Source of the DNA: Leptodactylus fallax
Lineage: Eukaryota > Chordata > Amphibia > Anura > Leptodactylidae
DNA: 64,000 nt
Direction: 5' to 3'
Assembly: GCA_947044405.1 (NCBI GenBank)
Contig: CAMRHE010000206.1
Location: forward strand, 310,001 to 374,000
A model generated the notes under the pieces. That model made no database searches. It was not told the DNA's origin and worked only from the letters and a program-made list of their open reading frames with translations. The translations under genes were made by a program, and so were the position numbers. Every line of letters begins with the position of its first letter. The first letter of the stretch is position 1. Positions 1 to 64,000 of this stretch are shown here, piece by piece.

Positions 1-27
1 AATAACATTTTGCCTTCTCTTTTGCAG

Positions 28-522
28 AATGTTGCTTGTATGAAGGGAAGATCTACAGGACAAAAGAACTTATTTACAATACAACTGATGGCATTGGAGG
101 ATGCATTATAGCATACTGTATTGGTGGAAAGGTCAAAGGAACCAATGCACCTTGTACTTCAACTACAACTTCACCAACTGTTTTCAGCTTTTCTACTGCA
201 ACTCCTGTAACAACAACATCTACAGAGACACCCACAACAGGAACAACAATAACAGGAACACCAACAACAGGCACACCCACAAAAGGAACACCAACAACAA
301 GCACACCCACAACAGGAACACCCACAACAGGAACACCAACAACAGAAACACCAACAACAGGAACACCAACAACAAAAACTCCCACAACAGGAACACCAAC
401 AACAGGAACATCCACAACAGGAACACCCACAACAGGAACACCAACAACAGAAACAACAGGAACAAGAACAACAACAACAGGAACAAGTACAACAACCATC
501 ACCACCAGCAGCACCATTCCAG
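28..522 (+). CDS. Mucin gene 1 exon: end of D3 region plus short PTS
   Basis: The exon follows a pyrimidine-rich tract ending in CAG (26-27) and ends at a phase-1 GTAACA donor. It begins with CCLYEGKIYRTKELIYNTTD and continues GIGGCIIAYC. These match the IYNTTDG-x-G-x-C motif just after D3 in MUC2-type mucins. The rest is a Thr/Pro-rich stretch dominated by GTPTT and related pentamers, a target for mucin-type O-glycosylation. Confidence 0.9.
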
Positions 523-3500
523 GTAACACTGCTTTCCATCTAGGTATTATTAAGATTTCCTCAGTAAATTCAAATGATTGACTCTAGGCCTTCAGTACAA
601 TTTTTAAATGTAGTTTATTACCTAGTTACCTCTTTGTCTTGATGTATGATATATGGTAGCATATGTTGTTGAGTGGGATTTAGTTCAAGCATTTGAGGCA
701 AAGTGTCTAAAGACAAAAAGCTAATTGCTTATTACTGCATGACAATTGCTAGACAATAAGTTCAATGAAATTTATCAGGAGGATGAAAATATTTAATTTT
801 TTAAGTTTAGATTTTTTTAGTTTTTTTGTTCAGTGCAAGAGAGTGTAAATACATTATAAAAGAGATTTAATGAAATACAGTAGGTTTAGCATTTACAGTA
901 TAAGAAAAAGAAATAGACACAAGGTGTAAGATGCCAAATCCAACTGTTGAAACATTAGTTCAAGGACATGTACAGTTCAAGTCATGGAAAGTGTAGAGAA
1001 CACATGAAAATGGTATCTAGACATTAGTGAGGAAATGACATTTTAAGGACACATTTCACTTTTAACTAGTTCTGAGAGCAATTCTTATTGTTTATATTAT
1101 TATTATTATTTATATAGCACAATTAATTCCATGGTGCTTTACATTTGAGGGTTTACATACGGTACACAAGATATACAAAACAGATAATACTAACAGTGAC
1201 CAACTGGCACAGTGGGATAGAGGGCCCTGCCCACAAGGGCTTACAATCTATGAGGGAAGAGGGATAGAGACAGAAGGTGGGGGTAGAGGCTGTTCAGGTG
1301 GTGGTGTGGTGACAGTAGTGTTATTGGGGGCTGTAGGCCTTCCTGAATAGGTGAGTCTTCAGGGCCTTCTTGAAGCTTGTTACTTTGGGGGATAGTCTTA
1401 TGTGTCTTGGTAATGAGTTCCAGAGTATGGGGGATGCACGAGAGAAGTCTTGGAGACGATTGTGTGAAGAGCAGATAAGAGCAGAGCGGAGTAGAAAGTC
1501 TTTGGAGGCTCGGAGATTACATGTGGGCAGTTAGCAGGAGATTAGATCGGAGATATATTGAGGGGACAGGTAGTGGATGGCTTTGTATGTCAGCGTTAGT
1601 AATTTGAACTCTATTCGCTGGGCAACTGGTAGCCAGTGAAGGGATTGGCAGAGGGGAGCGGCCGATGAAGAACGGGGGAAGAGCTGTACTAAGCGAGCAG
1701 CACAGTTTAAGGTGGACTAGAGGGGAGTGAGAGTGTTAGCTGGGAGGCCATGGAGAAGGGTGTTACAGTAGTCAAGGCGGGAGATTATGAGGGCGTGGAC
1801 TAGCATCTTTGTAGTTTCATGGGTGAGGAAGGAGCGGAGCACAATGTTTTAGAAGGAAAAATTGCATAAGAAATTTGATTTCTAATTTTAAATGATATGA
1901 AACAACCTGTAATACATGTGATTCAATAATAATAATAATAATAAAAACATAACAATAACAGCATACACTTAATTATCACAAAAGTACCTATTAAAATTTT
2001 GTGAAACAAAGGAAAAACAATTTTTGATTAAATAAGTATTATTTTACTGTTTTCATTCTAGTATGTGCAGTAACTCCAGAGGACGCAGGATGCAATTGGT
2101 CACAATGGTTTGATGTGGATTACCCTACTTATGGAAGTGACAAGGGCGATTTTGAAACATTTGAAAATATAAGGAAAAAAGGATTTACAATCTGTGATGC
2201 ACCTCAAAATGTAGAATGCAGAGCAAAGGCATATCCTGATGATGCACTAGAAGACTTAGGTCAACAGGTGACATGCAGCAAATATGTGGGTCTGATATGC
2301 CTTAACAGCCAACAACCACAAAGAATATGTTACAATTACCAGATTCGAGTGCAATGTTGTTCTCCAAAAGTTGATTGCAGTAAAATTGAAACAACAACTT
2401 CAACTCCTTCATCTACTTCTATTTCCACTACAACAAGTGTAACAACAAAAACTTCTAGCACAACTAGAACACCCTATTCATCTACCTCTGTTTCTCCAAC
2501 ATCAAGTAGGACAACAACCACTTCTACATCAACCTCTACCTCAACTAAAACATCACCAACATCTATCTCTGTTTCTCCAACACCCACAATTACAACCACT
2601 TCTACTAAATCAACATCAACAAAGACAACTCCAATATCAACTTCTATTTCTACATCAAAGAGTACAAGTGGAACAACAGTTACAACTACACCACCCACTC
2701 ACTCATCCACTAGTGTTTCAACTACTTCTTCAACAACGTGTCCATATGCATATACCATGAAATGCGCCTTGTCATCATGGATGGTAAATACACCAAGCAG
2801 TTCTAGCAAAGAAGGAAAAAATAATCCATCTGGAAGTCACTCCACTGAAGACAATAGTAAAGCCTCAAAAAGCAACCCTAACGGAAAAGATACTAACTCT
2901 GGAAATAAAGGTTCTGATGAAAAAGTTATCGAACCCAAGAAAGGATATTTCAATGAAGTGCTGAAAAAGATTTTCAAAGGCTCCTCAAGTGAAGAAGACC
3001 AAAGCCCTAACTCTGGAATAAAAGATTCTAGGCAACACAGCAAGACCAGTGAAGAAAATTTCAATGAATTAATCAAAAAATTTTTCAAAGGCTCCTCCAG
3101 TGAAGAAGACCAAAGCCGTACCTCTGGAACAAAAGATTCTAAGGAGCAAGTCAGCAGCAAAGATAAAGGATTTTTATCTGAAATTGTTAATCAAGTTTTC
3201 AAACAATTTTCACTTGAGGAAAAAGACATACCTTCAGACACATTCTCTGGTGATAATATTGATAGTTCAGAAATACTAAAAATTGCTAGTTATAAAATAT
3301 GTACATCAATGCAAATGGGAAGTGACATTGAATGTAAAGTCCGATCAGACCTGAACAGCAAAGAAAAGAATTCTGTATCACAATGTAGCAGGGACAAAGC
3401 AATTGCTTGCCTACTTGCTCAACAGGCAGGAATTGATGCCCCAGGATGTAGCTACTATACAATAAGAGTGCAATGCTGTTACACAGTCTGTGGTACAACA

Positions 3501-6500
3501 ACACCACCTACGGTATCCATAATTGAAACATCAACCACCTCTGTCATCACACCTACAACAACTAAAACAATTACTACTACTATAAGTGAAAGAACAACCA
3601 CTTCCATTCCATCTACGACCACAAGCAAGAAAACTTCAACCCCTCCTTCCACTACATCAACAAGCGCAACATCAACCACTTCACCTCCAACCTCAACAAA
3701 GATACCACCCACATCAACTTCAACCCCTCCTACATCAACAAGCCCAACACCAACCACTTCACCTCCAACCTCAACAAAGATGCCACCCACATCTACCACA
3801 GTTTCTACAACATCCACAAGTGGAACAACCACCACTGGCTCAAGCACAACTTCATCCACTACAACAACTAGAACACCATTTTCATCTACCTCTGTCTCTC
3901 CAACAACCACAATTACATCCACTTCTACTATATCTACAACATCAACAAAGACAACTCCAACATCAACTTCTATTTCGACATCAAAAAGTACAAGTGGAAC
4001 GACAGTTACAACTACACCACCCACTCACTCATCCACTAGTATTTCAACTACTTCATCAACAACGTGTCCATATGCATATACCATGAAATGCGCTTTGTCA
4101 GCATGGATGGTAAATACACCAAGTAGTTCTAGCAAAGAAGGAAAAAATAATCCATCTGGAAGTCACTCCACTGAAGACAATAGTAAAGCCTCAAAAAGCA
4201 ACCCTAACGGAAAAGATACTAACTCTGGAAATAAAGATTCTGATGAAAAAGTTATCGAACCCAAGAAAGGATATTTCAATGAAGTGCTGAAAAAGATTTT
4301 CAAAGGCTCCTCAAGTGAAGAAGACCAAAGCCCTAACTCTGGAATAAAAGATTCTAGGCAACACAGCAAGACCAGTGAAGAAAATTTTAATGAATTAATC
4401 AAAAAATTTTTCAAAGGCTCCTCCAGTGAAGAAGACCAAAGCCGTACCTCTGGAACAAAAGATTCTAAGGAGCAAGTCAGCAGCAAAGATAAAGGATTTT
4501 TAACTGAAATTGTTAATCAAGTTTTCAAACAATTTTCACTTGAGGAAAAAGAAATACCTTCAGACATATTCTCTGGTGATAATATTGATAGTTCAGAAAT
4601 ACTAAAAATTGCTAGTTATAAAATATGTACATCAATGCAAATGGGCAGTGACATTGAATGTAAAGTACAATCAGACCTGAGCAGCAAAGAAAAGAATTCT
4701 GTATCACAATGTAGCAGGGACAAAGCAATTGCTTGCCTACTTGCTCAACAGGCAGGAATTGATGCCCCAGGATGTAGCTACTATACAATAAGAGTGCAAT
4801 GCTGTTACACAGTCTGTGGTACAACAACACCACCTACGGTATCCATAATTAAAACATCAACCACCTCTGTCATCACACCTACAACAAATAAAATAATTAC
4901 TACTACTATAAGTGAAAGAACAACCACTTCCATTCCATCTACGACCACAAGCAAGAAAACTTCAACCCCTCCTTCTACTACATCAACAAGCACAACATCA
5001 ACCACTTCACCTCCAACCTCAACAAAGATACCACCCACATCAACTTCAACCCCTCCTACATCAACAAGCCCAACATCAACCACTTCACCTCCAACCTCAA
5101 CAAAGATGCCACCCACATCTACCACAGTTTCTACAACATCCACAAGTGGAACAACCACCACTGGCTCAAGCACAACAACTTCATCCACTACAACAACTAG
5201 AACACCATTTTCATCTACCTCTGTCTCTCCAACATCCACAATTCCATCCACTTCTACTATATCTACAACATCAACAAAGACAACTCCAACATCAACTTCT
5301 ATTTCGACATCAAAAAGTACAAGTGGAACAACAGTTACAACTACACCACCCACTCACTCATCCACTAGTGTTTCAACTACTTCATCAACAACGTGTCCAT
5401 ATGCATATACCATGAAATGCGCTTTGTCAGCATGGATGGTAAATACATCAAGTAGTTCTAGCAAAGAAGGAAAAAATAATCCATCTGGAAGTCACTCCAC
5501 TGAAGACTATAGGAAAGCCTCAAAAAGCAACCCTAACGGAAAAGATACTAACTCTGGAAATAAAGATTCTGATGAAAAAGTTATCGAACCCAAGAAAGGA
5601 TATTTCAATGAAGTGCTGAAAAAGATTTTCAAAGGCTCCTCAAGTGAAGAAGACCAAAGCCTTAACTCTGGAATAAAAGATTCTAGGCAACACAGCAAGA
5701 CCAGTGAAGAAAATTTCAATGAATTAATCAAAAAATTTTTCAAAGGCTCCTCCAGTGAAGAAGACCAAAGCCGTACCTCTGGAACAAAAGATTCTAAGGA
5801 GCAAATCAGCAGCAAAGATAAAGGATTTTTATCTGAAATTGTTAATCAAGTTTTTAAACAATTTTCACTTGAGGAAAAAGAAATACCTTCAGACACATTC
5901 TCTGGTGATAATATTGATAGTTCAGAAATACTAAAAATTGCTAGTTATAAAATATGTACATCAATGCAAATGGGAAGTGACATTGAATGTAAAGTCCGAT
6001 CAGACCTGAACAGCAAAGAAAAGAATTCTGTATCACAATGTAGCAGGGACAAAGCAATTGCTTGCCTACTTGCTCAACAGGCAGGAATTGATGCCCCAGG
6101 ATGTAGCTACTATACAATAAGAGTGCAATGCTGTTACACAGTCTGTGGTACAACAACACCACCTACGGTATCCATAATTAAAACATCAACCACCTCTGTC
6201 ATCACACCTACAACAAATAAAATAATTACTACTACTATAAGTGAAAGAACAACCACTTCCATTCCATCTACGACCACAAGCAAGAAAACTTCAACCCCTC
6301 CTTCCACTACATCAACAAGCGCAACATCAACCACTTCACCTCCAACCTCAACAAAGGTACCACCCACATCAACTTCAACCCCTCCTACATCAACAAGCCC
6401 AACATCAACCACTTCACCTCCAACCTCAACAAAGATGCCACCCACATCTACCACAGTTTCTACAACATCCACAAGTGGAACAACCACCACTGGCTCAAGC

Positions 6501-9500
6501 ACAACAACTTCATCCACTACAACAACTAGAACACCATTTTCATCTACCTCTGTCTCTCCAACATCCACAATTCCATCCACTTCTACTATATCTACAACAT
6601 CAACAAAGACAACTCCAACATCAACTTCTATTTCGACATCAAAAAGTACAAGTGGAACAACAGTTACAACTACACCACCCACTCACTCATCCACTAGTGT
6701 TTCAACTACTTCATCAACAACGTGTCCATATGCATATACCATGAAATGCGTTTTGTCAGCATGGATAGTAAATACACCAAGTAGTTCTAGCAAAGAAGGA
6801 AAAAATAATCCATCTGGAAGTCACTCCACTGAAGACAATAGTAAAGCCTCAAAAAGCAACCCTAACGGAAAATATACTAACTCTGGAAATAAAGATTCTG
6901 ATGAAAAAGTTATTGAACCCAAGAAAGGATATTTCAATGAAGTGCTGAAAAAGATTTTCAAAGGCTCCTCAAGTGAAGAAGACCAAAGCCCTAACTCTGG
7001 AATAAAAGATTCTAGGCAACACAGCAAGACCAGTGAAGAAAATTTCAATGAATTAATCAAAAAATTTTTCAAAGGCTCCTCCAGTGAAGAAGACCAAAGC
7101 CGTAATTCTGGAACAAAAGATTCTAAGGAGCAAGTCAGCAGCAAAGATAAAGGATTTTTAACTGAAATTGTTAATCAAGTTTTTAAACAATTTTCACTTG
7201 AGGAAAAAGAAATACCTTCAGACATATTCTCTGGTGATAATATTGATAGTTCAGAAATACTAAAAATTGCTAGTTATAAAATATGTACATCAATGCAAAT
7301 GGGAAGTGACATTGAATGTAAAGTCCGATCAGACCTGAACAGCAAAGAAAAGAATTCTGTATCACAATGTAGCAGGGACAAAGCAATTGCTTGCCTACTT
7401 GCTCAACAGGCAGGAATTGATGCCCCAGGATGTAGCTACTATACAATAAGTGTGCAATGCTGTTATACAGTCTGTGGTACAACAACACCACCTACGGTAT
7501 CCATAATTGAAACATCAACCACCTCTATCATCACACCTACAACATCTAAAATAATTACTACTACTATAAGTGAAAGAACAACCACTTCCATTCTATCTAC
7601 GACCACAAGCAATAAAACTTCAACCCCTCCTTCCACTACATCAACAAGCGCAACATCAACCACTTCACCTCCAACCTCAACAAAGATACCACCCACATCA
7701 ACTTCAACCCCTCCTACATCAACAAGCCCAACATCAACCACTTCACCTCCAACCTCAACAAAGATGCCACCCACATCTACCACAGTTTCTACAACATCCA
7801 CAAGTGGAACAACCACCACTGGCTCAAGCACAACAACTTCATCCACTACAACAACTAGAACACCATTTTCATCTACCTCTGTCTCTCCAACATCCACAAT
7901 TCCATCCACTTCTACTATATCTACAACATCAACAAAGACAACTCCAACATCAACTTCTATTTCGACATCAAAAAGTACAAGTGGAACAACAGTTACAACT
8001 ACACCACCCACTCACTCATCCACTAGTGTTTCAACTACTTCATCAACAACGTGTCCATATGCATATACCATGAAATGCGCTTTGTCAGCATGGATGGTAA
8101 ATACACCAAGTAGTTCTAGCAAAGAAGGAAAAAAATAATCCATATGGAAGTCACTCCACTGAAGACAATAGTAAAGCCTCAAAAAGCAACCCTAGTGGAA
8201 AAGATGCTAACTCTGGAAATAAAGATTCTGATGAAAAAGTTATCGAACCCAAGAAAGGATATTTCAATGAAGTGCTGAAAAAGATTTTCAAAGGCTCCTC
8301 AAGTGAAGAAGACCAAAGCCCTAACTCTGGAATAAAAGATTCTAGGCAACACAGCAAGACCAGTGAAGAAAATTTCAATGAATTAATCAAAAAATTTTTC
8401 AAAGGCTCCCCCAGTGAAAAAGACCAAAGCCGTACCTCTGGAACAAAAGATTCTAAGGAGCAAATCAGCAGCAAAGATAAAGGATTTTTAACTGAAATTG
8501 TTAATCAAGTTTTTAAACAATTTTCACTTGAGGAAAAAGACATACCTTCAGACACATTCTCTGGTGATAATATTGATAGTTCAGAAATACTAAAAATTGC
8601 TAGTTATAAAATATGTACATCAATGCAAATGGGCAGTGACATTGAATGTAAAGTACGATCAGACCTGAGCAGCAAAGAAAAGAATTCTGTATCACAATGT
8701 AGGAGGGACAAAGCAATTGCTTGCCTACTTGCTCAACAGGCAGGAATTGATGCCCCAGGATGTAGCTACTATACAATAAGAGTGCAATGCTGTTACACAG
8801 TCTGTGGTACAACAACACCACCTACGGTATCCATAATTAAAACATCAACCACCTCTATAATCACACCTACAACAACTAAAATAATTACTACTACTATAAG
8901 TGAAAGAACAACCACCTCCATTCCATCTACGACCACAAGTATGAAAACTTCAACCACTCCTATATCAACAAGCGCAACATCAACCACGTCACCTCCAACC
9001 TCAACAAAAATACCACCCACATCAACTTCAACTCCTCCTACATCAACAAGCCCAACATCAACCACTTCACCTCCAACCTCAACAAAAATACCACCCACAT
9101 CAACTTCAACTCCTCCTACATCAAGCCCAACATCAACCACTTCACCTCCAACCTCAACAAAGATGCCACCCACATCTACCACAGTTTCTACAACATCCAC
9201 AACTACAACCACTTCCATTCCATCTACAATCACTTCCATTCCATCTACGACCACAAGCACGAAAAACTTCAACCTCTCCTTCCACTACATCTACAAGTGC
9301 AACATCAACCACTTCACCTCCAACCTCAACAAAGATGCCACCCACATCTACCACAGTTTCTACAACATCCACAAGTGGAACAACCACCACTGGCTCAAGC
9401 ACAACAACCTCATCCACTACAACAACTAGAACACCATATTCATCTACCTCTGTCTCCACAACTTCCACAATTACATCCACATCTACTAAATCTACAACAT

Positions 9501-12500
9501 CAACAAAGACAACTCCAACATCAACTTCTATTTCTACATCAAAGCGTACAAGTAGAACAACAGTTACAACTACACCACCCACTCACTCACCCACTAGTGT
9601 TTCAACTACTTCTTCAACAACTTGTCCATATGCATATACCATGAAATGCGCTTTATCATCATGGATGGTAAATACACCAAGTAGTTCTAGCAAAGAAGGA
9701 AAAAATAATCCATCTGGAAGTCACTCCACTGAAGACAATAGGAAAGCCTCAAAAAGCAACCCTAACGGAAAAGATACTAACTCTGGAAATAAAGATTCTG
9801 ATGAAAAAGTTATCGAACCCAAGAAAGGATATTTCAATGAAGTGCTGAAAAAGATTTTCAAAGGCTCCTCAAGTGAAGAAGACCAAAGCCCTAACTCTGG
9901 AATAAAAGATTCTAGGCAACACAGCAAGACCAGTGAAGAAAATTTCAATGAATTAATCAAAAAATTTTTCAAAGGCTCCTCCAGTGAAGAAGACCAAAGC
10001 CGTACCTCTGGAACAAAAGATTCTAAGGAGCAAGTCAGCAGCAAAGATAAAGGATTTTTAACTGAAATTGTTAATCAAGTTTTCAAACAATTTTCACTTG
10101 AGGAAAAAGAAATACCTTCAGACATATTCTCTGGTGATAATATTGATAGTTCAGTAATACTAAAAATTGCTAGTTATAAAATATGTACATCAATGCAAAT
10201 GGGAAGTGACATTGAATGTAAAGTACGATCAGACCTGAGCAGCAAAGAAAAGAATTCTGTATCACAATGTAGCAGGGACAAAGCAATTGCTTGCCTACTT
10301 GCTCAACAGGCAGGAATTGATGCCCCAGGATGTAGCTACTATACAATAAGAGTGCAATGCTGTTACACAGTCTGTGGTACAACAACACCACCTACGGCAT
10401 CCACAACCTCTAGTACTTCGCCACACACAAGTGTTACAACCACTTCACCAACAATTTCAACATCAACTACTTCTAGGTCAACCACATCAACATCAACACC
10501 ATTCTCTTCATCATCAACCCCACATTCTACTACAAGATCAACATCTCAATCTACCACATTAACATCCCTTACGTCAAGCACTTCATATACAATTACATCC
10601 ACTTCTGGAACAACCACTTCTCCTATATCTACTACATCTTTTACTACATCATCAACTTCATCTACTTCTCCAACTACTTCTTTGTCTACAAGTATTTCAA
10701 CTTCAAGTAGCACAAAGACTACATCAGAAGTTAGCTCAACTCATTCAGAAATAACATCACCTCCATCTACGACTCGCCCTACAATCAGCACTACACCAAT
10801 ATGTTTCTGTCAAGTAAATAAATCACTTTTTTCACCTGGTAAGTAAATTATGAATTTTTTGGTAAACAATAGGTTTAATGCCATTTGCTCCATGTGAGAG
10901 CTGTTTCTTATCTTCACTAGTAGGCCATAGTTTCAGCCATGATAGTATTTCTTACTAACAGGTATAAACAGGAAATGTGTCCATAGCTATGGTAGACTCA
11001 TGAACTAAATATAAAAATTTACTTTTCATATTCATATTTTGACTCAAATCTGGAGGTTAAAACAGATTACAGATTTAGAAAATTATTTTGTAATGCACAT
11101 CAGCTTTTGCTTTAGGATGATCAAGGAGTATACTTTTTCTATTTGGAAATGGCTTTACTGATGTAATAAAAGGAAACCTAGGTTAGAAGATGGCAAACAG
11201 TACTTTCAAAAAGTTTAACCATGTATACTTTTTAAACTATATTATATTATACAGTATATTCATCTTAAATTATATAGTTTAGCAATATTAATTTGTTATT
11301 AATGTTTGCAAAAATTACATTTTAATTAGGTGATACAATCTATAAAGAGGCTGATAAGAATAGCTGTGAATACTCTGCAAAATGTAGCAGTGCCTGCACA
11401 GTGGAAAGATTCGGTGGAGATTGCTCTTCCACCACAACTGGTGGTCCAACAACAACTGTGACAACTGGATCAACACTCACAACAACTCCCATAACCAGAT
11501 CAACAGTCACGGTATCCTCAACAACATACTCAGAAATTTCAACATCCACATCTTTGTCAACTCTTTCAAGTACCTCTCCATTTATATCAACATCCACCAA
11601 TATTTCAACAACAGCTTTATCAACTTCTACCAAAAGTAAGTGCAATGATATTTTACTATGCACTGTACAAAAGTGTGTTAAGAATAAAAATAGATACAGT
11701 ATATACAATATATTAGCATGGTTGCGGTAGTATAAATATTCCTTAACACTTAAGTCACTACGTTATATCTGATTTCTATGCACAGAGAACACTAAATCCA
11801 ATTCTTTCCTTTACAGGTTGTGGTGAATGTGTTTGTCTAATGCCAAAATGTGGATCTGGCTACAAAGTAGTTTCTTTCCTACCACCTGGTGCCTGTTGTG
11901 TTAACATTACATGTGGTATGTATATTTTTATTGTCCTACTATATTTAAGTATGAACTATTAAGAATGGAATTATATTAATACAATTTACAGTATTTTACT
12001 AAACTTATTGGAAAAATTGATCGCTTAGCAAAATGGCACCAAGTTGCAAAATATATTATACCGTCTCTGACTTTGTTGAAAAGTTGTCTGGATTTCCATT
12101 TAAATACTTATTATTACAGATCTACTCAATTTTTGGTAGTCATTTAATGTTAGTAGATTTTATGTTTAATAGCCAGGCAACTCTTTTGTAAGTACTGTGC
12201 ACAAAAACATGGGAGACAATTTTAAATGTTTTCAGAATCATTTTCTTTTAGAAACAACATGAATATTTATCCTAATATATAAGACACCTGGTAAACTACA
12301 AACCTTTTTTTTCTGTTTTTTTAGTGCCTGACTCTGTCTGTGTATATGGAAATGATGTATACCAGGTAAAATATTATGAAATCTGCACGCTTTTGTAATA
12401 GCGTATAGTATATAAAAGTTTATATGTATATTTTTAGGCTAAACACTAAAATAGATAAATTAAATACAAAACATTCCAATTATTTCTCTGTCCTTACCTG

Positions 12501-15500
12501 AATTTGGTTAAGAACTCCAATTTCTAGTTGTATTTCTCCCAGTTCAATACAATAATGTACCATGCTACTGTGGCCGCACACAGACACATATAGCCAGATA
12601 TACATTCATATAGACAGATATCACTTTGTGACAAAATACTTTAAAGTCGGGTTGTCTTGAAAAGCTATCCCATAGCTGGACATACTGTATATAGTTAAGA
12701 TGAAAAGTAAGAAAGTATACATCTATATGTTGATCTATTAATTGCTTCTCTTGGCTGCATTGAAAAATGATAGTTAATATACAGCATTTTTTATAATTTT
12801 GGTGCAATTTGCACCAATTTACTGTAGTCAACTCATAAATGCATGTGCTATTGCTAAATTTGCACAATTATGCCAATATAATAATAATGTATTAACTATA
12901 ATGTTATTTTTTTCTTCAGAGAGGATCTATCATTCCCCAGCCTGCAGAAGCATGCCAAACCTGTGAATGTTCCTACAACATGGACAGTGATTCAGGATTC
13001 TATGCTATAAAATGCGCCCCAATTGCTTGTGACACTAAATGCAGTCTTGTAAGAATATATTTAATTATCTTTTTAGTTTACATGTCATTGTACTTTATAT
13101 TAATTATAGCTTTATTCACACTTACTTGCATAGTTATGTCTAATTGAGTGTCATATGAGCATGATATACAGAGTCACAGGATATATCCTTTGAAAGTTAA
13201 ATGTATTATGATAGGATTATTATAGCTACTTCTTTTTATATTTTATTATTTATTATTATTGTCTAGATGTCATCCTTGGCATCCTTGGGTTTGAATTGAA
13301 AGTCCTCAGTTAGTGGCTGGGGGTCCAAACCTTGGAACTAGAGATGAACAAATCGATTCTGCAGAAGTGGAATTCGATCCAAATTTTAGGAAATCTTCGA
13401 TTCTCCACGACTCTGGATTTCCTGATGCTTCGTGGAAACAAATATTTAGTAAGGACCTTTGTGACATCAGACGGTCACATGATGTTCTCTAGTGATGTGA
13501 TTGGGTAGGCGTGTCTTTGCTTGTTAGCAGATCCATCCACATGAATAAAAGTTGTCCGTGCTGAAGAGAGAGAGAGAGAGAAATATGACTGCAATATCCA
13601 AGGGCTTTTGGCATTTTGCTGCCCACCCCGGCTCTCTGCAGCCCGGAAATAGCTGTTTATTCACCGCGAAGTAATTAGGATCGAAGCGAATTTGTTGGAA
13701 CTTTGAATCGAACTGCCGAATCGAACTTTTGAGAAATTCGCTCATCTCTACTTGGAACCATGGCTAAATTCAAATGCGGGATGGGGGACCCTCGTTTTCA
13801 TCATCATTGGTTGGTCCTAGTGTGTCAACCCCCATCGCTCAGACACCTATCACCTACCCTATGCATATCTTTATGTGTTTTATATTGTTTTTTACCTATT
13901 TCCTTCAGATTTAGCATATATAAACAGCCATTCAATACACAATCTGCTACTATAAAGTTAAAGTCTGAACAATTAATATACAAATCTAAGTATTTATTAA
14001 CCATTAACCTGTTCTTTCTTGCACCATAGGGTTACGAATACAGAAAGAAGAGCGGACAGTGCTGTGGAGAATGTGTGTCAAAACAATGTGCTATGAAGGG
14101 GGATAACAATACCGAAGTTTTCATTGAGGTAACCAACAATAATCCTGCAATGATTTCTATGAAAACCTTTACAGCTTTCCATTATCATCTACAAATTGTC
14201 ACAGTGACATTGCTGCCAGATAGCATAATTGCACATGGATGTCAGCTCAGAGCCATATAAATGAATATTTTACACATTGTGTATCCTATTTTAGATAGTC
14301 AGGACCATATTTCAGTATTGAACTCTGTACAAAAGTCTGACTAAGCACCTATGAATGTTAAAATGGATGTTAGTGGAATACAGTGAGGATAGTAAGCCAA
14401 CATTTCACCTGTTAAAGACATTTTTTAATCCTAGTATGAATGACGTTAGAAACATACACATACGGGTAATAGCAAACCGGGCCTAAAACTGCACCCAAGC
14501 CTACTTTTCCATAGTCTTGTGCCCATTTTGCTTATAACATACATAAGGGTAATACAATCTCTTATATGTGCATCAGATTGGACAGACGTACCGCAATGCT
14601 GAAAATAAATGCAGCTACTACGAATGCAATGAAGAAAATGGACAGCCCATCCTTACCAGAGTGATGAAGGTTTGCCAAGAGTTAGACATCAACAGATGTG
14701 ACTTGGTAGGTTAAGAAAAAATATAATCAATTATTATTTCTTACTTTGAAAATTCTTTTTTAGTGAATTGTTATGCCATCCGATTAAAAGTTTAGAAAAA
14801 CTGTAAAAAAAATGAAGTATAGTAGATGGTTTATTTTATCATAAGCAATGACCCTAACTATAAGGGTTGTATTAGCTTCTGTAAAATGTTTTATCAAGCC
14901 ACAAAATTTCTTATAAGGTCATTCTCTTTTGGATTTTAGAGAACAGTAACATACGATGAAGATGGTTGCTGCAGAACATGTCATCCACTGCAAGTTCCAG
15001 GTATAAGTTCTTTTTGGATATTCATATAAACAAGTAACAATTAGAACATACAATTCTGTATAAGGAATACAGAAAAAAAATTATAAATCATTACTTTTAT
15101 TTTTAGAATATTTAGAAGGTCCTTCATTTCTTGTTGAATTGTAGGACATTTTTGCCCACAACCTAATTAAACTACTCCCACTTAAAGGGATTTTCCAGGA
15201 CTTTAATACTGATGAACTAAGTAATCCATTGGTGGGGGTCCAGATCCCATCATCCCCATTTATCATGTATTTGAAGAGGCCAAAGCAGCTCTGTTCAATT
15301 TAAGTGAATGAGATAGAAATACAAGTAATTCCAGGCACTGTAGACTGGGTGTAGGGATCAAACAGATGACTGGTTGGGGTGGGTGCTGAGAGTAGATATT
15401 GATGGCATATCCTATTTAAAGACCATAAATAATAAAGTACCTGAAAATTCCTTTAAGTTAAATAGTATATCATGGTGCACACATTGTAACATAAATACAG

Positions 15501-18500
15501 ACTACTGTATGTGGCTGCCAATGGGAAACCTTGCAAGATAATAGAGGACTTCTACATAGACACTGGATTATTCAATTAAGTATTCTGTGAAAATCAGCAG
15601 GTATAATTGAGGAACTTGCAAAAAAATGTATGTTTTTTTTTTTTTTTAACAGACTTAACTACAGCTATTCCAGGATCAGATCTCACAACAGCTATAAGCA
15701 AAGTTTCTTCAGGATCAGACCTCACAACCACCATTCCAGGATCTGATGTAAGCAAAGTGTCTCCAAGATTGCACTTGACTACAGTTCTTCCAGGATCAGA
15801 CCTAAGCACAGTTTCTTCAGGATCAGACCTCACAACAGCTATAAGCAAAGTTTCTTCAGGATTAGACATCACATCAGGCATTCCAGGATCTGATGTAAGC
15901 AAAGTGTCTCCAAGATTGGACTTGACTACAGTTCTTCCAGGATCAGACCTAAGCAAAGTCTCTTCAGGATCAGACCTCACAACAGCAATAAGCAAAGTTT
16001 CTTCAGGATTAGACATCACATCAGTCATTCCAGGATCTGATGTAAGCAAAGTATCCCCAGAATTAGACTTGACTACAATTCTTCCAGGATCAGACCTAAG
16101 CAAAGTCTCTTCAGGATCAGACCTCACAACAGCTATAAGCAAAGTTTCTTCAGGATTAGACGTCACATTAGCCATTCCAGGATCTGATGTAAGCAAAGTG
16201 TCTCCAAGATTGGACTTGACTACAGTTCTTCCAGGATCAGACCTAAGCAAAGTCTCTTCAGGATCAGACCTCACAACAGCAATAAGCAAAGTTTCTTCAG
16301 GATTAGACATCACATCAGGCATTCCAGGATCTGATGTAAGCAAAGTGTCTCCAGGTTTGGACTTGACTACAGTTCTTCCAGGATCAGACCTAAGCAAAGT
16401 CTCTTCAGGATCAGACCTCACAACAGCTATAAGCAAAGTTTCTTCAGGTTCAGACATCACATCAGGCATTCCAGGATCTGATGTAAGCATAGTATCCCCA
16501 GGATTAGACTTGACTACAATTCTTCCAGGATCAGATCTAAGCAAAGTCTCTTCAGGATCAGACCTCACAACAGCTATAAGCAAAGTTTCTTCAGGATTAG
16601 ACGTCACATCAGCCATTCCAGGATCTGATGTAAGCAAAGTGTCTCCAAGATTGGACTTGACTACAGTTCTTCCAGGATCAGACCTAAGCAAAGTCTCTTC
16701 AGGATCAGACCTCACAACAGCAATAAGCAAAGTTTCTTCAGGATTAGACATCACATCAGGCATTCCAGGATCTGATGTAAGCAAAGTGTCTCCAGGTTTG
16801 GACTTGACTACAGTTCTTCCAGGATCAGACCTAAGCAAAGTCTCTTCAGGATCAGACCTCACAACAGCTATAAGCAAAGTTTCTTCAGGTTCAGACATCA
16901 CATCAGGCATTCCAGGATCTGATGTAAGCATAGTATCCCCAGGATTAGACTTGACTACAATTCTTCCAGGATCAGATCTAAGCAAAGTCTCTTCAGGATC
17001 AGACCTCACAACAGCTATAAGCAAAGTTTCTTCAGGATTAGACGTCACATCAGCCATTCCAGGATCTGATGTAAGCAAAGTGTCTCCAAGATTGGACTTG
17101 ACTACAGTTCTTCCAGGATCAGACCTAAGCAAAGTCTCTTCAGGATCAGACCTCACAACAGCAATAAGCAAAGTTTCTTCAGGATTAGACATCACATCAG
17201 GCATTCCAGGATCTGATGTAAGCAAAGTGTCTCCAGGTTTGGACTTGACTACAGTTCTTCCAGGATCAGATCTAAGCAAAGTCTCTTCAGGATCAGACCT
17301 CACAACAGCTATAAGCAAAGTTTCTTCAGGATTAGACGTCACATCAGCCATTCCAGGATCTGATGTAAGCAAAGTGTCTCCAAGATTGGACTTGACTACA
17401 GTTCTTCCAGGATCAGACCTAAGCAAAGTCTCTTCAGGATCAGACCTCACAACAGCAATAAGCAAAGTTTCTTCAGGATTAGACATCACATCAGGCATTC
17501 CAGGATCTGATGTAAGCAAAGTGTCTCCAGGTTTGGACTTGACTACAGTTCTTCCAGGATCAGACCTAAGCAAAGTCTCTTCAGGATCAGACCTCACAAC
17601 AGCTATAAGCAAAGTTTCTTCAGGTTCAGACATCACATCAGGCATTCCAGGATCTGATGTAAGCAAAGTGTCTCCAAGATTGGACTTGACTACAGTTATT
17701 CCAGGATCAGACTTAAGCAAAGTCTCTTCAGGATCAGAGCTCACAACAGCTATAAGCAAAGTTTCTTCAGGATCAGACCTCACTACCGCCATTCCAGGAT
17801 ATGATGTAAGCAGAGTCTCTCCAGGATTTGACCTAAGTAAGGCTACTTCAGGATCAACTGGATCAACTGTTAACAATGATAGTTCAGGAACCTCAGTCAC
17901 CAACGTCCCAAGAGTTCCACCGGACTGTGGTGTTCGTACAAATATTACCATAGTACAAGAAGATGATTGTGTGGCAACAGTAGAACTCAAATACTGTGGT
18001 GGTCCATGCATGGGAACCTCTGTGTAAGTATCTGTCAATAATACATTTCTTTAAATACATTAAATAATAGTCAATAATTGAATTTTTCATTTAATATTTA
18101 ATTGGACTGGTAACAATTTAAAATGGCTTGTACAATATTAGTGACAAATGTATAATTTATATCTAGCTATAATCTATATATAAAGTTAAGCAATGTTTCA
18201 TATCCTTTCATCGACTAAGCTACAATTTAAACTTTAGCCTTTCTCACTCAAAAATTGCAGATGTTGACCGAGAACTTTTTTTTTATTTTTGTGAGTAATT
18301 TTTTGTTTTGTTTATTTCTCAGGTACTCTATGTCTACCAGGAGTATGGAACACACATGTTCATGCTGTACAGAACTTGAAGTAGGCAAGAAGAGTGTTCA
18401 GCTTCTCTGCGCCAACAGACAACGCAAGATCTACACTTACACAGATGTTCTTAGATGCGGCTGTGTTGGTGCCTTCTGTACACCCAACAATAATAATCAG

Positions 18501-18548
18501 CTAAATAAATACTCCAAACAAAGCCAAGGCCAGAGTATTGAAGCCTAA
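28..18548 (+). CDS. Gel-forming secreted mucin, 3' part (gene 1, 5' end outside window)
   Basis: Eleven exons can be joined with consistent phases: 28-522, 2062-10838, 11330-11635, 11817-11915, 12325-12365, 12920-13048, 14030-14128, 14577-14705, 14940-15000, 15653-18023, 18323-18548. They encode the end of a D3 region, a PTS stretch, a CysD domain, six large repeats, a pre-D4 motif, VWC-type modules, a 49-residue repeat array and a C-terminal cystine knot. This is the layout of secreted, polymerising mucins, which are disulphide-linked in the ER and Golgi and packed into goblet-cell or skin-gland granules. The order resembles MUC2/MUC5AC/MUC5B, but the D4 VWD is missing, as in MUC19 and MUC6. 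I therefore give no orthologue symbol. Two one-base insertions (near 8,132 and 9,264) break the frame of exon 2, while all downstream exons are clean. The 5' half (signal peptide, D1, D2, most of D3) lies before the window. Confidence 0.93.
215..480 (+). repeat. 15-bp coding minisatellite (GTPTT repeats)
   Basis: Tandem units of about 15 bp (ACAACAGGAACACCM) encode TGTPT-type pentamers, with occasional E, K or S replacing G. The length is a multiple of three, so copy-number change keeps the frame. This is a small PTS domain. Confidence 0.85.
523..2061 (+). other. Intron between D3 exon and giant exon
   Basis: GTAACA donor and TTCATTCTAG acceptor. No coding signal of the mucin is seen. The intron carries a 3'-end fragment of an L2-type LINE (1,097-1,838) and short AAT runs near 1,927. 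Confidence 0.8.
1097..1838 (-). mobile_element. L2-type LINE, 5'-truncated 3' end
   Basis: Closely similar to the 3' end of the longer copy at 21,176-24,330: same ATT-repeat tail, same CCATGGTGCTTTACATTTGAG segment, same CAACTGGCACAGTGGGATA segment. Orientation is minus, with the tail at the left. It retains the last part of the RT ORF, but the 5' part is missing. Confidence 0.85.
2062..10838 (+). CDS. Giant 8.8-kb mucin exon: CysD, then six CysD-derived repeats with PTS linkers
   Basis: The acceptor TTCTAG ends at 2,061 and a phase-1 GTAAGT donor follows 10,838. The first codon is completed by the preceding exon (GTA, Val). Content in order: a canonical CysD (2,064-2,378), a PTS region, then six units with spacings 1326, 1329, 1329, 1329 and 1571 bp. 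Each unit is a 251-residue Cys-containing domain plus about 192 residues rich in Thr, Ser and Pro (for example TSPPTSTKIPPTSTSTPPTS). In known mucins each CysD normally has its own exons, so a single exon with this many repeats is unusual. The frame is shifted +1 near 8,132 and again near 9,264, both in A-runs of unit 5. Without those bases the exon would be open throughout. Confidence 0.9.
2064..2378 (+). other. Canonical CysD (WxxW) domain
   Basis: Ten cysteines in about 105 residues. It starts CAVTPEDAGCNWSQWFDVD, has GDFETFENIR and IC-x8-C spacing, then YQIRVQCC and a final Cys. The WSQW motif is the C-mannosylation site of CysD domains in MUC2, MUC5AC and MUC5B. In those mucins CysD domains make weak non-covalent links within the gel. 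This copy is the only one here with the WxxW motif intact. Confidence 0.92.
2739..3491 (+). other. Expanded CysD-like domain, unit 1
   Basis: 251 residues with ten cysteines at about positions 1, 9, 188, 199, 216, 224, 237, 246, 247 and 251. The C-terminal third (SYKIC to YYTIRVQCC) aligns with the canonical CysD at 2,064. The first Trp of WxxW is Leu (CALSSW). Between Cys2 and Cys3 lie about 150 extra residues with two FNE-x2-KK-x-FKGSSSEED modules and a third diverged one. Confidence 0.85.
4065..4817 (+). other. Expanded CysD-like domain, unit 2
   Basis: Same architecture as unit 1, with CALSAW in place of CALSSW. Both SSSEED clusters and all ten cysteines are kept. One Arg is changed to Gln (KVQSDL). 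Confidence 0.85.
5394..6146 (+). other. Expanded CysD-like domain, unit 3
   Basis: Same architecture. Small changes include NTSSSSS for NTPSSSS and EDYRKAS for EDNSKAS. Ten cysteines and both SSSEED clusters are kept. Confidence 0.85.
6723..7475 (+). other. Expanded CysD-like domain, unit 4
   Basis: Same architecture with CVLSAW, and TISVQCC in place of TIRVQCC. Ten cysteines and both SSSEED clusters are kept. Confidence 0.85.
8052..8805 (+). other. Expanded CysD-like domain, unit 5 (frameshifted)
   Basis: 754 bp instead of 753: the run after GAAGG is seven A instead of six at about 8,129-8,135, giving a stop at 8,136-8,138. It is also the most diverged unit: the second SSSEED is SPSEKD and QCSRDK is QCRRDK. 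Ten cysteines are kept once the frame is corrected. Confidence 0.85.
8129..8138 (+). other. Frameshift 1 in unit 5 (A6 to A7)
   Basis: In the other five units the sequence is GAAGG followed by six A and TAATCC; here there are seven A. The reading frame then meets TAA at 8,136-8,138, and the correct protein continues in the next frame. A homopolymer miscall is possible. Confidence 0.9.
9260..9268 (+). other. Frameshift 2 after unit 5 (extra A)
   Basis: Other units read ACAAGCAAGAAAACTTC; here it is ACAAGCACGAAAAACTTC, with one extra A. The Thr/Ser/Pro-rich frame moves on by one again and stays open to the exon end at 10,838. Confidence 0.85.
9623..10375 (+). other. Expanded CysD-like domain, unit 6
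   Basis: Same architecture as unit 1 (CALSSW), with all ten cysteines and both SSSEED clusters. It is followed by a unique, non-repeated PTS tail (TTSSTSPHTS onward) to the exon end. Confidence 0.85.
10839..11329 (+). other. Intron
   Basis: GTAAGT donor and TTTTAATTAG acceptor. AT-rich; no other feature seen and no D4 exon present. Confidence 0.75.
11330..11635 (+). CDS. Mucin gene 1 exon: pre-D4 Cys motif plus PTS
   Basis: Phase 1 at both ends. It begins GDTIYKEADKNSCEYSAKC and continues CSSACTVERFGGDC. This matches the IYN-TD-x-C...C...C...C motif that precedes D4 in MUC5AC and MUC5B. It is followed by about 60 residues of Thr/Ser-rich PTS ending in STSTK. Confidence 0.85.
11817..11915 (+). 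CDS. Mucin gene 1 exon: post-D4 Cys segment
   Basis: Encodes CGECVCLMPKCGSGYKVVSF then LPPGACCVNITC. This is the C-x-C...G-x-CC-x4-C pattern between D4 and the VWC module in MUC2/MUC5-type mucins. The intron before it is only 181 bp, so D4 is not hidden there. Confidence 0.85.
11916..12324 (+). other. Intron
   Basis: GTATGT donor and TTTTTTTAG acceptor. Nothing else recognised. Confidence 0.7.
12325..12365 (+). CDS. Mucin gene 1 microexon: start of VWC module
   Basis: Only 41 bp, encoding VPDSVCVYGNDVYQ. It corresponds to the C-x-YN-x-x-Y start of the VWC module in MUC5B. Phase 1 in, phase 0 out. The phases fit both neighbours. Confidence 0.8.
12366..12919 (+). other. Intron
   Basis: GTAAAA donor and TTCTTCAG acceptor. 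No repeat or gene recognised. Confidence 0.7.
12920..13048 (+). CDS. Mucin gene 1 exon: VWC module, first half
   Basis: 43 codons, phase 0. Shows ACQTCECSYNMDSDSG and KCAPIACDTKCSL, that is C-x-x-C-x-C...C...C...C of a VWC module. Confidence 0.87.
13049..14029 (+). other. Intron with hAT MITE
   Basis: GTAAGA donor and GCACCATAG acceptor. It contains the 412-bp MITE at 13,339-13,750; nothing else recognised. Confidence 0.75.
13339..13750. mobile_element. hAT-type MITE with 8-bp target duplication
   Basis: Flanked by a perfect CTTGGAAC duplication (13,331-13,338 and 13,751-13,758). The ends are inverted: TAGAGATGAACAAAT at the left, and the complement of TAGAGATGAGCGAAT at the right. No coding capacity. 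An 8-bp duplication is typical of hAT elements. Confidence 0.85.
14030..14128 (+). CDS. Mucin gene 1 exon: VWC module, second half
   Basis: 33 codons, phase 0. Encodes GYEYRKKSGQCCGECVSKQC. The GQCCG-x-C core is the hallmark end of the VWC module in MUC2/MUC5B. Confidence 0.9.
14129..14576 (+). other. Intron
   Basis: GTAACC donor and CATCAG acceptor. No feature recognised. Confidence 0.7.
14577..14705 (+). CDS. Mucin gene 1 exon: C-terminal Cys segment
   Basis: 43 codons, phase 0, beginning IGQTYRNAENKCSYYECNEE. It matches the segment between VWC and cystine knot in MUC2/MUC5B (C-x-x-Y-x-C near its start, two Cys near its end). Confidence 0.87.
14940..15000 (+). CDS. Mucin gene 1 exon: GCC-x-x-C segment before the knot
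   Basis: 61 bp, RTVTYDEDGCCRTCHPLQVP, phase 0 in and 1 out. In other mucins this segment runs directly into the cystine knot. Here the next exon first inserts a long repeat array. Confidence 0.87.
15001..15652 (+). other. Intron with TTAA-flanked MITE
   Basis: GTATAA donor and a T-rich tract with AACAG acceptor. Contains the MITE at 15,186-15,452. Confidence 0.75.
15186..15452. mobile_element. T2/Kolobok-like MITE
   Basis: Between two TTAA copies (15,182-15,185 and 15,453-15,456). The termini are inverted (AGGGATTTTCCAGGACTTTA against AGGAATTTTCAGGTACTTTA). The TTAAAGG-type end and TTAA duplication are those of the Xenopus T2 family. No ORF. Confidence 0.75.
15653..18023 (+). CDS. Mucin gene 1 exon: 49-residue repeat array plus start of cystine knot
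   Basis: Begins in phase 1 (G+AC) with DLTTAIPGSDLTTAISKVSS. It runs through an uninterrupted array of 49-residue repeats to about residue 735, then GTSVTNVPRVPPDCGVRTN and the first half of the cystine knot (LKYCGGPCMGTSV). The donor is phase-2 GTAAGT at 18,024. The array is Ser/Thr-rich (about one third), poor in Pro, has no Cys, and alternates hydrophobic and Asp residues. It is therefore unlike a classical PTS domain. The opposite strand is also open through the array because the unit is a multiple of three; I do not consider that a gene. Confidence 0.9.
15804..17714 (+). repeat. 147-bp coding repeat array (13 exact-length units, 441-bp higher-order pattern)
   Basis: The segment AAGCAMAGT recurs at 15,804, 15,951, 16,098 and so on every 147 bp to 17,715, with no length variation. 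Each 49-residue unit consists of 18+18+13-residue sub-repeats of the type GLDLTTVLPGSDLSKVS. Markers (DVTSA-PRL, DITSG-PGL, SDITSG-IVS) recur every third unit over part of the array. Confidence 0.95.
18024..18322 (+). other. Last intron of gene 1
   Basis: GTAAGT donor and TTATTTCTCAG acceptor; splits the cystine knot in phase 2. Nothing else seen. Confidence 0.8.
18323..18548 (+). CDS. Mucin gene 1 last exon: C-terminal cystine knot
   Basis: Encodes YSMSTRSMEHTCSCC, then VQLLCANRQRKIYTYT and CGCVGAFC, ending SQGQSIEA and TAA at 18,546-18,548. The CxCC and CxC-x4-C spacings are those of the MUC2/VWF CTCK domain, which forms disulphide dimers in the ER. The N-terminal half of the knot is at the end of the preceding exon (Cys codon at 17,926). 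Confidence 0.95.
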
Positions 18549-18744
18549 TCTATCGTACTTAAATTCTCGTGATTAGCATTGTTTATAATCTAAGCCTTTA
18601 TTGTAGTTTATCAAAATTAGTTGTAGTGCTCTAGAAAAATGTAAAATGACCATGATATTCCTATAACAGTTTGTATTACTAAACAAAAAGGCTAGATTCT
18701 TAATATGCTATTCTTTTATGTAAATTGTAATACTGAAAAGCAAA

Positions 18745-18750
18745 AATAAA
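18745..18750 (+). terminator. PolyA signal of gene 1
   Basis: AATAAA about 200 bp after the stop codon, followed by an A-run and a TTGTTGTTTATTATTT stretch that could serve as the GU/U-rich element. Likely end of the transcript near 18,770. Confidence 0.75.
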
Positions 18751-19117
18751 AAAAAAAACATGCAAATAACTTGTTGTTTATTATTTAGTTATAAAGTCTA
18801 CAAAATGCAAATGAAAAAAATAACCAGATATATAGTAGGATTATGGTTACACATACAGTATGCCTGAGTGATCCCAGTCAACAAGCCTAAGCTGCAGTAC
18901 CAGGCACAGCCATAGTTGTATGGCCATTGCTCTGTCAATGACTGTGCAACTCAAAATTTCATCTGTAGAGGTCTGACTCATGGGACCCCTGCCAATCAAT
19001 GTACTGAAGGGGCTGCAGTGCTCGAATGAGAACGTCCCCTTTACTGTTTACTTAGGCACAACACAGTATGGACAATTGTTGCTATGTCCCCATGAAAATT
19101 TGTGCCTCTGGTGCTAA

Positions 19118-19388
19118 AATTTAAATTTATTTCACAATATGCAAATGAGCAGTTTGGAGCACAAAGGGTGGCTCCATTGCTCCAAGCTGCTATGCCCCAC
19201 ACTGCTCCAATACGCTGGTACGAATGTATGAACACGGGGCCAGGCGATTTCAGCATAGCTCCCTGGTCACTCAAAGGAGAAGGAAGGAGGACATATTAGA
19301 GCAGCATGGGGTGTAGCAATTTGGAGTAACAGAGCCGCCCTCAATGCTCCAGACAACATTTGCAAATTGTGAAACAAATTAATATCTT
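19118..19388. mobile_element. MITE-like element with inverted ends
   Basis: The left end TTATTTCACAATATGCAAAT is nearly the complement of the right end ATTTGCAAATTGTGAAACAA. Short and non-coding; family not identified. Confidence 0.5.
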
Positions 19389-20936
19389 AAAAATCATAGA
19401 TGGTGCAATCAGGATCCTACGGAGTAAAAACAGATCACAGAAGAGGATTCCCTCAAAAAATACAGATAAAAATAAAACATAACTTTTATTATTAGAACAT
19501 AAAAAAAGAGGACAAATGGCATGAATACAAAGATGAAGGGGTGTAATCATGAGAAGATCTGTGTATCAGTCTATCTCAGTGATGGTTTAAGTTGAAAAGT
19601 TGGTATATTGATCAAACGATCGAACCTGTGGATGTAAAAGCCACCGAAGTAGCTCATGACCAGCCAATCAATCTACAAAGACCAATGACTACAATGATGT
19701 AAAATAGTCAGGTCCAGTTTACTGATATGAACACCCCAGTATATAAAATACAAGTATGGGACATCTGAGGCAGGGGCTTCTCACATGCTGCTCATCTAGA
19801 AACATACAGAGATGGACTCAGGAAAACCTTTTGTTAAGGGGATAATATGGGGGCAATCCACTAGATATAAGTCAGCCTAAACAGACTAAGTGTGGATGTG
19901 GTGTCACCCTCCTTATATCTCCCAAGGTTCAAACTAGGGATCTCAATCTCACTCTCATTGCCTGAGCCCTCTATTTCTGGCAGGCTCCTATGCGCACAAT
20001 ACAAATAGATCTAGGTAGTGCTCCTTCAATAGGCTCTTGGCTATCTAGGCAATAGATTGGCGCCCCCTCAACCCCAATCTCGTTCTGGGGATGGTGCCTC
20101 AAAATGGTGCCTCAGTCATGTTTGACGGTGGATTTTGGAAAAGGGTTAAAGAAGCTTTAGCTTGAACCAAATTCAAGCTAAAGTAAAAGGAGAATACATC
20201 TGTATCACCTTCCTTCTCTCTACAAATTACAGTTCAATTTGCATCATACTATCACAAGTTGTAAGTTCTACTGACTCAGCGCCTTTACCTAGTGTACGAA
20301 AGTCCTAACGCAGCCTTCTTCTGGGGGTTGGTGTCATCCAGAATGTGGCAGTCATATATACAATGCCCAAAGCAATAGAGAAGAGGCCTAATCAGATGGT
20401 GAATAATTATCAAGTTCCCGCTTGATTAGAGGACACGCCAAAGACGAATACATAAGTAACCAAAGGATATCCATATCGTACATATCCTAATAAAAATGAC
20501 ACCACATCATCACATACCAAGTAGGAACATCCCACATCTGTGATGGCATTATTGTGACACAGCGCTGCACTGAACCAGTACTACAGAGTAATAGTGGTGT
20601 GATGTAGTACATGTCAGTCACATTGTATCCTACAAAACATTCTTGCAGGCGCAAAAACTCAATGATAAAGATTTAAAACTTACAAGAAAACATGTACAGA
20701 TCAAGGTAACATTATGGGACAGGGAATGCAAAAGTGAGGACGTGCAAGGGGGACAACAAAGAAATAAATAATTGATATAACTAATAAATGTGTAAATACA
20801 TGAATCTATTATTATATAATTTTATATAATTTTATATATATTATGTTATAATATTATATAAATAAATGTGAACAATTGATGAATTATGTGTAAATATTTA
20901 TGGTAAAAAAGCACAAATCAATAATGAATAATAATA

Positions 20937-20943
20937 ATATGAC

Positions 20944-20992
<49 letters not shown>
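20937..20992. repeat. AAT microsatellite
   Basis: Uninterrupted run of AAT trinucleotides. Confidence 0.95.
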
Positions 20993-21173
20993 GTAAACAT
21001 GAATAATGAAATAATAAAATGTGATCATAAATAAATGAATAAATAAAGATAATAATGTGAAAAATAATATATTATACCACCAAATGAATATAAATACTGG
21101 CACAAAAAAAGAGAAAAATAAAAATTCTTTCCCTTTCTTTTTTTTCTTCTCCAATGTCCCTTCTCATTTATGG

Positions 21174-21206
<33 letters not shown>

Positions 21207-21611
21207 GTTTATTTATATACAGTAGCACCATTAATTCCATGGTGCTTTACATTTGAGGGTTTACATACGATACACAAGATATACAAAACAAATATAATGC
21301 TAACAGTGACCAACTGGCACAGTGGGATAAAGAGCCCTGCCCGCAAGGGCTTACAATCTATGAGGGAAGAGGGATAGAGACAGAAGGTGGGGGTAGAGGC
21401 TGTACAGATGGTGGTGTTGTGACAGTAGCGTTATTGGAGGTTGTAGGCCTTCCTGAATAGGTGAGTCTTTTTGAAGCTTGTGACTGTGGGGGATCAGTCT
21501 TATGTGTCTTGGTAATGAGTTCCAGAGTATGGGGGATGCACGGGAGAAGTCTTGGAGACGGTTGTGTGGAGAGCGGATAAGAGCAGAGTGGAGTAGGAGG
21601 TCTTTGGAGGA

Positions 21612-23099
21612 TCAGAGGTTATGTGTGGGCAGGTAGCGGGAGATTAGATCAGAGATATATGGAGGGGACAGGTAGTGGATGGCTTTGTATGTCAGCATTA
21701 GTAATTTGAACTCTATTCGCTGGGCAACGGGTAGCCAGTGAAGGGATTGGCAGAGGGGAGCGGACGATGAAGAACAGGGGGAGAGGTGTATTAAGTGAGC
21801 AGCGCAGTTTAAGGTGGACTGAAGGGGGGTGAGAGTGTTAGCTGGGAGGCCATGGAGAAGGGTGTTACAGTAGTCTAGGCGGGAGATTATAAGGGCGTGG
21901 ACTAGCATCTTTGTAGTTTCATGGGTGAGGAAGGAGTGGATTCGATGGATGTTCTTGAGTTGGAGGCAGCAGGAGGTGTTGAGGGTTTGAATATGTGGCT
22001 TGAAGGATAGGTCAGAGTCTAAGGTTATCCCAAGGCAGCGGACCCGTGGGAATGGGGTGAGTGTGGTTCCATTAACTTTGATAGATGGGTTAGGTAGGGG
22101 GTACGTGCGAGGAGGGGTGAAGATGATAAACTCCGTGTTGAGTTTGAGAAAGCGGGAAGAGAGAAAGGATGCTATGGCTGCTAGACATTCTGGGACTCTA
22201 GACAACAGAGAGGTAATGTCTGGTCCAGAGAGATATATTTGGGTGTCATCAGCATAGCAATGGTAACGGAAACCATGAGATTCTATGAGTTGGTCAAGGC
22301 CAAGGGTGTATATGGAGAATAGGAGGGGTCCTAGGTCAGAGCCTTGGGGGAGACCTACAGAAAGAGGGCGTGGCAGGGAGGTGCTATGTGAGTGGGAGAC
22401 GCTGAATGTGCGGTTGGTGAAGTATGAGGAGATCCAGGAAAGGGCCAGGTCTGAGATGCCAAGGGATGAGAGCGTTTCTAACAGGAGGGAATGGTCGACT
22501 GTGTCAAAGGCAGAGGAGAGGTCAAGGAAGAGGAGGACAGTGTAGTGACGCTTGGCTTTGGCAGTTAGAAGATTATTAGTGACCTTGGTTAGGGCAGTTT
22601 CGTTGGAATGATGGGGTCTGAAGCCTGATTGTAGTCTGTGAAAGAGCACATTGGATGAGAGATAGGATAGTTCGGAGTGGACGTGTTGCTCCAGCAATTT
22701 AGAGGCGTATGGGAGCAGTGAGATGGGGGCGAGGGAGGGTTTCTTAAGTATAGGTGTGATGGTAGCATGTTTGAAGGCGGAAGGGAAGGATCCATTGGTT
22801 AGGGATAGGTTGAAGAGATGGGTTAGGGCAGGAGTAATGACTTCAGAGAGTTTGGGGATGAGATGTGACTGGATTGGGTCGAGCGTGCAGTAGGTGAGGT
22901 GGGATTTAGAGATTAGGGTGGAGAGCTTTTCATCAGTGATGGTGGAGAAACAGGTTAAAGATGAAGAGTACAGGGCAGTTGGGTGGGGTGGTTGTCCGGG
23001 GTGTAGATGGGAGACTGTCTCTGATAATGTCAATTTTGCTTTTGAAATAAGAGGCAAAGTCATCAGCTGTGATAAGTGATGGGGGGGGGGGGGGCGCAA
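21612..23099 (-). pseudogene. L2-type reverse transcriptase fragment
   Basis: 495 open codons. RT blocks in order: SAFDTVDHSLLLETLSSLGI, then GLPQGSDLGPLLFSIYTLGL, and HCYADDTQIYLSG with the YADD catalytic box. These are followed by the typical CR1/L2 tail (LDYCNTLLHGLP, LHWLPVAQRI). The 3' end of the frame runs close to the element tail. There is no in-frame start linking it to the upstream endonuclease part, so it is a remnant. Confidence 0.88.
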
Positions 23100-23521
23100 G
23101 AGGATGGAGAAGGGAGTTGAAGGCAGTGAATAGCTGTTTGGGGTTGTGGGATAGGGCAGATATTAGTGTGGAGAAGTAAACCTGCTTTGCAGAGGTGAAT
23201 GAATTCTTGAATGTGAGAACTGCCTCTTTGTACCTAAGGAAGTCCTCCTGGGAGTGGCTTTTCTTCCAGAGGCATTCTGCAACCCGTGAGGAACCTCTCA
23301 GTTTTTTAGTCAGCTCAGTGTGCCAGGGCTGCCTATGGATCGGTCAGGCTCTGGTGTTAGTGAATAGGGCCACAGAGTCAAGGACTGAAGTGATGGTGGT
23401 ATTGTAGAAGTCAGCAGCAGTATCTGCGTCCTGGAGTGAGGATATGTCAGCGAGCGGTAGGAGAGAGTCTGAGAGCGTGTGGATGTCAAGGCGATTAAGG
23501 TTCCTGCAGGGGCGTGTTGTT

Positions 23522-24240
23522 TTAGGGGTTGGGGGGGTCTATTACAGAGGAGAGGGTAGAGAATGTCAGCTGGTTGTGGTCAGAGAGTGTGGACAGAGAG
23601 TTAGAGAGGTTGACTAGAGAGCAGAGGCAGGTGAATATGAGGTCGAGCGTGTGCCCCTTTGTGTGGGTGGTGGCAGAGGAGGGCCATTGAGAGAGACCAC
23701 AGGAGGTGATGAGGGACAGGATACTGGAAGTGGGGGGGTGGTTTGTGTAAATGGGGATGTTGAAATCACCCATGATGATGATGGGGGTGTCAGTGGATAG
23801 GAAGTGCATTAGCCAGGTGGTGAAGTGGTCGATAAAGGCAGCGGTAGGTCTTGGAGGTCGATATATGACGACCAGTTAGAGGTTGGAGGGCGAGTAAATG
23901 CGAATAGAATGGACTTCAAAGGAGGGGAGGGTGAGAGCAGTTAGCGGTTGGATTGGGGCGAAGGAGCAATTGTCAGACAGGAGTACGCCCACGCCTCCAC
24001 CAGGTTTATTGTTGGGGCGGGGAGTGTGCGAGAATTGCAGCCTCCATAGGAGAGAGCAGCAGGGGAGGTGGTGTCTGAGGGTGTTATCCACGTTTCTGTG
24101 ATACCAAGAATAGATGGGGTGGGGTAGAATAGATGGAGAGATAAAGATATTCTTAGCGACATGGCTGGTTTGTGGTGGAAAAGTGTTTTTTAGAAGTATG
24201 GGAAGAACAACAGTGATTATAATGAGAAGCATTTCTGTAG
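23522..24240 (-). pseudogene. L2-type AP endonuclease remnant, frameshifted
   Basis: Three frames together give the endonuclease: ITETWITPSDTTSPAALSYG, then GGGVGVLLSDNCSFAP with LPSFEVHSIR, and IIIMGDFNIP with SDHNQLTF. These are catalytic blocks of LINE apurinic endonucleases. The reading frame is broken at least twice. Confidence 0.8.
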
Positions 24241-24330
24241 ATATTAACTAGGATTTGTTTTAGTGGGTTGTTGTTGTTACCTTCAGTTCCCTTCTGGTCC
24301 AATTCTGGCCTAATTCTGGTCTGTACACTT

Positions 24331-25400
24331 AAGAGCTGCACTTTGAAGCTGCAAAATGACCTAGGTCAAATGACCAGTGGCCTTAAATTTATAATAACTA
24401 GGAATACATTTGTTTCATTTGTATCAGGTGTGAATAGGTGTGGAAACATGCAGATATTATCAGAGACAGTGGTTTAGAAAGGTAATAACAGTTGTCCAAA
24501 ATCAACAAAGGCTGCAGCAGCATAATATCTGTTCCTTCAAACAGACCAACATGTGAAAACATAATATTGGACCTAAATCAGACACACGGACAAGTCCCAT
24601 AATATATGATGGCTTTCGTGTCACAAGAAATATGTTAAGTGATGGTATATTTTTATGAACCAAAGGAATTACTAAATTCACTCCTGCGATTCAGATTGGG
24701 TCATGCTACACAATGTCCACAGGGAATAAAGCCCTCTTTGGGCCATTTGTACCAAATGGTTTGTTATTGACTGTGGACTAGTAAATCCCCAAGGTTTTTG
24801 GGACCACTTGCTGTAATCATAGGAGTCACAGATAAATATTTTTCCTGTAGACACCGATACATTTGAAAGTGCTGTAGGTGTCTGCGACGGCCCTGGAGTT
24901 GACGCACAGAGTCAGTGGGCCACTGCCCATCCCCTGCTCTCCCGCTAGCTATGCCTCTGAGTGTCACTATAATAAGTTTAAATGTAATAATAGAGACTTC
25001 AAACTCCAAGCAGGCCATGTATATCACTTGTTTATTTGTTACTGATCCGGTGTTAAAGTAACGGATATGTTAACAGAGATATCTGAACAACGTAAAGTAG
25101 AGATGTGTAAACGTTTTCGGTCAGAATATGGCCTTCTTTAAACTCTCAAGACTCCACTTGGTGGGGAACTGAAAAAGTGGTCTGTCGACCAGTTAGGGTT
25201 AATAGTGTAGTTATGCAGCTATAGGAAAGAGGGGTTCCGCATAAAGAGATTAGAGTTTGAAGTGTCTATTACTACGTTTCTGATGCTTTGGGACCCTATT
25301 TCTTCACTCCTGAAAGATTTGGAACCAAGTGCTAAACCACACCCCTTCCAAACCAATATAATAAGTTTAAATATCCTTTGTCTTTTTTAGAGAGTTATTA
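24331..25400. other. Intergenic, nothing recognised
   Basis: No coding signal, no clear repeat ends. Confidence 0.55.
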
Positions 25401-25407
25401 TAACGCC

Positions 25408-25684
25408 GGGGGCCCGATGTGACGTAAACAATGCGGTTTGGCTGCAGCGGAAACGCCGTGGCAAAATCTAGCGAATCCCATCCACACATTGTAGAAAAAT
25501 ACGCTCAACGGAAATCTTAATTATACCTATGGAAATGCTGGAGGTTTCCCTATTGGTATAATTGAAGCAGAAAGTCTGCAGAGGAAACCTTTGTGAAAAG
25601 TGCTGTGGGAAAAAAAGCAATGTATTTCCGCTGCGGTTTTTCGCGCAGCGCTTTTTCACTGGGGCATGCTACATGGGGCCTTAG
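25408..25684. mobile_element. MITE with GGGGCC-type inverted ends
   Basis: The right end (CATGGGGCCTTAGCC) and internal CGGAAACGC / TTTCCGCTGCGG segments relate it to the larger MITEs at 55,130 and 60,007. Left limit uncertain. Confidence 0.5.
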
Positions 25685-25689
25685 CCAAA

Positions 25690-26368
25690 ATCATGTTTAG
25701 AATTTGGTGCTTGTTATAATCTCTGAAAGTCTGCTTTTGCAACAATGCAATGCTATAGCATATGAAGACTACATTAAAAAAAATCACCTGGAATACTGTC
25801 CCAGGCCAAAAACAATTTTGCAGGTAAATTCAATGTCCCAATATGTCTTGTGCAAAATTCTATCCTGCCTCTGTTTGACATGGTTTGGATCACTGACCTA
25901 CCAAAGTACGCACACTAAAGTTGTACTACTACGATTGTTTTCCAGTGTGAACCATGGATATCTTTAAAGCTATGTGCATTTCTTCAACCATTTTTTATTT
26001 CCCCAAGACATCTAAAATAAATTATGAAGAAACAACAGAAAACTAGCCTACTATATAGGGAATTAAAGAGGATCTTTGTCCTCTAAGACATGTTATACAT
26101 CATGCCAAAGTTGGTGCACTGAATTCAGCACACTATAAGTTTTGTTGCTATCTTTCCCTGTTGCAGATATATTGGTACTGTTAGTCCTGTAATGGTATAT
26201 AACATGCATTGTGTTGGAGTACATGAAAAGTCCTCTTGAAAGTTAGAAAGTAATGCATGGCAGGAAAAGACTATGCACAGGATTTGTGAAGACATTCATT
26301 AGGTCTGCATTTTGTACTGACACTATATTGAATATGCCGGAATAGCAAATAACTATTATAACTATTAC

Positions 26369-26414
<46 letters not shown>

Positions 26415-26449
26415 ATTCACAAGGAGTGGCTATCCCACTGTGAGTTTTA

Positions 26450-26489
<40 letters not shown>

Positions 26490-27148
26490 GATGTACATAT
26501 ATTATAAGCACAGTACAGCTTAGACTAGATAACTAAAAAAACATCATTACAGGTATATCTATAAGAGCTATAAAGGTAGCACCTGAGTCACATAAAATAA
26601 TACATATTAATGTTTTAATTGTCTACAAATTTAATGGTTATGTCCATGGGAAAGCCCCTTTAAATTATATCTCTTATCTCATATATACTTATATGGGCCA
26701 AGGGGCTTTTTACACATGTTCTATTTCTAGTTCTGTTCACACCTCTTCATGTAAAAATGTTTAAAGGTTTGCAGTGCAAACACAGCTGACACACTGGAAA
26801 GTATTATAATTCTTATCAACATGTTTTATGTGACATATTCAGTTTCTGTACAGGACACTCTTTTCAGATTCATCCTGATTGTAACAATAGGTTCAACCGG
26901 CTTGACACACTGCTATTGTTCTCAAAGCTGGATATTAGGATAATGCGACCTTTTAGCAGTCAGGACAGGCTGAGCTCCATTGTTTTGTGATCCTTAATGT
27001 ATTCTGGCTGGGGGCTTATTCTTGATACCTGGGCCCTGGGGTCTTAACAACTTGCACTATTTCATTTTTACAAAAGGAAATCAGTCATGGAATTTTCGGT
27101 AGTGCCATTGCATAAATCTAGGGAGGGTTATTACATAATCACAAACAT
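25690..27148. other. Intergenic with AT microsatellites
   Basis: Two AT-dinucleotide runs (26,371-26,410 and 26,453-26,482). Nothing else recognised. Confidence 0.6.
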
Positions 27149-27690
27149 ACACTATAGACAAAAGAGTTGGGACAAGGCTCTTATTCATTGAATTCAGATG
27201 TTTCATTCAGTCTCATTGTCAGAGGTGTGTAAAATCCAGCACCTAGCCATAGTCTGCCTTTACAAACATTTATGAAAGAATGGGTCATTCCAAAGAGCTC
27301 ACTGAATTCCAGCATAGTATTGTTATAGGATGCCACCAATTCATGAAATTTCTCCCCTCATAGATATTCCATGATCAGCTGAGAGTGGTACTATTGAAAA
27401 GTGCAAATGTTTAGGAACCACAGGAACTCCATATAAAGAAAGTTACAGAGTGCGGTTGCCCAGTAGTGAGGCACATAGGGCATAAAAGTTGACTAAGCCC
27501 ATTAGTTCCAGCAAAGGAAAAACGGAATGCTTCAGCACAGCAAGACATTTTGGGTAAGCTCCTTTTCCAATCCAGTATGATCGTTCTCCAGGAGACAAAG
27601 CCTGGTTCATAGACCTAAGGCATTTCTGGATAAGTATACTATGGAACGTCAAGCCTGGGATGCACTAGAATGGAGATCACAATCCAGGCC
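27149..27690 (+). mobile_element. Decayed Tc1-type element fragment
   Basis: Starts with ACTATAGACAAAAGAGTTGG, a Tc1-type terminus. A broken transposase N-terminus follows (MGHSKELTEFQ then VIGCH in + frame), with stops. The 3' limit is not clear. Confidence 0.6.
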
Positions 27691-27699
27691 GTCTTGTTC

Positions 27700-28440
27700 A
27701 ACATCAGTGTCAGAACTCATATTATTATAGTTCAGTCTTATTCATTATTATAGTATTATATTACATTTATTTTTAGACCCCTAGGGGGATTGAATTCTAG
27801 GGGATTTACTACTGGATTGCAGTATATTGTCAGATCTCTGAACTTTCATTAAATGCTGTCTATGGTAATGTGCAATAGAAGCATACTAATGGCTGGCCTG
27901 TTAGTCTTCAATAGGTTTCTGGCTGTCACAGAAATGGACTGCTGCCTACTGTTCCAGTGAGCATTGATCTGGAACAACAGGGCGCCAGCCATGAGCCACC
28001 ACTGTTTAGATGCCTCAGTTGCAATTGATTGAGGTAATTAGAGGGTTAACAACCATGACTGATGCTGTTACTGATCACAGCTGTTAGTGCTGGGTTCCTG
28101 CTGCATAACCGTATATTCACATGATAGTGAATAATGGCCATGTGTCAGTTGTTTTTTTAATGGCCGCACACAGCCACATTAAATTCAATGCATGTGGATA
28201 TTGACTATTCACAAAACCACTCAAATGTATGAGGGATCCGTGAAAATGGGCAACCCTCGGGTGCAAAATGGCTGTGAAAAATTGAAATTTTCATCAATGG
28301 TCATGTGAATCTAGGGTAATATAGAATGCTTTATACACCGTGTATGAAGAGAGCTCAGCTCTTGAGCTCTCGCCATGCTCCACCTATAACATCATGACAT
28401 AATAGTATGTAATTAGTCGTTATGCAGTTAAAATAATTAA
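27700..28440. other. Intergenic, nothing recognised
   Basis: AT-rich sequence without clear genes or element ends. Confidence 0.5.
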
Positions 28441-28446
28441 GATTTA

Positions 28447-28668
28447 CGCAAAAGCCAAATATTGCGGAAACACCGCATTTTTTGTTGCAGATTTTGCTGT
28501 AGTTCTTTGAGCCAAAATCAGGAGTGGCTTGAAAAGGAATGGAAAATATAAAGAAAGCACTTAGACATTTCCCTTCTGTTAAAAACACTCCTGCCTTTGG
28601 CTCCAAAAAATTCAGCAAAATCTACAACATAAAAAAGCTGCGTTTCCGCAACGTGGGGCCCTAGCCTT
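28447..28668. mobile_element. MITE of the 220-bp CGGAAACGC family
   Basis: Long inverted ends: TTGCGGAAACACCGCATTTT at the left against the complement of AAAGCTGCGTTTCCGCAACG at the right, with GAGCCAAA / TTTGGCTC inside. The same family occurs at 29,763, 45,716, 52,642 and 54,919. Confidence 0.75.
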
Positions 28669-28718
28669 AAATAGTTTTCATTTATTTATTTTATTCACTG
28701 GTCTAAATACATATACTG

Positions 28719-29591
28719 TATTTTTCAGACTATAAGATGCACTTTTTCCCCCTAAATTTGGGAGGAAAATGGGGGTGCGTCTTATAGTCCAAATGTGGGT
28801 GTTGGGGGTGGAGGAGCAGGGTCGCAGCATCTCCCCGCTCCTGCAGCCGCCGGCTTCCTGTAGCGGGACTTCCTGCAGTGGGAGGAGTAGGATGATGTGC
28901 GGGCCCTGGGCTTGGGGGAGAGGGTGTCCCAGGGAATCCATCCCGGGCGCTGTGCTATTACGGCGGATGCCGGGTCTGTAAAGATGATGTACAGCGCATA
29001 CCCGGAGCTAATACCCGGAGTAGTAATGTACAGAATTTCCCATAGACAGTTGTATTGCAGTCTATGGGACTTGCAATCAAATGATTGCAGGCTCAAGCCT
29101 CCTGGAGGGGCTATTAAAATAGTAAAAAAAAAAAAAAAAGCTTTAAAAAATATAAAAAAAAAAAAATGAAAAGTTCTAAATCACCCCCTTTCCCTAGAAT
29201 ACATATAAAAGTAGAAAATTACTGTGAAACACATACACATTAGGTATCCCTGTGTCCGAAAATGCCCGGTCTACAAACTTATGAACATTGTGGCGGGAAA
29301 AAAAATCAAAGCTGTCGAACCACCGTTTTTTTGCTGTTTCGTCTCTGATTTGAATAAAAAGTGATCTAAACAATAGACATTCCCCAAAAAGGTATAACTA
29401 AAAAGTACACCTTACCCCGCAAAAAAAGATGCAGGGCCACCAGTCAATGTGGCCTTGTAGCTGTTGCAAAACTACAACTCCCATATATGAAATATTTTAC
29501 CATTTTTTGCTTCAAAATTTTTTTCCCTATTTTCCTCCTCTAAAACCTAGGTGCGTCTTATGGTCCGGTGCGTCTTATAGTCCGAAAAATA
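28719..29591. mobile_element. Non-autonomous DNA transposon, ACTATAAGACGCAC ends
   Basis: Inverted ends TATTTTTCAGACTATAAGAT (left) and the complement of TATTTTTCGGACTATAAGAC (right), with a repeated CTTATAGTCC motif. The interior is GC-rich and non-coding. Confidence 0.75.
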
Positions 29592-29762
29592 CGATATACA
29601 TATCAAAAATTTTATATTTTTCCATTTCATTTTAAAAAATTAACTAATTTAGAATTTGATGGCAGTGACACACCTCAAAAAAGTGGAAACTGGGTTTTAC
29701 AAGGGACATTATGACAAAAAAATCCTTTCAAAACAGAAAATCTGAATCTGTTTTCATTTTTG

Positions 29763-29955
29763 TGGCTGGGGCCCCAACTTACGAAAATGCAACTTTTTAT
29801 GCTGAAGATTTTGCTGCGATTTTTTGAGCCAAAGCCAAGAATGGCTACAAAAAGAATGGGAATTATAAAGGAAGCTCTTATACTTCTTCCTTCTGCTCAA
29901 TCCGCTCCTGGCTTTGTCTCAAAAAATCGCTGAAAATCTGCAACAAAGAAAAATG
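29763..29955. mobile_element. MITE of the 220-bp CGGAAACGC family, diverged
   Basis: Shares GAGCCAAAGCCAAGAATGGC and the complementary right half with the copy at 52,642. Confidence 0.65.
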
Positions 29956-30862
29956 AAAATTGGATATCAAATTTACAAACTACAAATAAATCCCAATAAA
30001 TAAATCTCAGTGCTGGGGAAAGCCTTCCAATTATATATTTGGCACATCTTTTTACATGACCTGTTCAATGGCTTACATTTAGTTAAAAATGTTGGTGCTG
30101 AATTGCACACCTCAAGCCGCAACTTCTTTCAGATAAGTAATGTCATTTCATGCTAAACACCGCCTCCTTCTCAGATGAGGCTCAAAACATGTCTAAAATA
30201 TTTAATAATATACAAGGCATGAGCAACCGTTTTTGGCACAAATTTTTATTCTTTCTCAAAAATCATAATGTTGTTGATTCTAGCTACCACTTCCTTGATT
30301 CAGGACTGGGGTCACTACTTAAAAGGCCTTTGAATTTTTTCAGCTAGAAAAACGTATTAAGTTAATTTAAATTGCGCATCTGGGTAGCCAAAATGTCTAT
30401 CACTGATCAAACCAACAGACTTTGAATAAAGTAACCATCAATGCTGTATGTCCGCAAAAATGGACAGTGTGCCATTAGTGTGTGATCCTAGTTTGTGGAT
30501 CCACAAAAAAAAAAACCACAGGAGACATCTATTGATGTCCCTAGTTTGTCCACAAAAACGGACGGCACACTGATGACAGAGTACATCAGTGTGCCGTCCT
30601 TGGTTTTTAGTCTCCCATAAGCTTCTATGGACGATTCCGTTCCGCAAACACTGAACAGAATAGGACCTGTTCTATATTTTGCTACACGGACTCTCGGCCC
30701 GTACACTGATCAGTGGAATTCACGGTTGCGTGCATGTGCCCATAGAAATGAATGGGTCAGTGTGCTATCCTGGAAAAACACAGATAGCACACTGATCTCG
30801 CCCACGGTCGTCTGCAAGAGGCCTGAGGGTAAGATCATCCTATATGGTAGCTATTACCCAGA
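29956..30862. other. Intergenic with possible unclassified repeat
   Basis: 30,460-30,800 has several partly complementary GTGTGCCRT / ACGGCACAC segments, perhaps a degraded MITE. No gene. Confidence 0.4.
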
Positions 30863-32012
30863 CAGTGGTGAACCTAGCCTCTTTGCTGCCTGAGGCGGAC
30901 TATAGAAAGACGCCCTCCCCCCCCCCCAAAAAAACCAAAAAAACAAAAAATTGAGTTTCCATGCTACTAGTTTAACACACTGTTATCGTCGCACAATATA
31001 CAAAGTTATAAAACAGTTTTTAAGAATTCTTCTTCCTGTATTACTTCAGTATCAGATCAACAACACGGCGTTAACAATGAAAGTAACTTCACACATCTTC
31101 TGCTTGGTGGATGGACGAGCCCACATGGCCCCCATTCTCTATAATAGGAGCCCCGTAGATAGCTGAGTACTGGACTTCGGCTATTTTTGGCACTCCCATT
31201 GAAGTGAATGATAGCCACGCGGGTTCGTGCATCCACCAAGTGGCACACCTATATATATGGCTGCAGCCAGGCTGGATTCCCACCTAGTGGGGGGAAAAAA
31301 CCCAATTCTCAGGCTCAGTGGGGGTCTCAGCAGACAGACCCCCATCAATCAGGTATTTATCCTCTATCATTTAGGTGAATACAGTGCAGTAACATTCTGT
31401 GACTTACAGGTGACGTCTCTGACTAATCCTTCACATTTCCCTTCTCTTCCCACTGGGCCGCCTTGACCACTTCTTCCAGCTGTGACTTGTCTCTGTAAAG
31501 TTTGCAACACAGACATCTTTGGCTCCTCACTTTTCCAGGCATCCAACCCACATTGTCCTCACCTACACAAAGCCCCCATTCTGCTGCTACCCCCAATTAT
31601 ATAATATATGATATAACCCCCCATAATGAATAATACCCCCAAGTACATCTTTATATTAATAATGTCCGTGTGTATCCTGTATAAATAGTGCCCCTTATTA
31701 ATAATACCCCAGGTGTTAACTAATTAAAAGACTAATTAATAACCTAATCAGTGGGGTTCAAAAACCCAGGACCCCCACTGACCAGCTGTTTGAATGGTAC
31801 CTGTGTAAGCGCCGTGACCGCTTCTCTGTTTACATAGTGTAATTCATCTCATAGCGGCCATGTAATGTAACTACAGCCTCGTCCTGTACATGTCTACAGT
31901 ATGTGACAAGGCTACAATTACATCACACGGTCACTATAAACAGACAGCGTATAATATAAACAGGTGCCATAGCCCATGTTTATAGCGCCCCATTTACACA
32001 CACTATAATGTT

Positions 32013-32590
32013 CCACAGCAGCCCCTGCACACAGTATTACACAGTGTTATGGCCCGCAGCGGCCCCTGCACACTGTATTATGCCTCTCAGCGGCCCCTGC
32101 ACACGGTATTATGCTCCATAGTGGCCCCTGCTCACGGTATTATGCCCCGCATTGGCCACTGCACATGGTATTATGTTCCACAGCAACTCCTGCACACAGT
32201 TTTATGCCCCATATTGGCCCCTGCACACGGTATTATGCTCCATATTGGCCCCTGCATACGGTATTATGCTCCACAGTGGCCCCAGCACACGGTATTATGC
32301 TCCATAGTGGCCCCTGCACTGGTATTATGCTCTATAGTGGCCCTTGCACTGGTATTATGCTCCATAGTGGCCCCTGCACTGGTATTATCCTCCATAGTGG
32401 CCCTTGCACTGGTATTATGCTCCATAGTGGCCCCTGCACTTGTATTATGCTCCATAGTGACCCCAGCACCCGATGTTATGCTCTATAGTGGCCCCTGCAC
32501 TTGTATTATGCTCCAGAGTGGCCCCTGCACAGGGTATTATGCTCTACAGTGGTCCCTGCACAGGGTATTATGCCCCATAGTGGCCGACCC
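32013..32590. repeat. Minisatellite, unit about 31 bp
   Basis: Around 20 tandem units of the type TATTATGCTCCATAGTGGCC followed by CCTGCACNNGG. Unit lengths vary between about 26 and 31 bp, and it lies inside the hAT element. Confidence 0.9.
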
Positions 32591-32600
32591 ATGAACTATT

Positions 32601-32638
32601 ATTATACTCTGGGGTCTTTTCAGACCCCAGAGTATAAT
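32601..32638. repeat. Perfect palindrome 1
   Basis: 17-bp arms ATTATACTCTGGGGTCT and their exact complement, 4-base loop. Confidence 0.95.
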
Positions 32639-32875
32639 GATTGGAGACCCAGGGGAGAATACAAACATAAAAACCAGAGTTACTTACCTATCCTGGACAC
32701 GGTGCACTCCTTGCAGCTTTCGGCCCTGTTTAATTGCGCACACACGTCACGTGATCAGGCTGGCGATGCGACCTGATGACGTTACCAGAGGCCTCAAGCC
32801 TGCTCGGAGTTACATCGGATCGCAGGAGGTGAGTAACATTGCTTTTTATGTTCCCTCACCAACCCTAGGCCTCCG

Positions 32876-32919
32876 ATTATTATACTCCGGGGTCTGAATA
32901 GACCCCGGAGTATAATAAT
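32876..32919. repeat. Perfect palindrome 2
   Basis: 20-bp arms ending CCGGGGTCT and their exact complement, 4-base loop. Same core as palindrome 1 with a compensated T-to-C / A-to-G change. Confidence 0.95.
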
Positions 32920-34009
32920 AGTAGTATTTGCGGCCCGCGGCCTAACTTACCGATCCCTGCGGCCGCTCACAGCAGCATCCACTTCCCTTTCTGCGGCCCA
33001 TAGCAGAAGGGGAAGCGGGGGCGTTCACGAGCAGACGCGGGGTAGGTAAATAAATAGGCCCTGACCTGCCGGGGATACTCCAACAGGTTACGGCCTATTT
33101 ATATATATAAAAAAAGCTATACTCACCTGCGATGCCTTGATGCAGCAGCCGCCGCCTCCTCTTCTTGTCCGCGACGTCTGTGTCTCAGCGTAGGCGGCGT
33201 GATGACGTCATTGTATCGCCGCCTGCGCTGAGATGCGACGTCTTGTAAACCAGCCCAGGACAGGCCCCGCTCAGCTTTGTTTTTGGTTTTTTTTTTTAAA
33301 GCGGCCTGTCCTGGGCAGGTTTACATTAAATAGTAAAAATGCCGCCCCCCGGACAGTGCCGCCCGAGGCGGCCGCCTCACTTCGCCTCATTAGCGGTGCG
33401 CCCCTGTACCCAGAACATCATACCATATAAAACGGTTTGATGATCCTATTGGAAAGGCACTGTGAATCTTAGGAACATATAGGCCTAGTTCCAAATTGAG
33501 GACTCAATGAGAGAGATTTGCTAATTCCCCTTCACTACAGACTTTCCATTTTTGGAGTAAAAACTAACATCCTACGTCATAAATCCATCTCCACATGAAA
33601 GGAGTCCACTGGGGGAGGGGGGGTATTTAAATATGCATATATATGGAAAGCTACCACACACAGGGATTGCACACAATCCATCTATCAAAGGCTGTAGGTA
33701 TACTAAACTTCCCACTCGAAGGAGGGACTGAAGAAATGAGAAACTCCTTGAATGGGAAGGAAGGGGGGACAGGTAGGTGTTATGAAAGGTGTGATGTCAA
33801 TTAATTTAGTGTGTGTGTGTTTGTGTGTGTGTGTTTAGTGTCTAAGTGAATCACACAGCATATACAGTGACTTGCAAAAGTATTCATATCCCTTGAACTT
33901 TTTCACATTTTGCCACCCTACAACCACAAACTTAAAGGGATATTCCCACAAACATAACCATTTTAAAATAGATAATAAAGTTAAACATTTTTGCAACTTT
34001 TTCTCCACT

Positions 34010-35920
34010 CATGGTTAGTGGTTGGTTGAAGCCATTTATTGTCAAACTTCTGTGTTTTCTCTTTTTAAATCATAATGACAACCAAAAACATCAAAATGAC
34101 CCTGTTCAAAAGTTCACATACCCTGGTGATTTTGGCCTGATAACATGCCCAGAAACCAAACCACGGTCAGATAGACGAAACAAAATTTTGTCCACAACTG
34201 CCCGGAGAATTGTTCGGAATGCAAAGAAAAACCCACACATAACATCAGCTGAAATACAGGATTCCCTTACGTCCCACAGCGGCACAATATGGGGTATTTC
34301 TGCCCCTGTGTGCCGATAGGACAGGCTGAATTTTTAGTTAGCATAATTTATGCATGACTATGGTATCCTATAAGAGGGCAAAAGAGACCTTCCCCCTTGT
34401 GTTTTTTTCTGTCCTGTGTGGTGGGACAGGTGGAGGGAGGTCTTTTTTGTACTCCCATATATTGTTTTTCCCCTAAAGTTTGTTATCTTAACTTTGGGGA
34501 GTCATCTTTATACTTCTCTTCTCTTTTTTTCTTCCACTGGATGTGATCAGATTTTTGCAGCTGCTTCTTGGTCATCTCAGCTGACCTTTGTAAAACATTA
34601 TCGGCTAAATGTCCGGAGTTCAGAGGCAACCACCTTTGGACAGTGAGTCCTAAGTACTGGACAGCGAGGAAACCCTCCCTAAGGGAATTACTTGCTACAT
34701 CCCCATATTGTGCTGCTGTGGGACGTAAGGGAATCATTGATTATGATGTTAATCTGTTTTCCCTTAGTCCCAACAGCAGCAGAAGCTTCCCTCCCTAAGT
34801 TAGGATTATTTTCTTTATAACTAACACAAGGGGGGAGGTCTCTTTTGCCCTCTTATAGGGTACCATACTCATGCATAAATTATGCTAATTAAAAATTCCG
34901 CCTGTCCTATTGACACACAGGGGCAGAAATACCCCATATTGTGCTGCTGTTGGGACTAAGGGAAAACAGATTAACATCATAATCAACGACTTTCTGAAAA
35001 CTATCGGTGTGGCCGTTTCAAGATGCACAGTAAGGAGGCACTTGAAGAAAAAATGGGCTGCATGGTCTAGTTGCCAGAAGAAAGCCATTACTGTGCAAAT
35101 TCCACAAAGAATCTCGACTTCAATACGCCAAACAGCACAGAGACAAGCCTGAAAACTAATGGAACAAGGTAATTTGGAGTGATGAGACAAAAATCAAACA
35201 ACCATAAACATTACATTTGGAGAGGTGTCAACAAGGCCTATGATGAAAGGAACACCATTCCTAATGTAAAGCACGGAGGTGGATCACTAATGATGTGGGG
35301 ATGTGTGAGCTTCAAAGGCACAGGAAACTTGGTCAAAGTTGAAAGAAAGATGCATTCAGCATGTTATCAGCAAATACTGGAGGCAAATTTGCACTCATCA
35401 GCCAGGAAGCTGCGCATGGGACGTTCCAACATGACAATTCAGAACACAAGGCCAAGAGAACCTGTCATTGGCTAAAACAGAAGAAAGTGAAGATTCTGGA
35501 GTGGCCATCTCAGTCTCCTGACCTCAATATCATTGAGCCACTCTGGGGAGATCTCAAGCGCGCAGTACATGCAAGACAGCCCAGGAATTTACAGGAACTG
35601 GAGACTTTTTGCCAAGTACAATGGCAAATAAAAAGCCTCATCCACAACTACCACAAAAAACTTCAAGCTGTCATAGATGTTAGAGGGGGCAATACATGGT
35701 ATTAAGAACTGGGGTATGTGAACTTCTGAACAGGGTCATTTTGATTTTTTTGGTTGTCATTATTATTTAAAAAGAAAAAACACAGACGTTTGACAATAAA
35801 TGGCTTCAACCAACCACTAACCATGGAGAAAAAGTTTTTGTGTTATCGTTCACATTCTCTGAAAAAAGGCCAAAAAAAATAAAAAATCTGCCGGGGTATG
35901 TAAACTTTTTAGCACAACTG
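34010..35920 (+). mobile_element. Decayed Tc1 transposon, interrupted
   Basis: Inverted segments TGGTTAGTGGTTGGTTGAAG (34,013) and its complement (35,798-35,823). Transposase pieces in + frames: WRGVNKAYDERNT, VKHGGGSLMMWGC, and [20 protein letters not shown] containing the last acidic residue of the DDE triad. Stops, a missing 5' end and an inserted element show that it is dead. Confidence 0.82.
34268..34970. mobile_element. Unclassified element with about 140-bp inverted ends inside the Tc1
   Basis: The left part (CACAATATGGGGTATTTCTG ... GAGGGCAAAAGAGACCT) is repeated as complement at 34,830-34,960. A further pair of ends meets around 34,715-34,790, so the insert may be compound. No ORF. 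Confidence 0.65.
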
Positions 35921-36559
35921 TATCTTGTGGTCACAGTCTTGTTGTCTTGTTTGGTTGCCAGTTGATACGACCATGAATGCAGGACCTTTCTAAGGTCAGA
36001 AAATCAACTATGATTTCCTTATTGTGGCCGGGATATCTTCTCATATATGTAGTGTTCCTGCCTGATAACCTGGCTACAATAAGAAAATCATGGCTGGGTT
36101 TTTGACAAATCCCAGACCATATAAAGTTTCTGCATTTGTGGTCGTATCCTTTGGCAACCAATCAAGACAACAGATGTCACCACTAAGATGGTTAGAGAAA
36201 ATGTTTAAAACGCTGCAGAATTTTTAACTACTTATATTTGCAAAAATGTTTAACTTTTTATTATCTACAAATATAGATATGATTATACCCATGGGAATAC
36301 CCCTTCAAATGTATTTTATTGAGATTTTTTTTTATTTAACTGTAATTTTTATTGAAAAAATTTTTCATTAACAAGGTATAAAGAGAAAAAAGATCAAACA
36401 AGCAGAAAACAATGAGGTAGGTAGAGGCTATTCGCCTCTTCTCCCTTAAGCAATATGCATTCAAATTAGACAGTAAACAAGGGAGGGGAGGGATGAAGGG
36501 ATTAAGAAGACAAGGGTAGAAGCAGAGGAAAGGAGGGGAGGGGAGAAGAGGACTAGAGA

Positions 36560-39500
36560 TCAGAGACCCTGTGATGTACAATACATATCCCAAGGCGCCC
36601 AGATAGCCCCAAAGGCCTCCTGTGAGTTGTTTAGGCCCGCGGTCAGGCATTCAAGACTCCTCACATCCTTCACTCTAGCCACAAGTTCAAGACCAGATGA
36701 GGGACTCACTTTCTTACAGTTTCTAGCTATGAGAATTTTAGCTGCAGTACAAAGGTGCAAGAAAAGCCTGGATGACTTATTGCTCAGGTGCCTGGGGGGA
36801 AGGTTCAGGAGATAGACCAGAGGGTCAAGAGGGACCTCTTGCAAAAAGAGAGCAGTCGCCAAAGTCCTGACCTCCCTCCAGAAACCCAGGATGAGAGGGC
36901 ACGTCCAAAAGATGTGGTGCAGGGTACCCACCGCAACTCCACAGCGCCAGCACCATGGGGGAACCAATGGATTTAAAGCATGGAGGAGAGCCGGGGTATG
37001 ATACCAATGCATCAACAACTTATACTGCGCTTCCCGAAATGTAATGCACTGAGATGATTTCTGGGCCCGAGACCATACAATCCGCCACTGTTCCTGGGAG
37101 ATGGGTCTACCCACCGCCTCCTCCCATTTAAGCATATAGAGATGGGTAACTGGGGAGCCTGTAGTTTGTGAGGTAAGAAGTTGGTAAATAGAGGATATAA
37201 GGCCCCTAGTGGACGTACCTGCACGGCAAATCTTTTCAAAAGCGGTGGGCAGTGACACTTTAAGGGACCCATGGAGGGAGCGGACAAAGTGAACCACCTG
37301 TAAATAATGGAACCATTCAGTACCTGGCAGGTTTTGGTTAGCTATAAGGTAGGAAAAGGACCTGAGTTCCAAGGTTCCAGGATCAACCATGTCCGCAATC
37401 CGGTAAAGACCAGCTTTAGACCACACCTTAGTCATGGCAGAGGTCAGGCTTTCCGGGAGAAGGGGGTTGTATAATATGGAGACCATAGATGAGTGCTGGG
37501 ACATCAGGGAGAATCTAGTACGACAGGCAGACCAAATAGATCTAGTAAACCGAATAGGGCCCAGCAGGTACGAGGCAGGGGGAGCGGGGGGAGAGCCAAC
37601 CCACAGAAGCGCGTTAGGGTGCATGGGAGCCAGCCAGAGCTTCTCTATCTGCACCCATCTAGTATATGCTGGCATAGCCGCCCAAAGTGGGATATGGCGC
37701 AAGTGGGACGCCCAATAGTAATGTAGCAGATGTGGGACGGCCATACCCCCAGACCCCCTATCCGCCAGCATAACAGATCTGGGTATTCGGTGTTGTTTTG
37801 CCTGCCAGATAAACTGAAAAATAGCTTTCTGCAGGTTCCGTAATTCTCCCCGAGGAATCGCAACCGGGAGTGTCTCGAAAAAATACAGTAGCTTCGGAAG
37901 GAGAGTCATCTTGACCGCGGCAATTCTCCTTAAAAGGGAGATGGGTAAGGGTTGCCATTTGTCCAATAGGGCTCTTAACTCACGAAACAACCGCGGGTAG
38001 TTTGCCGAATAGAGGGTCGCGTAGGAGGTGGATATATGGACTCCCAGGTAGCGGATAGAGGACTCCCGCCACTGGAAATTGTAATTACTGCGGAGGAGAA
38101 GGAGAAGGTCCTGTGGAATGTTGAGTGGGAGTGCCTCAGTCTTTGCAGGGTTCACCTTGTATCCTGAGAGATCGCTATAGGTCTCCAGCAAGCGCAACAA
38201 GTTTGGAAGGGTAGTATGAGGGGAGGTGAGGGTGAGGAGTACATCATCTGCGAAAAGAGAGACCTTAAATTCCTTATCCTGGACCATGATCCCCTTGATA
38301 TTAGGGTTTCGCCTAATCTTGGCTGCCAGCGGTTCAATGCAGAGGGCAAATATGATGGGAGACAGGGGGCAACCCTGCCTAGTGCCATTTCGAATAGGGA
38401 AGAAGGGCGAGGATGCATGGGGAAGCTTGATTGCTGCTGTGTGTAGGGAGTAGAGGGCCTGGATAGCTGTGAGGAAAGGTCCCGTGAGCCCAAACGCCTT
38501 AAGCGTAGCATGCATAAACAACCAATCTATGCGGTCGAAAGCCTTTTCAGCGTCCAGACTCAAGAGAAGGGCCGGGGTAGAATAATGATTGGCCACCTCC
38601 ACCAAATCCACAGTCCTCCTGGTGTTGTCACCACCCTGACGACAGGGGATGAATCCCACCTGGTCCTTATGGACAAGCAGAGGGAGCCACGCATTTAACC
38701 TATTGGCTAGGAGTTTGGTAAAGAGTTTCAGGTCCGCGTTCAGCAAAGCAATCGGTCGATAATTAGCACAGTCCTGCAAGTCCTTACCCGGTTTAGGGAC
38801 CAATGTGAGCAGTGAAGAGAGCATAGTCGGGGGTATGGGGGAGCCTAAGAGGAAGGAATTGAAGAGGGACAATAGATGAGCAGAAAGTTCACCCTGGAAA
38901 ACCTTATAATAATTGTAAGTGAACCCATCTGGGCCCGGGGCTTTCCCATTTGGGAGGTCCCTCAGGACCCCCTCTAGTTCCTCCCTGGTGATGGGAGTGT
39001 TTAGGGAAGTCAAGGCCTCAGGAGGCAGGCGTGGGAGACAACAATCCTTTAAATAGTCTTCTAGCAGTGTTGAGTCATCCCCAGGGGTTAGTGCTCGCAG
39101 GGGGGGTAAGTTATACAGCTTAGAGTAGTAAGAGTGGAACGCCAGCGCCAGAGCGTCAGGGTGGTGTTGAAGGGTACCCGTGGAGTCACGGACAGACTGT
39201 GGTATGGAGGAGGCCTGATGATCCCTGAGGGTTCTTGCCAGGAGGGTGTGAGACTTATTACCTCGTTCAAAGAACCTCTGGCGAGTATAAAGGAGAAGTC
39301 GTTCCACATGGCGGGTCTCCAAATCACGGAGGTCAGCCCGTGCCAAAACCAAACGGCGAAGAACCCCCAGGGATGGATGTGCTGCCAAAGTTGTCATAAG
39401 GGACCGAATACGAGCTTGGAGAAGCTGTTCCTGGGCCTGTCTGTCCCTTTTAAGCCTAGAAGCCAATGCGATACAATGTCCTCTCATGACCGCCTTATGG

Positions 39501-40369
39501 GCTTCCCAGAGAATGGCAAGAGAGTTTACCGAACCTAAGTTGTCCCTAAAATAATCCATCAAGTGTGTACGCAGGATCTCGAGGGAGGTCGGTGATTTGA
39601 GCAATGTTTCGTTAAGACGCCAATGACATTGGCGAGTAGGCACTGGGGTCGTAGATAGAGTAACCACAACTGGGGCATGGTCAGACCAGGTGAGAGAGCC
39701 AATGTTCGTGTCCCTGAGCAAACGAAGGGCGGGAGCATTCCCAAAGAAATAATCAATGCGGGTGTGAGTGTTATGAGGGTGAGAGAAGAAGGTGTAAGAG
39801 CGTGCAGTAGGGTTGTCCACTCGCCAAAGGTCGTACAAAGAATGGGCACGGATCAGCTTACGGAACTCCTGGGAAAGCTGAGCCATCCTATGGGGGGTTG
39901 GACCCTGGGGTAACGCCAATCGGTCCGCCCGTTCAGAGAAGACCATGTTAAAGTCTCCCCCCACAAGCCAAGCTGATGCCGGGAGAGCGCGCAGGCGGGA
40001 GAATACCCGACGCAAGAATGGGATCTGCGCTGAGTTAGGGGCATAGACATTGCATAAAACAATCGGGGCACCATGAAGGAGCCCTTCCTGAATAACAAAT
40101 CGGCCCCCTGGGTCTATGTGGGAGGTTGTCACTGTAATTGGGCAGGAACGGGAAAGAAGGATAGCCACCCCAGCTCTGCGTCGATCGTGGAAGGCCGAAA
40201 AGGCTATGGGAAAGTAGTGCTTAGCGAAGGCAAAGGTACCGGAGCGGTCAAAATGAGTCTGCTGAAGAAACGCCACATCCGCTCGTAAGGAGCGGAGTTC
40301 TCTAAGGACATGGCACCTTTTAGTGTTGGAACCCAGGCCCTTGACATTAATTGTCACGCACCTAACCAT
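36560..40369 (-). CDS. L1 ORF2: endonuclease / reverse transcriptase
   Basis: 1,269 codons without interruption, about the usual length. The N-terminal endonuclease has TINVKGLGSN, NVYAPN, VGGDFNM and SDHAPV. The RT has PGPDGFTYNYYKVF, YRPIALLNADLK, DAEKAFDRIDWLF, GTRQGCPLSPIIF and FADD at about residues 705-708. The C-terminal Cys motif is CWRCGVAVGTLHHIFWTCP. One key residue is altered: the endonuclease block usually LQETH reads LQQTHF (residue 37; CAG, where GAG would restore Glu), so the nick-making activity may be lost. Start chosen at the only Met preceding the endonuclease block. Confidence 0.9.
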   Translation of the reverse strand: MVRCVTINVKGLGSNTKRCHVLRELRSLRADVAFLQQTHFDRSGTFAFAKHYFPIAFSAFHDRRRAGVAILLSRSCPITVTTSHIDPGGRFVIQEGLLHGAPIVLCNVYAPNSAQIPFLRRVFSRLRALPASAWLVGGDFNMVFSERADRLALPQGPTPHRMAQLSQEFRKLIRAHSLYDLWRVDNPTARSYTFFSHPHNTHTRIDYFFGNAPALRLLRDTNIGSLTWSDHAPVVVTLSTTPVPTRQCHWRLNETLLKSPTSLEILRTHLMDYFRDNLGSVNSLAILWEAHKAVMRGHCIALASRLKRDRQAQEQLLQARIRSLMTTLAAHPSLGVLRRLVLARADLRDLETRHVERLLLYTRQRFFERGNKSHTLLARTLRDHQASSIPQSVRDSTGTLQHHPDALALAFHSYYSKLYNLPPLRALTPGDDSTLLEDYLKDCCLPRLPPEALTSLNTPITREELEGVLRDLPNGKAPGPDGFTYNYYKVFQGELSAHLLSLFNSFLLGSPIPPTMLSSLLTLVPKPGKDLQDCANYRPIALLNADLKLFTKLLANRLNAWLPLLVHKDQVGFIPCRQGGDNTRRTVDLVEVANHYSTPALLLSLDAEKAFDRIDWLFMHATLKAFGLTGPFLTAIQALYSLHTAAIKLPHASSPFFPIRNGTRQGCPLSPIIFALCIEPLAAKIRRNPNIKGIMVQDKEFKVSLFADDVLLTLTSPHTTLPNLLRLLETYSDLSGYKVNPAKTEALPLNIPQDLLLLLRSNYNFQWRESSIRYLGVHISTSYATLYSANYPRLFRELRALLDKWQPLPISLLRRIAAVKMTLLPKLLYFFETLPVAIPRGELRNLQKAIFQFIWQAKQHRIPRSVMLADRGSGGMAVPHLLHYYWASHLRHIPLWAAMPAYTRWVQIEKLWLAPMHPNALLWVGSPPAPPASYLLGPIRFTRSIWSACRTRFSLMSQHSSMVSILYNPLLPESLTSAMTKVWSKAGLYRIADMVDPGTLELRSFSYLIANQNLPGTEWFHYLQVVHFVRSLHGSLKVSLPTAFEKICRAGTSTRGLISSIYQLLTSQTTGSPVTHLYMLKWEEAVGRPISQEQWRIVWSRAQKSSQCITFREAQYKLLMHWYHTPALLHALNPLVPPWCWRCGVAVGTLHHIFWTCPLILGFWREVRTLATALFLQEVPLDPLVYLLNLPPRHLSNKSSRLFLHLCTAAKILIARNCKKVSPSSGLELVARVKDVRSLECLTAGLNNSQEAFGAIWAPWDMYCTSQGL

Positions 40370-40899
40370 TGGGACTCAGGATTGGAGGACAGTGGCGGAT
40401 TGTAATAAGCTCACCCATCTCACATGATGCTGGCAGGTTTCCCTCGAAGAGGCAGAAGGGCGATCCACAAACAGGAACCCAAAGTCGAGGCAAGGTCTCT
40501 AGATCAGGGAGGGAGGATGGAAAAGGGGGGAGGCAAAAGACAACATAAATGACAAAGTAAGAAGTATAACAATTAAACAATACTTTGTGGGCGAGGCTAA
40601 GTCACTCGCCTGGGGACCAGTGAGGACAGCCAGAGGTCCAACCAGGATCAATGGCCGCACAGTCCAAGTATCCCCTTAGGGGGGAGAGTGTGGACAAGAG
40701 GTCGGAGGGGAGGCGGCAGATCCCCAACCACCAGTAAAAAGAAGGATGGAAGGGGAGTCACCGGAACCCCTTCCCGCCCCACTCCGCTAAAACAATCCAA
40801 TAATAAGCATAATAGATGAGACCCGTAGACCTAGAAAAGGAAAAAGAGAAGCAAACATAACGCTAAGGCTTGCAGTTTTCAGAGCACTACCGGAAAAAA

Positions 40900-42450
40900 A
40901 AAAAAAAAAAAAAAAACGTCTCAAGGAGGAGCATCCTCCTCAGGAACCAGTCTCCAGTCGGGGCCTCCGAGCGGTCGCCGCCGCGGAGGGTGCATGACGT
41001 TGTCTGGGCTCCAGTCGATGCCAAACCGGTGGTGGGGGAGGGGGTGGAGGGATTAGCTCCCAGTCTGTTAAATCCGGCAAGGGGATATCCAGCAGGTCGC
41101 AGAAGAGAGGTAAATCCGAGAAGGAGCGAAGCGTAGCGGAGCGACCATCCCTACGTGCAATGAGAGCAAACGGATAACCCCACCGTTAAGGAATTTGGTG
41201 TTCCTGAAGGATCTGGAGGAGGGGTCGGAGATGGTGGCGTTTCTGGAGGGTGATTAGCGAAAGGTCCTGATAAAATTGTAGTTGAGCTCCCTCAAATTCA
41301 AAGTCTTTGAGTTTGCGCACCTTGCTCATTATAGCCTCTTTAAGGGTGAAGTCGTGGAGGCAGCAGATGACATCACGGGGTGCAGCGGAGGATCCTCTGG
41401 GTCGAAGGGCTCGATGTGCCCTGTCAAACTTAATTTTGTGGGACGGGGGGCTCCTGCACTATAGTGTTGAAGACAGCCTCCAGCAGAGCAGGCAGATCCT
41501 CAGATTGGTCAGCCTCTGGGAGTCCCTTGACGCGTATATTGTTGCGCGCCGACCCCTGTTGTCAAGATCCTCTAAGTGACGTTGCATGTCCCGTATAGCT
41601 GATCCCTGGTTAGCAGTAGTATCATGCAGCGAGGCAACATAGTCCCTGGTAGTGTCATGGTCATTCTCCAGCGTATCCATTCGATTAGCAATAGAGTGTA
41701 AATCAGTGCGGAGGGTAGCAATTTCAGATCGGAAGGATGCTGTGATTTCCGCAACCATACTTTTAAGGTCTTGTTTAGTAGGTAGCTGAGGAAGGAGGTC
41801 CACCAAAGGTGGCGGTGCTGAAGATGGACCTGGGAGGCAGCTCTGGGGGTACAGGACTGGAGGGGGGGAGCCATAATCCTTGGGAGTGTGGGGGCGGAGG
41901 AGCCCCTACGCCAGCACCTTCCACCGCGCCATCCCCCCCCTGAGTTATGGAGGGGAGGGGCGATGGGGGAAGATAGTAGGTGGGGGGCCACAGAGTCCAG
42001 CTCTGTGGCCACAGGCTGTAACTCATCAGCGGTGTGGGAGGGAGCAGAGCCACTGACCTCAGAGCCCCTTGGAGAGCTAGAGACATCCGGGATCCTCTCA
42101 TGCCGCTCTGCCAGAAGTGCTGGTGAAGCAAAGTGTAGTTGCTGGGACATCCCAGGGTGAGGAGACTGTGGGAGCACTCGTGCTGGGGAAGCTCTGGGCT
42201 GCCCAGGCGCCGACAGGGATCTCTGCTGGAGCGGTGCTCCGCTGGCTGACAGGGGGAGCGCGGAAGGAGAAAGGCTGCGCTGCGACCCCTGTGCCTGAAG
42301 AGCGGAGGGAATCCAAGATGGCCGCCCCGCAGCAGCCTGGCCCGGCAGAGAAGGCTGCTGAGTGAGGAAGCCGTCCAGGGTGGCTCTCCCAGACCTCTCC
42401 ACAGGCGCTGGAGTGCCTGGGGACACCCTCCTCGGTAAGTGCTTGCCCAT
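40900..42450 (-). pseudogene. L1 ORF1 (RNA-binding protein), frameshifted
   Basis: The first part starts MGKHLPRR. The coiled-coil section in another frame includes IATLRTDLHSIANRMDTLEN and LEDLDNRGRR. The conserved continuation NNIRVKGLPEAD lies one frame away, so a base is missing or two are extra near 41,558. The C-terminal RWGYPFALIARRDG block is recognisable. ORF1 is thus broken at least twice. Confidence 0.78.
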
Positions 42451-42689
42451 AATCGCTGAATTGAAGGGTCCACGGGTCTCAGCTGCAAGCGGTGGAGCAG
42501 AGAAGGTCCCGCACGCGACCTACTCCATGCGCGTCCAGGCCACGCCCCCTTTTAATTGAGATTTTAAGTGATAGACCAACATAAATTAGCAGATAATTGT
42601 GAAGTGGAATGAGAATGATACATGGTTTTAAAAAATTTTAATCAAATAAAAATCTGAAAAGTGTGATGTGCAAGCCACTGTAATGCAAG

Positions 42690-42840
42690 TACAGACTGGT
42701 AGTAGTATAATGTTGTACCGTGTTAGCCATTGAAAGTAGTGGAAGAGTGAAGAAATCAGGCGATACCTTTTAGAGGCTACCTGAGTATATTTGATAAGTA
42801 AGCTTTCAAGAGTCTAGCTCTCTTCTTCATGTCTGAAGTA
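42690..42840. repeat. Dispersed repeat fragment
   Basis: GTTGTACCGTGTTAGCCATT ... AAGCTTTCAAGAGTCTAGCT resembles a common vertebrate dispersed repeat. Exact family not known to me. Confidence 0.4.
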
Positions 42841-43099
42841 CAGACTCAGTCTGCCTGGCTCATAGAGGGGATTCCCTCTATGACATCCTTATACACTAAT
42901 ATGGCATACATTCAGGGGTTATCCCAACAAAATTCTGCTTGTCCTTTCAATGCCCACATGTCCTCCACTGGTCTCTACTTCCAGGTCCCTCTCGCTGTAG
43001 TCATTGATTGTGTCAAGAGAGAACAAGGTGACTATTCCTTCTTTTTAACCCATTTTGAGCCTTTTAAAAAAAAAAAAACATATAGAAATAACAGATTCA

Positions 43100-43697
43100 G
43101 CAAACTTTACCTTGACTTTACAACAACCCTAAACACACCTGTAAACGAGCAAAATCTTACTTCTAGTCCAACAAAATTGAGGTTATGGAGTGGCCAGTCC
43201 CCCCCCCCCCCCCCCCAATCCTCAGACTTTAATCTGATAGAACACTTGTGGGGTGATATCAAAAATGCCGTTTCTGAGGCAAAACCAACAAATGCAAATA
43301 AATTGTGGGATGTAGTCAAAGCATCCTGGGCTAGAATACCAGTTGACAGGTGCCAGAAGATGGTTGACTGTATGCAACATAGATGTGAAGCAGTTCTAAA
43401 AAACTGTGGTTATACAACTACATATTCACAGGAATGCTAAATCCTAAAAAAAAAAAAAAAAAGTACATATTTTGAGTCTGTAAAGACAAATGCAGACACA
43501 GCTATTTTTTTGAACAGCCCAATGTTCATTTTTTGTTATTTTCTGTAAAGTAGTTAAAATTTATATTCATTTCTCTTCATGTCTTGATTTAGGAAACAGT
43601 GTGCAATGTCCTCAATGCATGGAAATAAAAAATATTATAAACATTTTGTGCTTAACTCATGTTTTTGAACGCACTGCTATTATTTTGAACACTACTG
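43100..43697 (+). pseudogene. Tc1-type transposase C-terminal remnant with 3' terminus
   Basis: SSDFNLIEHLWGDIKNAVSE, then DVVKASWARIPVDRCQKMV, typical for the region after the last catalytic acid. The terminus TTTTGAACACTACTG is followed by TA at 43,698-43,699. It is interrupted by a C-run at 43,200 and lacks the N-terminal half. Confidence 0.78.
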
Positions 43698-43699
43698 TA

Positions 43700-44500
43700 T
43701 ACAAAATCAGAGATACATAGATAATCTAGAGATAAAACATTTATGGCATACTACCTAGAATAAAAATATTTCACCCGCTCTAACCTTCTACCCCAAACAA
43801 CTGCCTACCTCTGTTCAATGGTGCTTGGCTGAGAGGCACAGTATGACCAGGTATGTGGTAGCAGCACGTCTCTCTGGCCTGGGAATGCCTTAATAAGCAT
43901 AGGGCACACTGGCACTCAAACTGGATTGGGGTGCTATTCAGCTGGTACAATAAGACTCATTATACAGTATCAAATTACCATAAGCATCTTAAAAGTATAT
44001 TTCATGATTCAGTGACATATTCAATTTAATCCAACCTGTTGGAATGAATGTGACAAAGAATTGTAAAAGCTTATTAGCTCTGACACAATGAATGACATTT
44101 GCCAGTTCTGTTCCTTACACGCATCACTGACTTGGCGCTGGATGTTACATAAAACTATTGGTAGAAACCAGAATACATTGCAAAATAAATTAAATGATGA
44201 TGCTCTAATGAGAGGATGTTGAGTATGTCTTCAGGTTAATGTTACATTTTAAGAAAGTTTTACATAGAGACTTAAAAAGTAAAAGATGCCATTGTAAAAG
44301 GTGAAAGATTTACACAGTCATTGGTGAGAGATCTGAAAAACAATGTGCGAGATGGTGGTTTCTGATAAGCATACACTCAACCGTGAAGTTTAGATGTATC
44401 AAGGTACAAAGAAAAATTGGACAATTAAATTCAAAGCTACTTTCTAAACTTGGACTAACTCCATAATATTTGGTCACACACAGAAGACCCACCCACCATG
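43700..44500. other. Upstream region of mucin gene 2
   Basis: AT-rich, no repeat recognised. May hold distal regulatory sites that I cannot identify. Confidence 0.5.
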
Positions 44501-44513
44501 GCAGCCATATAAG
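44486..44513 (+). promoter_or_regulatory. Core promoter of gene 2: CACCC-like motif and TATA-like box
   Basis: ATATAAG at 44,507-44,513 lies about 71-77 bases before the ATG. This would place the start site near 44,540 and give a short 5' UTR. Just upstream is GACCCACCCACC (44,487-44,498), a KLF/Sp-type motif. TATA boxes with CACCC motifs are known in mammalian MUC2-cluster promoters. No experimental support. Confidence 0.55.
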
Positions 44514-44583
44514 ACTGCACAAAACAAGAATTTTATTCTTCCCTAGCAGCTCAGCTGGGGATTAGTTTACCAGAATAGACAGA

Positions 44584-44641
44584 ATGGACATGGCCAAATC
44601 ACTATGGATTGCTCTCAACATAGCAGGTTTTTTTGGTGTTG
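44584..44641 (+). CDS. Gene 2 exon 1: signal peptide
   Basis: [19 protein letters not shown]: a lysine followed by a hydrophobic core of about 14 residues. Phase-1 GTAAGT donor, as in first exons of MUC genes. An in-frame ATG also exists two codons on. Confidence 0.8.
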
Positions 44642-46403
44642 GTAAGTAATATTATTAGTTTTTTTATAGATTCTATTATTATTACTTAAGGTATTTTCTT
44701 TATTATCCATTTATATCAGACTATGTTATTCCTAGTCTTAGAAACTCTGTGTAATGGAGATAACCGCGATGTGAACATAGTCTAAATTGAGAAAAATATC
44801 TAACTGTAAAGTATGTGCATTGAAAAATGTTTTTGAAAGTTTCGAATACATTGAATACAATACATTAAAGGAAAATTAATAAAAATTTATAATCTTAATT
44901 TTCAGGTGTATTATGTCAGTGGTCTATTTCATTGCACCTATTGATGTACATTATTACTGTATATGGTATTTAATGAGATCACAAATGCGCAAACAATATC
45001 TTTTTTAGTATTGAGCTCTTTCAAGGTCAAAGACAAGCAGGAAGAACCTTTCTGTCTTCTGGAGCATTTAAAGACTGTTTTTCATTTACTAGAGGACACC
45101 TTGAGGAGCTTGGGGGAGGCAAAACAGCAAAAAATGATGTGGCCATTTTATGTTTTTCCCTGAAATGGTGTTCACCATTTGTGACTTGGAGATAACAAAT
45201 ATGTTTGTTCTTGTTTATTTTATTTTTTTATATATATATATTTTTTTAACTTTTTTAGCTTCAAGCCCCCTTTAATTTTTTTCCACCCCCAGAGAGCTTC
45301 AACCTGCGATCAGTTGATCATTTATATGTGGAAGAGTAGGGAGGGGTACATGGCAAATTTTACCCCATTAGTGATTTGCAGCAGTCAAAACTGCCCAATG
45401 TCACTGAATATTTTGTCATAAACTGAATTTGCTGCAACAAGTTTTTTTAATATTGTAGCTATTAATGTTTTAATTTTTTTAGAACTTACCTTTAGGCTGC
45501 CATACTACTGGCACACAATTTATTGCGCAGTAGAAGTATATTTGGGCAGGAGGGTACAAGTATGTGTGCTTTATGGCAGCTGCAATAAATGGCAGTTGTG
45601 GAGAGAAATAAGTCTATAGATTAATACAGTCTCCCAGATAAGAATGAATACTGTACTGCCTCTTCCCCTAATGACAAGGAGTGACAGGGAAGATGTATAC
45701 AAAATGCTATATTAGGGCTAAGGCCTCACATTGCAGAAACGCTGCTTTTTTTGTTGCAGATTTTACTGTGTTTTTTTTTTAGCCGAAGCCAAGAAAGACT
45801 ACAAGAGGAATAGGAAATATATAGGAAGTTCTTATACTTCTATCTTCTGCTCAATCCACTCCTGGCTTTGGCTTCAAAAACCGCATCAAAATCTGCAACA
45901 AAAAAAGCTGCGTTTCCGCAATGTGAGGTCTCAGCCTTATAGTATTGCCTTACTGCCCTATCTAGGTCTCCTGCAGTACAAAAGAGCTGTCATTTAACCT
46001 GAAGACAATGATATAATCTACAAAGCAAATCTGAAAGAGAGCATATAAAAACATGAAATGTCAACCTATTATGTGCATTTTGCTACATTAAAAACTGGAA
46101 CATTTTAGGACTGTGCTTATTTGTAGCTTTTAAGATAAAATTATAGTCTTAAAAGAAAGTAAGAAGAATGTAAAAGAGGTACAAATTATGATGCCCTATG
46201 TGATTAATGTACCAACAAGAGAAGGAGGGCATATAATAATTTCTATTAAAATGAACTTGTCAGTACAGGTGCAATGTAGAAACATATCAAAGAGCAGGAA
46301 AAGTTGAGTAGATTGATAGTTATCGGGAAAAGATTCAGCATAACTTGTATTTTAATCATTTAAATCCCTGCTAAAGAGTCTGTCTATGCTGCACATACGA
46401 AGA

Positions 46404-46435
<32 letters not shown>

Positions 46436-49400
46436 AATTATTATTATTATTATTATTAATATTAATAATAATAACAATAATTAACTTAAATGCACCAAAT
46501 GGAAAAGATTTACATACATAATACAGATAACAAGTACAATAAACTAACTTGGTAACCAACTGGTACAATGGGAAAGAGGATCCTGTCTGTGACGGCTTAC
46601 AATTTATAAGAGAAGGGACATGGTAAAAATAGGTAAGGGCTGAAGCTATTCAGATGGTACTGACTGTTATGGCACCAAGGTTATTAAAGAGTGTAATCTT
46701 TCCAGAAGAAGTTGGTCTGTAGGTTTCTCTTGAAGGATGTGTTGTGAAGGATGTATCGCTGTAGCGAGTACCAGAGTACAGGGCAGTGGGTGACAACCTT
46801 TTTTGTATGGTGAGCTGATTAATTTATTTATTTATTTTAATCAAATGTGAAGTAATGTAATGCAATAATTGTACGTTTATCGACCTCTATATACAAGCAA
46901 CCAATTAATTCGTTGACTAATCTTATATTTCAGTGTTTTCTATGAACAGAGGACTCAGAGTGGGCTCAGACATTTACACAGCCCTATGTTTATGTTGAAT
47001 AAATTCATACAAGCCTTTTCAATCTTGTTCAAATGAACGAATGTCCACTTTAGCTTTTTCTGCAGCCATTTTATACTTTTACACTTGCTTAAAGGTATAC
47101 AACAATTACTGTTCTCTGAAAAGGCTAGCTCATGACCAGACAAAATGTCACACGACATGTACCGCCTTTCCTGGAGCAACACAGCTAAGGCTGCAGTCAC
47201 ACTAGCGTTCGGGGGATTCCGTCCCCCATTCCGCTTAACCCTCCTGCAAGCAGGGCCTTCCTCTCCACCAATTTTGGACAGAAACACAGCGGACCCCATT
47301 ATAGCATATGGGGTCTGTGGGTTTCTACGGGTAATTGCTTTTTAAGCAGATAGGGTTTACGTTTTTCAGAAAAGAAGAACAGAAACCTGAACGCTAGTGT
47401 GAACATAGTATAAGAGAGCCCTGTGCTAGGTAGCTATACCTGAAAAGCTGACTTTGGCTCAGGTGCCTGAGGTTGCATAAGAGAAATCTTGGAGATCATT
47501 CTGTAAAGAGCAGAGGGAAGAAGGAGGTCTTGTGAAGGTTGGAGATTATGTATGGAGAGGCAGTAGAAGATTAGGTCAGTGATGTATATAGAAAAAAAGT
47601 TGGGGATGGTCTTGTATGTCAGCGTTAACATGTTAAACTCTATTCATTGGGCAATGGCTAGCCAGTGAGGGGATTGGCAGATGGGAGACACACATGAGAA
47701 ACAAGAGATTAAACAGAATCTGGAGGTTGGACAGTGGAAAGATTGCGGAGCTGGTAGTTTGGCTTACTGCTTTCTCCATTACTGGCACTATGGCCACCTA
47801 TTAATGTCAGAAATACTGACCCCCCTAGTATCGATGTTGGAACCAATGCACCTGGAATGACATATCATCCGTTACATTATTTTTTTTATGTTGAATTCTG
47901 AAAAAAAAAAATCTTGTATGTTGCTCTGTATCAAGGTTCCCTACTGAATTACTGCTTAGGATATATAATACAACTACAGTAAGAGAGTGCGGCATGGTAA
48001 GAAGTTGGATCTCACACATACATTATTAAAACAATAAAACTGTTCTTTTTTTTTTTTTTTACAGTTCTTGGAAATCAGTGTTATCAGACTGACAAATCTA
48101 TGGAGCAACTGAAAAACTTTAGAAGCACCGAGAATGACTTTGGTATGGTATTGTACATTTGTTAGAGTGTTCCCATGCTAACAAAACAATACCCTGACCC
48201 ACTATAAAATCAAACTAAAATACACACTGACTACTTGGATCCCTGTCTATAGTACAAGATTATTGAGGCATTTTATGGTTGATTCATATCAGCTAAAAAT
48301 GTTTACTCAGCTGTTTTTGGAATTTCCATAGAAAATATTGTAACCCTTTCCATTCTGCACCACACTCTTACATGGTGAAGAGCATATAGTTAATTCTCAG
48401 CACTGTAATAGTACATTGCATTGATGTAGCAAGCACAGGAGCTGTGCCTGCTAGATCGCTATCGGGTTCCAGACTCAGGTTCAAAGACTAGCTGCAGGAC
48501 TCTGAAAATACTCAGACTCTAGCAAATTAACCACTCATATACCATGATCAATATCGATTACGACATCTTGGTGTTTGAGCGGAGCTCATACATTCACTCC
48601 CTTATCTTCATTCCTTGTGAGATTGCAGGATGCTGAGGGGTTGCCATGGCACAGCTGCCCTGCAAAGATTTGTAATAGGCTTTGGCCTAATAGACATAGA
48701 GAGCAATGTAAAATATACTTCAGTACAGAAGAGATTGAAGCATATTCTACAGGGGATCTAGTGATCCCAGTTTAAAGTCCCTTTGTGGGACAGTAAAAAA
48801 CAGAAGTGTAAAAAGTTTATTAAAAAATGTATAAAATTTAATAAATAATGAAAGTTCAAAAAACCTCTTTCCCAATACAAAAATAAATAATGTAAAAAAA
48901 TAAAATAACTCAATAACTCAATAAAAAACTTTAGGCATCACTGTGTGCATATAAGTTATAATTTATCCAAATAAATATATATCGCATTGAGCAAATTAAC
49001 GTGGTTTGGTCATCTTGCCTCCCCCTTCCCTCCCCCAACAAAAAGTGATCAAAAGGTTGTACTCTGCAGAAAATTGTACCAATAAAAATTACAACTTGCC
49101 CCACAAAAAAGAACCCACCATACAGAATACAGACATTTACGTGCACAGTACATCAGAACAGTATACTTGTCATGAATGTAGTCTCACACTACATTTGTTA
49201 AACTGTGTCTTTAGTAAGTTAAAAAAAAAATTTTTTATAACATGCTTTTTTTTGTTTTTGCAGTGAAGATCAATAATGACTATGTCTGCAGTACGTGGGG
49301 TAATGGATATATTAATACATTTGATGGGTATTTTTATAATGCCAGAGGAAACTGCACATACATTTTTACCCAACAATGTGATGTCCTGGATGAAGAATTT

Positions 49401-52400
49401 AAAATACTTATTAAACGTAACACAGATAAAGATAACATTTGTATTGAACATATTTTCATGAAGTTTTTTCACATTTTAATTGAAACCAATGGAACGGGAA
49501 TATATGTCAATGAGAAACAGTAAGTATTAAGCTGCTGTAATTCTTACCATTTTAATATCTATCATTTTGTTCTTTTTTTTTATACATATTAACAGAATAT
49601 CAACATGGATTTTTGTTGGAGTCTCGGAGATTAAGGCTGTCACATTTCTGCTAGCCAAAATAATACCACCATTTAATGCTTAACTAATACTACCATACAG
49701 AGTTTGTGTGACATTACTTGTAATAACAAGAGAATTTAAAGAGGACCTTCCACCACCTTGCCCAAATCCAGTCCTTTCCATCCTTTAAAAGGCGCTGCCC
49801 CACTGATGCTCTGAAGAAGTAGGAATTTTGTCTCTGACATCGTTTCTGAACAATCATTGCTGTTAGTTTTAATGCCTTATATGCTAAGTAGGCTCTACTG
49901 CCAAATGGGTGGTTTCATGCAAGAGAATGCAAGTGGGTGTGATGGTGGGTGCTGACACTGTCCATCTCTTATTGGTGTTTTTAATCACATCCCCTTACCT
50001 TTTTTGTCCCAAGACCACCCATCTGATAATGGACAGCCTAAGGAGCCATTTACACAGTGGAAAGTGAAGAGGCATTACTTTTTGCGGGCCACCAGCTTCC
50101 CGAGATAGGATGCCGATGCTGGGTATCGGCATTCAGTCGCGGCTTTCGAAAGGGCCTAATCAGCAGGGAGTCTCGAGCCGTCGGCTCTGTGGCATGATCG
50201 GGCAGGATGCTTATTTTTTAGGATTTCTCTGCCCCAAAATCAGCATCAAATTCCTACGTGTGAATGGCCCCTTTAGGTTCAAATGGCTGAATTTGGAGCT
50301 GAATCTGAGGTGACTTGCGACACAAAATGAACTCCAAATTCTTCCCGAAATCTGTCTCCCATTCATTTCATGATTTTTTCAGCTAACAGAAAACATAAGG
50401 GTAAGTAAACACAAGTTAATCCACCTTAAAAAAAAGTCTCCCAACTCTCCCATTCAATTCAATTGAGAGATATTTTCCTCCAGCTGATTTTTTTCAGGCA
50501 GGTTCTGCTTTGCAAAGCCTATTGAAATGAATAGGAGGCAGAATAAAACTCAAAAAAAAAAACACTAGCTGTTTTTTCCGCCTCCCATGAAAAATCAACT
50601 AGAAGAAAAAACCTGCTACCGACTCCCATTGAAATTAATGGGAGAGTTGGGAGACATTTTTTGAGGTTTCTGTGTGAACATACCCTAAGCGTCATACTCG
50701 ATTTTCAGCTGGACTTTGCCTGATAACTCCTTTTGAAGTGAATTGGAGCTTGTGCAAAATTAGTAAATTCTGCGGCAGATTCCGCAGCAGATTCTTCTGT
50801 GGAATTTGATCAAGCAGAAAAATTCAGCTTCAAATTCCTGACACTAAATTTTTCAACTTGTACAAATTCCGCCATGTAAACATACCCTTATTAGCATATG
50901 AGACACGGAAACCAGCTGCATTAATTGTTCCAGAACAGTGGGATTTAGAGAAAAATTTTGACTGCTCTGGAATGTAAAGAATTGGAGCTGGTGGACATGG
51001 TGAAAGGTCCTGTTTAAAGAAACTACCTTTAAAACAATTCCTTTAAAGAAGTTTTCCCATTACCAACATTTCTCCCTTATCTTTACTGGATAAAGGGAAA
51101 AATGTCTATTCTGATGGTAATACTGCTGGGACCCATAGCTTAACTTTCCCACTTCTATGAAACTGACAGAGATCCATGGATGGGGCATAAATGTATATAG
51201 TGGGAGAGCCCCTTTAACAAATCACAAATTATAGCAATAGCTATTTGTTTTTCGGATATTGACTTTCTACTTTGTCACAGCACAGTATTTTTGTAAAAAC
51301 TAGATGCTGGATTATTATATAATATAGTAAATGTTCTGGATTTATGGATAATTATAGACCATTAAAAATTTCCTGTGGTTCAGCCCTGACTTAAAAGGGA
51401 TCTGTCAGGGCAATCTGGGACACTAAATCACACACAGGCCCTTATGGACCAAGTTGACCTGTTAACACAATCTGTGGCCACATTAAAAATAATAAAGGTT
51501 TATGTTCACCTTTCAGCTGTACTACCTGTGTCTGCGCAGTTCTTCAGTGAAGTCAGGAGTATATCTTGGCTTCAGGGCGCATGCGCCAGACCTCATGCAC
51601 ATGCGCAGTAAAGCCAAGGTGTACGTCTCAGACTTCCCTGGAGAACAGAGAAGGCACTGAGAGCACCAGAGATGAGAATTATGAGACTCACCGGACTCAT
51701 CTTTAGGTAAGTATAAAGAATTTTTAATGCGGCCAAGGATTGCATTGTAAGGCAATTCGGGACACCACGTGTGGGTGGTTTCCTAAATCACACAAGGTTC
51801 CCTTTAAACAGAAAGTACATTAAAAAAGTATAATTTATAATGAAAAAAATATGATACATTACACTGATGCTTGTGTCTTTTTTCCATTTCCAACAGAGTT
51901 GATATTCCATATAAAAGCTCAAATTTGGACATTGATAAAGTAGGTCAGGATGTCGTGTTTTCCATTGGAGATATAAGAGTGCAATGGAACTTTTGGGATT
52001 CCCTCCAGGTAATACGAAGTAAAAGGATCCAACCACTTAAGACTGCAAGGATAAATACAGTTACAGGGATTTTCCAGGACTTATATGTTAATGACTGATC
52101 TTTAGGATAGATTGATATGTGATCTGTGGTGCTCTGACACCTGGGACCCCAAAAGATCAACTGATTGTGAGAGTCATGTCCTCTTTAGACAGGTCAGGGA
52201 TCATGGCTGTCTGACCCCCAACTATCACATATTGATTACCCATCCAAACAAATAAAAAGCTTTTTTCAATTGGTACCTCCATTGCTGAGATATAAGATTT
52301 TTTTTTCTGATATGCTAATGAACTGTTTGGTGCAACGAGGGTGTCACACATCAGTCATAGCAGGGAGGGGTGGAGAGATAGCTCTTTGGTGAAATAAAAG

Positions 52401-55400
52401 CAATGGTTATGCCCACCTACATCAAAAAAAGAAGAGTGTCAAAAAAACCCCAAAATAACAGAGACGCCTCCAGTAGACCAAACGGCTCATTAGCCTATCG
52501 GGGGAAAAACTAATATCTCAGCAACAGAGGCTCTAATCTAATCTAAGGAAGTAGAAAAAAGTGTTTTATTTACATGAACCCTGGCTATGTGAATGTGTTT
52601 AGGGTTCAATAGGTACTGTCCTGGTGACAAACTCCCTTTTAGGCTAAGGCCCCACGTTGCGGAAACGCAGCTTGTTTGGTGCAGTTTTTGTTGTGGTTTT
52701 TTGAGCCAAAGCCAAGAATGGCTGCAAAAGGAATGGGAAATATATAGGAAGCTCTTATACCTTCTTCTCAGTCCGCTCCTGGATTTTGGCTCAAAAAACC
52801 ACAACGAAATCTGCAACAAAAAAAGCTGCATTTCCGCAATGTGGGGCCTCAGCCTAAAGAGGGAGTTTGCCACCACCCTCACCAACTCCAGTTCTCAACT
52901 TCTTTTGATAGTCGCTACTCCACTGATTCCAGCATAGTTGGCCATCCATTTGTCTGATGATATTTAATGCTTATGGCAGCCTTAAGCTATATTCACACAA
53001 CAGTGAATATCGACTACTTGACGGACGTTTTTATAGCGACCAGCATTAAATTCTATGCATGTGAATGGAGGCTACTCATATAACCGATATTACAACAGAC
53101 CATCAAAATATAGATCATGTTCTATTTTTACCTTTTTTATCATGGATGCCTACATGCACTCAAATTTATGAGCGATTTGTAAAAATGGGTGCCCCTTGGG
53201 TGCAAGTTGGCCATGAAAAATGTTAGGTTTATAATAAAAACGGCAAAGAATTCCACATTCTAAAGGTCCTTTTAGACAAGGCAGATGAATTACCTATAAT
53301 AAGCGTCAAACAACAATATTGCAAGTCAGTCCTTGTTTAATGACATTTACATGTAAATTGCTGCAGTTATTATGGGGCTTTCCTATGAACAATCATTTGT
53401 ACTGATGATCAACGAAGATTTTTGGGCACTGACAGCTTAAAAGTCACATTATAAGCGAGGAGCACCATAGGAAGGGTCATTTCTTTACGCTGCACATACT
53501 GGGACCAGTTTAGAGTGGGAAAAAACACTTGCCTGGTTTCCTTACAGTAATTTTACATACTCTATATTTTCAATATATATTGTCTATATTGTCTCCTTAT
53601 TCAAAGGGAGTGAATAAGAACTGCACTTTTCATACACAATTGCAAAATTATTAAACCCCATTTTTCTTCATTAGGTAGAGTTACCTGACATATACAGAAA
53701 TCAGACATGTGGCTTATGTGGAGACTATAATGGATTTCCATTTTACAATGAGGGTTTCATAGACGGTAAGTATTGAAAGGCTGCCATTTATTGAATGAAT
53801 GGAAATGGGCACTAACAGCGTAGTGTATACTCACCAATATCTGAATCCCAAATCACACTCACATGTATATAGAAAGCTCTTCTACTTCTCCCTTCTGTTC
53901 ATTCCACTCCTGACTTTGGCTCAAAAAACACACCAGAATCTGCAACAAAAAAAGCAGCTTTTCCGCAATGTGGGTCTAAAAGTGGAAATAAAAAGTGGAA
54001 AACACATAAATGGAGTAACCCCATAGGTTGTTCAACAAAGGGGCAGTGAACTTTTATTTTCTCTGAGTCTTTTTGTTGTGTATGAGAATAAAAGGTTACC
54101 ACCCCTTGGTGAAGAAGATCTAAATTACCTAAATATAATCTACCAGGGGCCATATCTTTTGAACTTTGTACATGGATTTAAAAAAAAAAAATAAAAAAAG
54201 AAGATCAGGAGAACAGCAGCAAACAAATGAGTTAAAGGGATTCTATCATTGGGGAAACATGTTTTTAACCGAAGCCACGTCATAAAAGCCTTTATAAAGG
54301 CTATTAGTCTCCTACCTTTGTCGTTTCTCTCCTTGCCGCCATTTAGAAGAAATCTTGATTTTTATTTTTATGCAAATGCATCTTCAGAATGCACAGGGGG
54401 TGTTCCCCCAGTGCTGAAACTGCATAGGGGGTGTCCCCTGTGCTCTCCTCAGACGCATTTTTGAACTTACCGCGCCGCCTCTCTTCTTCTTTAGCTGAAC
54501 CCTCTTCTTGACGTCATCCTTCCTCCAGGAGACATGTTCCAACTGCGCATGTCCATTCGGCCATTTTCCTGTGGCCTATTACATAAGCGTACTGCATGCG
54601 CTGTATGTAATAGGCCACAGGAAAATGGCCAAACGAAGACTCGTACAAGGATGACGTCAAGAAGAGGCATCTGCTAAAGAAGAAGAGAGGTGGCGCAGTA
54701 AGTTCAAAAATGCGTCTGAGGAGAGCACAGGGGACGCCCTCTGTGCATTCTGAAGACGCATTTGCATAAAAATCAAAATCAAGATTTCTTCTAAATGACG
54801 GCGAGGAGCTAAATGACAAAGGTAGGATATAAAGGTTATTACGACATGGCTTCAGTTAAAAACATGTTTCCCCAATGATAGAATCCCTTTAAGTAATTAA
54901 ACACTTTTTCCTCTTTAAGGCTGAGGCCCCACGTTACGGAAGCTTTTTTTGTTGCAGATTTTGTTGCGTTTTTTTGAGCCAAAGCCAAGAATGGCTACAA
55001 AAGGAATAGGAAATATATAGGAAGCTCTTATACTTCTACCTTCTCCTCAATCCACTCCTGGCTTTGGCTGCAAAAAACACAGCAAAAACTGCAACAAAAA
55101 AAGATGCATTTTCCACAAGTAGTGAAATACTGCTAAAAAAATAAAAGGTTTCAGCTGCATTTTTTTCCACATTGTTTTTCTGAGTTTTCTGAGATTTTCT
55201 TAGCAGATTTTCCTCCCTTATTAAACCTATATGGAAAAAAACAGCGTTTCCGCTGGTATAATTGACATGCTGTGATTTTCAAAAATGGGGGTGTTTTTGA
55301 AATCACAGCTTTTCTACAGCGGATTTTTTTTCTGCAATGTGTGGATGGCAATACCCAGAATCTCATTCACTTTGCAAGTACAGTACTGTAAAACGCAGTG

Positions 55401-58400
55401 CTTTTTGGTGCGGCTTTTCCGCAACGCCAAAAATGCTGCGTTTTTGCAATGTGGGGCTTCAGCCTAAAAGGGTTAATATGATATTTTCTATGTACAATGC
55501 CATTCCTAACCAGGTGCTATGCACGTCCAGAAATTTAGTCTGTTCACTTGAGTTGCAATTGCCTAAAGAGTGATAGGTTAAGAGTGGCACTGTTCTTAGT
55601 GCCCAAATCCCTCTGATCCTATGATGATCAATAGTCCTTGTGCCATCACTTGTGTGGAGGAAATCCCCATGAGTAAATCAATCTGAATACCTGTTGAAGA
55701 TGACTCTGAAGAAGGGAGTTATCTACTAGCTAGACATTCTTTCCACAGCCTTTGGATTAGATATCATAAAAAGAACTTACCAGTATATTCTTTTTTCACA
55801 GGAAATCAGGAAAGTATAACTTCATTTTTGGCGAAATACACAGCGGATATTCCAGGAGAATTTTGTGTGGATAAAAGCATCACAGTTTTACCTGCATGCC
55901 AATATGCTGTAAGTTACATGTATGTGCATACTGAGTCATTTATGAAAACTGTATGTTTTTTACATCATTATTAAAGTTGGCTGATGAGCGGAGAAAGAAG
56001 CATTTTTCTCAAATAAGAAACTTAAAAAAGGTTCTTATATTTGCTTGTACTATTGACATATGCAAAGTCTGTTGAAAATACAGTTAATATAAATATTATA
56101 GATGAAAAACTTTCACAGCCATGTGCTAGACAGTTTTTTTTTTTAACGATCACCACATGGCCCCATAGAATATAATGGATCTATTCACACAACCCTTTTT
56201 TTTTACGGTCCATGTGACTGATCTGTTAAAGATGATAACATGCTATTTCTCGAGTCATTTTCATGGATCCCTCAGTAAAGTCAATTCTGTGAGGAATCCA
56301 GAAAAATAGATTACCCTCGGATGTAAACTTGGCCATGAAAACTGTACCGAGTATATGGCCTTATCATGTGAATGAACTCTGACAGGGAGTCACCAGCACA
56401 CTCAGTATCAAACTAGCCACAGTGCATTACTGGTGACATTAAGCTAAGCACCACACCTTTAGATAGTCCAATACAGCGGTCCCCAACATTTTTTTGTACA
56501 AAGGACCACTTTCATGTGGGGGGGGGGGTTCTGGGGCGGGATTTTCAGTGGCGGGGTATATTTAATTATTACATTTATACATTTCCCCATTCTTTTTGGT
56601 GGTATGGACAGCTCTCTTAATAAAGTATAGGTTGGGTAGAGGGGACCATCACTCGGGGGGCACCATTACATTAATAGTGCCCCCACAGGTAATATTACCT
56701 GTGTGTGGGGAACTATAACTGTAATAGTGCCCCCCACGGGTAATAGTCTCCCCCCATACACACAAGTAATATTATTAACTGGGGGTGCACTATTACTGTA
56801 ATAGTGTCCTAGTAGAGCCTTTAGGGTGGGCTATTACCTGTGGGGGACACTACTAGGGCACTATTATAGCAATAGTGTCCCCTAGTTAATAACATTACCT
56901 GTGTGTGTGTGTGTGTGTGGGGGGGGGGGGCTGTTATTAACTGTAGGGGGCACTATAACTATAATAGTGCCATAATAGTGCTCTTCCACAAGTAATGTAA
57001 TTAACTGGGGGGCACTATTACTGTAATAGTGGCCTAATAGTCCTCCTCCCGCAGGTAATGGGCCCCCCACATACTGTTACTATAGTAACAATTACATTAT
57101 ACTTACCTGGTTACTAATGCAGCTCCCAGGATCTGTTCTTGCACACAGGATGTGTGCATCTTCTATTCAGCTCTTCTTTTCCCAGCAGCCCCATAGCGAA
57201 GGTTCTGGGTGCAGAATAGAAGATGCATCCTGTGTGCCATAACAGGTTCCGGGAAATGCATTAGTAACCTGGAAAGTGGAAAGTGATCTGCTGGTTTAGC
57301 CTACACCAGCAGATCACTCTCAAAAATGGGTCCTGTGGACACTTACCAGGTGTCTCAGCATAGGAGCATGAACTGAAACCTGAATACAGAATCCTAGGAG
57401 GCTCTGACCCCCCCCCCCCCCCACTGCACTTGAGCCTCATTTGCATATTTTTAAAAATGGCTTTTTCAACGAAATGGTGTAAGCTATTAGACTATCCAAA
57501 GATATGAAGGGGCTCAGCATGATGTCCCCGACAATGTACTGTGGCTTGTTCGATAATGGGTTTCTGGGTGACACATTTCCACTAACACTGCTGTATTAAC
57601 TCACACATAATAAGAAACATAATAGGTGATATCTGGAGGGGGTAACAGAACATTGTAGCTGAGAATATCCCACAAATTATGTGACCTTACTGTAAAGTAA
57701 GTTGTACAGTGCTGCGGAATATGTTGGCGCTATATAAATAAAATGTATTATTATTATTATTAATAAAGTAAAAGATGATCATTATCAAAATGTGGTTCTC
57801 CCTATTTTCCAGAATGACACATGTCGTATAATTTTGGAAAGTCCTGAACTGGCTGACTGTGCTGCACGCTTCGAGTATAGTCCATACCTTGAGATCTGTA
57901 ATAAGGACGGCTGCGCTTGTAACAGGAGTGACAGTCAGGCAGAATTTTGCCTTTGTAGCACCTTGTCTGAATTTTCCAAACAGTGTGCTATTGTTAATGG
58001 AAAACCAGAAAACTGGAGAAATCCGGGATTATGTGGTAAGTACCTGAAATACATGAAGACATTGTACGGTACAGTACGGTATAGTACTTATATATAGATT
58101 TCTGCTGCATTTAATATTATCACGCACATCAGTTCCTGTCCTCAGTAAAGGTCACAAGGAAATCACCATACAGTGGGGAAAAAAAGTATTTAGTCAGCCA
58201 CCAATTGTGCAAGTTCTCCCGCTTAAAAAGATGAGGCCGGCCTGTAATTGTCATCATAGGTAGACCTCAACTATGAGAGACAAAATGAGAAAACATATCT
58301 AGAAAATCACATTGTCTGATTTTTTAAGAATTTATTTGCAAATTATGGTGGAAAATAAGTATTTGATCAATAACAAAAGTTCATCTCAATACTTTGTTAT

Positions 58401-61389
58401 ATATCCTTTGTTGGTCAAACATTTTCTGTAAGTCTTCACAAGTTTGGCACATACTGTTGCTGGTATGTTGGCCCATTCCTCCATGCAGATCTCCTCTAGA
58501 GCAGTGATGTTTTGGGGCTGTTGCTGGGCAACATGGACTTTCAACTCCCTCCAAAGGTTTTCTATGGGGTTGAGATCTGGAGACTGGCTAGGCCACTCCA
58601 GGACCTTGAAATGCTTCTTACGAAGCCGCTCCTTCGCTGCCCTGGCAGTGTGCTTGGGATCATTGTCATGCTGAAAGACCCAGCCACGTTTCATCTTCAC
58701 TGCCCTTGCTGATGGAAGGAGGTTTCCACTCAAAGTCTTACAATACATGGCCCCATTCATTCTTTCATGTACACGGATCAGTCGCCCTGGTCCCTTTGCA
58801 GAGAAACAGCCCCAAAGCCTGATGTTGCCACCCCCATGCTTCACAGTACGTATGGTGTTCTTTGGATGCAACTCAGCATTCACTCTCCTCCAAACACGAC
58901 GAGTTGTGTTTCTACCAAACAGTTCTACTTTGGTTTCATCTGACCATATGACATTCTCCCAATACTCTTCTGGAACATCCAAATGCTCTCTAGCAAACTT
59001 CAGACGGGCCCAGATATGTACTGGCTTAAGCAGGGGGACACGTCTGGCACTGCAGGATCTGAGTCCCTGGGGGCGTAGTGTGTTACTGATGTTAACCTTT
59101 GTTACGTTAGTCCCAGCTTTCTGCAGGTAATTCACTAGATCCCCCCGTGTGGTTCTGGGATTTTTGCTCACCGTTCTTGTGATCATTTTGATCCCACGGG
59201 GTGAAATCTTGCGTGGAGCCCCTGATGGAGGGAGATTATCAGTGGTCTTGTATGTCTTCCATTTTCTAATTATTGCTCCCACAGCTGATTTCTTCACACC
59301 AAGCTGCTTGCCTATTGCAGATTCAGTCTTCCCAGCCTGGTGCAGGTCTACAATTTTGTTTCTGGTGTCCTTCCACAGCTCTTTGGTCTTCACCATAGTG
59401 GAGTTTGGAGTGTGACTGTTTGAGGTTGTGGACAGGTGTCTTTTATACTGATAATAATGTCAAACAGGAGCCATTACTACAGGTAATGAATGGAGGACAG
59501 AGGAGCCTCTTGAAGAAGTTACAGGTCTGTGAGAGCCAGAAATCTTGCTTGTTTGTAGGTGACCAAATACTTATTTTTCACCATAATTTGCAAATAAATT
59601 CTTAAAAAATCAGACAATGTGATTGTCTAGATATGTTTTCTCATTTTGTCTCTCATAGTTGAGGTCTACCTATGATGTCAATTACAGGCCGGCCTCATCT
59701 TTTTAAGTGGGAGAACTTGCACAATTGGTGGCTGACTAAATACTTTTTTCCCCCACTGTATCTAAGACACACTAAAGTGAATTTCATAAGGGGGCCATTC
59801 AACTAGGAGAATATGTGTTCACGACACAGCCAATGGGTGGCCATATATAATCACGTATTAGATAAATAGCATGTCACTTTGTGATAGTATATAGCAAAAA
59901 GCTTCTTATCTCATGGCACACATATCTGGACAGGCTAAGTCATGATAAGAGATAAGGACAGATACATCTGTATTTCCATTTTACAGTAAAATTGTGTGCT
60001 CTCTAAGGCTAAGGTCCCACGTAGCGGGCCACATCGAAAAAGTGCTGTGAGAAAAACCATAGCGGAAACACATTGCAGTATTTCCCGCAGCGTTTTTCCG
60101 TTTTATATTTCCGTAGGTATAATTGACATGCTACGATTTCCGAAACCGCAACGGTTCTGGAAATCACAGAATTTTTAAATTATTTTTCTGTAATGGGTGG
60201 ATGGGATTCCTATCCACTTTGCAGTGACTGTAAAATGCAGCAGTTTGTGCAAAGGCGGAAACCAAGGCGTTTGCGCCACGTGGGGCCCCAGCTCATGAAG
60301 TTTCCCTTTTAGTTTGACGTATATAGCCTCAACACATTTTTGTGCATCTTTTCACCCCTTCTTAGTACATAACAGGGCACCTGCTTCACACAGTGAGGAG
60401 ACCCTGGCATCTTCCGATGAAAATGACACATCATACCTTTATAGAGTCACATGTAGGAATTTGACGTTCTGCCTCAAAATACACCTCAAATTCCACCTGA
60501 AATCTGCCTCTCATTCATTTCAATAGGAGTTGATAGTTGATTTAGTAGCTGATCAGTTCACGGAAAAAATAAGTGTCCTGCTCGTTCTTCAGGTGCATTC
60601 GGCTGAGAACTCTCATTGGAATGAATAGGAGGCGGAAAATATATCTTTTGACATGGAATGTGACGTGGAATTTGTCCAAATCCACTCACAGAATTTGGAA
60701 TTTGGCCCTGCACAATAAAAGCAAAATAGGGGAAATACAGTGGTACTTTTCTCCAAATTCTGCTCCAAATTCAGAATCAAAATCTGTGTGGGTTTTTGTC
60801 AAGCAGAAAAAAATCTGCTTCAAATTCCTGAAGCAGAAAATTTCTGCTTGACAAATTCAGCAACAAATTCCTTCTTGTGAACACCCCTCATATTGAATGA
60901 AGAGAAAAGGTAATGAATCCTATAATAAAGTTACTCACTGTTGTTCTCTGTCTTTAGAAATCAAGTGCCCACCAACCTTGGAATATAAAGAATGTGGTTC
61001 AGCCTGTGAGAAGACTTGCAGCAATCAGGAGCCGGGGGTTTGTGCCCAAAGATGTGTCATTGGTTGCTTTTGCCCCAATGGTAGGTGGTTATTACATTTG
61101 TGGGAGGATGGGAAAAAAACGCTCCCTGTTAGAACCCCTAGGGTAGGACTTATGGAAACAGATGAGAAGTGTTGCTCTACAGCATTCCACTAACTCCCAT
61201 AAAGAAGAATGCAAATTACATTAGTATTATAGTCCAGTGGAAAGCATTACATTATCTCTCTTTATATCCAGGTACTGTCTATGATGATGTTAGACAAAAA
61301 GGATGTATACCACCATCTGAATGTTACTGCAAGTACTCAGGAAACGTCTACCCTACAGGGGAACAATTGAACCTTCCATGTGAAAACTG
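44584..61389 (+). CDS. Gel-forming secreted mucin, 5' part (gene 2, continues beyond window)
   Basis: Nine exons join in frame: 44584-44641, 48065-48142, 49264-49519, 51897-52008, 53675-53765, 55802-55908, 57813-58035, 60958-61080, 61272-61389. They encode a signal peptide, an N-terminal segment and one complete D assembly: VWD ([14 protein letters not shown]), [10 protein letters not shown]8 and TIL. The order, spacing and residues parallel the D1 assembly of human MUC2, and there are no stops or frameshifts. D1 and D2 help pack and polymerise the mucin at low pH in the secretory pathway. D2, D3, PTS and C-terminus would lie beyond 64,000. Together with gene 1 it forms a head-to-tail mucin cluster. 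MUC2/MUC5-like, but orthology is not assignable from D1 alone. Confidence 0.92.
45716..45938. mobile_element. MITE of the 220-bp CGGAAACGC family
   Basis: GGGCTAAGGCCTCACATTGC at the left, and the complement of AAGGCTGAGACCTCACATTG at the right. About 70-bp inverted arms. Confidence 0.8.
46405..46470. repeat. AAT / ATT microsatellite
   Basis: AAT run followed by ATT run, at the tail of the L2 fragment. Confidence 0.9.
46471..47760 (-). mobile_element. L2-type LINE 3' fragment, split
   Basis: 46,550-46,790 and 47,450-47,760 match consecutive parts of the copies at 1,097 and 21,176 (for example CTATTCATTGGGCAATGGCT near 47,640). The middle, 46,800-47,450, is a later insertion that includes a MITE at about 47,190-47,405. 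Confidence 0.75.
47190..47405. mobile_element. MITE with CACACTAGCGTTC ends
   Basis: CAGTCACACTAGCGTTCGGG at the left and CTGAACGCTAGTGTGAAC at the right are inverted copies. Non-coding. Confidence 0.65.
48065..48142 (+). CDS. Gene 2 exon 2: N-terminal segment
   Basis: [19 protein letters not shown] and RSTENDF, phase 1 at both ends. Poorly conserved region between signal peptide and first VWD. Confidence 0.8.
48143..49263 (+). other. Gene 2 intron 2
   Basis: GTATGG donor and TTTTTGCAG acceptor. No clear element recognised. Confidence 0.7.
49264..49519 (+). CDS. Gene 2 exon 3: VWD domain, first part
   Basis: [20 protein letters not shown] then [20 protein letters not shown]. The CSTWGN...TFDG...G-x-C-x-Y pattern is the start of a mucin VWD domain. 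Phase-2 GTAAGT donor. Confidence 0.93.
49520..51896 (+). other. Gene 2 intron 3 with MITEs
   Basis: Contains an inverted-end element at about 50,398-50,692 (GGGTAAGTAAACACA and the complement of GGGTATGTTCACACAG). Two TTTAA-associated elements lie at about 51,035-51,215 and 51,394-51,808. Confidence 0.65.
50398..50692. mobile_element. MITE with GGGTAWGT ends
   Basis: The inverted halves share GTCTCCCAACTCTCCCATT on opposite strands. Non-coding. Confidence 0.65.
51897..52008 (+). CDS. Gene 2 exon 4: VWD domain, middle
   Basis: [20 protein letters not shown] and [16 protein letters not shown]. Fits the MUC2 D1 region up to its LMWNREDAL motif. Phase 0 out. Confidence 0.87.
52009..53674 (+). 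other. Gene 2 intron 4
   Basis: Contains a T2-like MITE fragment at about 52,062-52,250 and a complete 220-bp-family MITE at 52,642-52,855. The rest is unrecognised. Confidence 0.65.
52642..52855. mobile_element. MITE, best copy of the 220-bp CGGAAACGC family
   Basis: GGCTAAGGCCCCACGTTGCG at the left, the complement of GGCTGAGGCCCCACATTGCG at the right. Arms extend about 75 bp, through GAGCCAAA. Confidence 0.85.
53675..53765 (+). CDS. Gene 2 exon 5: VWD domain end with CGLCG
   Basis: [20 protein letters not shown] then [11 protein letters not shown]. The CGLCGDYNG block is nearly invariant in mucin D domains; its CxxC is proposed to act in disulphide exchange during multimer formation. Confidence 0.95.
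54236..54888. mobile_element. TTAA-flanked foldback MITE, near-perfect 653-bp palindrome
   Basis: Lies between TTAA at 54,232-54,235 and 54,889-54,892. The arms (AGGGATTCTATCATTGGGGA and its complement) pair over almost the full length around a centre near 54,585. Likely T2/Kolobok type. No ORF. Confidence 0.88.
54919..55119. mobile_element. MITE of the 220-bp CGGAAACGC family, truncated right end
   Basis: GGCTGAGGCCCCACGTTACG at the left. The right half is cut just before the next MITE at 55,130. Confidence 0.7.
55130..55467. mobile_element. Larger MITE related by its right end
   Basis: Ends TTTTGCAATGTGGGGCTTCA. The interior has GTATAATTGACATGCTGTGA as in the copy at 60,007. Possibly fused head to tail with the previous MITE. 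Confidence 0.6.
55802..55908 (+). CDS. Gene 2 exon 6: VWD-C8 linker
   Basis: [20 protein letters not shown] then [15 protein letters not shown]. Phase 1 in, 0 out. Corresponds to the segment with C before C8 in MUC2. Confidence 0.88.
55909..57812 (+). other. Gene 2 intron 6
   Basis: Contains low-complexity tandem sequence (56,640-57,070), a TG run (56,898-56,918), C-runs, and an L2-like 3' tail near 57,700-57,760 (GCGCTATATAAATAAAATGT and ATT repeats). Confidence 0.65.
56640..57070. repeat. Degenerate tandem repeat
   Basis: Repeated motifs such as GGCACTATTACTGTAATAGT and AATAGTGCCCC in both orientations, irregular spacing. Confidence 0.7.
57813..58035 (+). CDS. Gene 2 exon 7: C8 domain
   Basis: [20 protein letters not shown] at the start, [12 protein letters not shown] and [13 protein letters not shown] further on, NWRNPGLC at the end. 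The eight-plus cysteines match the C8 domain of mucin D1. Confidence 0.94.
58171..59758 (-). mobile_element. Nearly intact Tc1 transposon
   Basis: 1,588 bp between two TA dinucleotides (58,169-58,170 and 59,759-59,760). Inverted ends start CAGTGGGG and stay nearly identical over about 205 bp with a handful of differences. One open transposase gene on the minus strand. Resembles Tc1 families shared among fishes and frogs. Confidence 0.93.
58386..59396 (-). CDS. Tc1 transposase (DD34E), full length
   Basis: 336 codons, uninterrupted, the usual length for Tc1. The N-terminal helix-turn-helix region starts [10 protein letters not shown]. Catalytic residues as seen: D153 in [13 protein letters not shown]244 in [11 protein letters not shown] and E279 in [15 protein letters not shown], with 34 residues between the last two. 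It acts by cut-and-paste at TA sites. It may still be functional, but activity cannot be judged from sequence alone. It is antisense to the mucin gene it sits in. Confidence 0.93.
60007..60293. mobile_element. MITE, larger relative of the CGGAAACGC family
   Basis: GGCTAAGGTCCCACGTAGCG at the left and GCGCCACGTGGGGCCCCAGC at the right. Interior GTATAATTGACATGCTACGA as in the element at 55,130. Confidence 0.7.
60958..61080 (+). CDS. Gene 2 exon 8: TIL domain, first part
   Basis: [20 protein letters not shown] then [20 protein letters not shown]. The cysteine spacing is that of a TIL domain; the equivalent in MUC2 is its GCFCPEG segment. Phase 1 out. Confidence 0.93.
61272..61389 (+). CDS. Gene 2 exon 9: TIL domain end
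   Basis: [20 protein letters not shown] then [19 protein letters not shown]. Close to the GTVYDDIGDSGCVP segment of human MUC2. Phase-2 GTAAAC donor; the following exon lies outside or beyond what I can recognise. Confidence 0.92.
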
Positions 61390-62100
61390 GTAAACTATTT
61401 AAAACAATAACAGTCTTTAGAGGAAAACGTCCCAAGCGCAAATATATATTAAAAGACAAATGTAATATCTTTTTGGTTTGGCATGCACATCCCTTTGTAG
61501 TCATCTTCCAATTCACCCAGCAGAACTGGGGTGAAATCCATAGTTACCATAGGTCACTGCTGCCTATTATACTGTAGGTTTCGTCAAGATAAAATATCAG
61601 GCAGCATGTGCCTGGACCGCTACAATGCAACAATATAGGTTTGTCCTCAATGACAAGTGCTTATCTTCCTAGCGAGAATGGGACAAGACATTTGGTGGCC
61701 TAGAGAGATGAGAACTGCTTCCCCAAATGATAAAATCAATTTAATAATAGTAATTGGTCATTGGTAAAATAGAGGTTAATGGAAACACCACTGGTGGACT
61801 GTGTAAGTAAATGGGTTAATGGGCACATTTCTGGGTCGAATACAGTACCTGATGTTCACTACTTTACTGACCTCCTCAGGCAGGTATTGGTCTACAATTA
61901 CAGTAGATCTGAGAGTATAGTAAACATGCTACATGGACAGACAGTTTTATATGGCGACATCAGGTTCTGAAAGAAGGTCAAATTTTTGTAATATATGTGT
62001 TCAAATCATAAGTAATGCATATATCTTTTGTCACCCCCTGAAATAAACAAAGACCCCAGACAAACCCATATAAGACACACCAAAATAAGAACAGTTTCTA

Positions 62101-62151
<51 letters not shown>

Positions 62152-64000
62152 AAGCACAGAATAACCCTGGATTGCAGTACTATAATACAGACCATGACTA
62201 GACCCAGAAATATAGATCTTAAGAGCTAACACAGACCGCAAAGCCCCTAAATAAACTCAAACCAGACCTCAAATTAAATAAAAACCTCAGAGACAATATA
62301 AACACAGAGATCCCAGGCCAGTATCTTTAATGGAATTGGCCAAGATCAGATCCTATAATTAGGATGGGTCATCAATATGAGACAGGTGGTTCCAACTACA
62401 AGCGCTTCAACCAATCAGATGTTTTGGAGCTAGTGTGTGAAGCCAAAAGCCAACGACTCCATACATTGTGTAGTGTTCAGGCCACTCTATTGCAGCTGAG
62501 CTCCCATTCAAGTGAATCGGAGATGTTCTGCCACAACTCAGCACCATCACAGATCAGTTTAATGTTCCCCCTCCATTTGCCCCCAAACTTTAACATAATA
62601 AAAACACTGATACTCTACTCGCTCCCCTGCTGCTCTGTCTGAGGTCTCCCTCTCCACCCTGTTCAGGGAGCTACGGGCGCGACGTGAGTGACATCATCAC
62701 ATCGCACCTACAGCTCCCAGGGCCGGTGTATACAGGAGCACAGTGATGAAGCAGAAGCTGTCCTCGGATGGCTCCTGCTTCATCATTGTATTCAACTAAT
62801 CTGTGTCCTCTCCGGACGCAGATGAGTTGATACCGGGACATACCTACCGCCGACTGGGACAGCGGAATAGGACCCGGAATCCGGGACTGTCCCGCCGAAT
62901 CCGGGATGGTTGGGAGGTACAGTATGCATATATTGGTATATATACAGCACACAAACAGTGCTATGTATACAGTGTAGTCTAAGGCAGTGGTTCTCTACCC
63001 CAGGGCTACGCGCTGCAGTTAGAATACCCCCTGATAATGGAAGTTTGTGGGATTCACCACCTGTGATTAGGCCTCATTGGTTATGTGGCGTATAGACGCA
63101 TAGTATCATTGAGAAATGTGAGAAATATGATTACCCCCTGCTGCATAGTACTGTATGTACTGTATGAGGGGAGCACTTCTCTTTCGGCTGCTGTGTACCT
63201 GTATATACATCAGTCAGCAGACAGTCACTAGGCAGGGAAGCAGGAGAGGAAAAGGAGAGCGCCCCTCATGCAAACAGTAGGGAGCTTTATGACGAAAAGC
63301 AAAATTGTCTTTGTTGCCCATAGTGACCCATCACAGCACAGCTTTCATTCTTTACAGTGCTTTTGAAAAATTAAAGCTACACTGTGATTGGTTGCTATGG
63401 GCAACAAAGACAATGTTGCTTTCAGTCTGTTAGATAAATCTGCCCCTCATATGAGTTTTCTGCGTCCTCGCTAAAACTTGCAGCCCTAGAATATGCACCT
63501 CCATTTCGCTCATACAGCTGGATTTGCATGGTGTTTTTTTTCACACAAAAACGCATGCATTTTTACATGAGGTTTTGTGGACATATAAACCCACACTATG
63601 GAAAGGCTGCAGCAGTACTGAGTGGTAACATTCCTGGCACAGTGTCGCTATGTAGTCTGCTCATGGTGCCCAGTGTAACTGTGTGCCCTTCTGCCCTCAG
63701 TAATGCACATGGCTCACCTGCAGGTAGTACTGTGCAGTGTTACAGATGGCATATGCCAGTCCTTCTCTTCTCACAGGCCTTACTGAATCTGCCAGCTGTG
63801 AGCTGTGGAGGACTCTCATAACTTCCTGTTGCAGAGCTTTCTGGGATATGTAGTCCTCAGCACCACTGTATGTCCCGCATAAGCAGCTCCTGAATAGTAA
63901 ATAAGCTGTTAGCTTTATTATATTTTATTTAATATATATATTTAAGTCATCACCAGCAGGATGTTAGTTATATCATTTACATATTTACTACATGTACTTC
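61390..64000 (+). other. Gene 2 intron 9 (to window end)
   Basis: No further mucin exon seen. It holds an AT run (62,106-62,150), and a T2-like repeat near 62,345-62,530. A repeat at about 63,266-63,450 has inverted TTGTCTTTGTTGCCCATAGT / GCTATGGGCAACAAAGACAA halves. Confidence 0.65.
63290..63430. mobile_element. Inverted-repeat MITE
   Basis: GTCTTTGTTGCCCATAG and its complement flank a TTTAC-containing centre. Resembles a dispersed anuran repeat; no ORF. Confidence 0.6.

Follow-up and report, generated by a model that had tools for sequence, protein, structure and literature searches.

Six copies of an insert-bearing, derived CysD homologue in a putative gel-forming mucin gene of the frog Leptodactylus fallax

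The window analysed here is the whole stretch of 64,000 nucleotides of Leptodactylus fallax DNA (contig CAMRHE010000206.1, positions 310,001 to 374,000 of the forward strand). It carries a gene that, judging from its sequence, looks like a frog gel-forming mucin of the MUC5/MUC2 type. An exon at 28..522 (+ strand; acceptor before 28, donor at 523) holds an apparent D3-region tail (CCLYEGKIYRTKELIYNTTDGIGGCIIAYC) and the first PTS region, and was placed by tblastn to residues 1154-1193 of the Discoglossus mucin P0004 (52.5% over 40 aa, E 1.2e-8, match 15-134). A giant central exon (2062..10838, + strand; splice sites TTTTCATTCTAG/TATG and CCTG/GTAAGT) comprises CysD1, PTS and six units with PTS spacers, and is flanked on both sides by introns of phase 1, as judged by eye. 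CysD1 (2064..2378, + strand) is canonical, with ten cysteines and the motif WSQW; it matches PF13330 with E 8.1e-29 and agrees with CysD1 of Discoglossus (63% over 99 columns) and of Ranitomeya variabilis (79% over 68 aa). The D3 tail, CysD, PTS, VWC and cystine knot, the combination by which a gel-forming mucin is recognised, all occur in this one gene. The VWC and cystine-knot profile scores are below the Pfam cutoffs, and tblastn to mammalian mucins gave E 8.7e-4 for the VWC part and E 1.6e-8 for the knot part. A VWD4 assembly ahead of the VWC was also sought, and no VWD/C8 row was obtained at 11424-14024 (tblastn, five mucins, E <= 0.01, rows with at least 40% S+T+P left out).

The earlier note had described six near-identical units of 251 residues at 2739-10375, and this description holds. 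The units, all from one genome, start at 2739, 4065, 5394, 6723, 8052 and 9623, with start-to-start distances of 1326, 1329, 1329, 1329 and 1571, and the DNA identity between them is 97.1-99.1% (15 pairs). Five of the six have 753 nt and an open frame, while unit 5 has 754 nt and a shifted frame because of one additional A in the A-run at ~8129; a second frameshift of the central exon, also in an A-run, lies at ~9265. Unit 1 (2739..3491) is divided into an N part (2739-2783), an insert (2784-3218) and a C part (3219-3491). With the bounds carried over from unit 1, the insert lies at 4110-4544 in unit 2 (4065..4817), at 5439-5873 in unit 3 (5394..6146), at 6768-7202 in unit 4 (6723..7475; donor-like site weakened, ATAGTAAAT), at 8097-8532 in unit 5 (8052..8805; 436 nt, with the frameshift inside the insert) and at 9668-10102 in unit 6 (9623..10375), all on the + strand. 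Units 1 and 2 are separated by a PTS spacer (3492..4064, + strand) of 191 aa with 82% S+T+P, those after units 2-4 are similar with 192 aa, and unit 5 is followed by a longer, frameshifted one; the five measured spacers contain 81-82% S+T+P.

By sequence, the unit is a derived CysD homologue and not a canonical member of the family. The whole unit matches PF13330 (Mucin2_WxxW) with E 9e-6 and 26.7 bits, above the cutoff of 22.4. Searched by halves, as had been proposed, the C-half alone passes this cutoff (E 9.6e-7, 29.9 bits), which bears out the claimed CysD homology, and no match is obtained with residues 2-28 alone. With the C-half of unit 1, the CysD chains of MUC5AC and MUC5B are found with E about 1e-4, and a profile including part of the neighbouring CysD1 reaches such chains with E down to 6.7e-15. 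Pairwise, the N-half is weak (its best of 14 targets was equalled by 46 of 1000 shuffles); in the profile scan, its observed score was attained by none of 100 N-half shuffles. All ten cysteines of the unit have CysD counterparts in canonical order in the alignments, as claimed, the two of the N-half being placed by the profile scan. The enlargement of the Cys2-Cys3 loop is likewise seen, with a spacing of 179 in the unit versus 34 in the adjoining CysD1 (counted by eye). WxxW is not retained: the units read LSSW or LSAW, with the first Trp replaced by Leu in all six and the second Trp present.

The bounds of the insert come from the profile scan, in which 756 deletions within unit 1 were scored; the best of these removes residues 16-160 (435 nt) and gives 47.8 bits versus 32.5 for the whole unit. 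With this stretch deleted, the Cys2-Cys3 spacing is 34 and WMEKDIP aligns with WFDVDYP; sliding the bounds by 1-2 residues lowers the score by just 1.9 bits. These bounds supersede residues 23-166, set earlier by eye, on which the composition, S-x-E, helix and variation counts are based; all ten S-x-E sites lie inside both. The insert is about 150 residues long and is not PTS (26% S+T+P in unit 1, residues 23-166), as had been stated. It contains an internal duplication of 37 codons whose copies are 77% identical in DNA over 114 nt. The insert with the N part gave only sub-cutoff matches in Pfam (best E 0.028), and the insert (residues 23-166) gave none in the PDB at E <= 1. A Pfam scan of four joined copies returned NusB above its cutoff (25.1 bits, unit 2 residues 119-156); no single stretch passes and the match is absent from a single unit, and it was taken as summed chance. 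When the insert was compared with the remainder of the window by blastn and tblastn, nothing but short or low-complexity similarity came up (best blastn match with E 0.006 over 25 nt), and thus no nearby source of the insert was found.

The nearest of 14 CysDs to the unit core is CysD2 of the Discoglossus pictus mucin-5AC-like protein (P0004, from residue 1379), with 32% over 103 and E 1.2e-16, followed by E 1.9e-11, both being E-values for a tiny set. The set was chosen by regular expression (13 from P0001-P0004 and CysD1 of the window) and missed further CysDs in P0001 and P0002 that tblastn detected. Discoglossus CysD2 shares with the units the position in the gene, after CysD1, and a Cys9-Cys10 spacing of 4. 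It differs in having no insert, in keeping WTNW and in being a single copy, with no further CysD seen in the remainder of the possibly truncated gene model. As this insert-free domain is the nearest found, the units are read as a derived, amplified CysD2. In a tree of 19 CysD rows, the units sit on a very long branch and their placement is not settled by the tree, so the affinity is drawn from the BLAST rank and gene position. Of the "new mucin domain" of the earlier note, the CysD homology and the six copies thus stand, but not a wholly new domain, since the unit is an apparent diverged CysD2 with an insert-free relative in Discoglossus and has LSxW, not WxxW. Two protein searches for relatives with the insert, which covered proteins of 0.55-1.75 times the query length, gave 900 and 287 candidates that shared words with the query, and none of these reached E <= 1. 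A third search returned five mucins, two of them from frogs, of which the Ranitomeya one ends inside CysD1. Eight pattern matches in viral contigs yielded none that was confirmed.

For structure prediction, the window sequences alone were used, since the whole P0004 in the alignment produced spurious insert pairings. The AlphaFold2 model of one unit has a mean pLDDT of 41, and Foldseek and VIA-align return no CysD for it; for CysD1 as a control, whose alignment was about as shallow, the MUC5B CysD was found at E 4.1e-4 and a TM of only 0.42.

Beyond the earlier note, our analysis revealed S-x-E enrichment and amphipathic helices in the insert, as well as insert bounds of the GT...AG type. The insert holds ten S-x-E motifs versus 3.1 expected (0 of 10000 shuffles), eight of them present in all six units and two in five; without the internal copy there are six versus 1.8 (16/10000). 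S-E, S-x2-E, S-x3-E and E-x-S are not enriched in the insert. SSSEE clusters of unit 1 lie at 2982..2996 (residues 82-86) and 3093..3107 (residues 119-123; + strand), the second being SPSEK in unit 5. Elsewhere, the counts are 2 versus 0.46 in the unit core without the insert (300/5000), 3 versus 1.3 in the N-terminal 95 residues of Ranitomeya (548/5000) and 9 versus 6.0 in the whole P0005 (37/300), and the whole P0001-P0004 show no enrichment. The recognition sequence of Fam20C is given as S-X-E/pS in PMC10255459; the insert has the enrichment of this motif looked for in a Fam20C substrate, and phosphorylation itself is predicted. Three stretches of the insert reach a hydrophobic moment of at least 0.6, a number matched by none of 1000 shuffles: in unit 1, helix 1 (YFNEVLKKIFKGS; 2946..2984, residues 70-82, moment 0.75-0.76), helix 2 (3045..3089, residues 103-117, moment 0.78) and helix 3 (3156..3212, residues 140-158, moment 0.66), all on the + strand and each an AlphaFold2 helix of low confidence. 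With the threshold relaxed to 0.5, the helix count is ordinary (112/1000 shuffles). Variable positions make up 1 of 47 helix residues and 13 of 97 linker residues (Fisher p 0.036, post hoc).

The insert also bears a coding signal. A stop-free frame occurs in 1 of 5000 dinucleotide shuffles (4/5000 without the internal copy), and the period-3 power is 5.03, a value attained by none of 1000 shuffles of the insert and by 8 of 722 windows elsewhere; leaving out the internal copy lowers it to 3.77 (2/1000 and 28/722). Period-3 power is a weak test, as the true coding CysD1 and the joined core were equalled by 66 and 152 of the 722 windows. Purifying selection is not clear among the six inserts, with 14 nonsynonymous and 4 synonymous codons (10 and 4 in the core), and pN/pS is 0.70 and 0.46 (five units, earlier bounds). 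The best-fitting insert starts with GT and ends with AG in all six units (GTAAAT...TTGAG, phase 0, 435 nt). It is therefore necessary to consider a spliced form, an exitron, and an in-frame GT...AG stretch free of stops, by which exitrons are recognised in sequence, is found in five of the six units, with a weak acceptor. Given the small cost of shifting the bounds, the base-exact match may be luck.

On balance, we consider the insert to be probably an in-frame, protein-coding module of about 145 residues within CysD2 that is translated and retained and was amplified to six copies; we propose that it serves as a reversible cross-linking node tuned by calcium. The CysD that comes second after the D3 region would have gained the insert in the loop leading from the W motif to the fold's first helix, diverged, and then multiplied to six copies along with a PTS spacer. 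The insert would be an additional module anchored at both ends by a disulfide-locked CysD. Its S-x-E serines, including the SSSEE clusters, may be phosphorylated in the Golgi by a Fam20C-type kinase, and clusters of phosphoserine and Glu/Asp would bind calcium, aiding granule packing of the mucin and the linking of chains. The three short amphipathic helices might pair with those of other units, and six nodes spaced by stiff glycosylated PTS rods would make a multivalent, reversible, calcium-tuned gel.

The same ends of the insert suit an alternatively spliced, exon-internal intron with coding content, a reading that we regard as unlikely but as the main competitor. Splicing would leave an ordinary-length CysD (WMEKDIP, Cys2-Cys3 34) and retention the phospho-helix form, so that the mucin could change its type of cross-linking by tissue or season. 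The bounds derived from protein homology alone coincide with GT...AG in all six units, the length is a multiple of three, no stop occurs in five of the six, and the extra A of unit 5 sits within the stretch, where it would be harmless if spliced. On a crude score, the donor ATGGTAAAT is beaten by just a single GT elsewhere in the exon and is the top GT in five of six units; at 2.7, it is below the exon-end donor (6.6), though close to the donor at 523 (2.9), and in unit 4 it is damaged. The acceptor is poor, with G at -3 and a score of -7.2 that 310 of the 520 exon AGs equal or beat, and all five scored acceptors of the gene are better (-4.3 to 8.9); the tolerance of the fit to slid bounds also counts against exact splice ends. 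A bolder version, in which the six phosphorylatable helix modules are exitrons and splicing decides whether each node is an ordinary CysD or a casein-like phospho-crosslinker tuned by calcium, is more doubtful still. If it were true, it would be, to our knowledge, the first mucin cross-link under the control of phosphorylation and the first case of alternative splicing inside a CysD.

An insert that is always spliced out, leaving a mature mucin with six ordinary-length CysD-like domains and a coding look that is accidental or left over, would draw on the same coincidence of bounds, on nonsynonymous changes that are not clearly depressed and on the 131 of 4332 frame-windows elsewhere (3%, transposon ORFs included) that are likewise open; we hold it improbable in view of the stop-free frame, the period-3 signal, the S-x-E and helix enrichments and the weak acceptor. 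About equally improbable is a disordered, tolerated low-constraint expansion serving at most by length and charge: the internal duplication and the near-neutral substitution pattern would agree with it, but the specific S-x-E spacing and the lower variability of the helices than of the linkers would not. The helices may also resemble frog skin peptides. As a membrane-active or host-defence module, the cationic amphipathic helices, of which the first two are followed by an acidic stretch, would work like antimicrobial peptides of the skin, either retained by the gel or released from it by cleavage; their shape and charge and one dibasic KK ahead of helix 1 speak for this. We rate this the least probable, as helices 2 and 3 have no dibasic site directly before them (by eye), the net charge of the unit 1 insert is 0, the PDB gave no match, no single-unit Pfam match except CysD passes the cutoff, and the S-x-E pattern is left unexplained.

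The units, which we thus read preferably as retained modules, resemble the CysD (PF13330) of MUC2, MUC5AC and MUC5B in the ten ordered cysteines, the C-half sequence and the site between PTS regions; unlike these, they carry a ~145-residue insert after the W motif and ahead of the first helix, have lost the first Trp and have a Cys9-Cys10 spacing of 4. Caseins carry SSSEE clusters, as does the insert. Like the Fam20C-phosphorylated secreted proteins treated in PMC10255459, caseins and osteopontin among them, the insert is dense in S-x-E and rich in charge; unlike caseins and osteopontin, with which no sequence homology was found, it sits in a mucin domain, and its phosphorylation is predicted. 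According to PMC11912381 and PMC11933400, CysD domains are thought to join in non-covalent mucin contacts, the fold being a scaffold for new interactions. In MUC2 CysD1, as described in PMC11912381, the C1365-C1379 loop exceeds that of MUC5AC by four residues and docks on the mucin bead. The units are comparable in that a loop of the scaffold is altered and new contacts are proposed; they differ in gaining ~145 residues before the first helix, and not four residues in another loop (PMC11912381). Among the literature matches listed (titles and abstract starts), neither a CysD with such an insert nor S-x-E clusters in a gel-forming mucin is described, which is weak evidence of absence because three key CysD papers lay outside the search. 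A CysD repeated six-fold with a whole extra module would be a natural example of a large gain of scaffold interactions and a test system for the roles of CysD. Through the insert, the mucus may have acquired a novel type of junction, and a phosphorylated mucin node, if true, would tie the packing of mucus to the secretory-pathway kinase of milk proteins.

The plus strand of the window carries the 3' portion of a large gene for a gel-forming mucin. Its exon at 28-522 encodes a cysteine-rich stretch and a Pro/Thr/Ser-rich (PTS) stretch, the former resembling the stretch after D3 in a Discoglossus pictus mucin (52.5% identity over 40 aa). The giant exon at 2062-10838 on the same strand, flanked at both ends by phase-1 introns (judged by eye), encodes a canonical CysD (CysD1, 2064-2378; PF13330, E 8.1e-29), PTS and six CysD-like units with PTS spacers. 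Among the five mucins found (P0001-P0005), CysD1 was most similar to that of Ranitomeya variabilis, at 79% identity over 68 aa, followed by that of Discoglossus pictus, at 63% over 99 columns.

The six units start at 2739, 4065, 5394, 6723, 8052 and 9623 on the plus strand and share 97.1-99.1% DNA identity (15 pairs), which bears out the earlier note's sixfold repeat of a 251-residue unit. The spacers between units 1 to 5 are 191-192 residues long and consist of 81-82% S+T+P. The 251-residue reading is open in all units except unit 5, which carries one extra A in an A-run at 8129. The spacer that follows unit 5 contains a second frameshift: frame 0 stays open as far as 9426, while the open part of frame 1 starts at 8945, and the extra A was placed near 9265 by eye. 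As both shifts lie in A-runs, the flanks are still open and the phase of the exon end fits, the simplest reading is that they are assembly errors, the alternative being a broken allele.

All ten CysD cysteines have counterparts in the unit, as had been claimed, and the proposed homology of its second half was upheld: searched separately, the C-half of unit 1 scored 29.9 bits against PF13330 (cutoff 22.4), and among PDB chains it matched the CysDs of MUC5AC and MUC5B at E of about 1e-4. The pairwise signal of the N-half was weak, at least 46 of 1000 shuffles attaining the real score for each of 14 CysDs. A profile was built from 14 domains, 13 picked by regular expression from P0001-P0004 plus CysD1, and 756 candidate deletions in unit 1 were scored with it. 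Removal of residues 16-160 scored best, at 47.8 bits, compared with 32.5 for the whole unit and 35.7 for residues 161-251 alone; none of 100 N-half shuffles reached this value (mean 41.3, maximum 47.0; smaller scan of 308 deletions). The profile scan supports homology of the N-half to CysD. Without residues 16-160, the Cys2-Cys3 spacing is 34, equal to that of CysD1, so the reported enlargement of this loop by an insert stands, with exact bounds uncertain by 1-2 residues (45.9 bits when shifted by that much). In the joined unit, WMEKDIP aligns with WFDVDYP; by eye, position W+2 is Asp and position W+6 is Pro in 14/14 compared CysDs, whereas the joined unit carries Glu at the first of these positions and Pro at the second. 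In 6/6 units, Leu takes the place of the first Trp of WxxW. What the earlier note called a new mucin domain is real, unusual and testable, and is graded here, from one genome, as a new variant of CysD.

With 26% S+T+P, 33% K+E+D and a net charge of 0 (unit 1, residues 23-166), the insert is not PTS, in agreement with the earlier description. It contains an internal duplication of 37 codons (77% DNA identity over 114 nt) and a third, more distant copy of the helix. Several signals suggest that the insert is, or once was, protein-coding: its stop-free frame 0 was equalled in 1/5000 dinucleotide shuffles (4/5000 without the internal copy), and its period-3 power was attained by 0/1000 shuffles and 8/722 other windows (2/1000 and 28/722 without the copy). 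However, 131/4332 frame-windows elsewhere are also open, which counts against a coding reading, and no clear constraint was seen in the substitutions among the six insert copies. Since it shows coding signals, a constitutive intron, by which the insert would always be removed, is unlikely. An exitron, removed in some transcripts and retained in others, is a live rival: the best-scoring insert bounds fall on GT...AG in 6/6 units, and in 5/6 no other GT of the unit scores better than the donor-like one (crude matrix). The acceptor, however, is poor, being matched or bettered by 310/520 AGs of the exon and equalled or outscored by all five scored acceptors of the mucin gene.

AlphaFold2 (AF2) was given the five in-frame units and part of CysD1. 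Foldseek and VIA-align found no CysD match for the resulting low-confidence unit model (mean pLDDT 41, shallow alignment; block means of 58-73 confined to residues 191-250). The control CysD1 model, with a similarly shallow alignment, matched the MUC5B CysD at E 4.1e-4, but with a TM of only 0.42.

The best match of the unit core among the 14 CysDs was Discoglossus CysD2 (E 1.2e-16; runner-up 1.9e-11), the second CysD after D3 in a MUC5AC-like gene, which shares the short Cys9-Cys10 spacing of the units but, unlike them, lacks the insert. We infer that the units are the same CysD2 after insertion, followed by sixfold amplification together with the spacer; a CysD tree gave no confirmation of this origin. 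The public Ranitomeya variabilis mucin-5B-like model (P0005) is probably cut short upstream of any such units, because it ends within CysD1 and its PTS is apparently an out-of-frame translation (Asn-Thr runs, by eye).

Further downstream, 11330-14140 yielded no VWD4-C8-TIL4 assembly, although one would be expected after the last PTS and before the VWC domains; this reflects either a D4-less MUC5-like mucin or a gap in the genome assembly. An apparent second giant repeat exon of this gene (15653-18023; 14.7 copies of 147 nt, 49 aa, S/T/D/G-rich) is stop-free, with a T-run acceptor TTTTTTTTTTTTTAACAG just upstream, and also reads open on the minus strand. Its 3' end encodes half of a cystine knot, the first one (CGVRTNITIVQEDDC...CGGPCMGTS); the other half follows at 18323. 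On the plus strand, 49263-61387 holds parts of the N-terminal exons of another gel-forming mucin gene, which match the five mucins at 26-65% identity over what we take, by position, to be VWD1, the first C8 and the first TIL. The two genes are read as a mucin gene cluster. A Tc1/Sleeping Beauty-type transposase frame of 356 aa (58392-59459, minus strand; HTH_SB, HTH_Tnp_Tc3_2 and DDE_3 domains) sits between exon-like matches of the second gene, and a tandem array of 17 copies of 31 bp lies at 32061-32585.

The insert holds 10 S-x-E motifs against 3.1 expected (0/10000 shuffles), or 6 against 1.8 without the internal copy (16/10000); eight of the ten sites are conserved in 6/6 units and two in 5/6. 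S-E, S-x2-E, S-x3-E and E-x-S showed no excess over chance in the insert. FAM20C, the Golgi kinase that acts on secreted phosphoproteins, is described as recognizing S-X-E/pS (PMC10255459). Three insert stretches have a hydrophobic moment of at least 0.6 (0/1000 shuffles; at a looser threshold of 0.5, 112/1000 shuffles attain a count of three) and coincide with the three helices of the AF2 model, where its confidence is low. Variable positions over the six units number 1/47 in helices and 13/97 in linkers (Fisher p 0.036, post hoc). These sequence features are what is observed, and from them we infer possible phosphorylation, calcium binding and self-association of the insert. MUC2 CysD2 is described, in work cited by PMC11933400, as forming homotypic dimers that are weak and that TGM3 then fixes further. 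In the frog mucin, the CysD scaffold would present a phosphorylated, calcium-binding, helix-bearing loop, which, repeated six times along the PTS backbone, may form reversible nodes that would be packed in the granule under high calcium and loosened once secreted.
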